DNA of 64,000 nucleotides, taken from assembly GCF_036711975.1 (NCBI RefSeq), contig NC_091966.1, forward strand, positions 39,625,501-39,689,500, in the 5' to 3' direction. A program made the position numbers and the translations under genes. Under the pieces are notes generated by a model that saw nothing but the letters and a program-made list of their open reading frames with translations, did not search any database and was not told the DNA's origin. Position 1 is the stretch's first letter, and every line of letters begins with the position of its first letter. This document shows, piece after piece, positions 1 to 64,000 of the stretch. Source of the stretch: Onthophagus taurus. Lineage: Eukaryota > Arthropoda > Insecta > Coleoptera > Scarabaeidae.

Positions 1-2700
1 TGCAATGATGACGTCGTGTACGATAATTAATTAACACACTATACATTATATGAAGTTAAGAATAGTTGTCTTAACATGTTATTTTAATTTTTTCAATAAA
101 GCGTTATTTTTAATTTAAATGTTGACCACAATTTTCAGCCGTGTAGCTGTTATGTGCTTCAGTAGGCAACTTAATTGTTGGACTGTGTTTCAAAGGCAGG
201 CGGTGTTTCGAATCCATTGTTTAAGAATAGAAAAAGTGAATGAAAATAAGAAAAGCTTCAGACACGCTCAAGCTGATTAAATTTCCCAAATCTTCATCAA
301 AATCACCTATTGACCACGATGAGGTGAGTTACTCAAATTACATGAGTTGTCTGCAAGAGTCTTTCATTCAAAATTTGCCCAAAAAAATCAAACATCATCC
401 AGTGGCTGACCAAATGAAGTTCACAAAATCAGAATTGTATAAAACCTTGGGTATCCATTACTATAGTTGTTTTGGTTGCCTCTCGTCTGATAGCTACCAT
501 CTTAGCTGGGTTTTTCTTATGTCATCTATTATGTCCATCTTATGTGTGTTACTCCCATAATTTCCTTGGTGATCCTATTCATTTTACTTACCACTCTACG
601 ACAATAAGTCATTTCTTTTCAGGATTTTCTCCGTTTAGCAGCTACTGTATTATGCTCTTTAATACCGTGTTATAGATTTGATGCTTATTCTTGTTCGATA
701 CGCTATTCGTCATAGCTAATTCTATTCGTCATAGCTAATTCTACACATACAAGGCTCTTCTGCCTTGTATGTGTATATCTTTTATGGTGCACTCTTAGTG
801 TTCCGTCGCTGGTTATTCATGCTCCCAAATATTTGTACATGTTGTCCTGTCCTCCCACACACATACAGGCCGTTTTTTGTATGCCCCATTCTATAAGCTT
901 CCTGGCCTTGTATTCCATATCTTGCTACTCAATTATTATTTAAACGCATTTTCTGTTCCACTATTTTAGTGCTTGCTCTGGATATAAAGAGTTTTCCAAT
1001 AAGAGCGGGCCGATATTGACAGTTTGTGGAGACCATGTTTGACCATCAAAGTCGACTCTCCAACGTTTGATGGCCAAATTCTAATCAGAAACGATCAGCT
1101 GATACCAGTACGCCAAAGGAATATATATAAACTTCAGCTTGGCGAATTTTGTGTCGAAACTTGGGTTTGCACCTTTCCAAGACCCAACTAATTCAGGAAC
1201 TCCAAGTTGATGACCATAGATAACACCATTTGTTCGCTGAGTGGCTTTGAGCATTTGGAAGAGAACCAAAATTTTGAACGAAATATAATTTTTGCATGAA
1301 TCAAAATCAAATTCAACCAGATTTATACGGCAGAGTGAATGAATAGAATATTTGTTATTCATAACTTGCTTTGTGGATTGATGCTGTCATATACTTATTT
1401 AGCCCAATCGAGACTATGGGGATTTCTCGATTATACGCTGTTTTTCTTATTAATTGAGAGACACAAAATAGACACATCTTGTTCTATTTTCTTTTTCAAT
1501 TAACCAATATAAGCCCTAACTTTTAACTCTCTTCAAACTGAGAATAAAATCTTACAGAAAATATCTGTCATAAATTAAGTCATAAATTTATTTGCAAAAT
1601 TATGGTGAATAACCAAATTTTCACATAAAAATAGGAATTTTGCAATGTTACAAGTTTTATTACGAAAAATGCATTTATAGGTGTCTTTAAAAAACATGTA
1701 CAACGATCCTGAGGCGAAAATAACTTAAGTTCCATATCTATTAATATAAGTCATTCAACCCACAAACGTTTTATGTAGAAAGGATTAAGTTTTGTTCAGA
1801 AATTATAAAATATGTTGAAATAAACATATAGATACTTTAGAATTTTGTAAAACACTATTTTATGGTGTTAACTTCAAAGGAGTTTATACACTTATTTCCA
1901 AAGCTCTTTTTTTTGCTGAATTTATCTTTAAAAGTTCTGCTAATGTTAAACTATCATATTTTAACAACTTACTTATTTTGTACTTATGTGGTTATACCTT
2001 TAAACCTATATCAACCCATATATATATTTTTTTACTGTATCTTCTTACTATATAGGTATATACCATAGGATTTTAAATTTACAACTAATGTAAATTGTAT
2101 TTTGACATTATAGAGAAACATTTTATTAAATTTTATGATTTAACATGAAACATCAATTCTTCTTGAACCGAGGTTACTGTAAAGAAATTGAGACATCGAA
2201 CCTAAATAGACAACATTACTATATTAAATAGAGATCCTTATTGCAAATAATAAACGTTAACAAATGCGAATGCCAAAATCGAGATGTAATAAAAAAATCA
2301 ATACCAATAAACCGTAGTTTCTTCCAAAGAAATAGAAATTAATCCAAATTGACTAATATTATAGATTCCAATTCAGAAAAAGAGTCATCCAAACCCAAAA
2401 CTTTCATGTAATCAGTTAAAGTTAAATAATAGTTAATCTCTCACTTTTAAAGTAGCAAAGAACATAATCCTCCACAATTTGCAAATACCTACAAACTTCC
2501 ACTTCTAAGTTTTTTGAGCAAACTTCTACATCCCATCAGGATCTCTGAAATCAAAATCAATTTCTACAGAATTAGCTCTGAGTAAATCATTGATTAAGCA
2601 AGATTACAGCCTAGCTACGTACTGTAGGTACTGTATAGGTGTAGGTGTAGGAAGTACATATTTGCTATTGATATGGGTGCTAAAATCCTTTTTGAGAGAG
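1..2700. other. AT-rich flank with no supported gene
   Basis: I see no gene here that I can support. Small items are a direct duplication of the phrase GCTATTCGTCATAGCTAATTC around 700-740 and a short hairpin at about 743-772 whose arms read CACATACAAGGC and GCCTTGTATGTG. An open stretch at 240-455 ends at a plausible GT donor and encodes a hydrophilic, lysine-rich peptide, so it could be a lone exon. I found no partner exon and do not call it. Confidence 0.5.
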
Positions 2701-2719
2701 GGGTGAAGACCAGGTTAGC

Positions 2720-3153
2720 CGCTGCAGGCCGTTAAAACGGTGTCGGTTCTGGCTAATGACTGTAAAAGAACTCTAAACAAACTAAGTTGTGATAACAGAG
2801 TTACTCTGATCTGGGTCCCAGGTCACTCTGGGGTTGCTGGTAATGAAGCGGCAAACGAGAGGACAGCGCTAAAGCCTTTGTGGGGCCAGAGCCAGCAGTT
2901 GGTATATTTATGATGGTCAAACCTAAGATTGGACTATGGACTGAAGAGAGTCACTGTCAAACCCGAGAATATTTGAGGACTTGCTCGTAGCAGCATTAAA
3001 ATTCTAAAGGGGTTACTGGGCACTGCCGATTAAAGGTACACCTCAACTTGTTGGGTCTAGCCGACGATGTTAAATGCTGACTATGTACGGAGGACAAGGA
3101 GACGGTTGAGCAGGTTTTATGCCACTGCCCTGCTGTTAAACGTATCAGATTCT
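2720..3153 (+). pseudogene. Non-LTR retrotransposon (LINE) ORF2 fragment: RNase H and C-terminal zinc-knuckle region
   Basis: The plus strand reads an RNase H-like segment with the motif VTLIWVPGHSGVAGNEAAN, the typical end of the RNase H fold in I/R1/Jockey-type LINEs. It is followed by a C-terminal cysteine/histidine stretch (CTEDKETVEQVLCHCPAVKR). Frame breaks and stops lie between the pieces, so it is dead. Reading stops at 3153 where a Penelope-like element begins and resumes in the same frame after 4910, so this is the left half of an interrupted LINE. The clade assignment is inference. Confidence 0.75.
3142..3153 (+). repeat. Target-site duplication, left copy (12 bp)
   Basis: GTATCAGATTCT occurs here and again at 4899-4910, exactly bracketing the Penelope-like element. 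Removing one copy together with the element rejoins the LINE frame (KRIRF followed by SIFGTQF), which supports a true insertion duplication. Confidence 0.8.
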
Positions 3154-3182
3154 ATATATATAGGATACATGGTCTGCTCAAA

Positions 3183-3592
3183 GTACATAAAGATGATAAA
3201 CCTTTGAGACCTATAATAAATAATATCAATGGACCTACCAATTAATTAGCAAAGTTCTTGAATAAATCATTACATTTCTTAACTGAATATGACGTCAAAA
3301 GCGCTGCGGAATTAAAGGAGAAAATAAAGTCATTAAATATAGAAGATTTGAATGATATTGATGTAGTGAGTTTTGACGTACAATCGTTGTTTACTAATAT
3401 ACCATTACATAAAACGATCGAATTATTGGAACAAGATTGGCAACATATTGAAGAGCACACCCTAATTAAAAATAAAAAAGTATTTATTGAGGGCATAAAA
3501 TTATGCACCATTAATAATTATTTCATATATAATGCAATATATTATAGACATATCTTTGGATTACCAATAGGGTCGAGTTGGATATGTCAATA
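3183..3592 (+). pseudogene. PLE reverse transcriptase, N-terminal part
   Basis: The reading starts with KVHKDDKPLRPIINNI, the conserved PLE opening, crosses a stop near 3245, and continues as an open frame from 3258. The motif DVVSFDVQSLFTNIPLHKTI is the RT motif A region with its first catalytic aspartates, and GLPIGSS is the start of motif B. The catalytic YxDD box never appears, because an internal deletion or frame loss removes it after 3590. The piece is a relic of a telomerase-related RT family. Confidence 0.8.
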
Positions 3593-3722
3593 ATCATCGA
3601 TAAGAACAATAACATACTAAAGACGAAATGGTATAAAAAAGATATAAGTAGTGATAGATTATTGAATTACCACAGTAATCACCTAAAATCACAAATTATA
3701 AACACGATGAACAATTATATAT

Positions 3723-4511
3723 ATGTATAGAGCAATAAAATTGACAGAAAAACCATTTTTGAAAGAAATAAAACAAAAAATATATGATATTCTGTTAAAT
3801 AATTTTTATCCCAAACACTTAATTAATAACTCATGGTTTACAATACTAAATAACATAGATGAATTGAAAGTCAAAACAAATAATATAACCCCACAAGATG
3901 ATCAACAAAGGGCAAAGTATACAAATACAGAAAATGCAAAAGGAGATATGAATAAAAAGAATAAACCAACTATTAGACAATCCCTAATTACACAATTCAT
4001 ACCTAGACAAACTAATACAGGACAAAATGTTCCAGAAAGCGATCTTAGTACTCAGGGAAATATTAACAATAAAAGCACTCATAATAATAAAGAATTTTGT
4101 AAAATTAAATTTATACCAACATTAACAAATAAGGTAACGAATGTTTTTAAGAGGTATGAAATATCAGAAATAAAATTTTCTAAATATAATAACAACAAAA
4201 TTGGCACATTAATAACAAATATGAAGGATAAAATCAAGACATTAGATAGAGTAGATACCGTATATCAATTAAACTGCACTGACTGCAATAAAATTTACAT
4301 AGGGGAATCTAAACAACATCTCAAAAAACGTATACAACATAAATACGATACTAAACAAATAAAAACGCAAAACAAAACGGTTTTATGCCAAAATTCGGTA
4401 ACTTTAACTCACAAATTTGATTTTGAAAATCCCAAAATATTAACAACAAATAAAAACACACTAATAAGAAAAAACTTAGAATCAATTTTCATAACAAAAA
4501 AAAAACATTAA
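3723..4511 (+). CDS. PLE GIY-YIG endonuclease domain (partial polyprotein)
   Basis: This is a 262-codon open frame. The first ~150 residues are a lysine/asparagine-rich linker. From about residue 175 it reads YQLNCTDCNKIYIGES, then LKKRIQHK and later LTHKFDFENPKIL with a C-terminal glutamate (LESIF). These match the GIY-YIG nuclease layout of Penelope-like elements, with the CxxC zinc-binding pair before the Y-I-G tripeptide. In intact elements the domain nicks target DNA for target-primed reverse transcription. Here it is separated from a truncated RT, so any product would be non-functional for transposition. The start codon is arbitrary because this is the tail of a longer polyprotein. Confidence 0.7.
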   Translation: MYRAIKLTEKPFLKEIKQKIYDILLNNFYPKHLINNSWFTILNNIDELKVKTNNITPQDDQQRAKYTNTENAKGDMNKKNKPTIRQSLITQFIPRQTNTGQNVPESDLSTQGNINNKSTHNNKEFCKIKFIPTLTNKVTNVFKRYEISEIKFSKYNNNKIGTLITNMKDKIKTLDRVDTVYQLNCTDCNKIYIGESKQHLKKRIQHKYDTKQIKTQNKTVLCQNSVTLTHKFDFENPKILTTNKNTLIRKNLESIFITKKKH

Positions 4512-4805
4512 TGACGCAGTTAACTTTAAAACTGACGTAGGACGAATACGCATTATGCAGATATTTTAAATAAATTAGTTATTTAATAGAGTGAGGGAGA
4601 TGAAATTTGACCTTGTTGAGAAATTTTCAAAAAGACGTGAAGAAGACGATCAATGATAAAAGTGAAAAAAGTTTTTGGTAAGAATCATATTCTACATATT
4701 GTGGTTTACACCTAAACCACAATATAAATGTTTTTTATTGTAAAATAATTGTAGTTACGTAAATCATTGAATTGTTGTTTCTTTAGATGAGAAAAATTAT
4801 TAAAC

Positions 4806-4833
4806 GTGATGATGGGAATAGTCCCGAAACGTC
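4806..4833 (+). ncRNA. Hammerhead-ribozyme-like motif in the PLE tail (degenerate)
   Basis: The text reads G-TGATGA, then T, a GGGA/TCCC stem with an ATAG loop, then GAAAC and GTC. This is the order of a type I hammerhead core (CUGANGA, stem II, GAAA, UH). PLE terminal repeats are known to carry minimal hammerheads. Two features argue against activity: the core C3 is G here, and there is an unpaired T between A9 and stem II. I call it a relic or look-alike. Confidence 0.4.
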
Positions 4834-4898
4834 GTTTGTAATGATTTAGAAATAAATAGTTAAAGAAGGGAATGGTGTAATGATTTTATAATAAAATA

Positions 4899-5035
4899 GT
4901 ATCAGATTCTCGATTTTTGGGACGCAGTTTATTTCCCTAAACGATCTGAATTACTTTTCACCTAGCAAGACATTAAGATTCGTTAAGAGCACACCAAATT
5001 TGAACTATTTTTTTGATAGATATTTACAAAATAAA
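4899..5035 (+). pseudogene. LINE ORF2 tail, right half after the PLE insertion
   Basis: This stretch begins with the second 12-bp target-site copy (4899-4910). It continues the C-terminal reading of the LINE at 2720-3153 without a frame shift: SIFGTQFISLNDLNYF then SKTLRFVKST, a typical LINE ORF2 tail of the 'LRF.KST' kind. The frame is open well past 5000, but recognisable similarity ends near 5035. Confidence 0.65.
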
Positions 5036-6760
5036 TTCGTTTTCTTTATTTCCTATAATAACTTTCTATATGATTTATCTTATTATAATCAAATATTCTT
5101 CAGTTCGAGGATCATCTTTAATCATCATGCTTTAATACATTTTCAAACCGAAATAAAAGTCGGAGCAACAACGAATTGTATTCTCATTTTACATCTCAAT
5201 TTCATAAAACTCTACAAACTCAAATTGTATTATCAAACAAATTATTTTTCCTGTAGTTTTTTGAGACTTTCATAAGATTCCTGAACTGAATGGAAAACGG
5301 ATTGAAACAACATAAGAATATATTTTAATGAATCTATAAACAATTTCCATCGAATTGAATCATCAGTGACTTTAAAAAATTCCTTAAACCCTCAATACAG
5401 TCTTCGTCATTAAAGAACTTTGTTAATTTATTTTTTCTTGTCCTATACTAAAAAAAAGAAAACTTTAGATAAGAGATTTTTCTTTAAATTTTTTAGCTTT
5501 TTTGCCAGATTTCAATCACTAACATCTATAATTAACATCACATATTTTCCACCTACTGGCAAGCAAGTTCTAACTACTTTATATTTACTCTCTTCGAATT
5601 GCGACGAGATGTTCTTAGCGGCGATGTGATAAAAAAACATCACATTTTAACGAGAAATTAGGAAATTTATCAATTCCAAAGTTGGTCCCTTTCTTATTAT
5701 TATCAATATTAAATTTTCTATATAAATTTTGAATTAAATCAACTTATTTTCGCTTCAAAAATCTGTAATAAAACGTTATACAGGTTTTTTAAAGACACCT
5801 GTATTCCGTAGTATTCGGTGTTTTAACTTGTGATATGTACATTATTATCGTACTTTTATTTAATTTTTCTAATTTTCTTTATAAACAGTAAGAATTTGTG
5901 TTATTAAAAGAATTTTACTAACCGTTGATTGGGCGTTGATTTAAATGTTGCTCGGTAGAGGTTCTCCAAAGGACACCTTAAAAAAATAGCAAGAAAACGC
6001 TAAAGTTAAAAAAAGACATAAAACATCAACAAGGCACCTAACTAACTTATCAACTAAAAGAAAGAAAAGTAAGAAACAACAATTTAAACATAAAACATAA
6101 ATTAAAAATAGTTTTGAAAACTTACAGCAGCTGGTAGACGCACCTGCAGCTTTCGATGTGCAAGTCTCAATTATTATAATTATTTTTTTGCAAATAATTA
6201 CTATTTATTTATATTAGGACAAATCTAATTACCGATTGTAATTATCTTTTTTTGCTTGTATTCAAAGTGAACATCAAAAATACTGAGACATTAATTAATT
6301 AGCATGCATGACATTGATCAAACATTTTGGACAAGGTTATAGTTTCTTCTCAGTTGGAAATGAAGCTGTCAGTCTTCTTGTTTTTATAAACAGTTCCCTT
6401 GATTTGTGGCGGTTGTCGGTTTACCTGCGTTGTAATTTGTCTTCGCTGTCTGTCTTCTTTGTTGTTTTTCGAAGATTTATTTGATGCGCGAATTAAAAAC
6501 TTTGACTTTGATTTAAAAAAAAATAATAATAATAATAACGTGACTTAACTGTTTAAATTACTTTTAAATGTAAAACATTATCAATTAATTAATTAGATTA
6601 ATTAGGAATGAAAAATAATAAAAGCGATAATAAATAATAAAATAATAATAATTAAATACGATCGAATCCCTAAGTTATTGTCACAGCCTTTTAATGGAAA
6701 CTGAATTATTAAACGAAAAATACTGATATATCCTAATAGAAGGAGTGACGGAAGTAATAA
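5036..6760. other. Intergenic, no supported gene
   Basis: This stretch is AT-rich and I see no recognisable coding or structural feature in it. Its right end should hold the 3' UTR of the minus-strand gene that stops at 6761; A/T-rich stretches resembling polyadenylation signals are present around 6590-6660. Confidence 0.5.
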
Positions 6761-9700
6761 CTACGTAATCCTAAACGTAGCGCAATTAGTACGTCTTGTT
6801 CCTCCACCTCCCATCATCGTTTGTTCTTCAACATTACTCGTTTCTAATTTAACATGTATTTCGGGTACCGAATAAGATGAAGAGGATTGGGCGGGGTTTA
6901 CAAATGGGTTAATAAATTTTACTACAATGTTTTGTGGGGGTGGTGGTAGAGGTGATGGTGTGTAAGGTGGGGGTGGTTCCATTGGTAGAGGTCTTAATTC
7001 TGTCGATATTAGAGGAGATTCCCTCGATTGTTGTTGAAATTGAATCGGCATTTGCTTTCTTTCAGCGGGTGTTTTAAAAACCGGGCGTAATCTCCTCAAA
7101 CATTTCACTAACAATCGGCGATAAATCAAAGCTGAAGCGCAATTTAAACCTTTAACAGCCGTATAAGACCCATCCTCCGATAAATTGTTGTTCTTTTTCG
7201 GTTGATTCACTTCATTAGATTTATTATAACAATTTTGAAAAAATTCTTGGGTGATTACCGATAAAACGTAATTACAAACAGTCTCGAAATCGGCAACTTT
7301 CATATCTTCGGCCGCTTCAAAATCGAAGGGGCAAGCAACGTTATCTTTATTTCCCGTTAAAACCGCCATTATGTATTGGGCGTTTTTTTCGCTACGCAAC
7401 ATCGAATTTACTTCACCTCTTAACACTTTTTCTTCGGTTAAACTTACTTTGTAAGAACCATCATCCATGATTTGTATCGGATCCTCCATCGTTTTTGTGT
7501 TTAACGACGTCGACGGTTGTTGCCCCCCGAAAATTTGGTTATAACTTGGAAGTTCTTGTTGATTTATTTGGTAATTAGTTATATCGGGGTAAAAAAAATT
7601 GTTTTGTAACGAATTCAAATTTAATCCTTGTTGGGTTCGTAACGAATCATTAAACAATTTCGATGTTAAATAATTTTGCTGAGGTTTATCGTCTTGTTGA
7701 TTCGTTTGAATGTTGGTATCGGCGATTTGATTACTCATCGATGATACTCTACATCGTTTTTTAGGCGGTAACATGTATTTATCTTTAACTAAAGTCCAAT
7801 AAATTATGTCGTCGTCTTCGTAATCCCATTTGCGTTTTAAATTATCGAATTCGTTTGTTTCTTCGAACGAATTATTTTCGGGGGTTTGTGTTCGCTCGAT
7901 TAAATCTTTTGAGGAAGATTCCTTTTTATCGGCCGTTTCGTGATCTTGAGTTGTTTTTTCAACGGTGTTTTTATTTAAGTAAAAATTTGGGTTAAAAATT
8001 AATGGGGAGATGTTAGTTTCATCGTTGGTGACGTTGTTTAAATTAAAAACACTCGCCCTATCGATTGAATTACAACTTTCATCGCTACATATAACTAAAT
8101 CCCGGCTGCTATCATCGTCGTAAGCAATCTCATTTTGATTAGAGTTAAATTTATCGTCATTTGTATTCTCTAAATTTTTCTTTTCGTTAATTATTTCTTC
8201 GTTTTCTTTATTAATTAACGGCAATTCGTTAGTTATTTCTAAAGGTTCTAAAACTCCTTTTCTTCCGATATCAATCACTTCATTTAAAGTGTACTCCCTT
8301 AAATCCCAATGTTGGCGAGTTCCATACGGGCATATTTTATTGTTTTGTATATTAGCACATTGGGCGCGATACAAAGGATCTTCATTCGCTTTTCGTCTTT
8401 TTTTGTTTTGACTCGATTTTCGTTTTGATCGTTGAGTTCCATCTTCGAGGGGCGTCGATTTATTTCGATTTTTGTTATAAACCTGGTAAAGACATTGTTG
8501 CTTTTTCACCGAAATGCACGTCGCGACCGAAATCACGCTTTCATCGGCCGTTTCAGTATCGGTGTCGTAAATTTCTTTCGAAATTATTTGGGGTAATAAC
8601 ATTTCTTTTTGTTGCTCGATTGATTTGCGCCGTTTAACTTCTTGTTTAAATTCGGCGATTGTGTTTCCGGTGTAATTTATTTCCCCGAAACATTTTTCGT
8701 TGTTTTCGCTAAAAACGTATGGGGAAATTAAATCGAGGGCTTTTTCGGTGGATTTTCTACGATTTTTATGTGATTTTAATGTGTTTCTTGATAAAGTAGC
8801 TAAAGATTCTAATTTTCTTACGTGTTTATGACTACTTTTTTCCGATTTTAATAACTTATTTATGTGCTTGCTTTTGTGTTTTTGGTGTTTTAATTTTTCT
8901 TTTAAAATTGGTTGTGTGTTATTCTCAATTAATTTATTTGATTCTTGTAATTTACTATAATCGATATAATTCGTCTCGTTTTCTGTTATATTAAGTTCGG
9001 TATTGACGTTAAGTTCGGCATTAACATTAAGTTGTTTTCGTTTGCTTGCAAATATTATTTCAGAATTTTCATCGTCGGAATCGCCAAAAAGTGTTTTCAT
9101 GCAACTTTTTGATTTATCTTTTATTTTTTTCGATTTTTTATCTTTCTTAATATCTTCTTTTACATTTTCCTCGCACAAATTCGTTTCTTTCTCAACCTCA
9201 TCATTAATTTCTTCGTTATTTCCCGATAAACAATCGATTAAACTTTCTTGTAGTGGCTCAGCACTAATTTGATCTTTATTTGAGGAAATCTCAACTAAAA
9301 CTTTAACAACAGCTTCCTCATTAAATTTCCCATTTTGTGTGTTAATCGCATCTTTAATTGCTTGCACATCAAACTCCGTATTATTAAACTTACTCATATC
9401 CAAGATTAATTTATCACCGACCACATCCGCTATTTTCGACGATGAATCTTCCTCGTTTATTGGACTCGTTTCAGTTTGAATCGCGTCGGATTTAGTTTCG
9501 ATATGATTTTCGGATGTTTCTAAATTAGAGTCGGTTTGAATCGCAATCGCTTGTGGTAAAGAATTAATTTCCTCAGAAGATTCTTTTAATTCAACATTTG
9601 ACTCAGAAGGATCTTCTTTTGAAATAATTGTAGTTAAAAGCTTAGTCAACGCCTTTAATTTTTCATTCCTATCGGTTTGGTTGGATCCTAAAGAAATAGC

Positions 9701-12700
9701 AATTTCATGAATCGTTTCAAAAATAACCTTCGTCGATTCGCACTCTTCATTTTCCGGTTCAATTTGAATTTCATCCTCTTGAGTCTTTAACTCTGCACAT
9801 TCTTCTTCCTCAATCGCACCTAATTGAGTTTCACACTCATCAATATTAACATTAACAACCTCACTTTCAATTTCTTTCAAATTTTTATTACAACTAAGTG
9901 ATGATGATTCATTACAAAATTCCTCAATCATCTTAATTATTTCAATCGAAGGTTTTCTAATCTCCTCATCATTTTCGTCATTTAAATCCTCCTCTAATCG
10001 TTCAACATCTAACACATTACAATTAGAAGTATCAGGAACATCAACAACAGGATCAAGGAAATAATCGGGATTATCAGGATCTTCAACATCATCAAAAGGA
10101 AAATCATCGTCAACCCTACCTGATTGTTGTTCGTTGTTATCCTCTTTCTTCTTAAAACTGTACTTTTTCAACAAACACGTAGTTCGCGTATTGTGTTCTA
10201 ACGGCACCCAAACGTTATATTTTCGCAATTCGGCGGATGTTAAAAGTTCGAGTTGGACCGCGGCATCCCAAAACACTTTTTCGTCAGCTGTCCGGTTCAC
10301 GTAACACTTCACCCCTTGTTTTAAAACGTACGATTTGCTAGGTTCGGAAAATTGTGGAAACCCGCCGGAAATATCGACCGCTTTATTAATATCTTTAAGC
10401 ACCTTTTTAAATTCGCCCGTATACCGTTTTTGCCACTTTTCAAAAACCGGCGATGGAGTCGGACTTTCGGGTCGCTTCTCCAAAATTTCAACTAATCGAT
10501 CGAAAACGAGTTCTTGTGAAATTTCGTCTGAGAAGACCACTTTTTTGGGTGGAATTGTTGCGAGATCTTTATCCGGTTTTTTTAGACTACTTTTTATTAT
10601 GGGTGGAGGTAATTTTGGGGGGACATCCATTAAAGGGATAAAACCATTGTTAACTAACGCGAATAAATCGCCTGATGGAAGATCATTTTCGCCATAATAC
10701 TGGTCGTTTAAACGATTACTCTCAACAGGACCTGAAAGGAACGTTTCGAATTCATTTTCAGGGAAGTCCATATTCGATTGATTAATTTTTGGGTCAAATT
10801 GATTAAATTCCTCGCATGTTGATTTGTATAAAACTCTTGGTGGACTTTTATTTTCGCTTTTCTCTTGGTGTTTATCATTATCAACCTCGTTATTTAAATC
10901 TGAATCACCAGAAATAACCATTGGTTCCACTCTTGTACTTGTTTCTTCAATCTCGTCCATACTTACACTTAATTCACTTATTGCATCAGAAGTTATTGAT
11001 GATGACTCCATAGATAATCCACTTACAGAGATTTTTTCTATTTCTGATGGACTCATTATTTTTGCAACTTCCATTTCTGTTTGGATAAATTTCTCAAAAT
11101 CAGATTCATTGATTTTAATTATATTTTCAGATTCTGCATGGATTACATCATCAATTTTATCATCCTCTACAACTGATTGAACTGATTGAATTGATTGAAT
11201 TGAATGAATCGAACTTTTATCCATATCTGTACCACATTCAGATTCTTCACTTTCACTCTCTTTATTTTGATCTTGACTCAATTCAATCGAAACATTATCT
11301 TCATCAATTTGATTTGATTTCTCCAATTCTTCATCCTCCTCATTTACAATTAATTCAGGAACAATTTCTCGATTTTCCTCAACATTTTCAACCTCTCTTT
11401 CCCCAATCTCTTCATCTTCACAATCAAGATTCTCTTCAATATCTTTATTTACAACTTCTTGCTCTTGATTTTCTTCAATTTCATTTGTAGTAATTTGATT
11501 CGTTTCATTTACAATTTTATCATTTTCATTCAAACTCCCACACACTTCTTCACTTTCCCCTTGTAAATCATTTCCTTCATCCTCCACCACCCCCGAAATT
11601 TCTTTCTCAATTGTATTCTCAATCGTATTTTCAATTTCATCTTCACCAACTCGAATTTCTCTTTCGATACTTACCCTGTCAATTTCATCCGAATTAAATG
11701 TTTCTTTATCGTTATTGTAGCTTTCGAAAATTCCTCGTTCGCAATCTTCGTCTTCTCGTATTGATGCGTCATCAAATAAGCCGCATCGTTGTTCCCTGGG
11801 GGGTGTTATTAATCCGTGGTGGAACTCTAACGAACTAAAATCGCCCCTTAAAGCTGCGTATTCGATTTGTTTGAATAATGATTGGGGATCTGAATCGGAT
11901 TTGTCGTTTCCGAAGATGCTTTCGCTGTTGGGGACCGAAACGGCGACGACTTCATCTTCGTCGCTATCTAAGACTATTACTTCGTTTGTGGTGAATGTTG
12001 GGCGTTTTAGATCTTCGTGACGTTTTCTTCTCTTGTGGCGTTCCTTCCGTTTTGGTGGTTGCTAAAAATTAATTTTTAATTTATTACTTTATTGTTTTGG
12101 GACTAATTACTTTTTTAACGTAAGTGATTTCGCAATCACTATCGATATCGATTTCGCAGATGATATTTTCGTGCTCGCTTTCGCTCTCACTTTCTTCCGA
12201 ACTTGAAACGAAGTTTTCCGAAAAATCGAATGTATTGGGGTAGGATAACGATTTACACGAATCGTTTTCTGTACTAATACCCTATAAAAAATTTAAAATT
12301 TTTATTTTTAAGGGCTAATTTAGTTGTTATCTTACAACAGATTGCATCATATCAGTGATGTTTCTATCAGAAGGAACATGACAGCTTTGTGTGCTTCTCA
12401 AATACTTAAAGTATGCTCTTGTGGTTCTCTTTCTTGGAAAAACAATGTGTTCGACAGTTTTAACTGTAGAACTAGACGGAGTTTCAAGAATTTTTTTTAA
12501 TATCAAATCGTCTTTAACTTCTTCTTGCGTCTTTCCAAACGATTGCAACAAATACTTTTGTTGCTCAGATCTTAAATGTTTCGGGGTTAATTCTTGCATA
12601 TCTTGGTAGTTTAAGTAGTAGGAATAAAATCCTGGATAACTTGACGTTTCTACTGGCATCGTTAATAAACAGTGACTAAAAATTTAAAAAATTATTAAAT

Positions 12701-15700
12701 AACGAATTAGATTTAATTCAATTTAACTCACTGATAAAGTCGTTTCATTACAGCCGAATGAAACTTATTCGTTCGACTATATTCTATCCTTAAAAGTACA
12801 TCAGACACTCTCCCGCTTGTAAAACGCAAGCTGACAAACATTAAGCTGAGCAAACGATTTGTTACTGATACGACAAAATCGCATTTATTAATTAGGGCGT
12901 TTCTGTGTGCGTCTAGTTCCAAGGTACAATATAACCCGATTATTTTTGTGATGTAAAAAACGTATTCGAATTCGTATTTTACGTTTTCCGGGTGCGCTGA
13001 AAAGTAATCTGCCATTGCCATAACATGTCTTTGGATCGATTTTATGAAAATGACGCGATCCCAACATTTTCCAGAATCTTTTTTAAGAAATCTAAAAGAA
13101 GGATTTATATTAAAAAAATTGTTTTGGGTATAGTTTTTGTTGATAATAACAACAAATTAATTTGCATTATAATTGATTGACAATTATAGTTGAGACATTA
13201 AAGCAATTGGTGAAGTTCTAAAAAACGCTAGACGAATGAAAAGATTAAAAAAAAATCTGCTGATCTCCAAAATAATGAGAAACACGTTTGAATGCACGCA
13301 GCCATCAAAAATTACCTTATTGAAACGTATATCTAATACGAAGGTTTAACATACAAGACTGTAAGAGAATCTTAGAGGGACGAGGTGCGATTGCGATATA
13401 TTGCAACGCCTCGGCTTATATTAAAGCAAAAATATGTGGCGCCATCTGCTAAAGCCGAGGTTGCTTGTGGTTGAGGCTGAATTGCTACCATTACAATACA
13501 ATGTTGGGTGCAGCGCCACGGCCGCAAGCAACCTCGACTTAAATTAAAACCAAAATGTATGATGAGGTTGTTTGCGGCCAATTGCTACCATTTCAATACA
13601 ATTCAGTCAATAGCACATAGAAGATAGTGCGAGAAGTGAACTTCATAACAATATTAAATAATAAAGACCTCAAGTGATTTTGTGTTCTTCCTACACTTTA
13701 TGTTTAGGAAAGTGATACTAAAACGCCTCCCACTTCAATCTCAATATTCAAAGACGTAAATCGAAAAGTGTGAAGCTGTCGGATATGTCGTACCTTATGT
13801 CACAAATTTTTTAGTATTACTTTGTCTTGTTCAGTCTTATTGCACTTGCTATCTTGCTTGTTCATTGCACATATCGAGTTATTCTTCGTTCTATTTGTGT
13901 ATTTAATTTTATTTGATAATTTGCGATTGCGATAGGCTGTCTATTTTAAAAGAGAATGTAATTCCGTTTCCATTGTATGTAGAAAAAAGGATCATGTGTT
14001 TCAACACATAAAAACGAACAAGCAGGCGAAAAATAGCGATCCATTAAAAAGAGTGTTTGCGGAGGAGTTATGTGAGGCGTTTTTGGCGTTAAACATTCCA
14101 TTAGAAAAATTGAAAAATCCTATGTTGATGAAGAACCTTACGGAAATATAATATACCAAAACTATACAGGGTGAGTCAGAAAGAATGGGAAATCCGAATA
14201 CCGGAGATACTAGACACCAAAATATGATGATTTAGCCTAACATCTCTTATACAATTATAAAAGAAAAGCTGAAAGTTAAATTAGATACTAGATACTTCTC
14301 GTTTGATAAATCAAATCATAAGCTTTTTAGCTGTTGAGTTACGACCAATAAGAGCTACAAATCACAAAGAGCATTCAATTTTATATAAAAAAGGTACTCT
14401 TATCTAAATTATCTAAGTCTATTGATTTTCGATAAATTTTTTATTTTTTAACATAAGCAAAGTTGGCTTATTTTTCCGCTCATGTTTCGACAATTGATTT
14501 AATTTCCGTGTGCAATAACCATTTTTACCAACAATAAAGTTATTACCAACTTGAAAATGCTAACGACATAATGAGTTTTCTAATTGTGAAAGGAAGATAT
14601 GATTTGTTGTTTTGCTCAAACCAATTTTAATAATTTAGTAGCACTTTGGGCTGCTGCTCGGCCAAAAAAATTAGCGTAAACGAAGAAGAAGAGTTGCAGA
14701 AAATCCATTGTGCCCACTTTTTAGAAAACAAATTACGCGAAAATGAATATTTTCTTGACAAGATTCTGTTCACTGATGAAGTTTACAAGACGGGCCATTC
14801 ATATTTCTCATGCTCGAAAATATATAACTACCAAATTTTATGTTTCGAAATAAGAATTTAACTTTCAACACCCTGTGCCTTGAAAGCCAACGATATTTGT
14901 ATAAGAGATGTTAGGTTAAATCGTCATATTTTGGTGTCTAGTGTCTTCAGTATAAGGCTTATTGTAAAAGAAAATCCTGGTAAAGTCCTTTTATTTATTT
15001 CTGATGCAGCAGCATATACAGGGTGTGTCAAATGTCTGAAATATAACCAATAACTTTGCCATTTGCAGTTTTAAAGAAAAATGTTTCAAATAAAAGTTTC
15101 TTTATTAATTGTGGCGTATTTTTTGGCGATATTTGCTTGTTTACATTGTTTTTTGTTTCGTTGCTATGGCAACCAACATTGTCATTTTAAATGGGATGCA
15201 TATGTTTTTTTTGCATACTTTGATAGAGGATAAGTCCCTCTATACCATGATCATATCAAATCATATGGTCGTATAAGAAAAAAATCGAGAAATAAGAAAT
15301 TTTTTTAATATTTTGGATACTGTGGATTGTGTAATTTGTGTATCCGGGTAAATATTATTGAACAGTGTATACAAACTTCACTTTGAGTGCATTTTCTATC
15401 ACCGGCATTAATATTTGGATTCTTTGTCGTTCGCTTAATTGCGCCATATTTGTTTAAACTGTCAATTTTTTGACATTTAAAGCTGTCAACGGCGCTACTT
15501 CGGCGCCTACTTTGATTGTAATTTGCTGATTTAATGTTTTCAGAGAACGCATTTTTCACGATTTTTTTCTTATACAACCATATGATTTAATATGTTCATC
15601 GCGTAGAGGGATTTATCTTCTATCATAATATGCAAAAAAACATATGCATCCCATTTAAAATAATAATGTTGGTTGCCATAGCAACGAAACAAAAACAATG

Positions 15701-18700
15701 TAAACAAGCAAATATCGCCAAAAAATGCACCACAATTAATAAAGAAACTTTTATTTTAACATTTTTCTTTAAAACCGCAAATGGCGAAGTTATTGGCTAT
15801 ATTCCAGAAATTTGAGACACCTGTACATTGATAGTAATTAAAGACAATATATCAAAATTTGCTGCATGTAACGTGTATTGTTCCTGGTCTCTATCAATTG
15901 TGTGAGTTTGTCAGAGATTATTTTTCAGATGTCCACAAACGAGTGTCAATATATAGAGAACTATGTGAAAATTTACCTCTTCCTCCGTCACCAGTTATCA
16001 CACGATAAGTAACATGAATTGAAGCTTGTGTATTTTACGCAAACAATTTTGAAAGCATTAAAAACTGCATTTTACATATAAGGAATGATGCAGCAAGCAT
16101 TATACAATGCTTAAGAAAGAAATTATTCAAAAGTCAAATTTGCATGAACAGTTTAAATATACAGGGTCGCTGATATGTATGGAAACGATCGGTTATCTCC
16201 TAATATAAGATAGCTAGCGAAAAATGTTAAGATACAAAAGTTTTAGTTTTTTTTAAAATCTATTACAATAAAAATTAAGTATACAGAATCAGTCAAAAAG
16301 TTATGACGAAACAAAGTTACGTTTTCTTTAATGGAACACCCTGTATATTATTCCATATTTCGGTTCATCTCGAAATTCTAAACAAAATTTATGTAGCATA
16401 TCATAAACCTAAACTTAACCGTTTTCTAGATATTGAACTTTGAAAATCACTCTTATAAATTACACAAAAATATTTTAGTCGATAATGTTCATCATTAATC
16501 AAGTTACCTTTGAAAGTTTCTCATCTCCATAGCAACGCAGTGACATAACACATGTCAAAAATACAAAAATACTTTAGTTACGTCACTATTTAGGAAAATT
16601 CGTACATTTTTAAAAGCTGATATCTGAATCTACATGAATTTTGTTTAGAATTTTGAGATGAGTTGAAATATGGAATAATATACAGAATATACTTTGTTTC
16701 GTCATAACTTTTTGACTGATCCTGTATACTTAATATGTTTTTATTGTAATAGATTTTAAAAAACACTAAAACTTTTGTATCTTAACATTTTTATAACCGA
16801 CCGTTTCCATACATATCAGCGACCCTGTATAACGACAATTTTTCAAAATTAACCATGAAAATAAAATATATCTTTGTTGGAAGAATTTAAACAAATTCCT
16901 GGAGAATTTGGAATTTTATTTAACAATAAAATTCGAGATGTGTATAACAAAAATCCAGATTTGAACATCATTCAGCAACTATCAAATAAAAATATAAAGG
17001 ATGAACTTAAAGATAAATATGAATCTTTACTGCCATATTTTAACTATACTTTGCTGACTAGACTTTTTCAGATACACATTTAGAAATGATTGTTTTACTT
17101 TGTGTAAACAGCAATTATAAATTTAATAAATGAAGAATACATTTCGTATTTTTATATTATTCGTATTCTTCCCTAAGGTACGCTTTTCGAAATTCAATTT
17201 TGAAACGTATTTATAATAGAGTGATCAAAAGCGGCAAATGGTACGTTCTTGTGGAGGAGCGCACATTTCCTAAACTGTCTGGGAACTGGTTATGAGACAA
17301 CCATGTCAATGGTTATCATTTTTTCCCATTACTTATAACTTAAACCAACTCAACAAGTAAGGGTTTTGTTTAATACAGTTATTATTACCAAATGAAGAGC
17401 TTATAAGTATAATAATATAAGCACAAAGACCAGCACAAAGCTATGTTGTGCTGGTATTAATAACAAACACTTCTTTTTCGACTTTTTCTTGGTTTTATCA
17501 CTACAAAACAATTCAACAACCTGTTCCCTCAAATAAGTGTTCTCCAATGACCAAGTGTTAATAGTTTTCTAAACCCAGATCAACTAGTTATACTTAGACA
17601 TGAAGGCGCATATTTCAGTATGCATCTCATAAAAGTTTTCTTAGGTAATGTCCAATAAATTTGAAATGAATCTAATTTCAATCTTGAGTTAAACATAACC
17701 TTATCATTCAGCTTCTCTATTTTAATCCTACACTTAAGATTGATCACTGCTAAGTTTTGTCAAGACTTCATCTTAATCTTTTCACATCAAAAAAACAATT
17801 AACAAATGTAAACACCACTCTTAAGGTAAATACCTAATTTCATCTTGAAAACATCCACAATCTCTTGCATTGTGTATTAAAATCATGTACTTTCTTTTCT
17901 TATTAAATATTATGAAAATTGCAATCACTCAGAAAGATGCATCTATATATTAACCCAATCATGGTGATAATTTAATGTTATTCTTAATTTATATAAATGC
18001 AGATGAAAGATAATGCAATCACAAACATCAATCAAAGTATAATTCAAAAAAGGCATATTAAGTTTTCATTAAAATAATTTGGTTCTATTTGATTTATTTA
18101 AAATTACCAGGTCAAATAGGTTTGGGGCTCAATCCTAAAATAGAAAACTAAGTTATGAATAACAATATCAGTAAATGTTTCATTTTGTAGGAATGTTCCA
18201 ACAAATTGCTCTGATAATGAAATTCTTTTGGTTCTGCTTCAAAACCTCGTATCAATTCTAACACCAATCATAAAATGAATCATTGTAATGGAATTTTTCA
18301 CCTCTCTGCTCTTACAAATTGTTGAGTTGGAGAAATACAGCAAATAATTTATTGTAAAGTCAAGAAAATGAAGATCTTGTCTATTATTGCATATCACATC
18401 ATTCCTTTTAGTTCTGAAATCAATCTGTTTTCTTTAAATCAATCAGATTATTACGAGTTTTTAAGAAAATCAAAAGCTTTTAGATTGAATTTTTGGATTA
18501 ATTTTCATAAATTACTTACTTTGAATATTTTTTTAATATACTCAAAAACGTTTTAATATCTCTAGAGCTTGTACATTCCATTAATGATGATAGAATATCA
18601 TTATTCCAAGCCTCTAATTGGGGTAAAGTAGTCTTTTCTGTAGCTAAAACAAAAAAAAATTTAAACCAATAATTTATAATTCTATTTCCTTAATATTTTA

Positions 18701-18781
18701 TTTACCAAGATTAGGAACTTGATCGATATCCACTTCGACTTTAACCGGTTTAGGTTGTGGAAATTTTTTGTGTATATCCAT
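6761..18781 (-). CDS. Large acidic orphan protein, about 2123 aa, six exons
   Basis: Exons on the minus strand that join in phase are 18781-18706, 18643-18520, 13091-12732, 12675-12336, 12281-12111 and 12061-6761; all five introns are GT-AG. The start is the ATG at 18781 (MDIHKKFPQPKPVKVEVDID). Residues about 25-300 look folded and helical. After about residue 305 the protein is dominated by Ser/Glu/Asp-rich low complexity with Lys-rich clusters (KKDKKSKKIKDKSKS, KNKKRRK). A better-ordered block lies near residues 880-1000 (FWDAAVQLELLTSAELRKYNVW), and another near 1900-2050 ends before a proline-rich tail (EPPPPYTPSPLPPPP). The composition suggests a nuclear or chromatin-associated scaffold, but I do not recognise the family. 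Intron 2 is about 5.4 kb and full of transposons, while the other introns are 50-63 bases. The gene diverges from Arp3. Confidence 0.75.
13370..13610. repeat. Dispersed copies of the CCTCGG/CGCAAGC satellite core
   Basis: In gene-1 intron 2, phrases such as CGCCACGGCCGCAAGCAACC, GCCGAGGTTGCTTG and GAGGTTGTTTGCGGCC are degraded direct and inverted versions of the GC-rich core of the 93-bp satellite at 59-60 kb. They are spaced by AT-rich spacers, with AATTGCTACCAT present twice. The flanks differ from those of the satellite. Confidence 0.6.
14166..14945. mobile_element. TA-target inverted-repeat element with transposase relic
   Basis: The left end reads TATA-CAGGGTGAGTCAG. A left-arm phrase (ACACCAAAATATGATGATTT then AACATCTCTTATACAA) returns inverted at about 14895-14940. 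Inside, 14646-14861 encodes DKILFTDEVYKTGHSYFSC, which resembles the second-aspartate region of Tc1/mariner transposases. The right terminus is truncated: the expected CACCCTG end is absent after 14945. Confidence 0.6.
15019..15823. mobile_element. Tc1/mariner-type foldback element, family A copy 1
   Basis: The ends CAGGGTGTGTCAAATGTCTG and CAGAAATTTGAGACACCTG are inverted and TA flanks both sides. The arms are long, about 280 bases each, with matched phrases such as AAATAAAAGTTTCTTTATTA. The centre, read on the minus strand (15305-15470), encodes [14 protein letters not shown] followed by a degraded helix-turn-helix, the N-terminus of a Tc1/mariner-like transposase. It is a deletion derivative of an autonomous element. 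Copy 2 is at 23962-24906. Confidence 0.8.
16162..16827. mobile_element. Foldback element (666 bp) with TA target duplication
   Basis: Left end CAGGGTCGCTGATATGTATG and right end CATACATATCAGCGACCCTG are perfect inverted copies flanked by TA. The arms run for roughly 270 bases and include an internal second boundary (ACCCTGTATATTATTCCATA). There is no transposase, and the element interrupts the transposon protein relic in this intron. Confidence 0.85.
17091..18519. other. Rest of gene-1 intron 2, no supported feature
   Basis: This is AT-rich intronic sequence and I recognise nothing firm in it. AAAGCGGCAAATGG at about 17229 could be a transposon terminal fragment belonging to the relic to its left, but its partner was not found. 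Confidence 0.4.
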
Positions 18782-20286
18782 GATTAAAATTGTTCTTATA
18801 ACCTAGTAACGAAACATAAACAAAACGATAGCCCCCTTTTTAAAAGTCTTCTAATCTCTTCTTAGTAACTCTCACAGAGTTTTAAACCACATTGTTTATT
18901 TAAATTTCATTTAGTTGAGTAAAAACGAGTTGCGCGAAAGACAATTCGTAAATGTATCGTCCAGAAAATACTGAAAAGCACAAAATAAGAAGTAAATACC
19001 CAAACGGGTCACAACAAAAATGGCGCTACGAAAACCAACACCGTTTGTATTAATAAAGCGACGCTAACGCGACACGGAATTTTAACCCTCTGAGTTGTTA
19101 CACTAACGGAATTGGTTTAGTTCAACTCGAAATACTTTACAATAAACTTTAAGCACTTTATTTAAACCCATCTTTGATGAACACTTGGTAATCGCGAGTG
19201 AGAGCGGTTGCCATAATTGTATAACTAAAAACCAATGACCTATCGTTTTACCTCGACGATGGAAAAGGTACCTCTGTCTTTGTCTAACATAAAAAAATCG
19301 TATCTGCTTTCTCTTTTTATTTATTACTCGCTACGGAAATATGTTCCATGTCTATTCACCAACTTTAAAAAATTAAACTCCAACATTCCCTAAATAAAAT
19401 TAAAAATGATAATACATTTTATTTTTTAATTATTTTAAGATTAAATAATTTAAATTCTTTAAAAGTCGCAAACTGAGTTATATTATTGCCTTTAAGATTA
19501 ATAACAATCAATAAAGCATCATTTGTGCAGGGCGAAATTCCTGGAAAATGTTTACCTGGAAATCAATAAGCACTTCAATTTTTAATGCGCATGCAAAATA
19601 TGTGGGCGAATTTCTTTGTTGAATTGTAAAATCGTAACATATTAATAAAAGAATTAATAAAATGATTCAAATTAAGTAATCGATTCATGCTCAGTTAAAA
19701 TTATAATAAAAATATTTTTAAATTTAAATTTTTAGTTTAGGCGCCATCTTTTGTGTATATTAAAAACTTTACAGATTACTACTTTTTTTTTTAAACGCAA
19801 AATTAAAAATATTTTAAGTTTACTTTAGATATAATTTGTTGTATAAACGTTAAGTAAATATTAAATTTGATTTGAAATACTGAAATCGATGATTCGATAA
19901 ATATAAGTTTTGAAGGAGGGGTCGATGATTTCTCATTTCCGTTTATAGATAAAAATTTTCCTTTTTACAATTTAGATTAACTCAGTGTGTAAGAATTACA
20001 TTACACGAAGTGGTGATATATTTTATGTTTTATCATTATTAATTTTATTGTTAAATTTAATGAATTAGTAAAATTAATTCGTTAAGATTTGAATCTGGCG
20101 CGTTAGTGTAAATTGAAACGAGAAAAATCCCTATTATAAAAACGTCAAAACTTACTAAACCAAACCCCAGTAATCTCAACAAAAATTTGTCACTGTTTTG
20201 TAGGTGTGGTATAGGTGTTTTATTTGCGTTCGGTACCGTTTAAATCATTAGTGTGGCCCTGTAGTAGTTAAAATTCAACGCCTAAA
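18782..20286. promoter_or_regulatory. Divergent intergenic region between gene 1 and Arp3
   Basis: Both genes start outward from this 1.5-kb stretch, so it should contain both promoters and 5' UTRs. There is no TATA box at a convincing distance from either ATG. The bases immediately before the Arp3 ATG (GCCTAAAATG) have A at -3, a favourable context. I see no transposon here, unlike the neighbouring introns. Confidence 0.45.
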
Positions 20287-23200
20287 ATGAACTCGAGACT
20301 ACCGGCGTGCGTTATCGACGTCGGAACCGGGTGAGTCCCTAAAAAATCGACCCAACCTCATAGAACATAACCTAAATTTTCCTTGTTTTTTTGACGTTAA
20401 TCCCATTTCAGTTACACCAAATTAGGGTTTGCGGCCAACAAGGAGCCCCAATTTATTATTCCCTCAGCAATTGGCATCAAGGAAACCGCAAAAGTCGGTG
20501 ACCAATCCAGTAGGCGTCTTTGTAAAGGAGTTGAGGATTTAGATTTTTACATCGGAGATGAAGCTTTTGATGCTACAGGATATTCAGTTAAAGTAATTAT
20601 TTAAAGAAAAATTCAAGGATCATGATGTGGCTTAAAAATCGACGATTTGAAATGTGAAATGACCCAAAAAAAGGGTGATAATAAAAAGAGTGTGTGGAGA
20701 AGTGTAGAACATACTGAAAAATCACATTAAAGTTTTGATGTGACGTCATAAGCAATGTTAACCATGCATTTTCCTATTGTATCTATAAATTGTTTATTTT
20801 ATAGCACACAAAATTAATCTATATAAACTTAAAAGTAAAGTTATTTTCACTAAACTAGGTTAGATTACAGCATATACAGGGTGATTCATATAAGAACCAA
20901 CATAGAATGGAGACATGTAGAGGACAATAAATTAAGATGATTTAACCCAATTTACCTTTATACTAAGTTGTACCCCTGAGGAGTTAAAAGCCTTCAAGGT
21001 TGGGGCTTAAATTTTGAAAACATTCAATGTCTTTGTAATAAAATATGATGTAGGTAAAAGTACTACATTAAGCTAGAAAAACCAAATTTGATATACAGGG
21101 TGGTTCAGTTTTTAATCAAGCTGTCAAAGTTGAGCCAAAAATTTACATTTTGTTTTGTATTTTGGCTGTAAGTAAACCATAGAATTTGAAACTTTGTGTG
21201 TATTTAGTACTGGTTAAGACCTTATTTTCAAGCATACCTTAAAGTTATCTAGCGCCCTCTAAGGGTGTGAAGTTCACCACCCCCTTAATTTTTTTTATAA
21301 GAACTTTTTAACGCTATGGAATATTAACATAAAAAAATATGGGTTGTAAAGCTCATTCTTTAGTGGTACTTTTTTGTCTTTTTAGTATTTTCCTTAAAGT
21401 TAATAGTTTCTGTGTAAAAAAATAAAATGTCGTGCCATGTACCGGTGTTTACCGCCATGTTTAGCTAAAATTATTCTAAAAATTGGCTCTGAATACTTGT
21501 AGGTTTCATTTACAGTGAATCCTCATAATTGTTGATGATTATTAATAATTTTTGACTATTATTAAGCAAGAGTATCAATTTTTTAATATTGTTTAAAACA
21601 ACGTAATTTGTTCAGACATACAATCATCTTATTTATGGTTTTTCTTATGAAAATCATAATTAATTGGTGTTATTTAATTAGTAGTAAATCCTAGTAAGTG
21701 CACAACTTCCATAGCCGGCTATAAAGAACAATTTTCTTTTAATAATAGCAGCGCTTTCCAGTACAATGTAGCATCTTTTTTTTTACACTAAAACTATTAT
21801 CTGTAAGGAAAAAACTAACGGGACAAAAAAGTACCAATAATGAATAAGCTTTACAATCCATATTTTTTTATGCTAATATTCCATGGCGTTAAAAAATTGG
21901 TATAAAAAATCAAAGATCTTGTGAATTTCATCCCCTTAGACGGCGCTAGGGAAGTTTAAGGTATGGTTGAAAATAAGGTAGTACATACATGCAAAATTTC
22001 AAATTCTACGGTTTACTTATACCCGAAATAAAAGATAAAATATAAATTTTTGGCTCAACTTTGACAGCTGATAGATCGAAACCAAAAGAGTTATGTTTAT
22101 ATAAAAAGCTTGTTATTTTGGCAAATACTACGTCCTAGTAAAGTTTCCCAATTAAAAAGTTAACCACCCTGTATGTTATGGGTATACCAAGGGTATTAAT
22201 TGGTAGCAAGTTGAGGTTCCCTAAATTTTGATACACTTTTTTAATCTTTTGGCGGATTTAATACATTATTACCTCATTTCATGTGGAATTATTTCTGAAA
22301 CTTTTTTTATTCTTATTATTTTCTAAAAAAATTTCTTATATGTCATGTTTGACGTATAATTTCATAGCCGACTATTGAATTTTTGATGATTTAAGTAACA
22401 TTCATGAAATACGTGCCTTTAATGGGGCCGTTACCTTCAATCGAATAGAAAGACCGTCTTTCAAAAAAATCGATAAACTATGTAAAAATAGAAAGATTGG
22501 TAACATTTTCAGATCCTAAAATTGTTTTTAATTTTTGCAATAATTAATATTAAAATTCAAAATCCCCTCTATAAAAGCTTTGCTGACGTTTATGAAGTTT
22601 TCGCGTAAGATCAAGAAGACACAAACCTGCATCGTTCGGATCTCTTTCTAACGCATAAGATTCTCGTGGCATCTCGCTCATACACCTTTTATTGATTTTT
22701 ATTTCAACCAATCCCGTGCGAAACGACGGTGACGACTTCAAAGTTTTTTCAAATTTACATTATTTCTTTTTTGGAAAAACTAAAGCCCACTTTAAAAAAT
22801 AAAAAAATATATTAGTCTTCAATTTTGCTCAGCTAACGAATAAAAAAAAATGTGTAACGGCCCTATTATTCGGTTTTTTATGAAAACTACAAAGTTTTTA
22901 AAAAAATAATAAGAGTAAAAAACGTTTTAGAATTAAATTCCACATGTAATAAGGTAATAATGTATCAAATCCGCTAAAAGGTTAAAGTAGAATAGGTGAA
23001 TCCGAATGTAACGTTTAAATCTCCCCTCTTCCTTACTCCCCTCTAAAAGGATATGTCGCATCTAGGTGACAAAGAATCGAGTATCTATCCGTGCAAAAAG
23101 TCAAGGCCCCTCTTGACCCTATCGACCTTAGAGATCGATATCTTCGCAACCGCTCGATAAAAAAAATTGCGACAAAGTTTGTTGTAATCACTGAACATTT

Positions 23201-26200
23201 CTACATAACATACGTTAATTTGAAAATTTTCGGATCCACGGTTTTCTTTTTATCGCGAGTTAAATGAAAAACGTACCCGATTTTTTACGATACCGGCAAC
23301 TTTGTCTTAGACAGGACGTCGTACATTATTTCTTTATGTAGATAAGATAAAGGCGCGACGTACTGTCTGGTACGCACCATCTGTTCCAATTGGACGGAAC
23401 CCTCCTCTCCCCGCATAACTTACTTCTGTTTCTCTTTAATTTGTAATTCCATTAAATCACTCTTAAAAAAAATTAGGGAGCCCTAATTTTGAAAAACTGA
23501 TAACGGAATTCGACAACCGACATTATTTGACATATTTTGATAAAAACCGCGTTAAAATCCGCCAGGTCGTTTTCGAAATAACCGCATCCTATTAAACCGC
23601 GATTTTCCGCGAAATTATATGGAATATCGAAAAAAAAAATATGCCCCACATTAAGAACACATCGGTTTACCACTAGTTCAAATTTTTTTTCGTCAAATAG
23701 TTTTGGAGAAAAAAATCGCAAAGTAGACAAAGTTGCTGGCACTCTTAAAAATCGGGTAGTTTTTTCACTTAACTCGCGGTAAAAGAAAAACCACGGACCC
23801 GAAAATTTCCAAATTAACATGTGATACGCAGAAAAGTTCACTGATTACAATAAACTTTATCGTAATTTTTTCCATCGAGCGGTTACGAAGATATCGATCT
23901 CTAAAGTGAGGAACCTTAACTTTTTGCACGGATAGTAGTAGTGTTTTGGCAGCAGTATATACAGGTGTGTCAAATGTCTGGAATATAGCCATTTGACGCC
24001 ATTTGTGGTTTTAAAGAAGCATGTTTCAAATAAAAGTATCATTATTAATCGTGACGCATTCTTTGTCGGTATTTATTTGTTTGTATTGTTTTTTGTTTCG
24101 TTGCTATGGCAACCAATATTGTTATTTTAAATGGGATGCTTATATTTTTTTTGCATACTTTGACAGAGGATCGGTCCCTCTATACGATGAACATATCAAA
24201 TCATATGGTTGTATAAGAAAAAAAATCGAGAAAAATGCGTTTTCTGAAAATATTAAATCAGTAAATTACAATCAAAGTAGGATAACGCCGTTGACAGCTA
24301 TAAATGTCAAAAAAATGATAGTTTTAACAATTATGAATAATTAATAATGTCTCGGTACGGTGACACACATTTAATGTAGTTTCGACATTGGTAGCTATCT
24401 TCTGCCGTCCACTTTTTAGAAGGTTTTTAACACTTCCGGTGTTAAGGAATTTTTGTAATACTGTGGATTGTGTATAATCCGGGTAAATATTATTGAACAG
24501 TGTACAAACTTCACTTTGAGTGCGTTTTCTATCACCGTACCCATACAGCATTAATATTTGGATTCTTTGTCGTTCGCTTAATTGCGCCATATTTATTTAA
24601 ACTGTCACTTTTTGACATTTAAAACTGTCAACGGCGCTATTTCGACTTTGATTGTAATTTGCTGATTTAATATTTTCAGAGAACACATTTTTTCTTGAGA
24701 GGGATTTATCTTCTATCAAAATATACAAAAGAAACATATGCATCCCATTTAAAATAACAATGTTGGTTGCCATAGCAACGAAACAAAACACAATGTAAAC
24801 AATATATGCGCCACAATTAATAAAGAAACGTTTATCTGAAACATTTTTTTTTAAAACCACAAATGGCGAAATTATTGGCTATATTCCAGACATTTGACAC
24901 ACCCTATATATATAGCCTTCTGAAAGCATTAAATAGCCTTTGCCAACAATATCTAGCTTTCTCCAGGCAATTAGTAGTCTTTCCAACAATATTTAGCATT
25001 CTGAAAGTAGTTAATAGTCTTTTGAAAACAGTATCTTGTCTTTCCAAGCAGATAATAGTTTCCCCCAGCAGTATTTGGTGTTCTCCAAGTAAGTTGTAAT
25101 CTTTTCTAGTAGTATACGGGTAATTAAAATCAGAAACCATAAGAGATACAGTCATGACATTTTTCATAAAAAGTTGCCTTAAGAATGTTTTTTCAGATTC
25201 ACGAAAGAACGAAAAATTAAGAAGTTATAGGCAATACACAAAAAAGTAATTTTTTTGTTTTTCGGTCATATTTTAAAAACTAAAACGGCTAGATCCAAAA
25301 ACATAGTTGAAAAATGATGAGCTCTAAGATACGCAACTTTACCCCCATTTAACCATTTCTATATCTCTTATGATTTCTGAGATCCGAATGGTGGGGGTCG
25401 AATTTGAATTACCCTGTATAGCGCTCTGAAAGTAAGTAGTCTTATGGAAGCAGTATCTCGCCTTACCAATCAGTTTGTAGTTGTTTGTTAGCACTATCTG
25501 GACTTCTCCAAGCAGATTATAATCTTTTCCACCAGTATCTAGTATTTTGGGAGCAGTAGGTACCTTTTTTGGACAGCATATCTCTTCTTTCCAAGTAGTT
25601 ATTAGTCTTTTCCAGTAATATTTAGCATTCTGGCAGCATTAGGTAGCTTTTTGGGAAGCATATCTCTTCTTTCCAAGCAGTTATTAGTTTTTTCCAGTAG
25701 TATTTAGCATTCTGGCAGCATTATATAGCTTTTTGTTAAGCATATCTCTTCTTTCCAAGCAGTTATTAGTCTTTTCCAGCAGTATCTAACATTCTGGAAG
25801 CGGTAGGTAGCTTTTTGGAAAGCATATCTCTCTTCCAAACAATTATTAAAGTCTTTGAAAATGCAATAAGTGATCTTGGAAGCAGTATTCCGCCTGTCCA
25901 AGTAGGTCAAAACCTTTAACAGCAGTGTTTAGCGTCCTGGAAGCAATAGGTATTATTTTGAAAACAGTATTTAGTCTTTTCCAAGTAAGTTGTGGTCTTT
26001 TTCTGCAGTATCTAGCATTTTAAAAGCAGTATGTAACTTTTTGAAATAGTATTTCTTCTTTCCAACCAGTTTTTAGTCTTTTACTAGCAGTATTTAATCT
26101 TCTGATTACAATAATTAGTCTTTTGCCAACAGTATCTAGCATTCAGGAACCAATAAGTTAAAGTAGGACATCAGGTATAGATTTTATATTATATTTCACC

Positions 26201-27498
26201 CGAAAATATGCGTTTTACCAAAATGTACTGAGATGACGTCACAAAAAGTGACGTAACGTCAAAACTTTAAAGTGATTTTTCGAAAACTTTTACACTTTTC
26301 TGCCCTTTTTTTTCTTTGTAACGGCTTATTTGAGTGACATGATGATTCTTGACTTATACCTTATTTGATGCAGCTTTAATGAGTTTATATCATTTTGTGT
26401 TAATTTAAATAGTATCCTGTGAGACATGGTTTAGTAGAAGATTGGGACCTGATGGAACGTTTTCTTGAACAATGTATATTTAAATATTTGCGTGCCGAAC
26501 CGGAGGATCATTATTTCCTACTTACCGAACCACCTTTAAACACACCTGAAAATCGCGAATACACCGCTGAAATCATGTTTGAATCCTTCAATGTGCCTGG
26601 CTTGTATATTGCCGTTCAAGCAGTATTAGCACTTGCCGCTAGTTGGGTTTCAAGGTCTTTAGAGGATAGGACTTTAACCGGGATCGTTATTGATAGTGGA
26701 GATGGTGTTACTCACGTTATTCCAGTAGCTGAAGGTTATGTTATTGGTAGTTGTATCAAACACATTCCAATTGCGGGAAGAAACATAACTTCGTTTATCC
26801 AATCGCTGTTACGAGAGCGTGAGATTGGAATTCCACCTGAACAATCGTTAGAAACGGCGAAAGCGATTAAAGAACGATATTGTTATATTTGTCCTGATAT
26901 CGCGAAAGAATTTGCGAAATTCGATGCCGACCCGGCGAAATGTATAAAACGGTACGAAGGTATCAATTCAGTGACGAAACAACCGTTTGGGGTTGATGTG
27001 GGTTACGAGAGGTTTTTGGGTCCTGAAATTTTCTTCCATCCCGAGTTTTCAAACCCGGATTTTACAATTCCGTTATCAGAAATTGTTGATGATGTAATTC
27101 AAAATTGTCCAATTGATGTTCGCAGGCCTTTATATAATAACATTGTGTTGTCTGGTGGTTCGACAATGTTTAAAGATTTCGACAGGAGATTGCAAAGGGA
27201 TTTGAAACGAACTGTTGATGCCAGACTTAAACTTAGCGAGAGTTTAGGGGGCGGACGAATTAAACCTAAACCTATTAACGTAAATGTCGTTACACATCAT
27301 ATGCAGAGATACGCCGTGTGGTTTGGAGGAAGTATGTTAGCATCAACGGTAATTAAAGAATTAAAATGGAAATGAATTTGTTATAATTTTTTTTTTTTTT
27401 AGCCTGAATTTTATCAAGTTTGTCATACGAAGGCGGCGTATGAGGAGTATGGACCTAGTATTTGCAGACACAATCCTGTGTTTGGCACGATGACATAA
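20287..27498 (+). CDS. Arp3: Actin-related protein 3, Arp2/3 complex subunit
   Basis: Exons 20287-20330, 20412-20592, 26413-27348 and 27403-27498 join in phase with GT-AG introns to give 418 aa, the usual Arp3 length. The N-terminus ([17 protein letters not shown]) has the actin-fold phosphate-1 loop. The exon 2/3 junction reads [20 protein letters not shown]. The phosphate-2 loop DSGDGVTHV is at about residues 169-177. FGGSMLAST is followed in the last exon by [10 protein letters not shown] and the C-terminus NPVFGTMT. Arp3 and Arp2 form the actin-like dimer that nucleates branched filaments in the cytoplasm when activated by WASP/SCAR proteins. Conservation is high throughout and nothing is missing. 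The oddity is intron 2 (5.8 kb), which is packed with nested elements, while introns 1 and 3 are 81 and 54 bases. Confidence 0.97.
20877..21000. mobile_element. Orphan element end (CAGGGTGATTCAT)
   Basis: A typical TA-CAGGGTG terminus is present, followed by ATAAGAACCAACATAGAATG. I could not find an inverted partner in the intron, so this is probably a truncated copy. Confidence 0.4.
21096..22171. mobile_element. Foldback element (1.08 kb)
   Basis: The ends CAGGGTGGTTCAG... and ...TTAACCACCCTG are inverted and preceded or followed by TA. The arms share inverted phrases such as GTCAAAGTTGAGCCAAAAAT, AAATATGGGTTGTAAAGC and GCGCCCTCTAAGGG (GACGGCGCTAGGG in the other arm). There is no open reading frame of interest in the 400-base centre. 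Confidence 0.75.
22236..22995. repeat. Inverted-repeat block
   Basis: The left arm phrase GGATTTAATACATTATTACC followed by TCATTTCATGTGGAATT returns inverted near 22935-22985 (CCACATGTAATAAGGTAATA). No clean terminal CAGGG motif was found, so the class is uncertain. Confidence 0.6.
23077..23940. repeat. Inverted-repeat block with long diverged arms
   Basis: The left arm (ATCTATCCGTGCAAAAAGT, GAGATCGATATCTTCG, AAATTTTCGGATCCACGG) matches inverted text in 23715-23937 (CCACGGACCCGAAAATTT, GAAGATATCGATCTC, CTTTTTGCACGGATAG). The arms are about 230 bases around a 400-base spacer. It abuts the next mariner-type element. Confidence 0.65.
23962..24906. mobile_element. Tc1/mariner-type foldback element, family A copy 2
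   Basis: The ends CAGGTGTGTCAAATGTCTGG and CCAGACATTTGACACACCCTA match copy 1 at 15019-15823. On the minus strand (24324-24590) a longer transposase N-terminus survives: [20 protein letters not shown], then [20 protein letters not shown] and a second helix-turn-helix-like part ending NLLKSGRQK. The family therefore descends from an autonomous Tc1/mariner-superfamily element; this copy has lost the DDE domain. Confidence 0.8.
24910..26160. repeat. Degenerate tandem repeat, about 82-bp period
   Basis: The phrases TATCTCTTCTTTCCAAGCAG, TTATTAGTCTTTTCCAGCAG and TATCTAGCATTCTGGAAGCA recur. TCTCTTCTTTCC starts at 25581, 25663 and 25745, a period of 82 bases in the best-kept part. The half-unit CAGTAT(C/T)TAG also recurs more often. 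The block at about 25200-25430 is less regular. No coding potential is evident. Confidence 0.65.
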
Positions 27499-27919
27499 TT
27501 CCAAGAATTTAATTTATGAATATTTTTTACCATCATTTTTTATTTCGTATTTTGAAAGTAATAAAAAATTTATTAACGTATTTTAATCCAGGATGATAGA
27601 GCAATTTCTAAAATTATCCAACTTTAAGGTGATTAATTGCATTTTATTAATTAATTAAATAGCGGTCGAGTTCTTGTGTACATATAAATGAAAATTAAAA
27701 AAAAATAAAAACGTGTTCCATTTATAAAAGTTTTTGAATTTATTCTTTTCATGTTTTAAACCAAGATTAGAGACTTTAAAATTGAAAATTAACTGAATGA
27801 GATAAAGTATCTAGCAGTGGAGGATTTAGAGTAGTGCTTATTAATTGTTAGGTATCTTCAGTGTTTCTATGCCTTTTACTCTCTAATAATATCAATTAAA
27901 ACACTAACAACTTTATAAT
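27499..27919 (+). other. Arp3 3' UTR and flank
   Basis: AATAAA-type signals occur at about 27559 and 27703 downstream of the stop. Nothing else is recognised before the satellite begins. Confidence 0.5.
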
Positions 27920-30610
27920 AATCGGTTACTGTCGTAAAGATTAATTATCCTAACATCTGTGTTTAAGATTATGCGAGGTTGCGTTCAAAAAATGATAATT
28001 CCAAAATTGGAAGGTTGCAAGAAATGATCTTCAAAGTATTAAATACCAAATAAATTTGCTTCAAATTGCTTTTTATTTTATATCGATATCTCAATTAGTT
28101 TATGAGATAAGTTAAAATTAATTATACTAATATTTGTGCGTAAGATTTTGCGAGGTTGCGATCAAAAAATGATAACTCCGAAATTTGAAAATTCCAAGAA
28201 ATGATTTTCAAAGTATTAAATACCAAGTAAATTTGCTTTGAACTGCTTTTTATTTCATATTGATATCTCAATTAGTTTATATGAGATACATCAAGATTAA
28301 TTATACTAACATTTGCGCGTAAGATTTTGCGAGGTTGCGATCAAAAAATGATAACTCCGAAATTTGAAGATTCCAAGAAATGATCTTCAAAGTATAAAAT
28401 ACTAAATAAATTTGCTTTAAATTGCTTTTTATTTCATATCGATATCTCAATTCGTTTTTGAGATACGTTGAGATTAATTATACTAACATTTGTGTGAAAG
28501 ATTTTGCGAGGGTACAATCAAAAAATGATAACTCAGAAATTTGAAGATTCCAAGAAATGATCTTCAAAGTATTAAATACTAAATCAATTTGCTTTAAATT
28601 GCTATTTATTTCATATCGATATCTCAATTAGTTTATGAGATACGTCAAGATTAATTACACTAACATTTGTGTGTAAGATTTAGCTCGGTTGCGATCAAAA
28701 AATGATAACTCAGAAATTTGAAGATTCCAAGAAATGATCTTCATAGTACTAAATACTAAATAAATTTGCTTTAAATTGCTTTTTATTTCATATCGATATC
28801 TCAATTAGTTTATGAGATAAGTTAAAATTAATTATACTAATATTTGTGTGTAAGATTTTTGCGAGGTTGCGATCAAAAAATGATAACTCCGAAATTTGAA
28901 GATTCCAAGAAATGATCCCCTAAGTATTAAATACTAAATAAATTCGCTTTAAATTGCTTTTTATTTCATATCGATATCTCAATTAGTTTATGAGATACGT
29001 TCAGATTAATTATACTAACATTAGTGTGTAAGATTTTGCGAGGTTGCGATCAAAAAATGATAACTCCGAAATTTGAAGATTCCAAGAAATGATCTTCAAA
29101 GTATTAAATACTAAATAAATTTGCTTTAAATTGCTTTTTATTTCATATCGATATCTCAATTAGTTTATGAGATATGTTAAGATTAATTATACTAACATTA
29201 GTGTGAAAGATTTTGCGAGGTTGCGATCAAAAAATGATAACTCCGAAATTTGAAGATTCCAAGAAATGATCTTCAAAGTATTAAATACTAAATAAATTTG
29301 CTTTAAATTGCTTTTTATTTCATATCGATATCTCAATTAGTTTATGAAATAAGTTAAAATTAATTATACTAATATTTATGTGTAAGATTTTGCGAGGTTG
29401 CAATCAAAAAATGATAACTCAGAAATTTGAAGATTCCAAGAAATGATCTTGAAAGTATTAAATACTAAATAAATTTGCTTTAAATTGCTTTTTATTTCAT
29501 GTCGATATCTCAATTAGCTTATGAGATACGTTCAGATTAATTATACTAACATTTGTGTGTAAGATTTTGCGAGGTTGCAATCAAAAAATGATAACTCAGA
29601 AATTTGAAGATTCCAAGAAATGATCTTCAAAGTATTAAATACTAAATAAATTTGCTTTAAATTGCTTTTTATTTCATATCGATATCTCAATTAGTTTATG
29701 AGATACGTTCAGATTAATTATACTAAGATTTGTGTGTAAAGTTTTGCGAGGTTGCGATCAAAAAATGATAACTCCGAAATTTGAAGATTCCAAGAAATGA
29801 TCTTCAAAGTATTAAATACTAAATAAATTTGCTTTAAATTGCTTTTTATTTCATATCGATATCTCAATTAATTTATGAGATACGTTAAGATTAATTATGC
29901 TAATATTTGTGTGTATGATTTTTCGAGATTGTGATCAAAAAATGATAATTCCGAAATTTGAAGATTCAAGGAAATGATCTTCAAAGTATTAAACACTAAA
30001 TAAATTTGCTTTAAATTGCTTTTTATTTCATATCGATATCTCAATTCGTTTTTGAGATACGTTAAGATTAATTATACTAACATTTGTGTGTAAGATTTTG
30101 CGAGGTTGTGATCAAAAAATGATAACTCCGAAATTTGAAGATTCCAAGAAATGATCTTCAAAGTATTAAATACTAAATAAATTTGCTTTAAATTGCTTTT
30201 TATTTCATATCGATATCTCAATTAGTTTATGAGATAAGTTAAAATTAATTATACTAATATTTGTGTGTAAGATTTTGCGAGGTTGCGATCAAAAAATGAT
30301 AACTCCGAAATTTTAAGATTCCAGGAAATGATCTTCAAAGTATTAAATACTAACTAAATTAGCTTTAAATTGCTTTTTATGTCATAACGATATCTCAATT
30401 AGTTTTCAAGATTCATAAAGATTATTTATCATAGCATTTATGCTAAAATTATGCAAGATTTAGTTTAAAAAATCATAACTCCGAAATTTGAAGATTCTAA
30501 GAAATGATCTTTATAGTATTAAATACCAAATAAATTTGTTTTAAATTGTATTTTATTTTACAACGATATCTCAATTAGTTTTTGAGATACAATTTCTTTA
30601 ATATCTGTTT
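27920..30610. repeat. Satellite array, 177-bp monomer, about 15 copies
   Basis: The phrase AAAAAATGATAACTCCGAAA recurs with GATAA starting at 27994, 28171, 28350, 28527, 28704, 28882, 29059, 29236, 29413, 29590, 29767, 29944, 30121 and 30298, plus a degenerate copy near 30472. Spacing is 177 in nearly every step. Monomers also share GATATCTCAATTAGTTTATG and AAATTGCTTTTTATTTCATA. The edge copies are most diverged, as expected for an array homogenised by unequal exchange. It lies between the 3' ends of Arp3 and TCF25. Confidence 0.95.
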
Positions 30611-30989
30611 TTAAAGTTTAGAATAATCAAACAAATATCTTACTAGCGACATCTTTTATTCAATTACAAAACGTATAAATATCAGTTTTGGTTTGAAACT
30701 CAACTAAAAAATAACGAAAATTCCAACCAATAGATATTAATATATATTTTATTAGTTAACGACTTTTTACAGAAAAATAAAATAATTTTGCTTATAGATT
30801 TAATATATAGAAAATTGTAGACGCTTTAATAATCATTAATATACTTTTAAAAACTAAAAACAGTACATAGTTTTTTTTTCAATGTTGTAAAACTTAAAGA
30901 TGCCTTCCCTAGAGCATAATAGACAGGGTCATATTATAATTTAGCGATAATTCCTCTCTTTACTTCATCTACATAAAAAGTACAATATC
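30611..30989. other. TCF25 3' UTR and flank
   Basis: This AT-rich stretch lies between the satellite edge and the TCF25 stop codon. No other feature is seen. Confidence 0.45.
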
Positions 30990-33900
30990 CTAAGTGAGAT
31001 AATTGTTTAATTCATCATCATCGGATTCATCATTTTCATCGACGTCGGCATCGTTTGGAACATCAGGAGTTGGAACGTGACTTAATAAATCCCTCATTGC
31101 ACCGACTAATGACGCAACACTACGTCTAAGGTCACCGAATTCGGCTCCATCACCTATTTCACCATCCGGAAGCGCCCTAGCTCCATCTTCATCTCTAAAA
31201 AATAATTATAAATCATTAATTAATTATAAATTAATAAAAATATGTTTTTACTCTAATAAATTTCCCACCAATTCGTTTGGATTGAAACTGGGTAAAAGAG
31301 AACGGAAGAAAATCCCAACTGTACTTGAGTTTGATGTTGTGTTTTTGGGTCTTTTTGGTTTTGAGTAAATATTAATGGAGTCATCAGGTGGTAAAGGATC
31401 AAAGGTTAAAACACCACCTGTAAAATCCTAAAAAAAATATGAATAAAAATAATATTAAAATTTAATTTTTATTATTTATTTTACTTTTGGTAATGGAGAA
31501 ACTCCTTTAATGTCGGATAAAATAATATGTCTACAAATACTTTTAGGCATTGGCCCTTGATATCTTTTAGACCTTTTTCCTTCGTAATCTTTAACAATTG
31601 GATCTTGTTTATCAACGCGATCAAGAACTTTATTAACGTTCCTTTCCAACCACGGAAGAAGATCACTTTCTTTCCAAATATGGTAACTTCTATTCACATA
31701 TAATAATACTAATTGAGTTAAAACGGGAGATTGTCTAAAAAGAAAAATGTTTAAATGCATTTTTATTTTTAAAGCTATATTTAACTTACTTTGAATCAAA
31801 AAATGCATGATTACTAACTCTATTATCAGGTTGAACTGAACATTTTTCTAAAAGTGGTTTAAGTACCCCCGGAAACATCAACAGGGCATCTTGTAATAAA
31901 TCATCGGCGTGAGATAAATCCCCATCGGCTAAATGAAAATGAGCGGCGGCTACGGAAAAAGCGAAATTCGGCAATTGGCTCAAATTTTTCGTTGGTTCCA
32001 ATTCCTCGTAAAAATCGATAAACCACCGATACTCTCTCGAACGTAAAGCGTAAAAATCAATCGCCAATTTGACACCCAACGGATCCTTATCAGGATCTAA
32101 CGATAATAATAATTTGCAAAACTCTAAAGCTGTTCGATAACAAGCTCGACCACCAACAAACAATAAATGTTTAAATATCGTTATGTATAAAGCCCTAAAA
32201 ATCATTTACATTAATACAGGGTGTCTCATGTAACTGATTTAGAACTTTTTCAGGTTGCTCTATTCACAGGGGTTTGAAATTACCGGAAGTAGACCATAAC
32301 TTCGTTATTTTAAATAGTTTTTATTACACTTTTTAATAGTATATAAAAAAATATGTTGACTTTGATAAAAGATATTGGTACATGGCATTTTTCCTTTTCG
32401 AGTTATTTTGGTTTTACGCTTTTTTTGGCAAATCTCACCATTCTCTTTAAAACCCCATATCTCAGCCAACGTTCATTCAGAAAAAGCTCTAATTGCACAG
32501 TGTTAGGAAGTTATGAATATCTGACCAAAAATCTAATTACAACTAAATGAAGTTGAAAATGTTTAATACCATTATAATATCTTCTTAATGGTTAGCTAAG
32601 ATTTATTTCATCTATAAACAGTGCTTAAACCAAAATTTAGGATTTTGAAACGAATATTTGAAAATAACAGCAAAACTAAGGTTGGGTTGGATGTTTAAGC
32701 TAATGTAACTCCGAAAACATGGTATATTTATTTCATGTACCCTAACAATAATATACCGGGTGTAACAGGATCATGGTACACCCCCCGTATCTCCTTTAGT
32801 TTTGAAGATAATTGATTTAAATTTGGGACATCCTATACACATGATAAGAGACACTTTTTGACATAGAATTAATTTTTTTTTCAATTCCGGTTTCGCCGGA
32901 AGTGACACTAACTTTAGATTTTTAAATAGAACACGCTGTATATTATTACATTTTTGAAATCTGAACATTTTTACATTTAACACGAAAACGGTGACTTTTA
33001 TCAATATTATCTAAGAGTAATAAAAGTTCCTAAATTAAATTTGCTATTAGAAACTACAAACATAAATGTACGGTTATGATAGAATAAAAAAGTTCTGAAC
33101 AAACAAACTTTAGGAACATCCTGTATAGCATTGTTCCCGATGACCGATCCAATTCATAAATTGCCTAACGATTTTACATGACATTGATTTACACTGTACC
33201 AAATTTCAACGCTTTACTGTAAATAGTGTTTAAGGTATTTTGAAAAATGTGTTAAAATTTCCTAATTTTTATGGCCTGTATCTTTGAAATTTGAAGACTT
33301 TTACTAATTTTTTTTTACATGAATCGTGGTTAAATTTGTTCCCCGAGTCACCGAAACACCCTGTATACTATAATATATACAGCTGTCTCACGTAACTGGT
33401 TCGTTAAAACTTTTTAAGGTTTCACTATTCATAGAGTTTTGAAATTTTGGTAGCATAGGTCGTTCATTCGGAACTTTTAATCTAAAACATTTTCAAGATG
33501 GCTGCCACTTCCGGTCTACCGGAATTAGACCATAACTTCGTTATTTTAAATGGAATGCTACAGTTTTTATTACACTTTTTAATTGTACATAAAAAAATAT
33601 GTTGACTATTAAAAAACAGTTAACGACAATTAAAAGGTGTAATAAAAACTGTAACATTCCATTTAAAATAACGAGGTTATGGTCTACTTCCGGTCTACCG
33701 GAAGTGGCAGCCATCTTGAAAATATTTTAGATCGAAAGTTCTGAATGAACAAACCATGCTATCAAAATTTCAAAACTGTACAAATAGTGGACCCTAAAAA
33801 AGTTCTAACGAACCAGTTACGTGAGACACTCTGTATATACAAAGTATGAAATCAATAAAAATTTGAGGGATATTCTTCCAGAAAAAATTCTTGAATATCT

Positions 33901-36900
33901 ATGTTATATTTTTTAACGCACATTTTTTGAGATAAAATTGAAATGTACAGGTGTCCCAAAATTGAGAAACCATATGTTGACATTTTAAAATAGGAACCCC
34001 CATTTTTTTGTTGCATTTGTGATTATTTATTTATTTGTGACAAATGTTTAATAATGTAATAATAACCATAAATTACGTTTTAACCCATAAGCAATTTTAG
34101 TATTTTAACATACTGTTTTAAAATTTTTTTTATACCTATATTTATTTTTCTTCGTCCTCACTGTGTTTTACAATTTCTATATTAGCTACAATTGACGATA
34201 AAAAAATTATTTCTTTCATCATCATTTTCAAAACAGAGAAGGCTTATAGGTTCTTAAGAAAAATCTGTATTATTCCTTGATTTATTGCTATGAAATGATG
34301 TTATAATTGGGTCTGAAGATATTAATAGTCTGTTTAAAATGTCTCTATTATTGTGTATTCGTGACATTTTTCTGGAAAAGTTCTCTCTATACCTTCTAAG
34401 GTCTTTATTCCGAGTTTCTTGCGCATCTTCTGAAAGCACGCCAGTCTGGATACTTAATGATTTTATTATTAAGTGGCCATGCACAAAAATTTTAGGCACT
34501 GCCACAGGCATATAATACCAATTATATAATTGATTGTATAATAGAATTGTGTCGTTTGTAAAATTTTTAAATGCAGCAATGTTCATTTCTTCATAATAAT
34601 TTTTGTGAAATAGGCATCCGGCTTGGCATTTTAACGCGTCATTGATTTTCTTTTTTATTGCTGTGTGTTGGATAGGTATTTTTTAACTAAAAAAATACTT
34701 TGGACTTGTTTGGGAAGAAGGTTACAATATGATATCCGAATCATGACTCTTTTTTTTAAGACCTCTAGTTTTAGATCTAATCCTACAGTTAGTACTAATA
34801 TTAATTCATAAAAAATAGTTATATTGAAAAATTGTAAACGATTAACAGTTTCAAAACTAACTTTCAGTATTCACTGTCGAATATCCGTAGACACCACCCT
34901 GTATATTACCCATTTTATTGAAAATGCGCAAATATGCGCAATTTATTTTTTTGAGAATGGGAAGTGTAGACTTGAAATTACATAAAAAAACAAATTTCAA
35001 CCTGGGATCTTGTGGGACTTTTTTGTAGCTTAACTTAAAGTTTAACATTGTAAATAAAATCTGCTTATGAACAGTGTTGGGAAAAACACAGTGTGTCCGT
35101 AAAGTAACGGATATAGGCGATAAAATCATAATAAACGGTTTATGGAAAAATCCCTGAAACGGGTCTAAAGATTTAAATTTTTTGATGCTGATTTCAAATT
35201 TTTTCCGCCATTTTTAAACCAGTTATGACGTCACCGATATTTTTTTCAAATGGCAATCCCCCATTTTTATTACGGAATATGAAAGAGGATTTTTTTCTGA
35301 ATCTATTACAGTCAATATTAATATTGGTTACATAAGAAAATTTTCGAGAAGAATTACTTTACAGTTTAATTACTTCAAATTAGTATAATGATAAAAATAG
35401 CAGTAGCCATGAGTAACTATGGTAACCAATTATTTTAAACAATTCCCTGATTGTCAAAAACTGATTTAGTAAAGCTTCTTGAAGTGTGGTGGCGCGCCAT
35501 CCTGTTGGAATAACTGGCGTTGGAATTGAGTTGTGTCAACATTATCAGGATGGAAGGAATGACATCGCTTTGAAAAAATTTAAACATCTTTTTCCAGTTA
35601 AGGTTTCCTCAAATCTTTTGCGGATATTGAATGTGCGACTTTCTTGGCTAATTTGGATTTTGGGTAGCGCAATACCGATAACTTTGTCTATTTACTTGTC
35701 CACTCAATGTAAATGTCCCTTCGTCGAAAAAAATTATGCTTTTGACAAAGTCTTCGTCATCGTTGCAAAAACTACGATTCATTGCTCGTGAATCAGGTTT
35801 ACTTTATGGGAATGATATTTTGCGGGTTTTAAAATTTTATGAACCGTTGATTTACTAATGTCCAAATTAGACCCAATACTCCTTACAATAACATGAGAGT
35901 TGGGTTAGGTTGGGTTAACATTCTTGCCCAGCCAAAAATACGATTTGTTGAACTTCCCCTGAAACATTTAGTAGGCCAGACTTCGAGAAATGCTTCGAGA
36001 GATGGCCATGCTGTTTAAATTTGGTCACAGCTAGACTCACCATACTTTGGTTAATGAGTTGACGATCAGGATATGTTATATTAAAGAGGTTAACTACTTA
36101 CTAAATCAGTTTTTGACACTTAGAAAATTGTTTAAAATCATTGGTTACCATAATTACTCATGGCTACTGCTATTTTCATCATGTCAACAAATCTGAAGTA
36201 ATTAAACTTTAAAATAATTTTTCTCGAAAATTTTCTTATGTAAGCAATATTAATATTGACTGTACTAGATTCAAAAAAAAGAAACTACAATAAATAGGTA
36301 TAGAAATATTTATAGACAATTTGTAGAGAATTAAATTCCGTTTCGGGAAGGCTAATAAAATATAGGGCGTTCTATTTAAAATTTTCGACTTTCTCCCTAT
36401 TGAATATGGAGAAACGGTAATTCGATTTTTGACCACGCTGTATAAGATACTCTGATACAACACATGACAATCTATTTGACAGCATCTGAACAGTAATTGA
36501 GCCAATTTAGAGCTTTTTTGAATGAACATTGGCTGGGATATGCGGTTTTAAAGAGCATGGTGAAATTCACAAAAACAAACTTAAAATCAAAATAACTCGA
36601 AAACGAAAAAAGCTAGGTACCAATAACTTTTATGAAAGTCAACATATTTTTTTATGTACACTTAAAAGGTGTACTACAAACTATAGCATTCCATTTAAAA
36701 TAACGAAGTTATGGTAAAACTGTACGAATAGTGAAACCTAAAAAGTTTTAACAAACCAGTTACATAAAACACCCTGTATAAAAATAATCTTAAATATACA
36801 AAATTAGTAACCAACCTATTAACTTGTCTTCTATAATCCAATCTACAATTACCTTGAGCAATATTAAACAATGGATGAAATGCGCATTCAAGACAATAAA

Positions 36901-37881
36901 GAGCTCTTTCAATAAATTCAGCTGCAATGGCAAGGTCCTCAGCTATTCTACACAAATCTGATAATTGAATGAGTGTATCAACATGATAGGGATGCTCGTT
37001 TATTATTGCAACGATATTATCAGGATTTAAACTTTCAACGGCTTCTAAAAAACGATTTTGAACCTGTCTATAGCTCTGATTGTGTTCATAAGTAAAATAC
37101 TGTAACCCTGACTTATGTTCTGGGGAGTTGTCTTGTTTCATCATTGAAAGACCGGTTTTTCCAACCTGGGGCCAAGTATCCTTACCGGAAACAAGCCAAG
37201 TCATTTTAACATGACCTCTACCAGTACCACGATTTTTTCGCTTACTAAATCAAAAAAAAAAAAAATAAGTAAACAAAATAATCGTATTTTTAGTTTTTAA
37301 TGATTACTTACTGTTCAGTTTGTATTATTTTTGATCCAAAAATTCGTTTTAATTCATTATTGGGATTTAAATGTTTATGTTGAATACTTAAAATGCATTT
37401 TTTAAGCTGAATATTCCTTTCTTGTTTCGAAATAGAAGCCATCGGCTTTGAAACGTAATTTTCTCCAAGAAGTTTGTTTACCTCTCGTACTGATTTTTCA
37501 ACTTCATCCACTTCAGCATTATCTTCACTACTCCTTTGAGCATTAACATTTTTTCCTTTTTTCTTCTTTTTCTTCTTCTTCCTCTTCACCGATTCGTGAT
37601 TATTATCTCCTTCACAAGATTTATTAGCCTCGGTTTCATTATCATCTTCTTTTACTTCACTCTCAGAATGAGATTGTTGATTTAACTAATTCAAAAGATT
37701 ATTGCGGATTAAATCTAATCTACTATTTAATAATATTATCTTTATCGCTTACCAAGTCGTATCTGTTGATATTTAACTTCTTTCTTGCACCGCCGGATAC
37801 AGGCAGTTCCGCTTCATTATCGGACACTTCATCCGTCAGTTCTTTATCACCTTGTAATTTTCTCAACACGCGTGATGACAT
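30990..37881 (-). CDS. TCF25: TCF25 / NULP1, ribosome-quality-control associated protein
   Basis: Seven exons join in phase on the minus strand: 37881-37753, 37685-37312, 37244-36816, 32194-31790, 31734-31485, 31427-31252 and 31194-30990. They give 655 aa, close to the vertebrate length. The N-terminus MSSRVLRKLQGDKELTDE, the basic Lys run (MKRKKKKKKKKGKN), the Rqc1/TCF25 core (CRLDYRRQVNR; TALEFCKLLLSLDPDKDPLG; LSQLPNFAFSVAAAHFHLAD) and FFRSLLPSFNPNELV near the end identify it. The C-terminus is acidic (DADVDENDESDDDELNN). The family acts with Ltn1/Listerin and NEMF on stalled 60S ribosomes; nuclear roles have also been proposed. Intron 3 (4.6 kb) contains nested transposons; all others are 52-67 bases. 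Confidence 0.95.
33010..33363 (-). mobile_element. Inverted-repeat element fragment, shared with 52189-52550
   Basis: Read on the minus strand, it starts CAGGGTGTTTCGGTGACTCG and continues CATGTAAAATCGTTAGGCA and CAAACTTTAGGAACATCCTG in diverged form. The same order of phrases appears on the plus strand at 52189-52550, about 19 kb away. An internal CTGTATAG at about 33121 suggests two fused elements. Confidence 0.65.
33380..33833. mobile_element. Near-perfect palindromic MITE (454 bp), same family as the outer element
   Basis: CAGCTGTCTCACGTAACTGG at the left returns as CCAGTTACGTGAGACACTCTG at the right. The two arms of about 220 bases are nearly complete inverses, including the phrase CCACTTCCGGTCTACCGGAA near each arm, with a spacer of only a few tens of bases around ATTAAAAAACAGTTAAC. 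Its arms resemble those of the outer element 32217-36776. It would form a long hairpin as RNA or single-stranded DNA. Confidence 0.85.
34254..34680 (-). pseudogene. Relic of an insect repetitive ORF (unidentified transposon protein)
   Basis: The minus strand is open for about 140 codons: KKKINDALKCQAGCLFHKNY early, then AVPKIFVHGHLIIKSL, GVLSEDAQETRNKDLRRYRE and NRLLISSDPIITSF. The conserved-looking 'SE.AQE.RNKD..RYRE' pattern reminds me of a repetitive insect protein, but I cannot name the family. It lies inside the composite element in TCF25 intron 3. Confidence 0.45.
35280..36285 (-). mobile_element. Mariner-like inverted-repeat element with transposase relic
   Basis: The left arm (TATTACAGTCAATATTAATA, GCAGTAGCCATGAGTAACTA) returns inverted at about 36085-36275 (TACTCATGGCTACTGCTATT, AATATTAATATTGACTGTAC). 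On the minus strand at about 35830-35480 the relic reads IIFFDEGTFTLSGQVNRQSY and then, frame-shifted, FQQDGAPPHFKKLY. These are the second-Asp and HD-like catalytic neighbourhoods of mariner-type transposases. Frame breaks make it inactive. Confidence 0.7.
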
Positions 37882-38643
37882 CTTAATATTCTTTATTAAT
37901 TTTTTAGTTTTTAGTTGTGTTACTTAAAAACGCGGCGTGATTTTGATAAGATTTTAATGTTTTACGGGAATGACAATCTTTTGACGTATTAACTGTCAAA
38001 ACACGGTAAATCATTGATCTGATATTAGTTACAAAATTTAAAGAGAATTTTTTATAAAATAAATTTATTAATTAATTTGGTTCAAAATTTAAGATTTTTT
38101 AAAATTGATGATATAAAAATCAAAAATGTTAATATTTTGTTAATACCATAGACATAATCTATGTCGATGGTTAATATTTAGGTTATCCAACTCGAACAAA
38201 TTGACGTTGACGGGGTGAGGTAGGAAATGTGACGTCATTGGAGGAAAAGTATAATATAATATACAGATGTCCATTATGTATGGAATATAGTATATACTAT
38301 ATATCTTGGTAAGTATCAACTTTATAACAAAACATTTTATACAAAAGTTGTTTAATATTTTGTTTGCCATAATAAGGCATTTAATTGTTTTTATTTCAGA
38401 AAACAAATGAGCAACGAATAACACATGAAGTTTTTTAAATGACAATGTATCCTTTCGTTAGACTCTTTTGATAGAGAATTGTTTTCTCTTTAGGATAACG
38501 TAAAATTTTAGTACACTTATCGTTAGATCAGAAATTTTTTAAAAAAATTTAAAAATTGTATATTAAGAAAATTTAACTAATAACTGCATTCAATCTAGAT
38601 ATCCGAGATCGTCAACTATCTCTAATTCCGAGCACTAGATATA
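37882..38643. promoter_or_regulatory. Upstream region of TCF25
   Basis: This AT-rich stretch lies upstream of the TCF25 start at 37881 and should hold its promoter and 5' UTR. I see no recognisable core-promoter motif. A TGACGTCA site lies at 38231-38238, inside ATGTGACGTCATTGG. Confidence 0.35.
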
Positions 38644-39212
38644 CAGGTGTCCGGAAATGACGTGTACAACGCAAGACCATAAGTACCTTGACAAACTGTT
38701 TTTGTTTTTAAAATTTAATTAATTATACCTAGCCAACTATTAAACAAACGTTTTTAGTTATCTGACTCATTCGCGCTTGTGGGGATTTAGAAAATATTTG
38801 TTTGTAGCTAAACCGATCACCCGACTGAAATTTTGTAAGAGAGAAAATAGTTTCTAAATTAAAGTAACTATGTATTCAGAAAAAAAATGGTAGTGTTTGT
38901 ACAGGAGGTTAAAAAGATATGGATGCATAATTTATTATGACAAAGTTTTTAAACACCCTATAATTTTCGAAATTAGAATTTATTCCACAAATAGCTGTAG
39001 TCTACTGATACAAATGCATGACCATAAAATGAATAAAATCCATCGAGGTTTTTTCGACTTCTTTAAAAAAAATTGAAAAAACATATTATTATTAAAGCCC
39101 TCTAGCGGCTAAACTAAGCAATTTTGTATATAGATAAGTTGAGTTAAATCATCATATTTTTGGTTAAGGTACTTGTGGTCTTGCGTTGTACACGTCATTT
39201 CCGGACAGCCTG
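38644..39212. mobile_element. MITE (569 bp), deletion relative of the transposon at 55.9-58.9 kb
   Basis: The ends CAGGTGTCCGGAAATGACGT and ACGTCATTTCCGGACAGCCTG are inverted and flanked by TA. Its interior matches the outer element at 56.9-58.9 kb (TATACCTAGCCAACTATTAA; GACCATAAAATGAATAAAAT; TTGTATATAGATAAGTTGAG). It has no ORF, so it is non-autonomous. Confidence 0.85.
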
Positions 39213-39225
39213 TAGAACTAGAAAG

Positions 39226-39285
39226 ATTCGGGTTTAGCCGTCTTTAGAGACGTGCGGCTAAACCAGAATGATTCTAGTTGTAGGT
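39226..39285. repeat. Hairpin module CTAGAA..GGTTTAGCCG
   Basis: CTAGAAAGATTCGGGTTTAGC and GCTAAACCAGAATGATTCTAG are inverted around TCTTTAGAGACG. Half-versions of this module recur at about 44886-44925 and 47428-47480, each followed by (GTTCTAGTTTTA)-like repeats. Confidence 0.6.
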
Positions 39286-39289
39286 TTAT

Positions 39290-40010
39290 TATCTAGCAAC
39301 ATCATATTTAGACTCATTTTAATGTTTTTTTAATAAAGAATACATCATAAAAGAACACCATGAAGTTGTCCATTTGTATATTATATGATAACTAACTTCA
39401 GATTTAAAATGTCAACCTCAATTTTGACATATTTATAATCTTCATTAAAAATCCTTTAAAATGAGTACAAACACGACATACTTATCTTCAATATTAATGA
39501 ATTTATGGTCAACTTCCGGTTAGAAATGTCAACGTCAATTTTGACATATTTGTAATTGTCGTGAAAAATCCTTTAAAATGAGCACAAACATGATACCTAC
39601 GTTTAATTCCAATATTATTCGAGATATAATCAACTTCCGGTGTGAAATGTCAATGTCATTTTGACAAATTCTTAATTTTTATAAAATATCTTAAAATTTA
39701 TCACAAAAATACAATAAAGAAAAATTAAAAAAATTAAGGTTGCTAACTTCGGGTTTAACGTTTTTGTATTTAAACTTTTTTGTTTGTCGAGATAAGTGCA
39801 TAATCTTTGGACTCATTTTAAAGGTTTTTTAATGAAGATGACAAATATGTCAAAATTGACGTTGATGTTTCAAACCGGAAGTGATTATATTTCCATTAAT
39901 ATTAAAGTTAAATATGTCGAGTTTGGACTCATTTTAAAGGATCTTTTATGAAGTTGACAAATATGTCAAAATTACTTTCTAGTTTTACGTCTAGTGTTAC
40001 TTCTAGTTTT
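39290..40010. repeat. Loose tandem array, about 120-bp period
   Basis: Repeated phrases are AATCCTTTAAAATGAGTACA, AACTTCCGGTTAGAAATGTC and ATTTTGACATATTTGTAAT; some units appear inverted after 39830. CTTCCGG starts near 39513 and 39634. The same units form the interior of the element at 43029-45038. Confidence 0.65.
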
Positions 40011-40072
40011 AATTGTTATTTAACCCTAAATTCTTGTAAATTTTAATTGATCTAAAAAAAAATTTTTTTTGT

Positions 40073-40640
40073 GATTTAATCCACTTACCTTGCCTATAAT
40101 TTCAACCATTTACCCATTTTGAATTAAATACAACCTTTCAATCCAATTAGTTATGTATTTTTCATTAAAAAAACCATAAATTCAACGCTAATTTTGACAA
40201 GCAACTTCAATATTTCGATATTAATCACCATGGTAATCGAGGCAAGTTGGATAACCTTAAAATAATAAAACTTTATTCCGATTTTTTATCAATTCTAACC
40301 TAATTTTTATTAATTTTAAAACAATTCGAATTCTTTACGATTATCTCGCATTCATAACAAATTCGTTAATTGTAGTTCATTTAAATCGATTCTAATTAAG
40401 AAAAATAAATTAAAAATATCTTTTTTTGATTTAATCCACTTACCTTGTTTATAATACCCTAAATAAACCAATTTTGAGTTAAATACAGCCTTTTAAACCA
40501 ATTAAATAAGACTTTTTCCTTAAAAAAAATTAATTTCAATTTTGACAAGCAATATTTGGATCTTAATCACCATGGTAACCGAGTCAAGTTTGATAACCTA
40601 ACAATAATAAAATTATAACGGTTAATATTTCGCTTTATAT
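40073..40640. repeat. Two direct repeats, about 220-260 bp each
   Basis: GATTTAATCCACTTACCTTG starts both units (about 40073 and 40431), and AATCACCATGGTAA followed by a conserved AATAATAAAA closes each (about 40228 and 40567). They form a diverged tandem duplication just upstream of the SOCS promoter. Confidence 0.65.
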
Positions 40641-40735
40641 TTTAATATTTTTTTAATTTTATTTTATATTTTTGTATATTGCTTCTTAAGTGAAAACTGT
40701 ATAAATAAAAACATAGAAATTGTCAATTCTTCCAA

Positions 40736-40743
40736 TGACGTCA
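40736..40743 (+). promoter_or_regulatory. CRE-like palindrome TGACGTCA upstream of SOCS
   Basis: TGACGTCA lies about 240 bases before the first upstream ATG. It matches the full CREB/ATF site. Function is inference. The same octamer occurs elsewhere in the window (for example in the outer repeats of Arp3 intron 2), so chance or repeat origin is possible. Confidence 0.3.
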
Positions 40744-40974
40744 CAGCAATATCTTTGCGGGGGGATACGTTCGTTAATACCTAGGTGGATTGTTGATTGT
40801 TACCAACATAAACGAGTGACAGTTTTATATTCGTAAAATACCCTAAAAGCGTAGAGATCGTGAAAATTGGGAAACTCGAGGACGTTTTCGTTTGGTGTCA
40901 AAAAAGAAAAGTGGCGGAAATATCGATGTGATCTTCAGGGAAGCGGACGCGAAATGCGCTAAACGTGATCAACA

Positions 40975-41126
40975 ATGACGAAACGTCCGATTCGCGCACG
41001 TCTCGTTTTAGTTCGAAGGTATCAATTCTTGGTTTTAAACTTTGTATGCTTGAAATATCGAATTAATTGTTATCTACGCCCCGTTTTCACATACCCGTTA
41101 TCTTTTATTGTAGGGAAGAGTTGTGA
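40975..41126 (+). other. Spliced upstream ORF in the SOCS 5' leader
   Basis: An ATG at 40975 opens a short frame (MTKRPIRARLVLVRR). It crosses a GT-AG intron (41019-41113) and ends at TGA 41124-41126 after EEL, 18 codons in all. The main ATG follows 28 bases later, in another frame. This could dampen translation of the SOCS protein; that is inference. Confidence 0.45.
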
Positions 41127-41154
41127 AGGATGGTGTAAACGTAATAGTGCTATA

Positions 41155-44100
41155 ATGGAGTCGCCTCCGTCCACTTCTACTTTATCTGAAACCTTTATGT
41201 TAAGCGATGACAGTGGCTTATTGTTGACCAGTGGCTCTATTTCCAGTGGTAGCATGAGTGGAGAGAGTCGTAGTTTTTGTGCACATTTACCAGAGGTAAA
41301 TATTAATTTATGTTTGTTTTGTAAGTAATGTTATTGTTTTTAAGTTTCATGATAGTGATTGTGAAGACAAATCCTTATCACAAGCTGATTCTTTGGATGG
41401 GATGTCAGATATAATATGTGGTGAAAATTTCAACACATTAAAGAAAGGGCCACATTACACTGATCAAATTATCTTTAAAACAACCTCACCTATAGAACCA
41501 CCCCCCGAATTCCAAGACAAACCAAGTACAGAAACTTACGAAAAATTCGCGGATTATTACACCGATTATTTATTAGACATGGCATTTCACGAATTCGAAA
41601 AATACCTTCGAGAATTTCACGCAACCCGCAACGCAAAAATGCAAATTTGCCAAACGACATTATCGCGCCCTTTTTGGTCGCCTTTAACGTTCAGTCCTTG
41701 TCATGGAGCGCGACCGAGTTCGCGAAGTTCATTGGGGTCATCCCGCCTTTCCAGTTCGCACAATTCCCTTTCAGTTCCAACAGCTCATCGCGCCGACGAT
41801 TCCAGTTTTATTATGCAAGCTGTTTCTCACGATACCCTCACCTCAAATCAAATCAGTGACCTTTATAACGTTCCCTTCGATAGCGACGTTTACGCGATTC
41901 CCGTCGACACCATTTGTCCGCCGATCAAACCGAAACGCACACAACTTCACGCTGCAAAAAAACGAAGGAGACACACGTCTTCCGGTTTTCGAGAGTACGA
42001 CTCACATTCGGGTAGACAAGTTGCGGCCGTTTCGATGACGACCAAAAAAATAATTAAATCGGAACATCGTTGCGTTAGCGTGGACGCTTCTTGTCCAACT
42101 GGAAAAAGACATAGTGTGGCAGGGACTTCGCAGAATAATCACGAATCGGAACCGATTCGAATGACGTTACAAGAGGTTCGTCAATATTTACAAACGTTGT
42201 ATTCAAGCTCTTCCGATTCGTCCGAGCAGAAAGAGTATATTCTAAAACCCAACGCAATAAGGAATAATAATATTAATTTGGATACGCATAATGTGATGAT
42301 GATGAAGGAGAATTTACTACATAATACAAGAGTTACAAATAATAGTAATAATATTAATAATAATAATAATAAGAAAAATGTTGTGAAAGGTGTGAAAAAG
42401 GTCAAAGAGGAAACGACTAAACCAGTGACTAATAGACAAGTATCTCCGAACAAACAGAATAAGTGGAAAAAGACCCAAAGTAGGATTTCGTCCTTTAAGC
42501 AGAGTTTGTGTAGTATTTTTAAGCCGAAAAAGACGTTGTTGGAGGAGAAGAGCGGCTGTAATTTTAAAGGGAGTTGTAATTTTAACGGGAGCTGTGATAA
42601 TTTAGATCCCGATATTAATAAGAATATTACTAATCGTGCTTTACCCCCTTTACCACCTGAAGAGGAACATGCTATGGATTTTGCTACTAGTATTAGAAAA
42701 GTTAAAGATGTAATTATCTTCTTACTTATTTATACAGTTTGCATCAAAAGTAACCTTCCATGCTTGATTTGAACATGGTTTGAAAAATTTATTAAGATTG
42801 GTTACTTCAAATTCAGTGGGTTTACCCAGGCTTTGGGGTAGAAACATTTCAGTACCGCCCTTTATTGATTTTTGGGTGCTAAATCCAGGAAAAATAGTAA
42901 AACATTGTAGTTTTTTCGCAAATTAATTTTTTTTTTGGATGTCTCACAAATTTTAAGTTGGATTACGTTAGCATTACGCGTTTTCTATCTAAATCTAGTT
43001 AGATTTTTTATTTTATATAGAATTGAAGTCTAGTTTCGGCCCTTGGCCATCTTCAGACACTCTACGAAAAGATCAACATCTCTCATCTTATCCATTTTAC
43101 AAACAAGTTGCTTAATATTTCTTTTTGTTTTGTTAAAAAAGATCACATATCAAAGTCGAAATTAAATTATTAGTTACTAATTTACAAAATTACAAAAATT
43201 ATTAATTAGTTTACATATTTGTAATTGTCGTGAAAAATCCTTTAAAATGAGCCCAAACATGATAAGTTTAATTCCAATATTAGTCGAGATATAAGCAACT
43301 TCCGGTTTGAAATGTCAATGTCATTTTGACAAATTCTTAGTTTTTATAAAATATCTTAAAATTTATCACAAGAATAAAAATACAATAAAGAAAAATTAAA
43401 AATTAAGGTTGGTATTAACATTTAAAAATTAAATTGCTATCTTCATTGTTGCTAACTTCGGGTTTAATGTTTTTTATTCCAACTTTTTTGTTTTTTGAGA
43501 TAAGTGCGTCTTGTTTGGACTCATTTTAAAGGTTTTTTTAATAAAGAATACATCATGAAAGAACACCATTAAGTAGTCCATTTGACTATTATATGACAAC
43601 TAACTTCAGGTTTAACATGTCAACCTCAATTTTGACATATTTGTAATCGTTATTAAAAAACCTTTAAAATGAATACAAACACGACATATTTATCTTCAAT
43701 ATTAATGAAGTTACGGTCAACTTCCGGTTAGAAATGTCAACGTTAATTTTGACATATTTGTAATCGCCGTGAAAAATCCTTTAAAATGAGTCCAAACACG
43801 ACATATTTATCTTCAATATTAATGAAGTTATGGTCAAGTTCCGGTTAGGAATGTCAATGTGATTTTGACATATTAATTTTTATAAAATGTCTTAATATTT
43901 GTCACAAAAACAAATATATAATAAAAGATGAAAAAAATTAAGGTTGGTATTAACATTTAAAAATTAAATTGCTATCTTCATTATTGCTAATTTCGGGTTT
44001 AATGTTTTTTATTCCAACTTTTTTGTTTTTTGAGATAAGTGCGTCTTGTTTGGACTCATTTTAAAGGTTTTTTTAATAAAGAATACATCATGAAAGAACA

Positions 44101-47100
44101 CCATTAAGTTGTCCATTTGACTATTATATGACAACTAACTGCTGGTTTAACATGTCAACCTCAATTTTGACATATTTGTAATCTTTATTAAAAAATCTTT
44201 AAAATGAATACAAACACGACATATTTATCTTCAATATTAGTGAAGTTAATTTCCGGTTAAAAATGTCAACGTTAATTTTGACATTTGTAATCGTCGTGAA
44301 AAATCTTTTAAAATCAGCTGAAACATGATACGTTTAATTCCAATATTACTTGAGATATAAGCAACTTCCGGTTTGAATTGTCAATGTCATTTTGACATAT
44401 TTTTAATTTTTATAAAATGTTTTAATATTTGTCACAAAAACAAAAATATAATACAAAAAATAAAAAATTAAGGTTGGTATTAATATTTAAAAATTAAATT
44501 GCTATCTTCATTGTTGCTAACTTAGGGTTTAATGTTTTTTATTCCAATTTTTTTGGGTTTTGAGATAAGTGCGTCATCTTTGGACTCATTTTAAAGGTTT
44601 TTTAATGAAGATGATAAATATGTTAAAATTGACGTTGACGTTTCAAACCGGAAGTGATTGTATCTCCATTAATATTAAAGTTAAATCTGTCGAGTTTGGA
44701 ATCATTTTAAAGGATTTTTTATGAAGTTGACAAATATGTCAAAATTAAAAGTTGTAAGTTCGAATTATTTGGTTTTTTGATATAAATACGTCATGTTTGG
44801 ACTCACTTTAAAGGTTATTTTATGAAGATTACGAATATAATAATAAAATTAAAGTTGGCACTGACAACTGAAACTTTTTTTCACGACTAAACTGGAATGT
44901 TTCTAGTTCTCGTTCTAGATTTAGTTCAATAAAAATATACAACATGGTAATATCAGCGTTGTCATTTATAAAATAGATAAGATGAGAGATGTTAATCTAT
45001 TTGTAGAGTCTCTGAAGATGGCTAAGGGCCGGAACTAATCTTGGTATACAAGTATGAATTTATATCGAACATCAGCACGTCGATTAACTCGACAGGACAT
45101 CTTGAGTTCATGTTTTTGTTTACTATCAGTCTACAAGTAAACCTTTTTTTGGTACACTCTGTTTTTTTCGCACGTCATACGTCATATAGTGAACTCGTTA
45201 AATTGCAAGATTAATTAAATTATAATTAATTATAATAATTAAAAGAATTATTAAATTGCCTGATTTTATCAGTTATTATTTATAATGACCAAGTTACCCA
45301 TTATGAAAACTGCCCTGAATAATCAAATTGATACATCGGATATCTCGAACCATTTTCAAATTAGGCTTTAATACTTTTGATGTGGACTGTATAGAAATGA
45401 TTGAATTAAATTAATTGTTTTTAGTATGGATGGTATTGGGGACCGTTAAGTGGAGAAGCAGCTGAAAAAATTTTATCGAACGAACCGGATGGATCGTTTA
45501 TAGTTAGAGATAGTAGCGACGATCATTACATCTTCTCCTTAACCTTAAAATTAAATAATAGCGTTCGACACGTTAGAATAGAACATGATCAGGGTAATAA
45601 TTTCTTACAATTAGTTACAAAAATGTTTTGTTCAATCCTACTGTCGAAATATGAATGTTGAAAGTTGTTTGCTGACTTGATGTGAATATGACTCAGTTTA
45701 ATTTTTTTCAACCACTGCACATAGGGGTATTTCAGCTATCTACGCGGCGAAAAGTGAATCTCACAAAATTGGAAAAACCTTCATAAATCTACTACTTCCA
45801 AAAGTGAAAACGCTTTGCGTCTATCACCGTTCCAAGCATTGAAAATGTTTACTGAAAATGTTTACATTTGAAATACTAATAAAAAGTTCTTCCCATGTTA
45901 TAATCTAATACAGCAAGCAAAAAAAGAGTGTTATCCGCCCCCAGAAACGTGCACAGTCACGAGTGTCAGCCAGAAACAATTACAATTTGACATAAGTGGT
46001 TGTTTATATCAATTACTAGCTGTACCCTGCGCGCGTTGCTACGCCACCAACTAAAATAAATTTGAAGGAAAGACATTACGCAAATATTCAATTCATTTTG
46101 AGTCATTTTATTGATTTTGTTCATTTTGAAAAAATTGTGAAATAGAAACCCTCGTGAGGTCATGCAGAACAACTTTGCTACAGGTCATCACATAATCAAA
46201 TGCATAGTTTACGATTCTATAAAGGACATACAGACAAACATTCATTTTTATATACAGGGTGTTTCAGGTTTTTATAGCAGGACTTTAACAGTCGATAGAT
46301 ATTTTAAAATTAACCCAAAAACTTCATATAAACATAGGTCGACAAACGCTTTGTTTTGGAGATACAGGTGTTCAAATTAAATTTTTAAATTGATTTTTAT
46401 TTAATATTACACGTGTATTTCAACCAATTCTTTTCAAATTTGGTATACGGAGGTTTTTTGGCATGGGAAAGACAATTATGGAGTCCGTTTTACTATAGCT
46501 GGTAGAGGACGCTCTGTAACGTATTCTTTACGGATTAAAATAACAATAACTTTTCAGTATACTTTTTGGCTTTTTGAATAAAAATTATTATTCTCTGTAC
46601 TTTTTAAGCAAAAACGGTACTCTTATCAAAAATGTGCTAAAGTTGATCGTTTTCAAGATAATCTGCTTTTTATTATTCGACGTAGACCAATTTGTTTAGA
46701 GGATTTTTAAAGATAGGTATAATAATGTTTGCCATTGAAACAAAGTGGGTAAGTTCACTGATGTTTTAGTTTATTGTATCAAGTGTCAAATCACCAGTAT
46801 GTATTCGTTAACGTGTTAAATTCAATTTTCTTGGTTATTAACGTGCTAAATTCATTACTCTTTTTCATTGTTTAATTTTTTGTTTGCTGCATAAAAACTT
46901 TATAAAATGCCGTTTTTGTAATGTGGAACGATGAATTGTTTTTCAAAAGACGTGGGATTGTAAACTTTCACAATTTACATATTTTGGTACCCCTACGTAT
47001 TTAGTGTCAACGTCTGGGTAGGTGTTTATAATGATCATCTTTTTGGGCCATACTTTTTGCCACCACAACTAACCGCTGCGGCGTTCTTGTGATTTTTGGT

Positions 47101-49838
47101 AGCTGAACATAGTGGTTTCAACTTGATGATTGTGCAGCTTATCATGGTAGGGTGGTAAGAAATTGGCTAGACAACTATTCCTGCAAGATGGATTGGTCGA
47201 GGTGGACCAGTCGCATGGCCCCACGATCTGCAGACCTTAATCCTTTAGAATTTTTTGTGTGGAGATATTTGAAAGGAAAATTGTATGAGACACCTGTTCC
47301 CACAAGGGATGAACTTTTAATAGGGTTAGGAATTGAACTAAAATTGGAACTAAAAAAGTCACTTCGAACCAGTTTCTGAAGAAGGTGCAACATGGATCCG
47401 AAACGTCAAACCTTTTCTTAAAAGACGCACGGCAAAACCCGAAAGATTCTAGTGTTAGTTCTAGTTTTAGTTCTAATTTTAGTTCAATTAACTCCGGCCG
47501 TGAAAGCCTTCGTACTTATAGGATTAGGAAAGCTTGTAATGATAGAAGGCTGTTCTTAAATACCATTACTCGATCAGTAATTCGTCTGTCAGAATTATGC
47601 AAGCAAAATGATTACCTTTTCAACAATTACTTTAATGTTTTTCTGTTATTATTTAGATTAAAAACATTAGTTAATTTACCTACTTTGTTTCCATGGCACA
47701 CATTATTTTAACTATCTTTAACTATCCTCTAAAAACATTGGTCTGTATCGAATAATAAAAAGCGGGTTATCTTGAAAACGATAAACTTTAGCGCATTGTG
47801 ATAAGAGTACCCTTTTTGCTTAAAAAGTACAGAGAATAAGAATTTTTATTCAAAAAGTATACTGTCAGAAAAGTTATTGTTATTTTAATCCGTAAAGAAT
47901 ACGTTACAGAGCGCCCTCTACCGGCTATAGTAACACGGACTCCATAATCGTCTTTCGAATGCCAAAAAACCTCCGTATACTAAATTTGAAAAGAATCGGT
48001 TGAAATATGTAATAATATTAAATAAAAAACAATTTAAAAATTTAATTTGAACCTGTGACCTATGTTTATATGAAGTTTTTGTGTTAATTATAAAAGATCT
48101 ATCGACTGTTAAAGGCCTGCTACAAAAACCTGAAACACCTGTATATAGACTAGCTGTATCCTGCGCGCGTTGCTACTCCACCAACTAAAATAAATTTAAA
48201 GGAAAGACATTACGTAAATATTCAATTCATTTTGAGTCATTTTATTGATTTTGTTCATTTTGAATAAAATATGACATAGAAACCTTCGTGGGCTCATATA
48301 CAACAACTTTGCTAAAGATCATCACATGATCAAATGCATAGTTTACGATTCTATAAAGGACATACAGACAAATATTCATTTATATATATACAGGGTGTAT
48401 CTGAATGACTGCAACAAACTTCAAGTGGTGATTCTTTAATGAATTTTAAGGGTACTTTAATATATGAACCATGGGCTACTTCGGCCTCCCTGGGGAGCTA
48501 CGCCCCTCCATAAACGCTAGGAAAATGAAATTTAGGGAATATGTTTAACTCATAATAGGGCACGCTTTGATGCTATTTGTACTTTCAACCTACCCTTCTA
48601 AACTACTAAACGTAACCACACCCGTTCAATTTATACTTAGATTTTTTTTATGAAGATGATAAATACATTGGAAAAATTTCAGTTAGATAAGTAAAACTAT
48701 TCTAAAACTTTTTTATCTCTCTGAAGTTCTTCGAAAATTTAATAATTTCGGAGAAAAAAATAATTAAGCAAACACTAACTGTTATGCTGTAGGGTTGTTA
48801 ATCGAAAGTTGGAATGAATTTATAATGAAAAAAGCTTAGTAGGCTTTGCAATCTTTGTCATAAATATTTTTGACGTTTAAATGTCAGTGGTTTTCTTACT
48901 ATTATTATTGTTTTATTTAAAATTTTGAGCGTAAATGCGATAGAACTATATTCAAAAATTAATTTGAATACAGTTCTATTTATTCTACTGTGTAGCTCTT
49001 TAGGGGAGCCGAAGTCCCCTATGGTTCATATATCAAAGTACCCTTAAAATTCACTAAAGAATCACCCCTTGAAGTTTGTTGCAGTAATTCAGATACACCC
49101 TGTATATAGATAAGAAATGTCGACATGAAATTAAACATGCATTAACGAATTTTAATACCGATTTTTCTCTAAATAGCAGGATTGAACAAAATGCTATACA
49201 GCATACGTGAAAACTAATATTTTCCACTAACTTGTATGTCTTTCCACATAATCCGACATACCTAGGCGTTAATGTAAAATCTTAGTTTCCTCACTTGTAC
49301 TGTAATATACTATTTTTTTTTAAACTTATTTAATTTTAGGTAACTTTAGCTTTGGAAATTACACCAAATTTAAATCTCAAACAATCGTAGAATTTATTGA
49401 AAATGCCGTTGAACATTCGCGGAGCGGCCGTTATTTATTCTTTTTAAATAGGAGGCCAACAATCGGACCCGCTCGTGTACAACTTTTACATCCCGTTTCT
49501 AGATTTAAGCAAATACAAAGTTTACAGCACATGTGCAGGTACTAAATTATTAATTACTTATTTTTTATAAATTATTTTTTAATTGATTTTATTTTAGGTT
49601 TGTGATAAATAAACATGTAAGAAAAGACTTGATACAACAATTACCGTTACCGCGTCGTATGATTGATTATTTGAGTACTCCTCATTATTATTCGGAATTA
49701 ATTGATGATGAACAAATGGAACAAGAGGTTCATAGAGAAACGAGTACTCCCATCGTCGAGGAAGAGGGTACCGTTAGTCGAATTGGGAATTATATTTACG
49801 TTCGGACGAATAATAGTGTTGGTACACAACACTCGTAA
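41155..49838 (+). CDS. SOCS6: SOCS6/7-class suppressor of cytokine signalling
   Basis: Exons 41155-41295, 41345-42709, 45425-45593, 49340-49538 and 49598-49838 join in phase to give 704 aa. A long Ser-rich, low-complexity N-terminal half with Asn runs (about 1-500) precedes an SH2 domain starting at residue 503 (YGWYWGPLSGEAAEKIL). The phosphotyrosine-binding Arg is in DGSFIVRDSS (about residue 530). The SOCS box has an elongin BC box (SLQHMCRFVI) and the Cul5-binding LPLP. Such proteins bring substrates of tyrosine-kinase pathways to a Cullin-5 E3 ligase; the Drosophila counterpart of this class is Socs16D. An in-frame stop lies upstream of the chosen ATG. Introns 2 and 3 (2.7 and 3.7 kb) carry transposons. 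The SOCS6 versus SOCS7 label rests on the SOCS-box wording (PVSRFKQIQSLQHMCRF). Confidence 0.93.
43030..43056 (-). ncRNA. Hammerhead-like motif, left arm
   Basis: On the minus strand the order is CTGAAGA, T, GGCC-AAG-GGCC (stem and loop), GAAAC, TAG. The seven-base core and GAAA match the hammerhead consensus. One extra T before stem II and an unverified stem III keep this tentative. Confidence 0.4.
45012..45037 (+). ncRNA. Hammerhead-like motif, right arm (degenerate)
   Basis: This is the same layout as the left-arm copy, CTGAAGA, T, GGCT-AAG-GGCC, but GAAAC has become GGAAC. It would be expected to be inactive if the family is a ribozyme. Confidence 0.35.
46016..46254 (+). mobile_element. 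RTE-like LINE 3' tail or SINE, copy 1
   Basis: It starts CTAGCTGTACCCTGCGCGCG and ends with GACATACAGACAAACATTC followed by a TA-rich tail, wording typical of RTE-type LINE 3' ends and their SINEs in insects. It is repeated at 48150-48390 with about 90 percent identity by eye. A foldback transposon starts in its TA tail. Confidence 0.55.
46255..48141. mobile_element. Tc1/mariner-type element with about 450-bp inverted arms
   Basis: The ends CAGGGTGTTTCAGGTTTTTA and CTACAAAAACCTGAAACACCTG are inverted. The arms continue through AACAGTCGATAGAT, GACTCCATAATCGTC-like and CTGTACTTTTTAAGCAAAAA phrases. Its centre holds a transposase relic (47110-47380) and a stretch with another hammerhead-like motif. 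It is TA-flanked on both sides and inserted at the tail of an RTE-like repeat. Confidence 0.75.
47110..47380 (+). pseudogene. Transposase C-terminal relic
   Basis: The plus strand reads FQLDDCAAYHGRVVRNWLDN, then APRSADLNPLEFFVWRYLKG and KLYETPVPTRDEL. This is the region from the second to the third catalytic residue and the C-terminus of a Tc1/mariner-superfamily transposase (a PPRSPDLNPL.FF.WGYLKG pattern). Substitutions and frame breaks show decay. Confidence 0.7.
48150..48390 (+). mobile_element. RTE-like LINE 3' tail or SINE, copy 2
   Basis: This is the same unit as 46016-46254 (CTAGCTGTATCCTGCGCGCG to CATACAGACAAATATTCATT). A second foldback starts exactly in its TA-rich tail. Confidence 0.55.
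48391..49102. mobile_element. Foldback element (712 bp)
   Basis: CAGGGTGTATCTGAATGACTGC returns inverted as GCAGTAATTCAGATACACCCTG, with TA flanks. The arms match for over 100 bases (CTTCAAGTGGTGATTCTTTA; GGGAGCTACG against GTAGCTCTTTAGGGGAGCC). There is no transposase. Confidence 0.85.
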
Positions 49839-50940
49839 GGTTTGACCAAAAAAAAAATGTTAAATTATGAATTAAAAGCAGATAATCATTTGGGATTGTT
49901 TAGGATGTGATAATTTTTATTAAGAACAACGTTAACGAACAAGGTTGAGTTTTTTTTTGTAGGTTACGTCTTGATGATTTGATTTAAGATACTTTTAATA
50001 ATTTATTTGTATCAAAAGTTTAATTTATTTTTAAAATCAATAATATAATAATTGTAGGCATATCACTTGGAATTTATGAACAAACAAAAAAAGAAACAAG
50101 TTTTTTATATGAATAGATAAAGTGATCGAATTTAAGTCACTTATTAATAATATATTATCTTTAAAGTTTAAAAAGTCATCAATTTATTTAATAAATAATA
50201 AAAAAAATATTAACTATAAAAAAAGAATTAAAACCTTTATTACATATTAAATTGAATGAAGAATTAATTATTATTTTCTCTGACCAAAGTTCTAATTGTG
50301 ATCTTTTTCTAGTACATGTAAACTTTACGTATCAAATAGGGCAGCAAATATCATCATCATCTTCTATAGAGTGCTTTAATATGAAATAAGAACGATTTGA
50401 AAATTTTAAGTTTCGCTACGCGCGCGCGGTTTAGATTTTTTTTATAATTGCCGAGCCGAAGTTCCAGTGCAGACGACTTCCTATAACAAAACATATAATA
50501 CAACATTTCCAAAACAGGAAAGTGAAGAGCAGAAACAAACGTAGCCGTAGATCCGCCTCTTCATTCTTTTTGTAACGTTTTGTTATTTTAAATATAATGA
50601 AATGAAAAAGAAATCAAATTGGTTTTCTTTTTATCATAAACCACGACATCCAACTTGAAACGTTTTATTTAGTAACATCATAAATCCTAATATCCATTAA
50701 TGTTATTAAACATAAATTTAGAGCTTTAGATTTTTAATTAAATTATTTATTTTATTTTTAGTATAAAATACTACGAAGACTTTCTTTTGGAATCGTTTAT
50801 GAATGTGGAATTTATGAATCTAGGAAAAGTAATTACAACTCAATAAAAGGCAATAAGTGTTAGAGGATTGAAATGGAATTGCGTGAAACGTAGAGAAGTT
50901 GGAATAAATAGAAAGATTTCAAAATTGCAGAAAATTATTT
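49839..50940 (+). other. SOCS 3' UTR and downstream flank
   Basis: This AT-rich stretch has several AATAAA/ATTAAA-like signals (about 50190-50250). A short CG-rich run (CGCTACGCGCGCGCGG) is at about 50413. No gene is seen. Confidence 0.45.
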
Positions 50941-51414
50941 ATAAATAAGTTATACAGGATCTTAAGAAAACGAAAACTCAAGCCATTAATTCCAAGTCTA
51001 TGCTTCCACTCTGTATAACAATACTGAATTGAACATCCAGTGACAAGATGGGATTTGATAGGAATTTCCAGTTCAACCTCATGGTCAAGATCGTTTGTTA
51101 TCCAGCAACTGAAATACTGGAATCTATGTAATATGAATAATTTCCTGCATTATCTTTTTGGCATACGTGTCACAATCACTGCTTTTATTTTGTTTATGTT
51201 TATTTTTAATCTTAAAGCATCTCCTTCCCTGGTCATGGTGTTCAAAAGTCGATGCCATTTGTTCCCAATACAGCTTCTTAATAATAAGGGACACATTTTT
51301 ATAGTCTACACCATGTTGTGTTAGGGTTTCGATAAATTCTGTATGTTTTACTCGATCAAACGCTTTTTCATAATCGATAAAGTAGAGAAACACGACTTTG
51401 CGTTGATTTCGGCA

Positions 51415-52096
51415 CTATTGTAGCAGTCTCTTGTAGCGTTATCAGCTAAAGGTTAAAGCCAATAATTGTGGTGCCTTTAATTTTACACGCAAGCTGTCTC
51501 CTCTTCTATCTTCCTATTATATAAAAGGTCTTCTTGAGAAACTATCTACAATCAAGGAGCTTTTGACCGTAAATTGTCTTTTGTACCGCACTTTGAAAAT
51601 ATTGCATCTTCTGCAGCGAGGATGCTTGGTTTCGTTTTGCACCTTTGTATTGTCCAAAATGGAATATGAGTTTGTAATTTCGTCACCATAATATGTGTGT
51701 CATAGACTTTTATTGGAAAGAATTCAGAGGAGATTTCTCAAATATTTGTCTCTACGCTGTACGGATCGCGCACCCCTGCTGCGCGTCACAACTTTTCTGC
51801 ACTGGACGTAAGAAGAGATGACCATGACAAGTTTTTACAGAAGTTAGTGCAAGGTGATTTGGATTGTGGTTGGTTGGTTGTCAACAACCAACTACAATCC
51901 AATTCACCTTCCGTGACAATCATTTTTCCTGCGTGTACAACACGTAGTACCAATGAGTTTTATCTGAGGAATTGTAGTGTATAATAACAATAATAGTGTA
52001 TTTGTTTTATAGTATGTGCTATTTCTTTTACTTTCTTGTAATATTGTCCTGTAATTGATCTTTTTTGGGCAATAAAGTCAATTATTATTATTATAG
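51415..52096 (+). pseudogene. Second LINE, ORF2 C-terminus and 3' tail (plus strand)
   Basis: The pieces CGAFNFTRKLSPLLSS, LSKMEYEFVISSP, LERIQRRFLKYLSLRCTDRA and DVRRDDHDKFLQKLVQGDLD follow each other, with frame shifts, in the order of a Jockey/CR1-like RT C-terminus. The tail ends AATAAAGTCAATTATTATTATTA, a (TTA)n end. It lies inside the minus-strand LINE. Confidence 0.6.
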
Positions 52097-52188
52097 TATC
52101 TGAAGGTCAAGCTGTGCTTCCCTTACACCAAGTCCCATACAGAATCCAAATTGATTGTCGCTTAGTTTTTTTTCGCATTCTCTGTATA

Positions 52189-52550
52189 CAGGGTGTTTCG
52201 GTGACTCGGGGAACAAATGTAACCACATGTACAAGAGTGAAAATGATAACGAATGATGTAAAAAAAAATTCCAAAAAATGCCATCAAAGTTAGAAAATTT
52301 TAACATATTTTTCTAAATATCTTAAACACTATTTATGGTAAAGCGTTGAAATTTGGTACAGTATAAATCAATGTGATGTAAAATCGTTAGGCAGTTTATG
52401 AGTTGGATCGGTCCGGGGGAACAACGCTATACAGGCTGTTCCTAAAGTTTGTTTGCTCAGAACTTTTTTATTCTACCATAACCCTACATTTATTTTTGCA
52501 GTTTCTAATAGTAAATTTAGTTTAGAAACTTTTATTACTGTTAGATAATA
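52189..52550 (+). mobile_element. Inverted-repeat element fragment, relative of 33010-33363
   Basis: It starts CAGGGTGTTTCGGTGACTCG after TA, with the internal boundary CTATACAGGCTGTTCC and then AAGTTTGTTTGCTCAGAAC. The reverse-orientation copy lies in TCF25 intron 3. Sequence up to 52847 continues the second sub-block but is less clear. Confidence 0.6.
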
Positions 52551-52847
52551 TTTCATTTGAAAAGGGTTTGAAAATTTGCAGACTTGTGATGTTTGATGCC
52601 AGCTTTTTAACTAAAATATTTTCAGGTTCCGGGTACTTGTGGTTAGACGTGCAGAGGTGACAATTTTCATATTTCAAATCCTGTATTTTATTACATTTTT
52701 GAAATCTTTGTTCAATTTTAGACCACACAACATTACCTTCAATAATTTATAAATCATCTCTGATCGCTGGAAAACAAGGTTTGTGTTAGGAATGTTGTAA
52801 TGGTAATGTATTATCGGACAATCAGTAAGGTTCGTTGAAATGCTATA

Positions 52848-53364
52848 CAGGGTGTTCAAATTATAATGTCAAAGTTGAACTTAAGAAAAGCCCAAAACTC
52901 AATTTTTTCAAATGGCAACCTTAACATATGAATTCATTTTCGAATTCTATGAAAAAAGATGATCAATTGTGTAGAATGTCCTGCACCATAAATTATAATC
53001 AGATTCAAATAATCCTCATTACTAAAACCCAAACGTGGCATTTTTTGAGAACAAAACACTACAAAATGTAACTTAGTTATCACACCAACAGAAATAAACT
53101 AGCCTTAGGAAATGTCAAACTGTTTAGTTTTTCTGTCGTTCATTTGTTTTCTAATGTGTTGCTATTTAGCGAAATTTCTTGTGATTTCGCTTAAAAATTG
53201 TTTTAACACGATAAACATACATTTTAGACATAGGTTTACATTCTACATAAAGTTGATCCAAAATTTTTCATAAAATTCAGATATGAATTCATATGTTGCC
53301 ATTTGAAAAAAATGACTTAGGCTTTTCTTAAGTTCAACTTTGATATTATAATTTGAACACTCTG
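52848..53364. mobile_element. Foldback element (517 bp)
   Basis: CAGGGTGTTCAAATTATAAT returns inverted as ATTATAATTTGAACACTCTG. The arms match over about 110 bases (AAGTTGAACTTAAGAAAAGC, TTTTTCAAATGGCAAC, ATATGAATTCAT). TA flanks are present and there is no ORF. Confidence 0.85.
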
Positions 53365-54399
53365 TATATCATTTCGAAGAACTTTTTGATTCTCCAATAA
53401 TACATAATCACCACAACATTCCCATCACAATTTTTTTTTCTAGCTGTATATTTTTACATATTTAGATTTGTCTGTTTTCAAGGTTTATTGTTTCCAGAAA
53501 CCCAGAAACGTCTGCATATTTTGTTCATTAGCAGTATTAAGTTTTATCATTTCTACATATATTTCGTCTAGACCTAGGGCCTTTCGTGTCTTACAGCATC
53601 CTACATCCTTTGGACTAATTAGTATTTGATTATTATCATCTACTCATTGTAGTGAATCTTTCCTAAATATTTGTAACTTGCTTTACCTTTTTGTATGTAT
53701 TGAAGTGGACATGTTTTCTTATGTATTATATTTTCTTACATGTATTCTTCTTTCGCTTTCCTGATGTCTCTCCGTGTTTCTTTATATTTCGCTTCATTTT
53801 GATTTTTGTAAGATCTTCGAATATCTATCAGTTTTCAAATTTTTTCTGACATCCATACATTTTTTGTAAATCCTATACTGTCTTGTAATTTTCCTGTTGG
53901 TAAGACTGTAATTTTTGTTTTGAAAGTGTGCTAAATTTTTTAGACTGTCGAAAATCGTCTAATTCTGTTGGTGTTTTACTTTTCACATCATTTTTCTTTG
54001 AGTCGTTGGGTATTTTCTCTATTTCTGGTTGTTTAAGTTTTTGGATTGAATTTGTGTTTGATCGAAGAAGTTCAATTTAATTGAGATCTCCGATTTCTAA
54101 TCAAGTTGATTATTGCATTATCTCCATGAATATATTCTTCTCTTAATCTTTTCGTCACTGAGAATGATTTAGAAATTTTATTTCTCAATTTTACTACATT
54201 TTCAAGTTTCTTTTCCATGCCTCTCTTTGTTAAAATTTAAATATCTTTTCTAAAGGTGTATATATATACAAGTCGTTTAGGTAAATCCCAAGCTATTTAC
54301 TTCTCAATTCATTTTTTATTGCAAGGTAAAAATGTTATCGACACATGATCTTTGTGTTATCTATACACAAAAAAGATTTATTCCTTTTTTTTTTAATAT

Positions 54400-55425
54400 T
54401 TACACAAATACATAAATTAAAATACAGATAATGATAACTAAAATTACAGCGCCTGTTACAATTAAAATGTACTTTTTTGTTAGAAATTTAAGTTGATGTA
54501 CATGGACTTCTTGAACATGGGGTTCATGTCGAGCAGAATCAGTTGCTTGTTGAGGTTCACTTTCTGTTTCAGAAATTACTGTACCTCTTAACCCAATTCT
54601 AGCTTCATATTCTTTACATACATCAGATATGTTAAGTACTTCAGACTAAAAAGAAAATATATTAAAAAAAATATAAGAATTGTAAAGATTTTTTACCAGC
54701 AATTTTCTTAATTGTTCATTTTCGGCTTGTATGTCTTCTAATTTCACTGATTTTTTTTTAGTAACTTGAACGTATTGATGCTTGAGTTCTTCTTGTTTAT
54801 GTTGTTGTTCTTTTTGTTGATGTGGTTCTTGTTCTTTTTGTTGATGTGGTTCTTGTTGTTTATGTTGATGTGGTTCTTGTTGTTTATGTTGCTGTTGTTC
54901 TTTTTGTTGATGTTCTAGTTGTGGTTGGAACATGAATGGTTGATTCTGTTGTAATCGACTAGAATGTGTCTCACTTGGAACGATTTTTACATATCCCTTA
55001 ACTTTATGGACTATACTTTCCTGTAACATTTCAAAATTCTTTAAGATTGACATGAAATCAAAATTAAGTTGCTGCGTTTTCCTATGCCTCTTAAGCGATT
55101 GGTATCTGGTGGTAAGAGCAGTAAGATCATCCATGTTATTAATCGTTTTTGTCATTAATTCATTAGTACCGTGTTCTATCGTATTTAATTCTTTTATTAA
55201 TTTCGACGTGTCTTTTGATGTTCCAATTTTATTAAGCACTTTTCTCATAGAAGCAACTAATTATTGTAAAAATAGTAGTAATTAGAAAAAAAATTGTATT
55301 ATTTCTTTAATACCATTTTTTGTTATCTTTCGTATTCCAGAATCGATCGCTTTAGTGAGGTTTTCATACTCCTTTTCCTTGAACAGCTCACTTTTTTTTC
55401 TAGTCAACGAGGCAACTTTTTTCAT
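54400..55425 (-). CDS. Syntaxin-like protein with zero-layer arginine, 305 aa
   Basis: Exons 55425-55314, 55256-54697 and 54645-54400 join in phase, with the same intron positions as the paralogue at 60473-61433. The N-terminal half resembles the syntaxin-7/12 Habc bundle (KEYENLTKAIDSGIRKITKN; IGTSKDTSKLIKELNTIE). A Gln/His-rich linker follows, with repeated EPHQ(H/Q)K units (about residues 150-195). Then comes a SNARE-like stretch and a C-terminal anchor (YILIVTGAVILVIIICILIY, about 283-302). Aligned without gaps to the paralogue, the Qa zero-layer Gln is Arg (about residue 244), and the following heptads contain Pro and His (ETESEPQQATDSARHEPH), so a normal SNARE helix is unlikely. The ORF and splice sites are intact. 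It may be a neofunctionalised or regulatory syntaxin, or an early pseudogene. Confidence 0.8.
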
Positions 55426-55884
55426 GGTTTAATCTATAAACACCACAAAAAATATATTCTCAGATATAACGCCGTAGAATATGTCACAGAACTGTCAATA
55501 ATATCATTGAGATTGTGTTTTATAGTATTTCTGATTTTCGTTATTGATCAAATCTTTAAAGGTTTTAAATTACGCGGAAGGAGTTCTTGAATATTTCTAT
55601 TATATTTTTATCAGTGAGGTAGGGGTTTTTAGAAAATGTTTTTATGAACTTTATTTTCCCTTGGTTGAAGAGCACTGAACAAATAATCCAGCATTATGTA
55701 TTATGTTATGATTTTAGTAGGTCGTCGCCCATCTGGAAATACATAATTCAAGAAGTTTTATCTTTAGTGGTTTCAAAAAGTACATGTCGCCATAGCTGCA
55801 TTACATGATAAAGTTGTTAATAAAGTTTTATTAAGAAAAACTAACCAATAAACAAAAACATTAAACAAGAAATAAGTAACTACC

Positions 55885-56874
55885 TACTACTACAACAAAT
55901 ACTCAAAATGGCCACCGTTTTCTTGTAAACATGCGTTAATTCTATGCCGAAAATTGCATTGTACTCTTTAAAGTGGAGCGGGATTGCGCAGGGTGTTAGA
56001 AACATTTAAAGTTCTCTGTTTTAGGTCTTCTTCGCTGTCAATAGCAGAAGAGTAAATTTTTGTTTTCAAGGCACCCCATAAAAAGAAATCACAGGGTGTT
56101 AGATCTGGTGATCTTGCTGGCCATTTTACAGGAGCATCATTTCCTCTTCCTATCCAATTTGGATAAACAGTATTTAAATACTGACGTACTACTGATGAAA
56201 AATGTGGCGGTGCACTATCATGCATAAACCACATATTTTGTTGAAGTAATAAAAGCAAATCTTCTAGTAAAATAGGTAACGTTTCTTGCAAAAAAATTAA
56301 ATAATTATTTCCATTTAAATTATTTGGTATAACAACTGGCCCTATAAGAAAATTATCGATAATTCACATATTCACTTTAAATTCATGTTGAAAATGAGTC
56401 ACTTTTGTTGCATGGGGATTTTCATCGGAGTAGACATGTACATTATGGAAGTTAGTTAAAATTACAAAATATTACGCAGGATTCTGAATCAATAGGTAAT
56501 AAATCTTGAATTTTTTGAATATGAAATGGATGGAGATGTTGTTCTTGTAAAGCGTTATGAACAACTGATTTTGGAATCGCTAATTCCAATGCCAGTCGTC
56601 TACAACTTATTTTTGGGTCTTCTTCTACTCTGTCTAGAATTTGTTCCTCAGTTGCTACTGTTCTCGTAGTACGTTTACGTCCACAATCAAAAGCCCGTGG
56701 CTTTGAACTACCAGTCTCCCGAAGACGTTTAACAATGCTTGCAAAAGTTTGGCGATTTAGTACTCTGCGGTTAGGAAACATTTCCCTGTAAACTCTAACA
56801 CTCTCGCGACTATTGCTGTTACAAAATTCATAAACTAATAACATGTCTATTTGTTCGCCATATGAAAAATTCAT
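55885..56874 (-). pseudogene. Transposase (DDE, IS630-Tc1-mariner type), nearly full length
   Basis: The N-terminal part 56874-56452 is open: YGEQIDMLLVYEFCNSNSR and RETGSSKPRAFDCGRKRTTR form a helix-turn-helix with basic linker, followed by DRVEEDPKISCRRLALEL. After frame breaks it continues VYSDENPHATKVTHFQHEFK and GPVVIPNNLNGNNYL. The C-terminal open part is 56291-55968 (MWFMHDSAPPHFSSVVRQYL; WPARSPDLTPCDFFLWGALK), with a tail NGGHFEYLL near 55885. By my count 37 residues separate the second and third catalytic aspartates. At least one stop (in the stretch after FKVNM) and a frame shift disable it. Confidence 0.75.
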
Positions 56875-57117
56875 GATGAATCAAAGATAACACGCAAAAT
56901 AAAAAATACGAATACCACTGTCAAGTTTCAGTTACATAAACAGTTTTTGTTTTTAACATTAATCATACCTAGCGAACTATTAACAGAAGCGTTACTAGTG
57001 TCATACAAACGCATGACCAAAAAATGAATAAAATCCATTGAGGATTTGTCGACTTATTTAAAAAAATATATTATTTTTAAAGCTTTCTAGCGTCTAAACA
57101 AATTAATTTTGTATATA

Positions 57118-58865
57118 CAGGTGTCCGGTATCTTCCGCATCAGAGCATTATACGGTTGTAGGATACATTATTTTCAAGCGATCTATCTAATAAAATTTTT
57201 TCGAAATGTTTATAATAACCGCACGGGAACTGTTTAAAATTCTCCGCTATTATCCAATAGCGGACGATTTTGATTCACACAAATAGTTTATTTCTCTTTC
57301 CATGTCGAATCTATTGGTGAGTACACGTGAGAAACGTGTTTGATGGACGCGGCGGTCCGGCCGAGGGTGCGGCCGATTACCTGAATCTGATTTACGATTT
57401 GCCATTGGACGTCGAAAAACAGTTCCCGTGCGGTTATTATAAACATTTCGAAAAAAATTTATTAGAAAGATCGCTTCAGAATAATCTTTCCTACCACCGT
57501 ATAATGTTTATGTTTATTGATGATGCAACAAAGAATTTACAAGCCCACAAAAAAAAAAATACAAAAAATAATACATAAAAGTAAATAAAATAATAAACAC
57601 TCTGAAATTATCAACAAAACCGGACTTAATAACAGCGCATCATCAAAAAGAGCCGAGTCAATGCAGACATAGCTTGTCTGCTATTGTTTTTCATCGGCCC
57701 TTTTATAATAGAAATAATAAATAAATTGGTTTCAAACAAGATAGCACTAACTATATATATATATATAAAAAAACTATATTAACAGAAGTAAGCACCTAAA
57801 TTAGTTAGCAATGAAAAATAACAATAATAAGGAATAATAAAAAAAAATACAACAAAATTAAAGAACAAAAACATAGCAAAATGAAGAAAAGGTTGAACAA
57901 GCTGCCGCGAACAATCTCCCCCTGCCCTGTTAGGTCATACAATTCAGAAATGCAAAAAGTGAATATTACCTCTTAATAAGAACTTAAATTTAAGATTTAA
58001 ATTTAAATGCTGTTCTGCTCAATCAAAAGAATTTTTTTATAATATGACTTGAAACTTCGCTCACTCAGCTGCTTGACTGAATCAGGAAGGCTATTCATAA
58101 TAGTAGTTACATTATAAGAGTAAGATCTTTTAAAGATTTGAAGTTCATGGCGTGGTATGCATAACATGTGCCGATGTCGTATATTAATATTGTGCACGTC
58201 ACTGCGATACCTGATTCTATTGGCTAAATATGGTAGACATTTATACATAATAATTCTGTGAAAGAGGCAAGCACTGTGAAGGATTCTACGACGCGTCATG
58301 TTCAACCAATTTGCCCAATTCAGAGTGTGTGATATGTTTTCCCGTGTTTTAATACCATATATAAACCTCAGACATGAGTTCTGCACTCTTTGGATACGCA
58401 CTTTGGTTACAGAGTCTAAGCATGGATGATATAAAGCATCTCCGTAATTGGATATGGACAGAACAAGAGCCTCACATAATTGGATTTTCAAACGTTGGTT
58501 AAGAAAGCTCCTGTTACTGTACAATAATTTAAGCGTCACGTAGGCTCTACGAATTAGTGAAGAAACATGTCCACGGAATCGGAGTGCGGTATCAAGACGT
58601 ATACCCAAATTACAGCACTCGTCCGTAAAATTCAATTTAACACCACCCACTCCGACACTCAGAGATCCCTTGACCCTGTTCACCACACCACCACTCCCAA
58701 ATACTATAACTGCTGATTTAGACGGATTAATAATCAAACAATGATTTGAAGCTTCGTGGGCCAATTTGTCTAAATCAGAACTGATAGCTCTGTCAGCCTT
58801 GTCAATGTTATTCTAATAATAACATTGACAATAATGCTCTGATGCGGAAGATATCGGACATCCTG
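57118..58865. mobile_element. Nested element (1748 bp) with about 34-bp terminal repeats
   Basis: The ends CAGGTGTCCGGTATCTTCCG and CGGAAGATATCGGACATCCTG are inverted and continue GCATCAGAGCATTAT. TA is duplicated on both sides. Inside is a hairpin (57204-57240 against 57428-57465, GCACGGGAACTG) and a 5'-truncated LINE. The related MITE at 38.6 kb shows the uninterrupted target (TTGTATATAGATAAGTTG). Confidence 0.85.
58003..58764 (-). pseudogene. 5'-truncated LINE: RT thumb and C-terminus (253 codons open)
   Basis: The minus strand encodes CLIINPSKSAVIVFGSGG, DECCNLGIRLDTALRFRGHV, LCEALVLSISNYGDALYHP and RIQRVQNSCLRFIYGI, the usual end of a Jockey/CR1-like ORF2. It closes with a stop at 58003 followed by a 3' UTR running down to about 57580. 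The 5' end stops near 58800. It is open over its whole length, so this is a fairly recent insertion. It has no catalytic RT motifs and cannot move by itself. Confidence 0.8.
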
Positions 58866-58984
58866 TAGATAAGTTGAGTTAAATCATCATATTTTTGGTC
58901 AAGGCTTCCGTTGTACACGTCATTTCCGGACATCTGTATAGCATTTTAGATAAACATTGTCTTATTGCAGTGTTGACCGCATTT

Positions 58985-60245
58985 AGATTGATATGAAATC
59001 AACTGTAACGCCTCGGCCGCAAGCGACCTCGGCGTTTTGTAGGTATATTATGCTTCATTATATTGGTGCCGAGGTCGCTTGCGGCTAGAGTTGATGCATA
59101 TCAACCCAAGGTCGCAAGCGACCTCGGCATTTTCAATACATATGTTGACTTATTGCAGTGTTGACCAGATTTGGGTTGATATTTAACCAACTCTAACGCC
59201 TCGGCCGCAATCGACCTCTGCATTTTCAATACATATATTGACTAATTGCAGTGTTAGCCAGATTTGGGTTGATATAATATCAACTCTAACGCCTCGGCCG
59301 CGAGCAACCTCGGCATTTTCAATACATATGTTGATTTATTGCAGTGTTGACCAGATTTGGGTTGATATGATATCAACTCTCGCGCCTCGGCCGCAAGCGA
59401 CCTCGGCATTTTGGATATACATGTTGTCTTATTGTAGTGTTGACCTGATTTAGATTGATATGAAATCAACTCTAATGCCTCGGCCGCAAGCGACCTCGGC
59501 TTTTTGTGAGTATATTATGCTTTATTATATTGGTGACAAACTTTATGTCGATGTCATATCAATTCCAGTGCCTCGGCCGCAAGCGACCTCGGCATTTTCA
59601 ATACATATGTTGACTTATTACAGTGTTGACGAGATTTGGGTTGATATTTAATCAACTCTAACGCCTCGGCCGCATGCGACCTCGTCGTGTGTGGGTATAT
59701 TATGCTTTATTATATTGGTGACAAACTTTATGTCGATGTCATATCAACTCCAGTGCCTCGGCCGCAAGCGACCTCGGCATTTTCAATACATATATTGACT
59801 AATTGCAGTGTTAGCCAGATTTGGGTTGATATGATATCAACTCTAACGCCTCGGCCGCGAGCGACCTCGGCATTTTCAATACATATGTTGATTTATTGCA
59901 GTGTTGACCAGATTTGGGTTGATATGATATCAACTCTAGCGCCTCGGCCGCAAGCGACCTCGGCATTTTAGATATACATGTTGTCTTATTGCAGTGTTGA
60001 CCTGATTTAGATTGATATGAAATCAACTCTAATGCCTCGGCCGCAAGCGACCTCGGCTTTTTGTAGGTATATTATGCTTTATTATGTTGATGACAAAGTT
60101 TACGTCGATGTCATATCAACTCCAGTACCTCGGCCGCAAGCGACCTCGGAATTTTCAATACATATATTGACTAATTGCAGTGTTAGCCAGATTTGGGTTG
60201 ATATGATATCAACTGCAATGCCTCGGCCGCAAGCGACCTCGGCTC
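58985..60245. repeat. 93-bp satellite with GC-rich core and six-monomer higher-order repeat
   Basis: The core CCTCGGCCGCAAGCGACCTC starts at about 59011, 59199, 59292, 59385, 59478, 59571, 59663, 59756, 59849, 59942, 60035, 60127 and 60220 (degraded at 59104), a 93-bp period. Spacers fall into types: A-like (CAATACATATGTTGACTTAT), C (GATATACATGTTGTCTTATT) and B (GGTATATTATGCTTTATTAT). The order A', A'', C, B, A, B restarts at 59756, 557 bases after 59199. It sits about 230 bases from the 3' end of the second syntaxin gene. Confidence 0.92.
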
Positions 60246-60472
60246 ATTACCTTATTGCATTTTTGATTAGATATGGATTATTTTTTTGACAAATTTAACA
60301 CAAAAATTCTCGATCACTATTTATACACAACTATTTTATTTTTCTAACCTATATTTCTAAAGAAAACAACGTTCGGTTTATTATGATCACAGTTGGATTT
60401 TTTTGAAATTCCGGCAAACAAATTTGTTTCAACAAGACATCTTTTAAATTTTTGAACGAAAAGTTAATTTGA

Positions 60473-61433
60473 TTACGCAAATAACCAAATTATAATAGAA
60501 ACAGTGACAACTAAAACTACCGCGCCTATTATCATCAAAATGTACTTCATCTTTAAATATTTTTTTTGATAAACATTGGCTTGACGAACATCGCGGGTTC
60601 CACGTTGAACGGAACCAGTCGCTTCTTGTATAGTTTTATCTATATGGGTAATTACTTCACCCTGTTCCGCAGTTTTCGCTTGAAAATCTTTATATATTCC
60701 AGCCATCTCCGTCATTCTAGACTAAATGAATTAAATTGCTTATAGAAAAAAGAATTGTACATAATGATTTTTTTACCGTCAGTAGTTTTAAATTCCGGGA
60801 ACGTTCCAGTAAAGCTTCATTTACTGCTTTCTGTTTGTCAATTGCTTCTTGTACCCGTTCTTGTTCTTGTATTTGTTGTTCTACTTGTTCGTGTTGCTGA
60901 TGTGGATGATGCGTGGATACTTGGGTAGAATGTGATATCCGCTGCTGACTTTTGACTCCTTTGCTTGGAATAATTTTAATGTATTGTTTAGTTGTATGTG
61001 TTAAGTTTTCTTGTATCATTTCAAAATTGTTCATGGCTGCCAAGAGATCATATTTTAATTGATCGCATTTGCTCTGTCTCTTCTGCGATTGATATGTCGC
61101 AACCAGACCACTGAGTTCGTCCATTTTATTATAAGTTTTTGTAACTAATTCTTTAGTACTAAGGTCTATCGCATTTAGTTGTTTTACTAATTTCGGTGTA
61201 TCTTTTGATGTTCCTATTTGATTTCCCATTTTTTTCATGGAAGCAACTAATCATTTTAAAAATAGTAGTAACTAGAAAAACATATTTTTATAATTTCTTT
61301 TAATACCATTTTTTGTTATCGTTCGTATTCCCGAACCGATCGCTTTAGTGAGGTTTTCATATTCCTTTTGCTTGATCGTTGCTTCACTTCCTTTTCTACT
61401 GAACGAGGATGAAATTCGTGAAATTTTATACAT
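60473..61433 (-). CDS. Syntaxin-7/12(13)-like Qa-SNARE, 281 aa
   Basis: Exons 61433-61307, 61246-60777 and 60721-60473 join in phase. An Habc-like N-terminus (KEYENLTKAIGSGIRTITKN; IGTSKDTPKLVKQLNAIDLS; ELVTKTYNKMDELSGLV) is followed by a Gln/His/Glu-rich linker. Then comes a SNARE motif spanning the exon 2/3 junction (ALLERSRNLKLLT then SRMTEMAGIYKDFQAK, TAEQGEVITHIDKTIQEATG) with zero-layer Gln at about residue 219. A C-terminal anchor closes it (YILMIIGAVVLVVTVSIIIW). Qa-SNAREs of this class drive endosomal membrane fusion with cytosolic helices facing vesicle R-SNAREs. The start is the ATG at 61433; upstream in-frame text has no better ATG. It is the tandem paralogue of the gene at 54400-55425. 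The exact subfamily (7, 12/13 or 17) is inference. Confidence 0.85.
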
Positions 61434-61832
61434 GGTGAAATCCCTTTTTACTTTATACACCCCCCCAAAAATTATAATCCCCGTTAACTTTACATTCGGT
61501 AAACAAATACAATATAAATTTAAAAAGAAATTGTAATTATAACAGGTTATGTCATGGAATGTGTCACAGAAATGTCAGTAACATCAGTTCTGATTTTCGT
61601 TGTAGATCGAATTATTAAGTTTTAACACTTACATTTCAAACATTTGTTTAAATAACATTTTCTTGAAGGAAATGAAAAATCTTTAAAAATGATTATAAAC
61701 TCAACGTGGTTATCACTTTATCATAGAGTAATAGTACACTATCATCATTAATTACCAAATACCAGAGGAGGAACATATTTGGCATTGTATGCTTTTTAAG
61801 TTTCGCAAGCGTAGTAATTCAACAATTTTTCC

Positions 61833-62028
61833 AAATTCCAAGGTGATAATTTTGATCTTTCCAATTCGTGTCAATTAGGAAGACCAACAACTTTAGATAA
61901 TGACCTGTTAAGGGCAGAAGTGGAAGCACATCCGTGTCAGACGATCGAAGAACTATCAAATACTCTTAACCAACCTTGGTTGACCATCCAAGAACATTTG
62001 TATTCACACAAATGTATTCTTTTTTAAC
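61833..62028 (+). pseudogene. Mariner transposase N-terminal relic
   Basis: The plus strand reads KFQGDNFDLSNSCQLGRPTT, LDNDLLRAEVEAHPCQTIEE and LSNTLNQPWLTIQEHL, the second helix-turn-helix and GRP linker of mariner-family transposases, and then stops. No catalytic domain or termini were found; the right side is replaced by satellite. Confidence 0.75.
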
Positions 62029-62039
62029 ATAAATGGATA

Positions 62040-64000
62040 GAAAATTAAAAATCCTTTAAAATGAACCCAAACTCGACCTATTTATCTCCAACCATTATCG
62101 AGATATCTTAATTTTTAGTAAAAAAAAATGGCGGTTATTTGACAGTTATAACCTAACTTTTTTATTTTTTACACCAAATATATCGTGTTTGGTATCAAAT
62201 GAAAGCATTTTTGATCCTTATTAAGACCATTTCAATATTTATCAAAAAATCGTTATTTTTAATTTTGACATTTGACAGTTTCTAACCTAACTTTTTTATT
62301 TTATAATCCAAATATGTCGTGTTTGGTATCAAATGAAAGCATTTTTGATTCTTATTAAGATCATTTCGATATTTATCAAAAAATCATTATATTTAATTTT
62401 GACATTTGACAGTTTCTAACCTAACTTTTTTGTTTTTTAACCCAAATTTATCATGTTTGGTATCAAATTAAAGCAATTTTGATTGTTATTAAAATCATTT
62501 CAATATTTGTCAAAAAAACGTTATATTTAATTTTGACATTTGACAGTTTTCAACCTAACTTTTTTATATTTTAACCCAAATATATCGTGTTTGGTTTCAA
62601 ATGAAAGCATTTTTGATTCTTATTAAGATCATTTCAATATTTATCGAAAAATCATTATTTTTAATTTTGAGATTTGACAGTTATAACCTAACTTTTTTAT
62701 TTTTTACACCAAATATATCGTGTTTGGTATCAAATGAAAGCATTTTTGATCCTTATTAAGACCATTTCAATATTTATCAAAAAATCGTTATTTTTAATTT
62801 TGACATTTGACAGTTTCTAACCTAACTTTCTTATTTTTTAACCCAAATATATCGTGTTTGGTATCAAATGAAAGCATTTTTGATTCTTATTAAGATCATT
62901 TCAATATATATCAAAAAATCGTTATATTTAATTTTGACATATGTCAGTTTTTAACCTAACTTTTTTATATTTTAACCCAAATATATCGTGTTTGGTTTCA
63001 AATGTGAGCATTTTTGATTCGTATTAAGATCATTTCAATATTTATCGAAAGACCGTTATTTTTAATTTTGACATTTGACAGTTTCTAACCTAACTTTTTT
63101 ATTTTTTAATCCAAATATGTCGTGTTTGGTATCAAATGAAAGCATATTTGATTCTTTTTAAGATCATATCAATATTTATCAAAAAATCGTTATATTTAAT
63201 TTTGACATTTGACAGTTTCTAACCTAACTTTCTTATTTTTTAACCCAAATATATCGTGTTTGGTATCAAATGAAAGCATTTTTGATTCTTATTAAGATCA
63301 TTTCAATATATATCAAAAAATCGTTATATTTAATTTTGACATATGTCAGTTTTTAACCTAACTTTTTTATATTTTAACCCAAATATATCGTGTTTGGTTT
63401 CAAATGTGAGCATTTTTGATTCGTATTAAGATCATTTCAATATTTATCGAAGGATCGTTATTTTTAATTTTGACATTTGACAGTTTCTAACCTAACTTTT
63501 TTATTTTTTAACCTAAATATATCGTGTTTGGTATCAAATTAAAGCATTTTTGATTCTTATTAAGATCATTTCAATATTTATCAAAAATCGTTATATTTAA
63601 TTTTGACATTTGACAGTTTTTAACCTAACTTTTTTATTTTTTATCCCAAATGTATCGTGTTTGATATCAAATGAAAGCATTTTTGATTCCTATTAAGATC
63701 ATTTCAATATTTATCAAAAAATCGTTATATTTAATTTTGACATATGTCAGTTTTTAACCTAACTTTTTTATATTTTAACCCAAATATATCGTGTTTGGTT
63801 TCAAATGTGAGCATTTTTGATTCGTATTAAGATCATTTCAATATTTATCGAAAGATCGTTATTTTTAATTTTGACATTTGACAGTTTCTAACCTAACTTT
63901 TTTATTTTTTATCCCAAATGTATCGTGTTTGATATCAAATGAAAGCATTTTTGATTCCTATTAAGATCATTTCAATATTTATCAAAAAATCGTTATATTT
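62040..64000. repeat. 134-bp satellite with three-monomer higher-order repeat, open at the right edge
   Basis: ATCGTGTTTGGTATCAAATG and GACAGTTTCTAACCTAACTT recur; CGTGTTTGG or its variants start at 62184, 62318, 62452, 62586, 62719, 62852 and 62987, and so on to the window end. A marked variant (TTTGGTTTCAAATGTGAGC) starts at 62987, 63389 and 63790, 402 and 401 bases apart, which is three monomers. The first unit begins with AATCCTTTAAAATGAACCCA, wording shared with the arrays at 39.3 and 43.2 kb. Confidence 0.93.

Follow-up and report, generated by a model that had tools for sequence, protein, structure and literature searches.

Syntaxin-12/13 is the Qa-SNARE of recycling endosomes. Proteins that derive from SNAREs and lack a SNARE motif are known from the R-SNARE lines: phytolongins, Sec22a/c and VAMP7b according to excerpts of PMC4861013, and Lgl and Sro7 as further derivatives of the R line in an extract of PMC2639358. 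In phytolongins, the heptad layers are retained in the N-terminal half only and the zero-layer Arg is lost (PMC2779197, section 9, and PMC4861013, both in part). Inhibitory SNAREs (i-SNAREs) have been proposed to block fusion by taking the place of one subunit in a fusogenic SNARE complex or by binding to it; the same extract describes SYP51/52 as fusogenic at the TGN (PMC3627133). A Q-to-R change in a Q-SNARE was reported to cause loss of function; vam7 and sso1 strains carrying it fail at 37 C, not at 23-25 C, and such defects in yeast are offset by R-to-Q in the R-SNARE (extract of PMC11091695). C-terminally truncated mutants of the Qc-SNARE Vam7 gave stalled, partly zipped trans-complexes (extract of PMC5643095). 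Among the matches listed in open-licence PMC literature on i-SNAREs, zero-layer changes, insect syntaxin-13 duplicates, SNARE families, SNARE-less Habc proteins and non-SNARE syntaxins, the extracts describe no Qa-derived protein like the one that we report here.

We analysed a window of 64,000 nucleotides of Onthophagus taurus contig NC_091966.1, which holds two neighbouring syntaxin genes, copy A and copy B (Table 1). Splicing of both frames gave GT-AG introns of 57 and 51 nt in A and of 60 and 55 nt in B, and intron positions and phases were identical in the two, which bears out the original prediction of a syntaxin pair with shared intron positions. The splice sites and reading frame of copy A were found to be intact, also as predicted, and so was its start. 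The pair had been called tandem, which holds in that the genes are neighbours; however, they lie about 5 kb apart, separated by transposon relics and a 93-bp satellite, and a third, canonical syntaxin-12/13 copy (copy C) was found 170 kb from the pair. The exon structure of C matches that of A, with the same intron positions and phases, which places A in the syntaxin-12/13 family by descent. The 5' flanks of A and B could be matched by blastn over 30 nt at 86.7% and 40 nt at 82.5% identity: the duplication carried some upstream sequence along. We read copy A as a coding paralog of syntaxin-12/13 that arose by duplication at the DNA level. The Gln/His repeat that A was said to have gained is present, but alignment showed it to be an expansion, by a 24-bp repeat, of a Gln-rich linker common to A, B and C.

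Table 1. Features of copies A and B, in window coordinates
Feature	Position	Strand	Description	Basis
Copy A	54400..55425	-	syntaxin-12/13 paralog; 3 exons; 305 aa	splicing and translation, Pfam, PDB match
Copy A, domain order	54400..55425	-	Habc, Q/H-rich linker, degenerate SNARE motif, C-terminal anchor	
Copy A exon 1	55314..55425	-	N-terminus and start of Habc	splicing and translation
Copy A exon 2	54697..55256	-	Habc, Q/H-rich linker, first heptads	splicing and translation
Copy A exon 3	54400..54645	-	degenerate SNARE motif and transmembrane anchor	splicing, heptads, AlphaFold2
24-bp tandem repeat, 4.8 copies	54801..54914	-	encodes Gln/His/Glu/Pro; linker of A	
Zero-layer codon of A	54586..54588	-	AGA (Arg), codon 20 of exon 3	
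5' flank of A	55477..55568	-	shares two blocks with the flank of B (61557-61625)	blastn
Copy B	60473..61433	-	syntaxin-12/13 paralog; 3 exons; 281 aa; zero-layer Gln retained	
Copy B exon 1	61307..61433	-		splicing and translation
Copy B exon 2	60777..61246	-		splicing and translation
Copy B exon 3	60473..60721	-	recognisable Qa SNARE motif and anchor	
Zero-layer codon of B	60662..60664	-	CAG (Gln)	

Pfam searches found the Habc domain above the cut-off in all three copies, and the SNARE motif above the cut-off in B and C only. For Syntaxin_2, A scored 42.1 bits against a cut-off of 26.5, which is consistent with membership of the syntaxin-12/13 family; B scored 59.9 bits for Syntaxin_2 and 34.3 bits for SNARE, each above its cut-off. 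In A, neither the SNARE motif (PF05739, at E up to 1) nor Synaptobrevin (PF00957) was matched by Pfam, and the longin family was absent among its Pfam matches, the N-terminal domain being Habc. The closest PDB match of A was Syntaxin-12 (2dnx, E 8.7e-10), with nearly equal scores for A (42.1 bits) and B (43.1 bits), whereas solved SNARE motifs in the PDB were matched by B only.

In profile searches of the whole genome, the SNARE family was found in 10 places, A not among them. Syntaxin_2 gave 16 matches, and the five above the cut-off could be read as four genes: the three copies and one split over two exons on C11. The stops counted in A and B by this search fall within intron 1. With exon 3 of B as a query we recovered all three copies and, on C7, a syntaxin more distantly related; exon 3 of A recovered A, B and C. 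No additional close exon 3 was found elsewhere in the genome with these two queries. A pattern search for TCAGG telomere repeats had 0 matches and carries no information on the taxon. The Synaptobrevin family was found in 11 places, which included copy C itself and some weak matches, and A was absent. Five R-type motifs were read from this search, which we take to be n-syb-, VAMP7-, Ykt6-, Sec22- and tomosyn-like, and all five carry R at layer 0. Since the search ran exon by exon, and one weak match (L041) covers a C-terminal part only, an R-SNARE partner of A may have escaped it.

In A, B and C alike, the zero-layer residue is encoded by the twentieth codon of exon 3, counted without a gap from the exon start. 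It is Q in C and B and R in A, which confirms the predicted loss of the Qa glutamine in A. The last exons had been aligned without gaps throughout, which holds through and beyond the zero layer but not over the full exon, since exon 3 of A (81 aa) is one codon shorter than that of B (82 aa). Protein identity over this exon was 35%, without a frameshift. In its own register, A reads LLVICYI-R-ITPAAEQH from layer -7 to layer +8. Layers -7 to -1 remain hydrophobic (mean hydropathy 3.14), while only two Ala remain in layers +2 to +8, with Pro at +3. We used a heptad permutation test and AlphaFold2 in place of a coiled-coil program. In the own register of A, the permutation test gave p 0.002 for the N-terminal half and p 0.30 for the C-terminal half. 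When the missing codon was placed before layer +6, as in the MAFFT alignment, the C-terminal layers became ITPAAHVV, with Val restored at +7 and +8, and the p value of this half fell to 0.005, the best of the 8 placements tried. The C-terminal half of A is thus damaged, not featureless.

AlphaFold2 models of exon 3 pointed in the same direction, with low confidence in the SNARE region of both proteins. B was modelled as a single continuous helix (residues 2-81). A was modelled as two helices (6-20 and 43-80) with pLDDT below 50 over residues 20-46, so that its first helix is predicted, with low confidence there, to stop at the zero layer. Judged from the layers and this low-confidence model, A does not hold hydrophobic layers from -7 to +8 within one continuous helix. 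Its C-terminal hydrophobic helix was predicted with a mean pLDDT of 93-95 (exon 3 residues 61-80) and is a probable membrane anchor.

We fitted joint codon models to the Habc and SNARE regions of A, B and C, leaving out the linker, the anchor and gapped columns. The dN/dS comparison was made inside this genome, with two paralogs as the reference for A. The model was first run with a clock (equal neutral times for A and B) and rerun from three starting points with and without the clock; the estimates were stable across the three starts. On the A branch, omega was 0.24 for Habc and 1.3 for SNARE. The Habc value differed from 1 (p 2e-5 with the clock, 0.024 without it) and the SNARE value did not. 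The two regions differed from each other at p 0.0002 with or without the clock, and at p 0.0013 with the clock once the similar 5' tract had been removed. On the B branch, SNARE omega was 0.26 (against 1, p 0.044 with the clock and 0.11 without it), and the SNARE values of A and B differed at p 0.054 with the clock and 0.17 without it. When the domains were fitted one by one with free branch times, branch lengths were unstable and the Habc of A gave 2dlnL 3.2 (p about 0.07). On the A branch, purifying selection has acted on the Habc domain, and no constraint on the SNARE motif was detectable.

Simple counts were also made; for these, as for the domain-by-domain fit, gapped columns were removed beforehand. 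Nonsynonymous differences between A and B were denser in SNARE (57.7 of 132.1 sites) than in Habc (54 of 217.5 sites; p 4e-4), and synonymous differences were not higher in SNARE than in Habc (p 0.67). Relative-rate counts within SNARE (9 changes on A, 4 on B) were not significant (p 0.27). In Habc, A and B are identical to C in 36 and 35 of 90 columns respectively; in SNARE the figures are 10 and 15 of 57, and the low value for B marks this copy, too, as fast-evolving. In a neutral simulation of A, the probability of finding no stop was 0.0018 or less at 0.15 substitutions per site or more, and half of the A-B dS over the whole coding sequence is 0.26; under this model, neutral drift would very rarely leave the frame of A open. 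Introns are retained, the frame is unbroken and the gene is not neutral throughout; taken by itself, the SNARE part has the look of neutral evolution. The missing Pfam match, the damaged C-terminal layers, the modelled helix break and the lack of constraint suggest that the SNARE helix of A is probably unusable, as had been anticipated, and the pattern of selection comes close to the original description, a Habc protein that is anchored in the membrane and lacks a usable SNARE helix.

An error of assembly or base calling at 54.58 kb, hiding a normal SNARE motif with Q restored, is hardly credible and we rejected it. The zero-layer codons of B (CAG) and A (AGA) do not agree at any of their three bases, which excludes a single-base error, the whole of exon 3 would have to be rewritten given its divergence from B, and the genome holds no other close exon 3 in our searches. 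We also rejected, as very improbable, a working A in which a Q-bearing R-SNARE makes up for the R at layer 0. Yeast offers a precedent, in that Q-to-R was compensated by R-to-Q (extract of PMC11091695), but R occupies layer 0 in all five R-type motifs that we read, with the reservation that the exon-by-exon search may have missed a partner, and the C-terminal layers of A are damaged as well.

It is more conceivable, though still improbable, that A worked as a syntaxin until recently and is now becoming a pseudogene, its SNARE motif being the first part to go. An A-branch SNARE omega of about 1, the absence of a SNARE-family match and the repeat expansion in the linker fit such decay; the intact start, splice sites and frame, the simulated rarity of an open frame, the constraint on Habc with and without the clock, and a Habc as near to C as that of B argue against it. 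A half-zippering inhibitory SNARE is somewhat less doubtful, yet we still consider it unlikely. Here assembly with Qb, Qc and R partners would nucleate in the N-terminal half, at layers -7 to -1, and stall at the broken C-terminal half, making A a dominant-negative i-SNARE of the endosomal pathway. The intact N-terminal heptads beside a damaged C-terminal half, a predicted helix reaching only the zero layer and the stalled trans-complexes of truncated Vam7 (extract of PMC5643095) are in its favour, but A has no Pfam SNARE match and its whole SNARE motif is unconstrained on the A branch (the N-terminal half alone has too few codons).

On balance we lean towards A being a Habc protein that is anchored in the membrane, maintained by selection and non-fusogenic, and so the Qa counterpart of phytolongins. 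Its SNARE motif no longer has the Gln of the zero layer and has lost most of the heptad register in the C-terminal half, while the N-terminal half is retained. The anchor would hold A in endosomal membranes, where the SM protein, a tether or the cognate SNAREs of the syntaxin-12/13 pathway may have access to its Habc, and perhaps to what is left of its N-terminal SNARE helix. Zippering would stop not far past the zero layer, so that partners would be occupied without fusion; A would then be a decoy for, or a brake on, B, C or both, or else a sorting adaptor. As the second half of the fusion helix has decayed, A probably regulates fusion and does not carry it out; inhibition as such we infer. 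More tentatively, A may be a founding animal 'non-SNARE syntaxin' and a dedicated regulator of B or C. Selection would have kept its Habc and anchor once the fusion helix had been released, and the outcome would converge on the design of phytolongins, including their mainly N-terminal heptads. With constrained Habc and unconstrained SNARE motif, A is a natural separation-of-function gene in a Qa paralog; if the reading is true, Habc and an anchor can be worth retaining without fusion. Because A, B and the canonical C are all in one genome, the question is directly testable.

Compared with syntaxin-12/13, A is alike in ancestry (2dnx), in the exon structure seen in C and in its C-terminal anchor. 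The Tomosyn, Lgl and Sro7 line resembles A in that its SNARE motif has been lost or has degenerated and the remainder retained (extract of PMC2639358); unlike A, this is an R-SNARE line whose members are regulatory and have no membrane anchor. With the i-SNAREs (syntaxin 6/Tlg1, GS15/Sft1 and Bet1; SYP51/52 in plants), A may have in common a block of fusion at the same membrane, but i-SNAREs act inside SNARE complexes, whereas A has no recognisable SNARE motif. Phytolongins, the non-SNARE longins of land plants, are SNARE-derived like A and have also retained an N-terminal domain and a C-terminal anchor, with an unrecognisable SNARE motif, heptads mainly in the N-terminal half and the zero-layer residue gone. 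A differs in being of Qa (Habc) and not R (longin) origin, non-plant, and a single gene in one genome in place of a conserved family. A thus has a phytolongin-like design, subject to the Val at +7 and +8, and the resemblance is one of design only. Copy A may be i-SNARE-like; phytolongins are the nearer parallel.

Both syntaxin-12/13 paralogs, A (with a degenerate SNARE motif) and its neighbour B (which keeps the zero-layer Gln), were found to splice into open frames, and their introns (51 to 60 nt) share identical positions, as originally noted, and identical phases. When the 290.8-Mb assembly was searched with the exons of B, we recovered A, B, one near relative on their own contig (C, the canonical gene, at a distance of 170 kb) and, on contig C7, a syntaxin that is less closely related. 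The intron positions of C are those of A and B, so the pair are DNA-level duplicates of a syntaxin-12/13 gene and not retrocopies; intron 1 is 57-60 nt long in the pair and about 4.5 kb in C. A and B also have two short stretches of 5' flank in common. From exon 1 through intron 1 into the beginning of exon 2, the two copies resemble each other unusually closely (identity 0.84-0.91 in 80-nt windows; K 0.13 in intron 1 versus 0.42 in intron 2), which may mark a gene-conversion tract. Two transposon relics, named by eye, lie between A and B. Three satellite arrays in the window hold 13.8 to 15 copies each, and three other ORFs comprise, in the order of the table, one of 1766 aa, one Arp3-like and one TCF25-like (by eye).

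Features of the syntaxin genes and their surroundings (window coordinates unless a contig or locus is named)
Feature	Position	Strand	Remarks
Gene A	55425 to 54400	minus	three exons; GT-AG splicing to open 305-aa protein
Gene B	61433 to 60473	minus	three exons; GT-AG splicing to open 281-aa protein
Gene C, canonical syntaxin	about 39504.2k-39509.6k of contig C1	opposite to A and B	splices to 265 aa
Gene C without exon 1	C1:39508823-39509566 (L018:2324-3067)		exon 1 in L023:7714-7819; 3 exons altogether
A/B alike tract	55210-55405 and about 61200-61400
Transposon relic	55968-56880	minus	resembles broken mariner-type transposase, two ORFs
Transposon relic	58003-58812	minus	reverse-transcriptase-type ORF
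Satellite array	27933-30590		177-bp unit
Satellite array	58957-60243		93-bp unit
Satellite array	62137-64000		134-bp unit; extends to window end
Other ORF	6761-12061	minus
Other ORF	26413-27375	plus
Other ORF	36695-37249	minus

The Pfam Syntaxin_2 profile (Habc, the N-terminal regulatory domain; cut-off 26.5 bits) scored 112.1 bits for C, 59.9 for B and 42.1 for A, and among solved structures Syntaxin-12 (2dnx) was matched almost equally by A (42.1 bits) and B (43.1 bits), confirming the Habc-like domain proposed for both copies. The Pfam SNARE profile (cut-off 26.8 bits) gave 50.3 bits for C and 34.3 for B, with no match in the A protein at E up to 1; syntaxin SNARE motifs among solved structures were matched by B only, not by A. 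Genome-wide, the Habc family was found at 16 places (5 above cut-off, A, B and C included) and the SNARE family at 10 (7 above cut-off, B and C among these 7), with A absent from all 10.

In each of the three genes, codon 20 of exon 3 encodes the zero-layer residue: R in A, Q in B and C. The codon is AGA in A versus CAG in B, so the Q to R change first noted stands and a single base error is ruled out. With the layer scheme taken from syntaxin-1A, the residues at layers -7 to +8 are LLVICYI-R-ITPAAEQH in A, against LLMMYFT-Q-IIIAVGVA in B and MIIVFLV-Q-IIVTVGLA in C. B has diverged as well, as a Qa-SNARE with Thr at layer -1 and 15/57 columns of the motif identical to C. Before the zero layer, hydrophobic residues were enriched at layer positions in C (p 0.00025), B (p 0.011) and A (p 0.0024). 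After it they were enriched in C and B (p 5e-5 each); A, when read in its own register, showed no enrichment (p 0.30). This half of A is one codon short. Of eight gap placements tried, those before +5, +6 or +7 restored Val to layers +7/+8 (p 0.014, 0.005 and 0.006), and the MAFFT alignment places the gap before +6; the register may therefore be partly preserved close to the membrane, layers +2, +3 and +6 being occupied by T, P and H, in keeping with the Pro and His first noted there.

Pairwise A-B omega (Nei-Gojobori) was 0.47 for Habc (bootstrap 0.25-0.83) and 1.17 for the SNARE motif (0.63-2.17), with dS of 0.65 and 0.56, respectively (exon 1 0.14, anchor 0.19). Nonsynonymous difference was higher in the SNARE motif than in Habc (p 4e-4), while synonymous difference was not (p 0.67). 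A joint codon model on the three genes gave omegas on the A branch of 0.24 for Habc and 1.3 for the SNARE motif, values that are rough, given the distance of C and the use of just three sequences. Omega of 1 was rejected for Habc of A with equal A/B neutral times (p 2e-5) and with times free but common to both domains (p 0.024; fitted times nearly equal, 1.35 and 1.31); a per-domain fit with free times made this test weak (2dlnL 3.2). The two A-branch omegas differed with or without the clock (p 0.0002), and with the clock after removal of the alike 5' tract (p 0.0013). The SNARE omega did not differ from 1 in A (p 0.47, 0.60); in B it was 0.26 (against 1, p 0.044 under the clock and 0.11 clock-free; A against B, p 0.054 and 0.17). 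Between paralogs of one genome, a dN/dS below 1 on the A branch was thus seen for Habc and not for the SNARE motif. In neutral-drift simulations from the coding sequence of B (4000 runs per value), the probability that the frame stayed stop-free was 0.085 at 0.05 substitutions per site and at most 0.0018 from 0.15 upwards. Together with the codon models, this rules out an old pseudogene and places the detectable constraint on A in Habc.

AlphaFold2, run on each exon 3 with the other copy alone as alignment, predicted one helix in B (residues 2-81) and two in A (6-20 and 43-80; pLDDT below 50 over 20-46). The original suggestion of an unusable helix in A agrees with this predicted break at the zero layer, although confidence was low in the SNARE regions of both (about 52-62 per block of ten in B); what is informative is that the two copies differ when treated alike.

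Q-to-R changes in Q-SNAREs are reported to cause loss of function, for which an R-to-Q change in the R-SNARE compensates in many cases; strains with Q-to-R in vam7 or sso1 fail at 37 C and not at 23-25 C (PMC11091695). No such partner was found for A, all five R-type motifs found having R at the zero layer. A, which has also lost most of the C-terminal half, probably does not work as a Qa-SNARE. The main functional rival is that A inhibits by half-zippering, for which C-terminally truncated Vam7, described as giving stalled complexes (PMC5643095), is a precedent. The favoured reading, somewhat more probable than not on the paralog comparison within this genome, is that A is a membrane-anchored, non-fusing Habc protein. 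In closed syntaxin-1, Habc folds back onto the SNARE motif; in Vps45-Tlg2, the SM protein touches the N-peptide, Habc and the SNARE motif, whose N-terminal half is helical on Vps45 (PMC7470827). The parts that A retains are those that regulators use. Such an Habc protein would tie up regulators or partners in the syntaxin-12/13 pathway and drive no fusion, and we infer that this binding would be inhibitory.

Among the open-licence PMC papers that the literature searches listed (titles and abstract openings), we found no Qa-derived case of this kind. The SNARE motif is described as lost or degenerated in animal Lgl and the yeast tomosyn relatives Sro7/Sro77 (PMC2639358). Inhibition by i-SNAREs is proposed to act via SNARE complexes (PMC3627133), a mode of action that is no more than possible for A. 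Plant phytolongins, as described, retain a longin domain and anchor with the SNARE motif replaced, leaving some hydrophobic layers in the N-terminal half only and no zero-layer Arg (PMC2779197; PMC4861013). A shows a similar pattern, but of Qa origin, while phytolongins derive from R-SNAREs.
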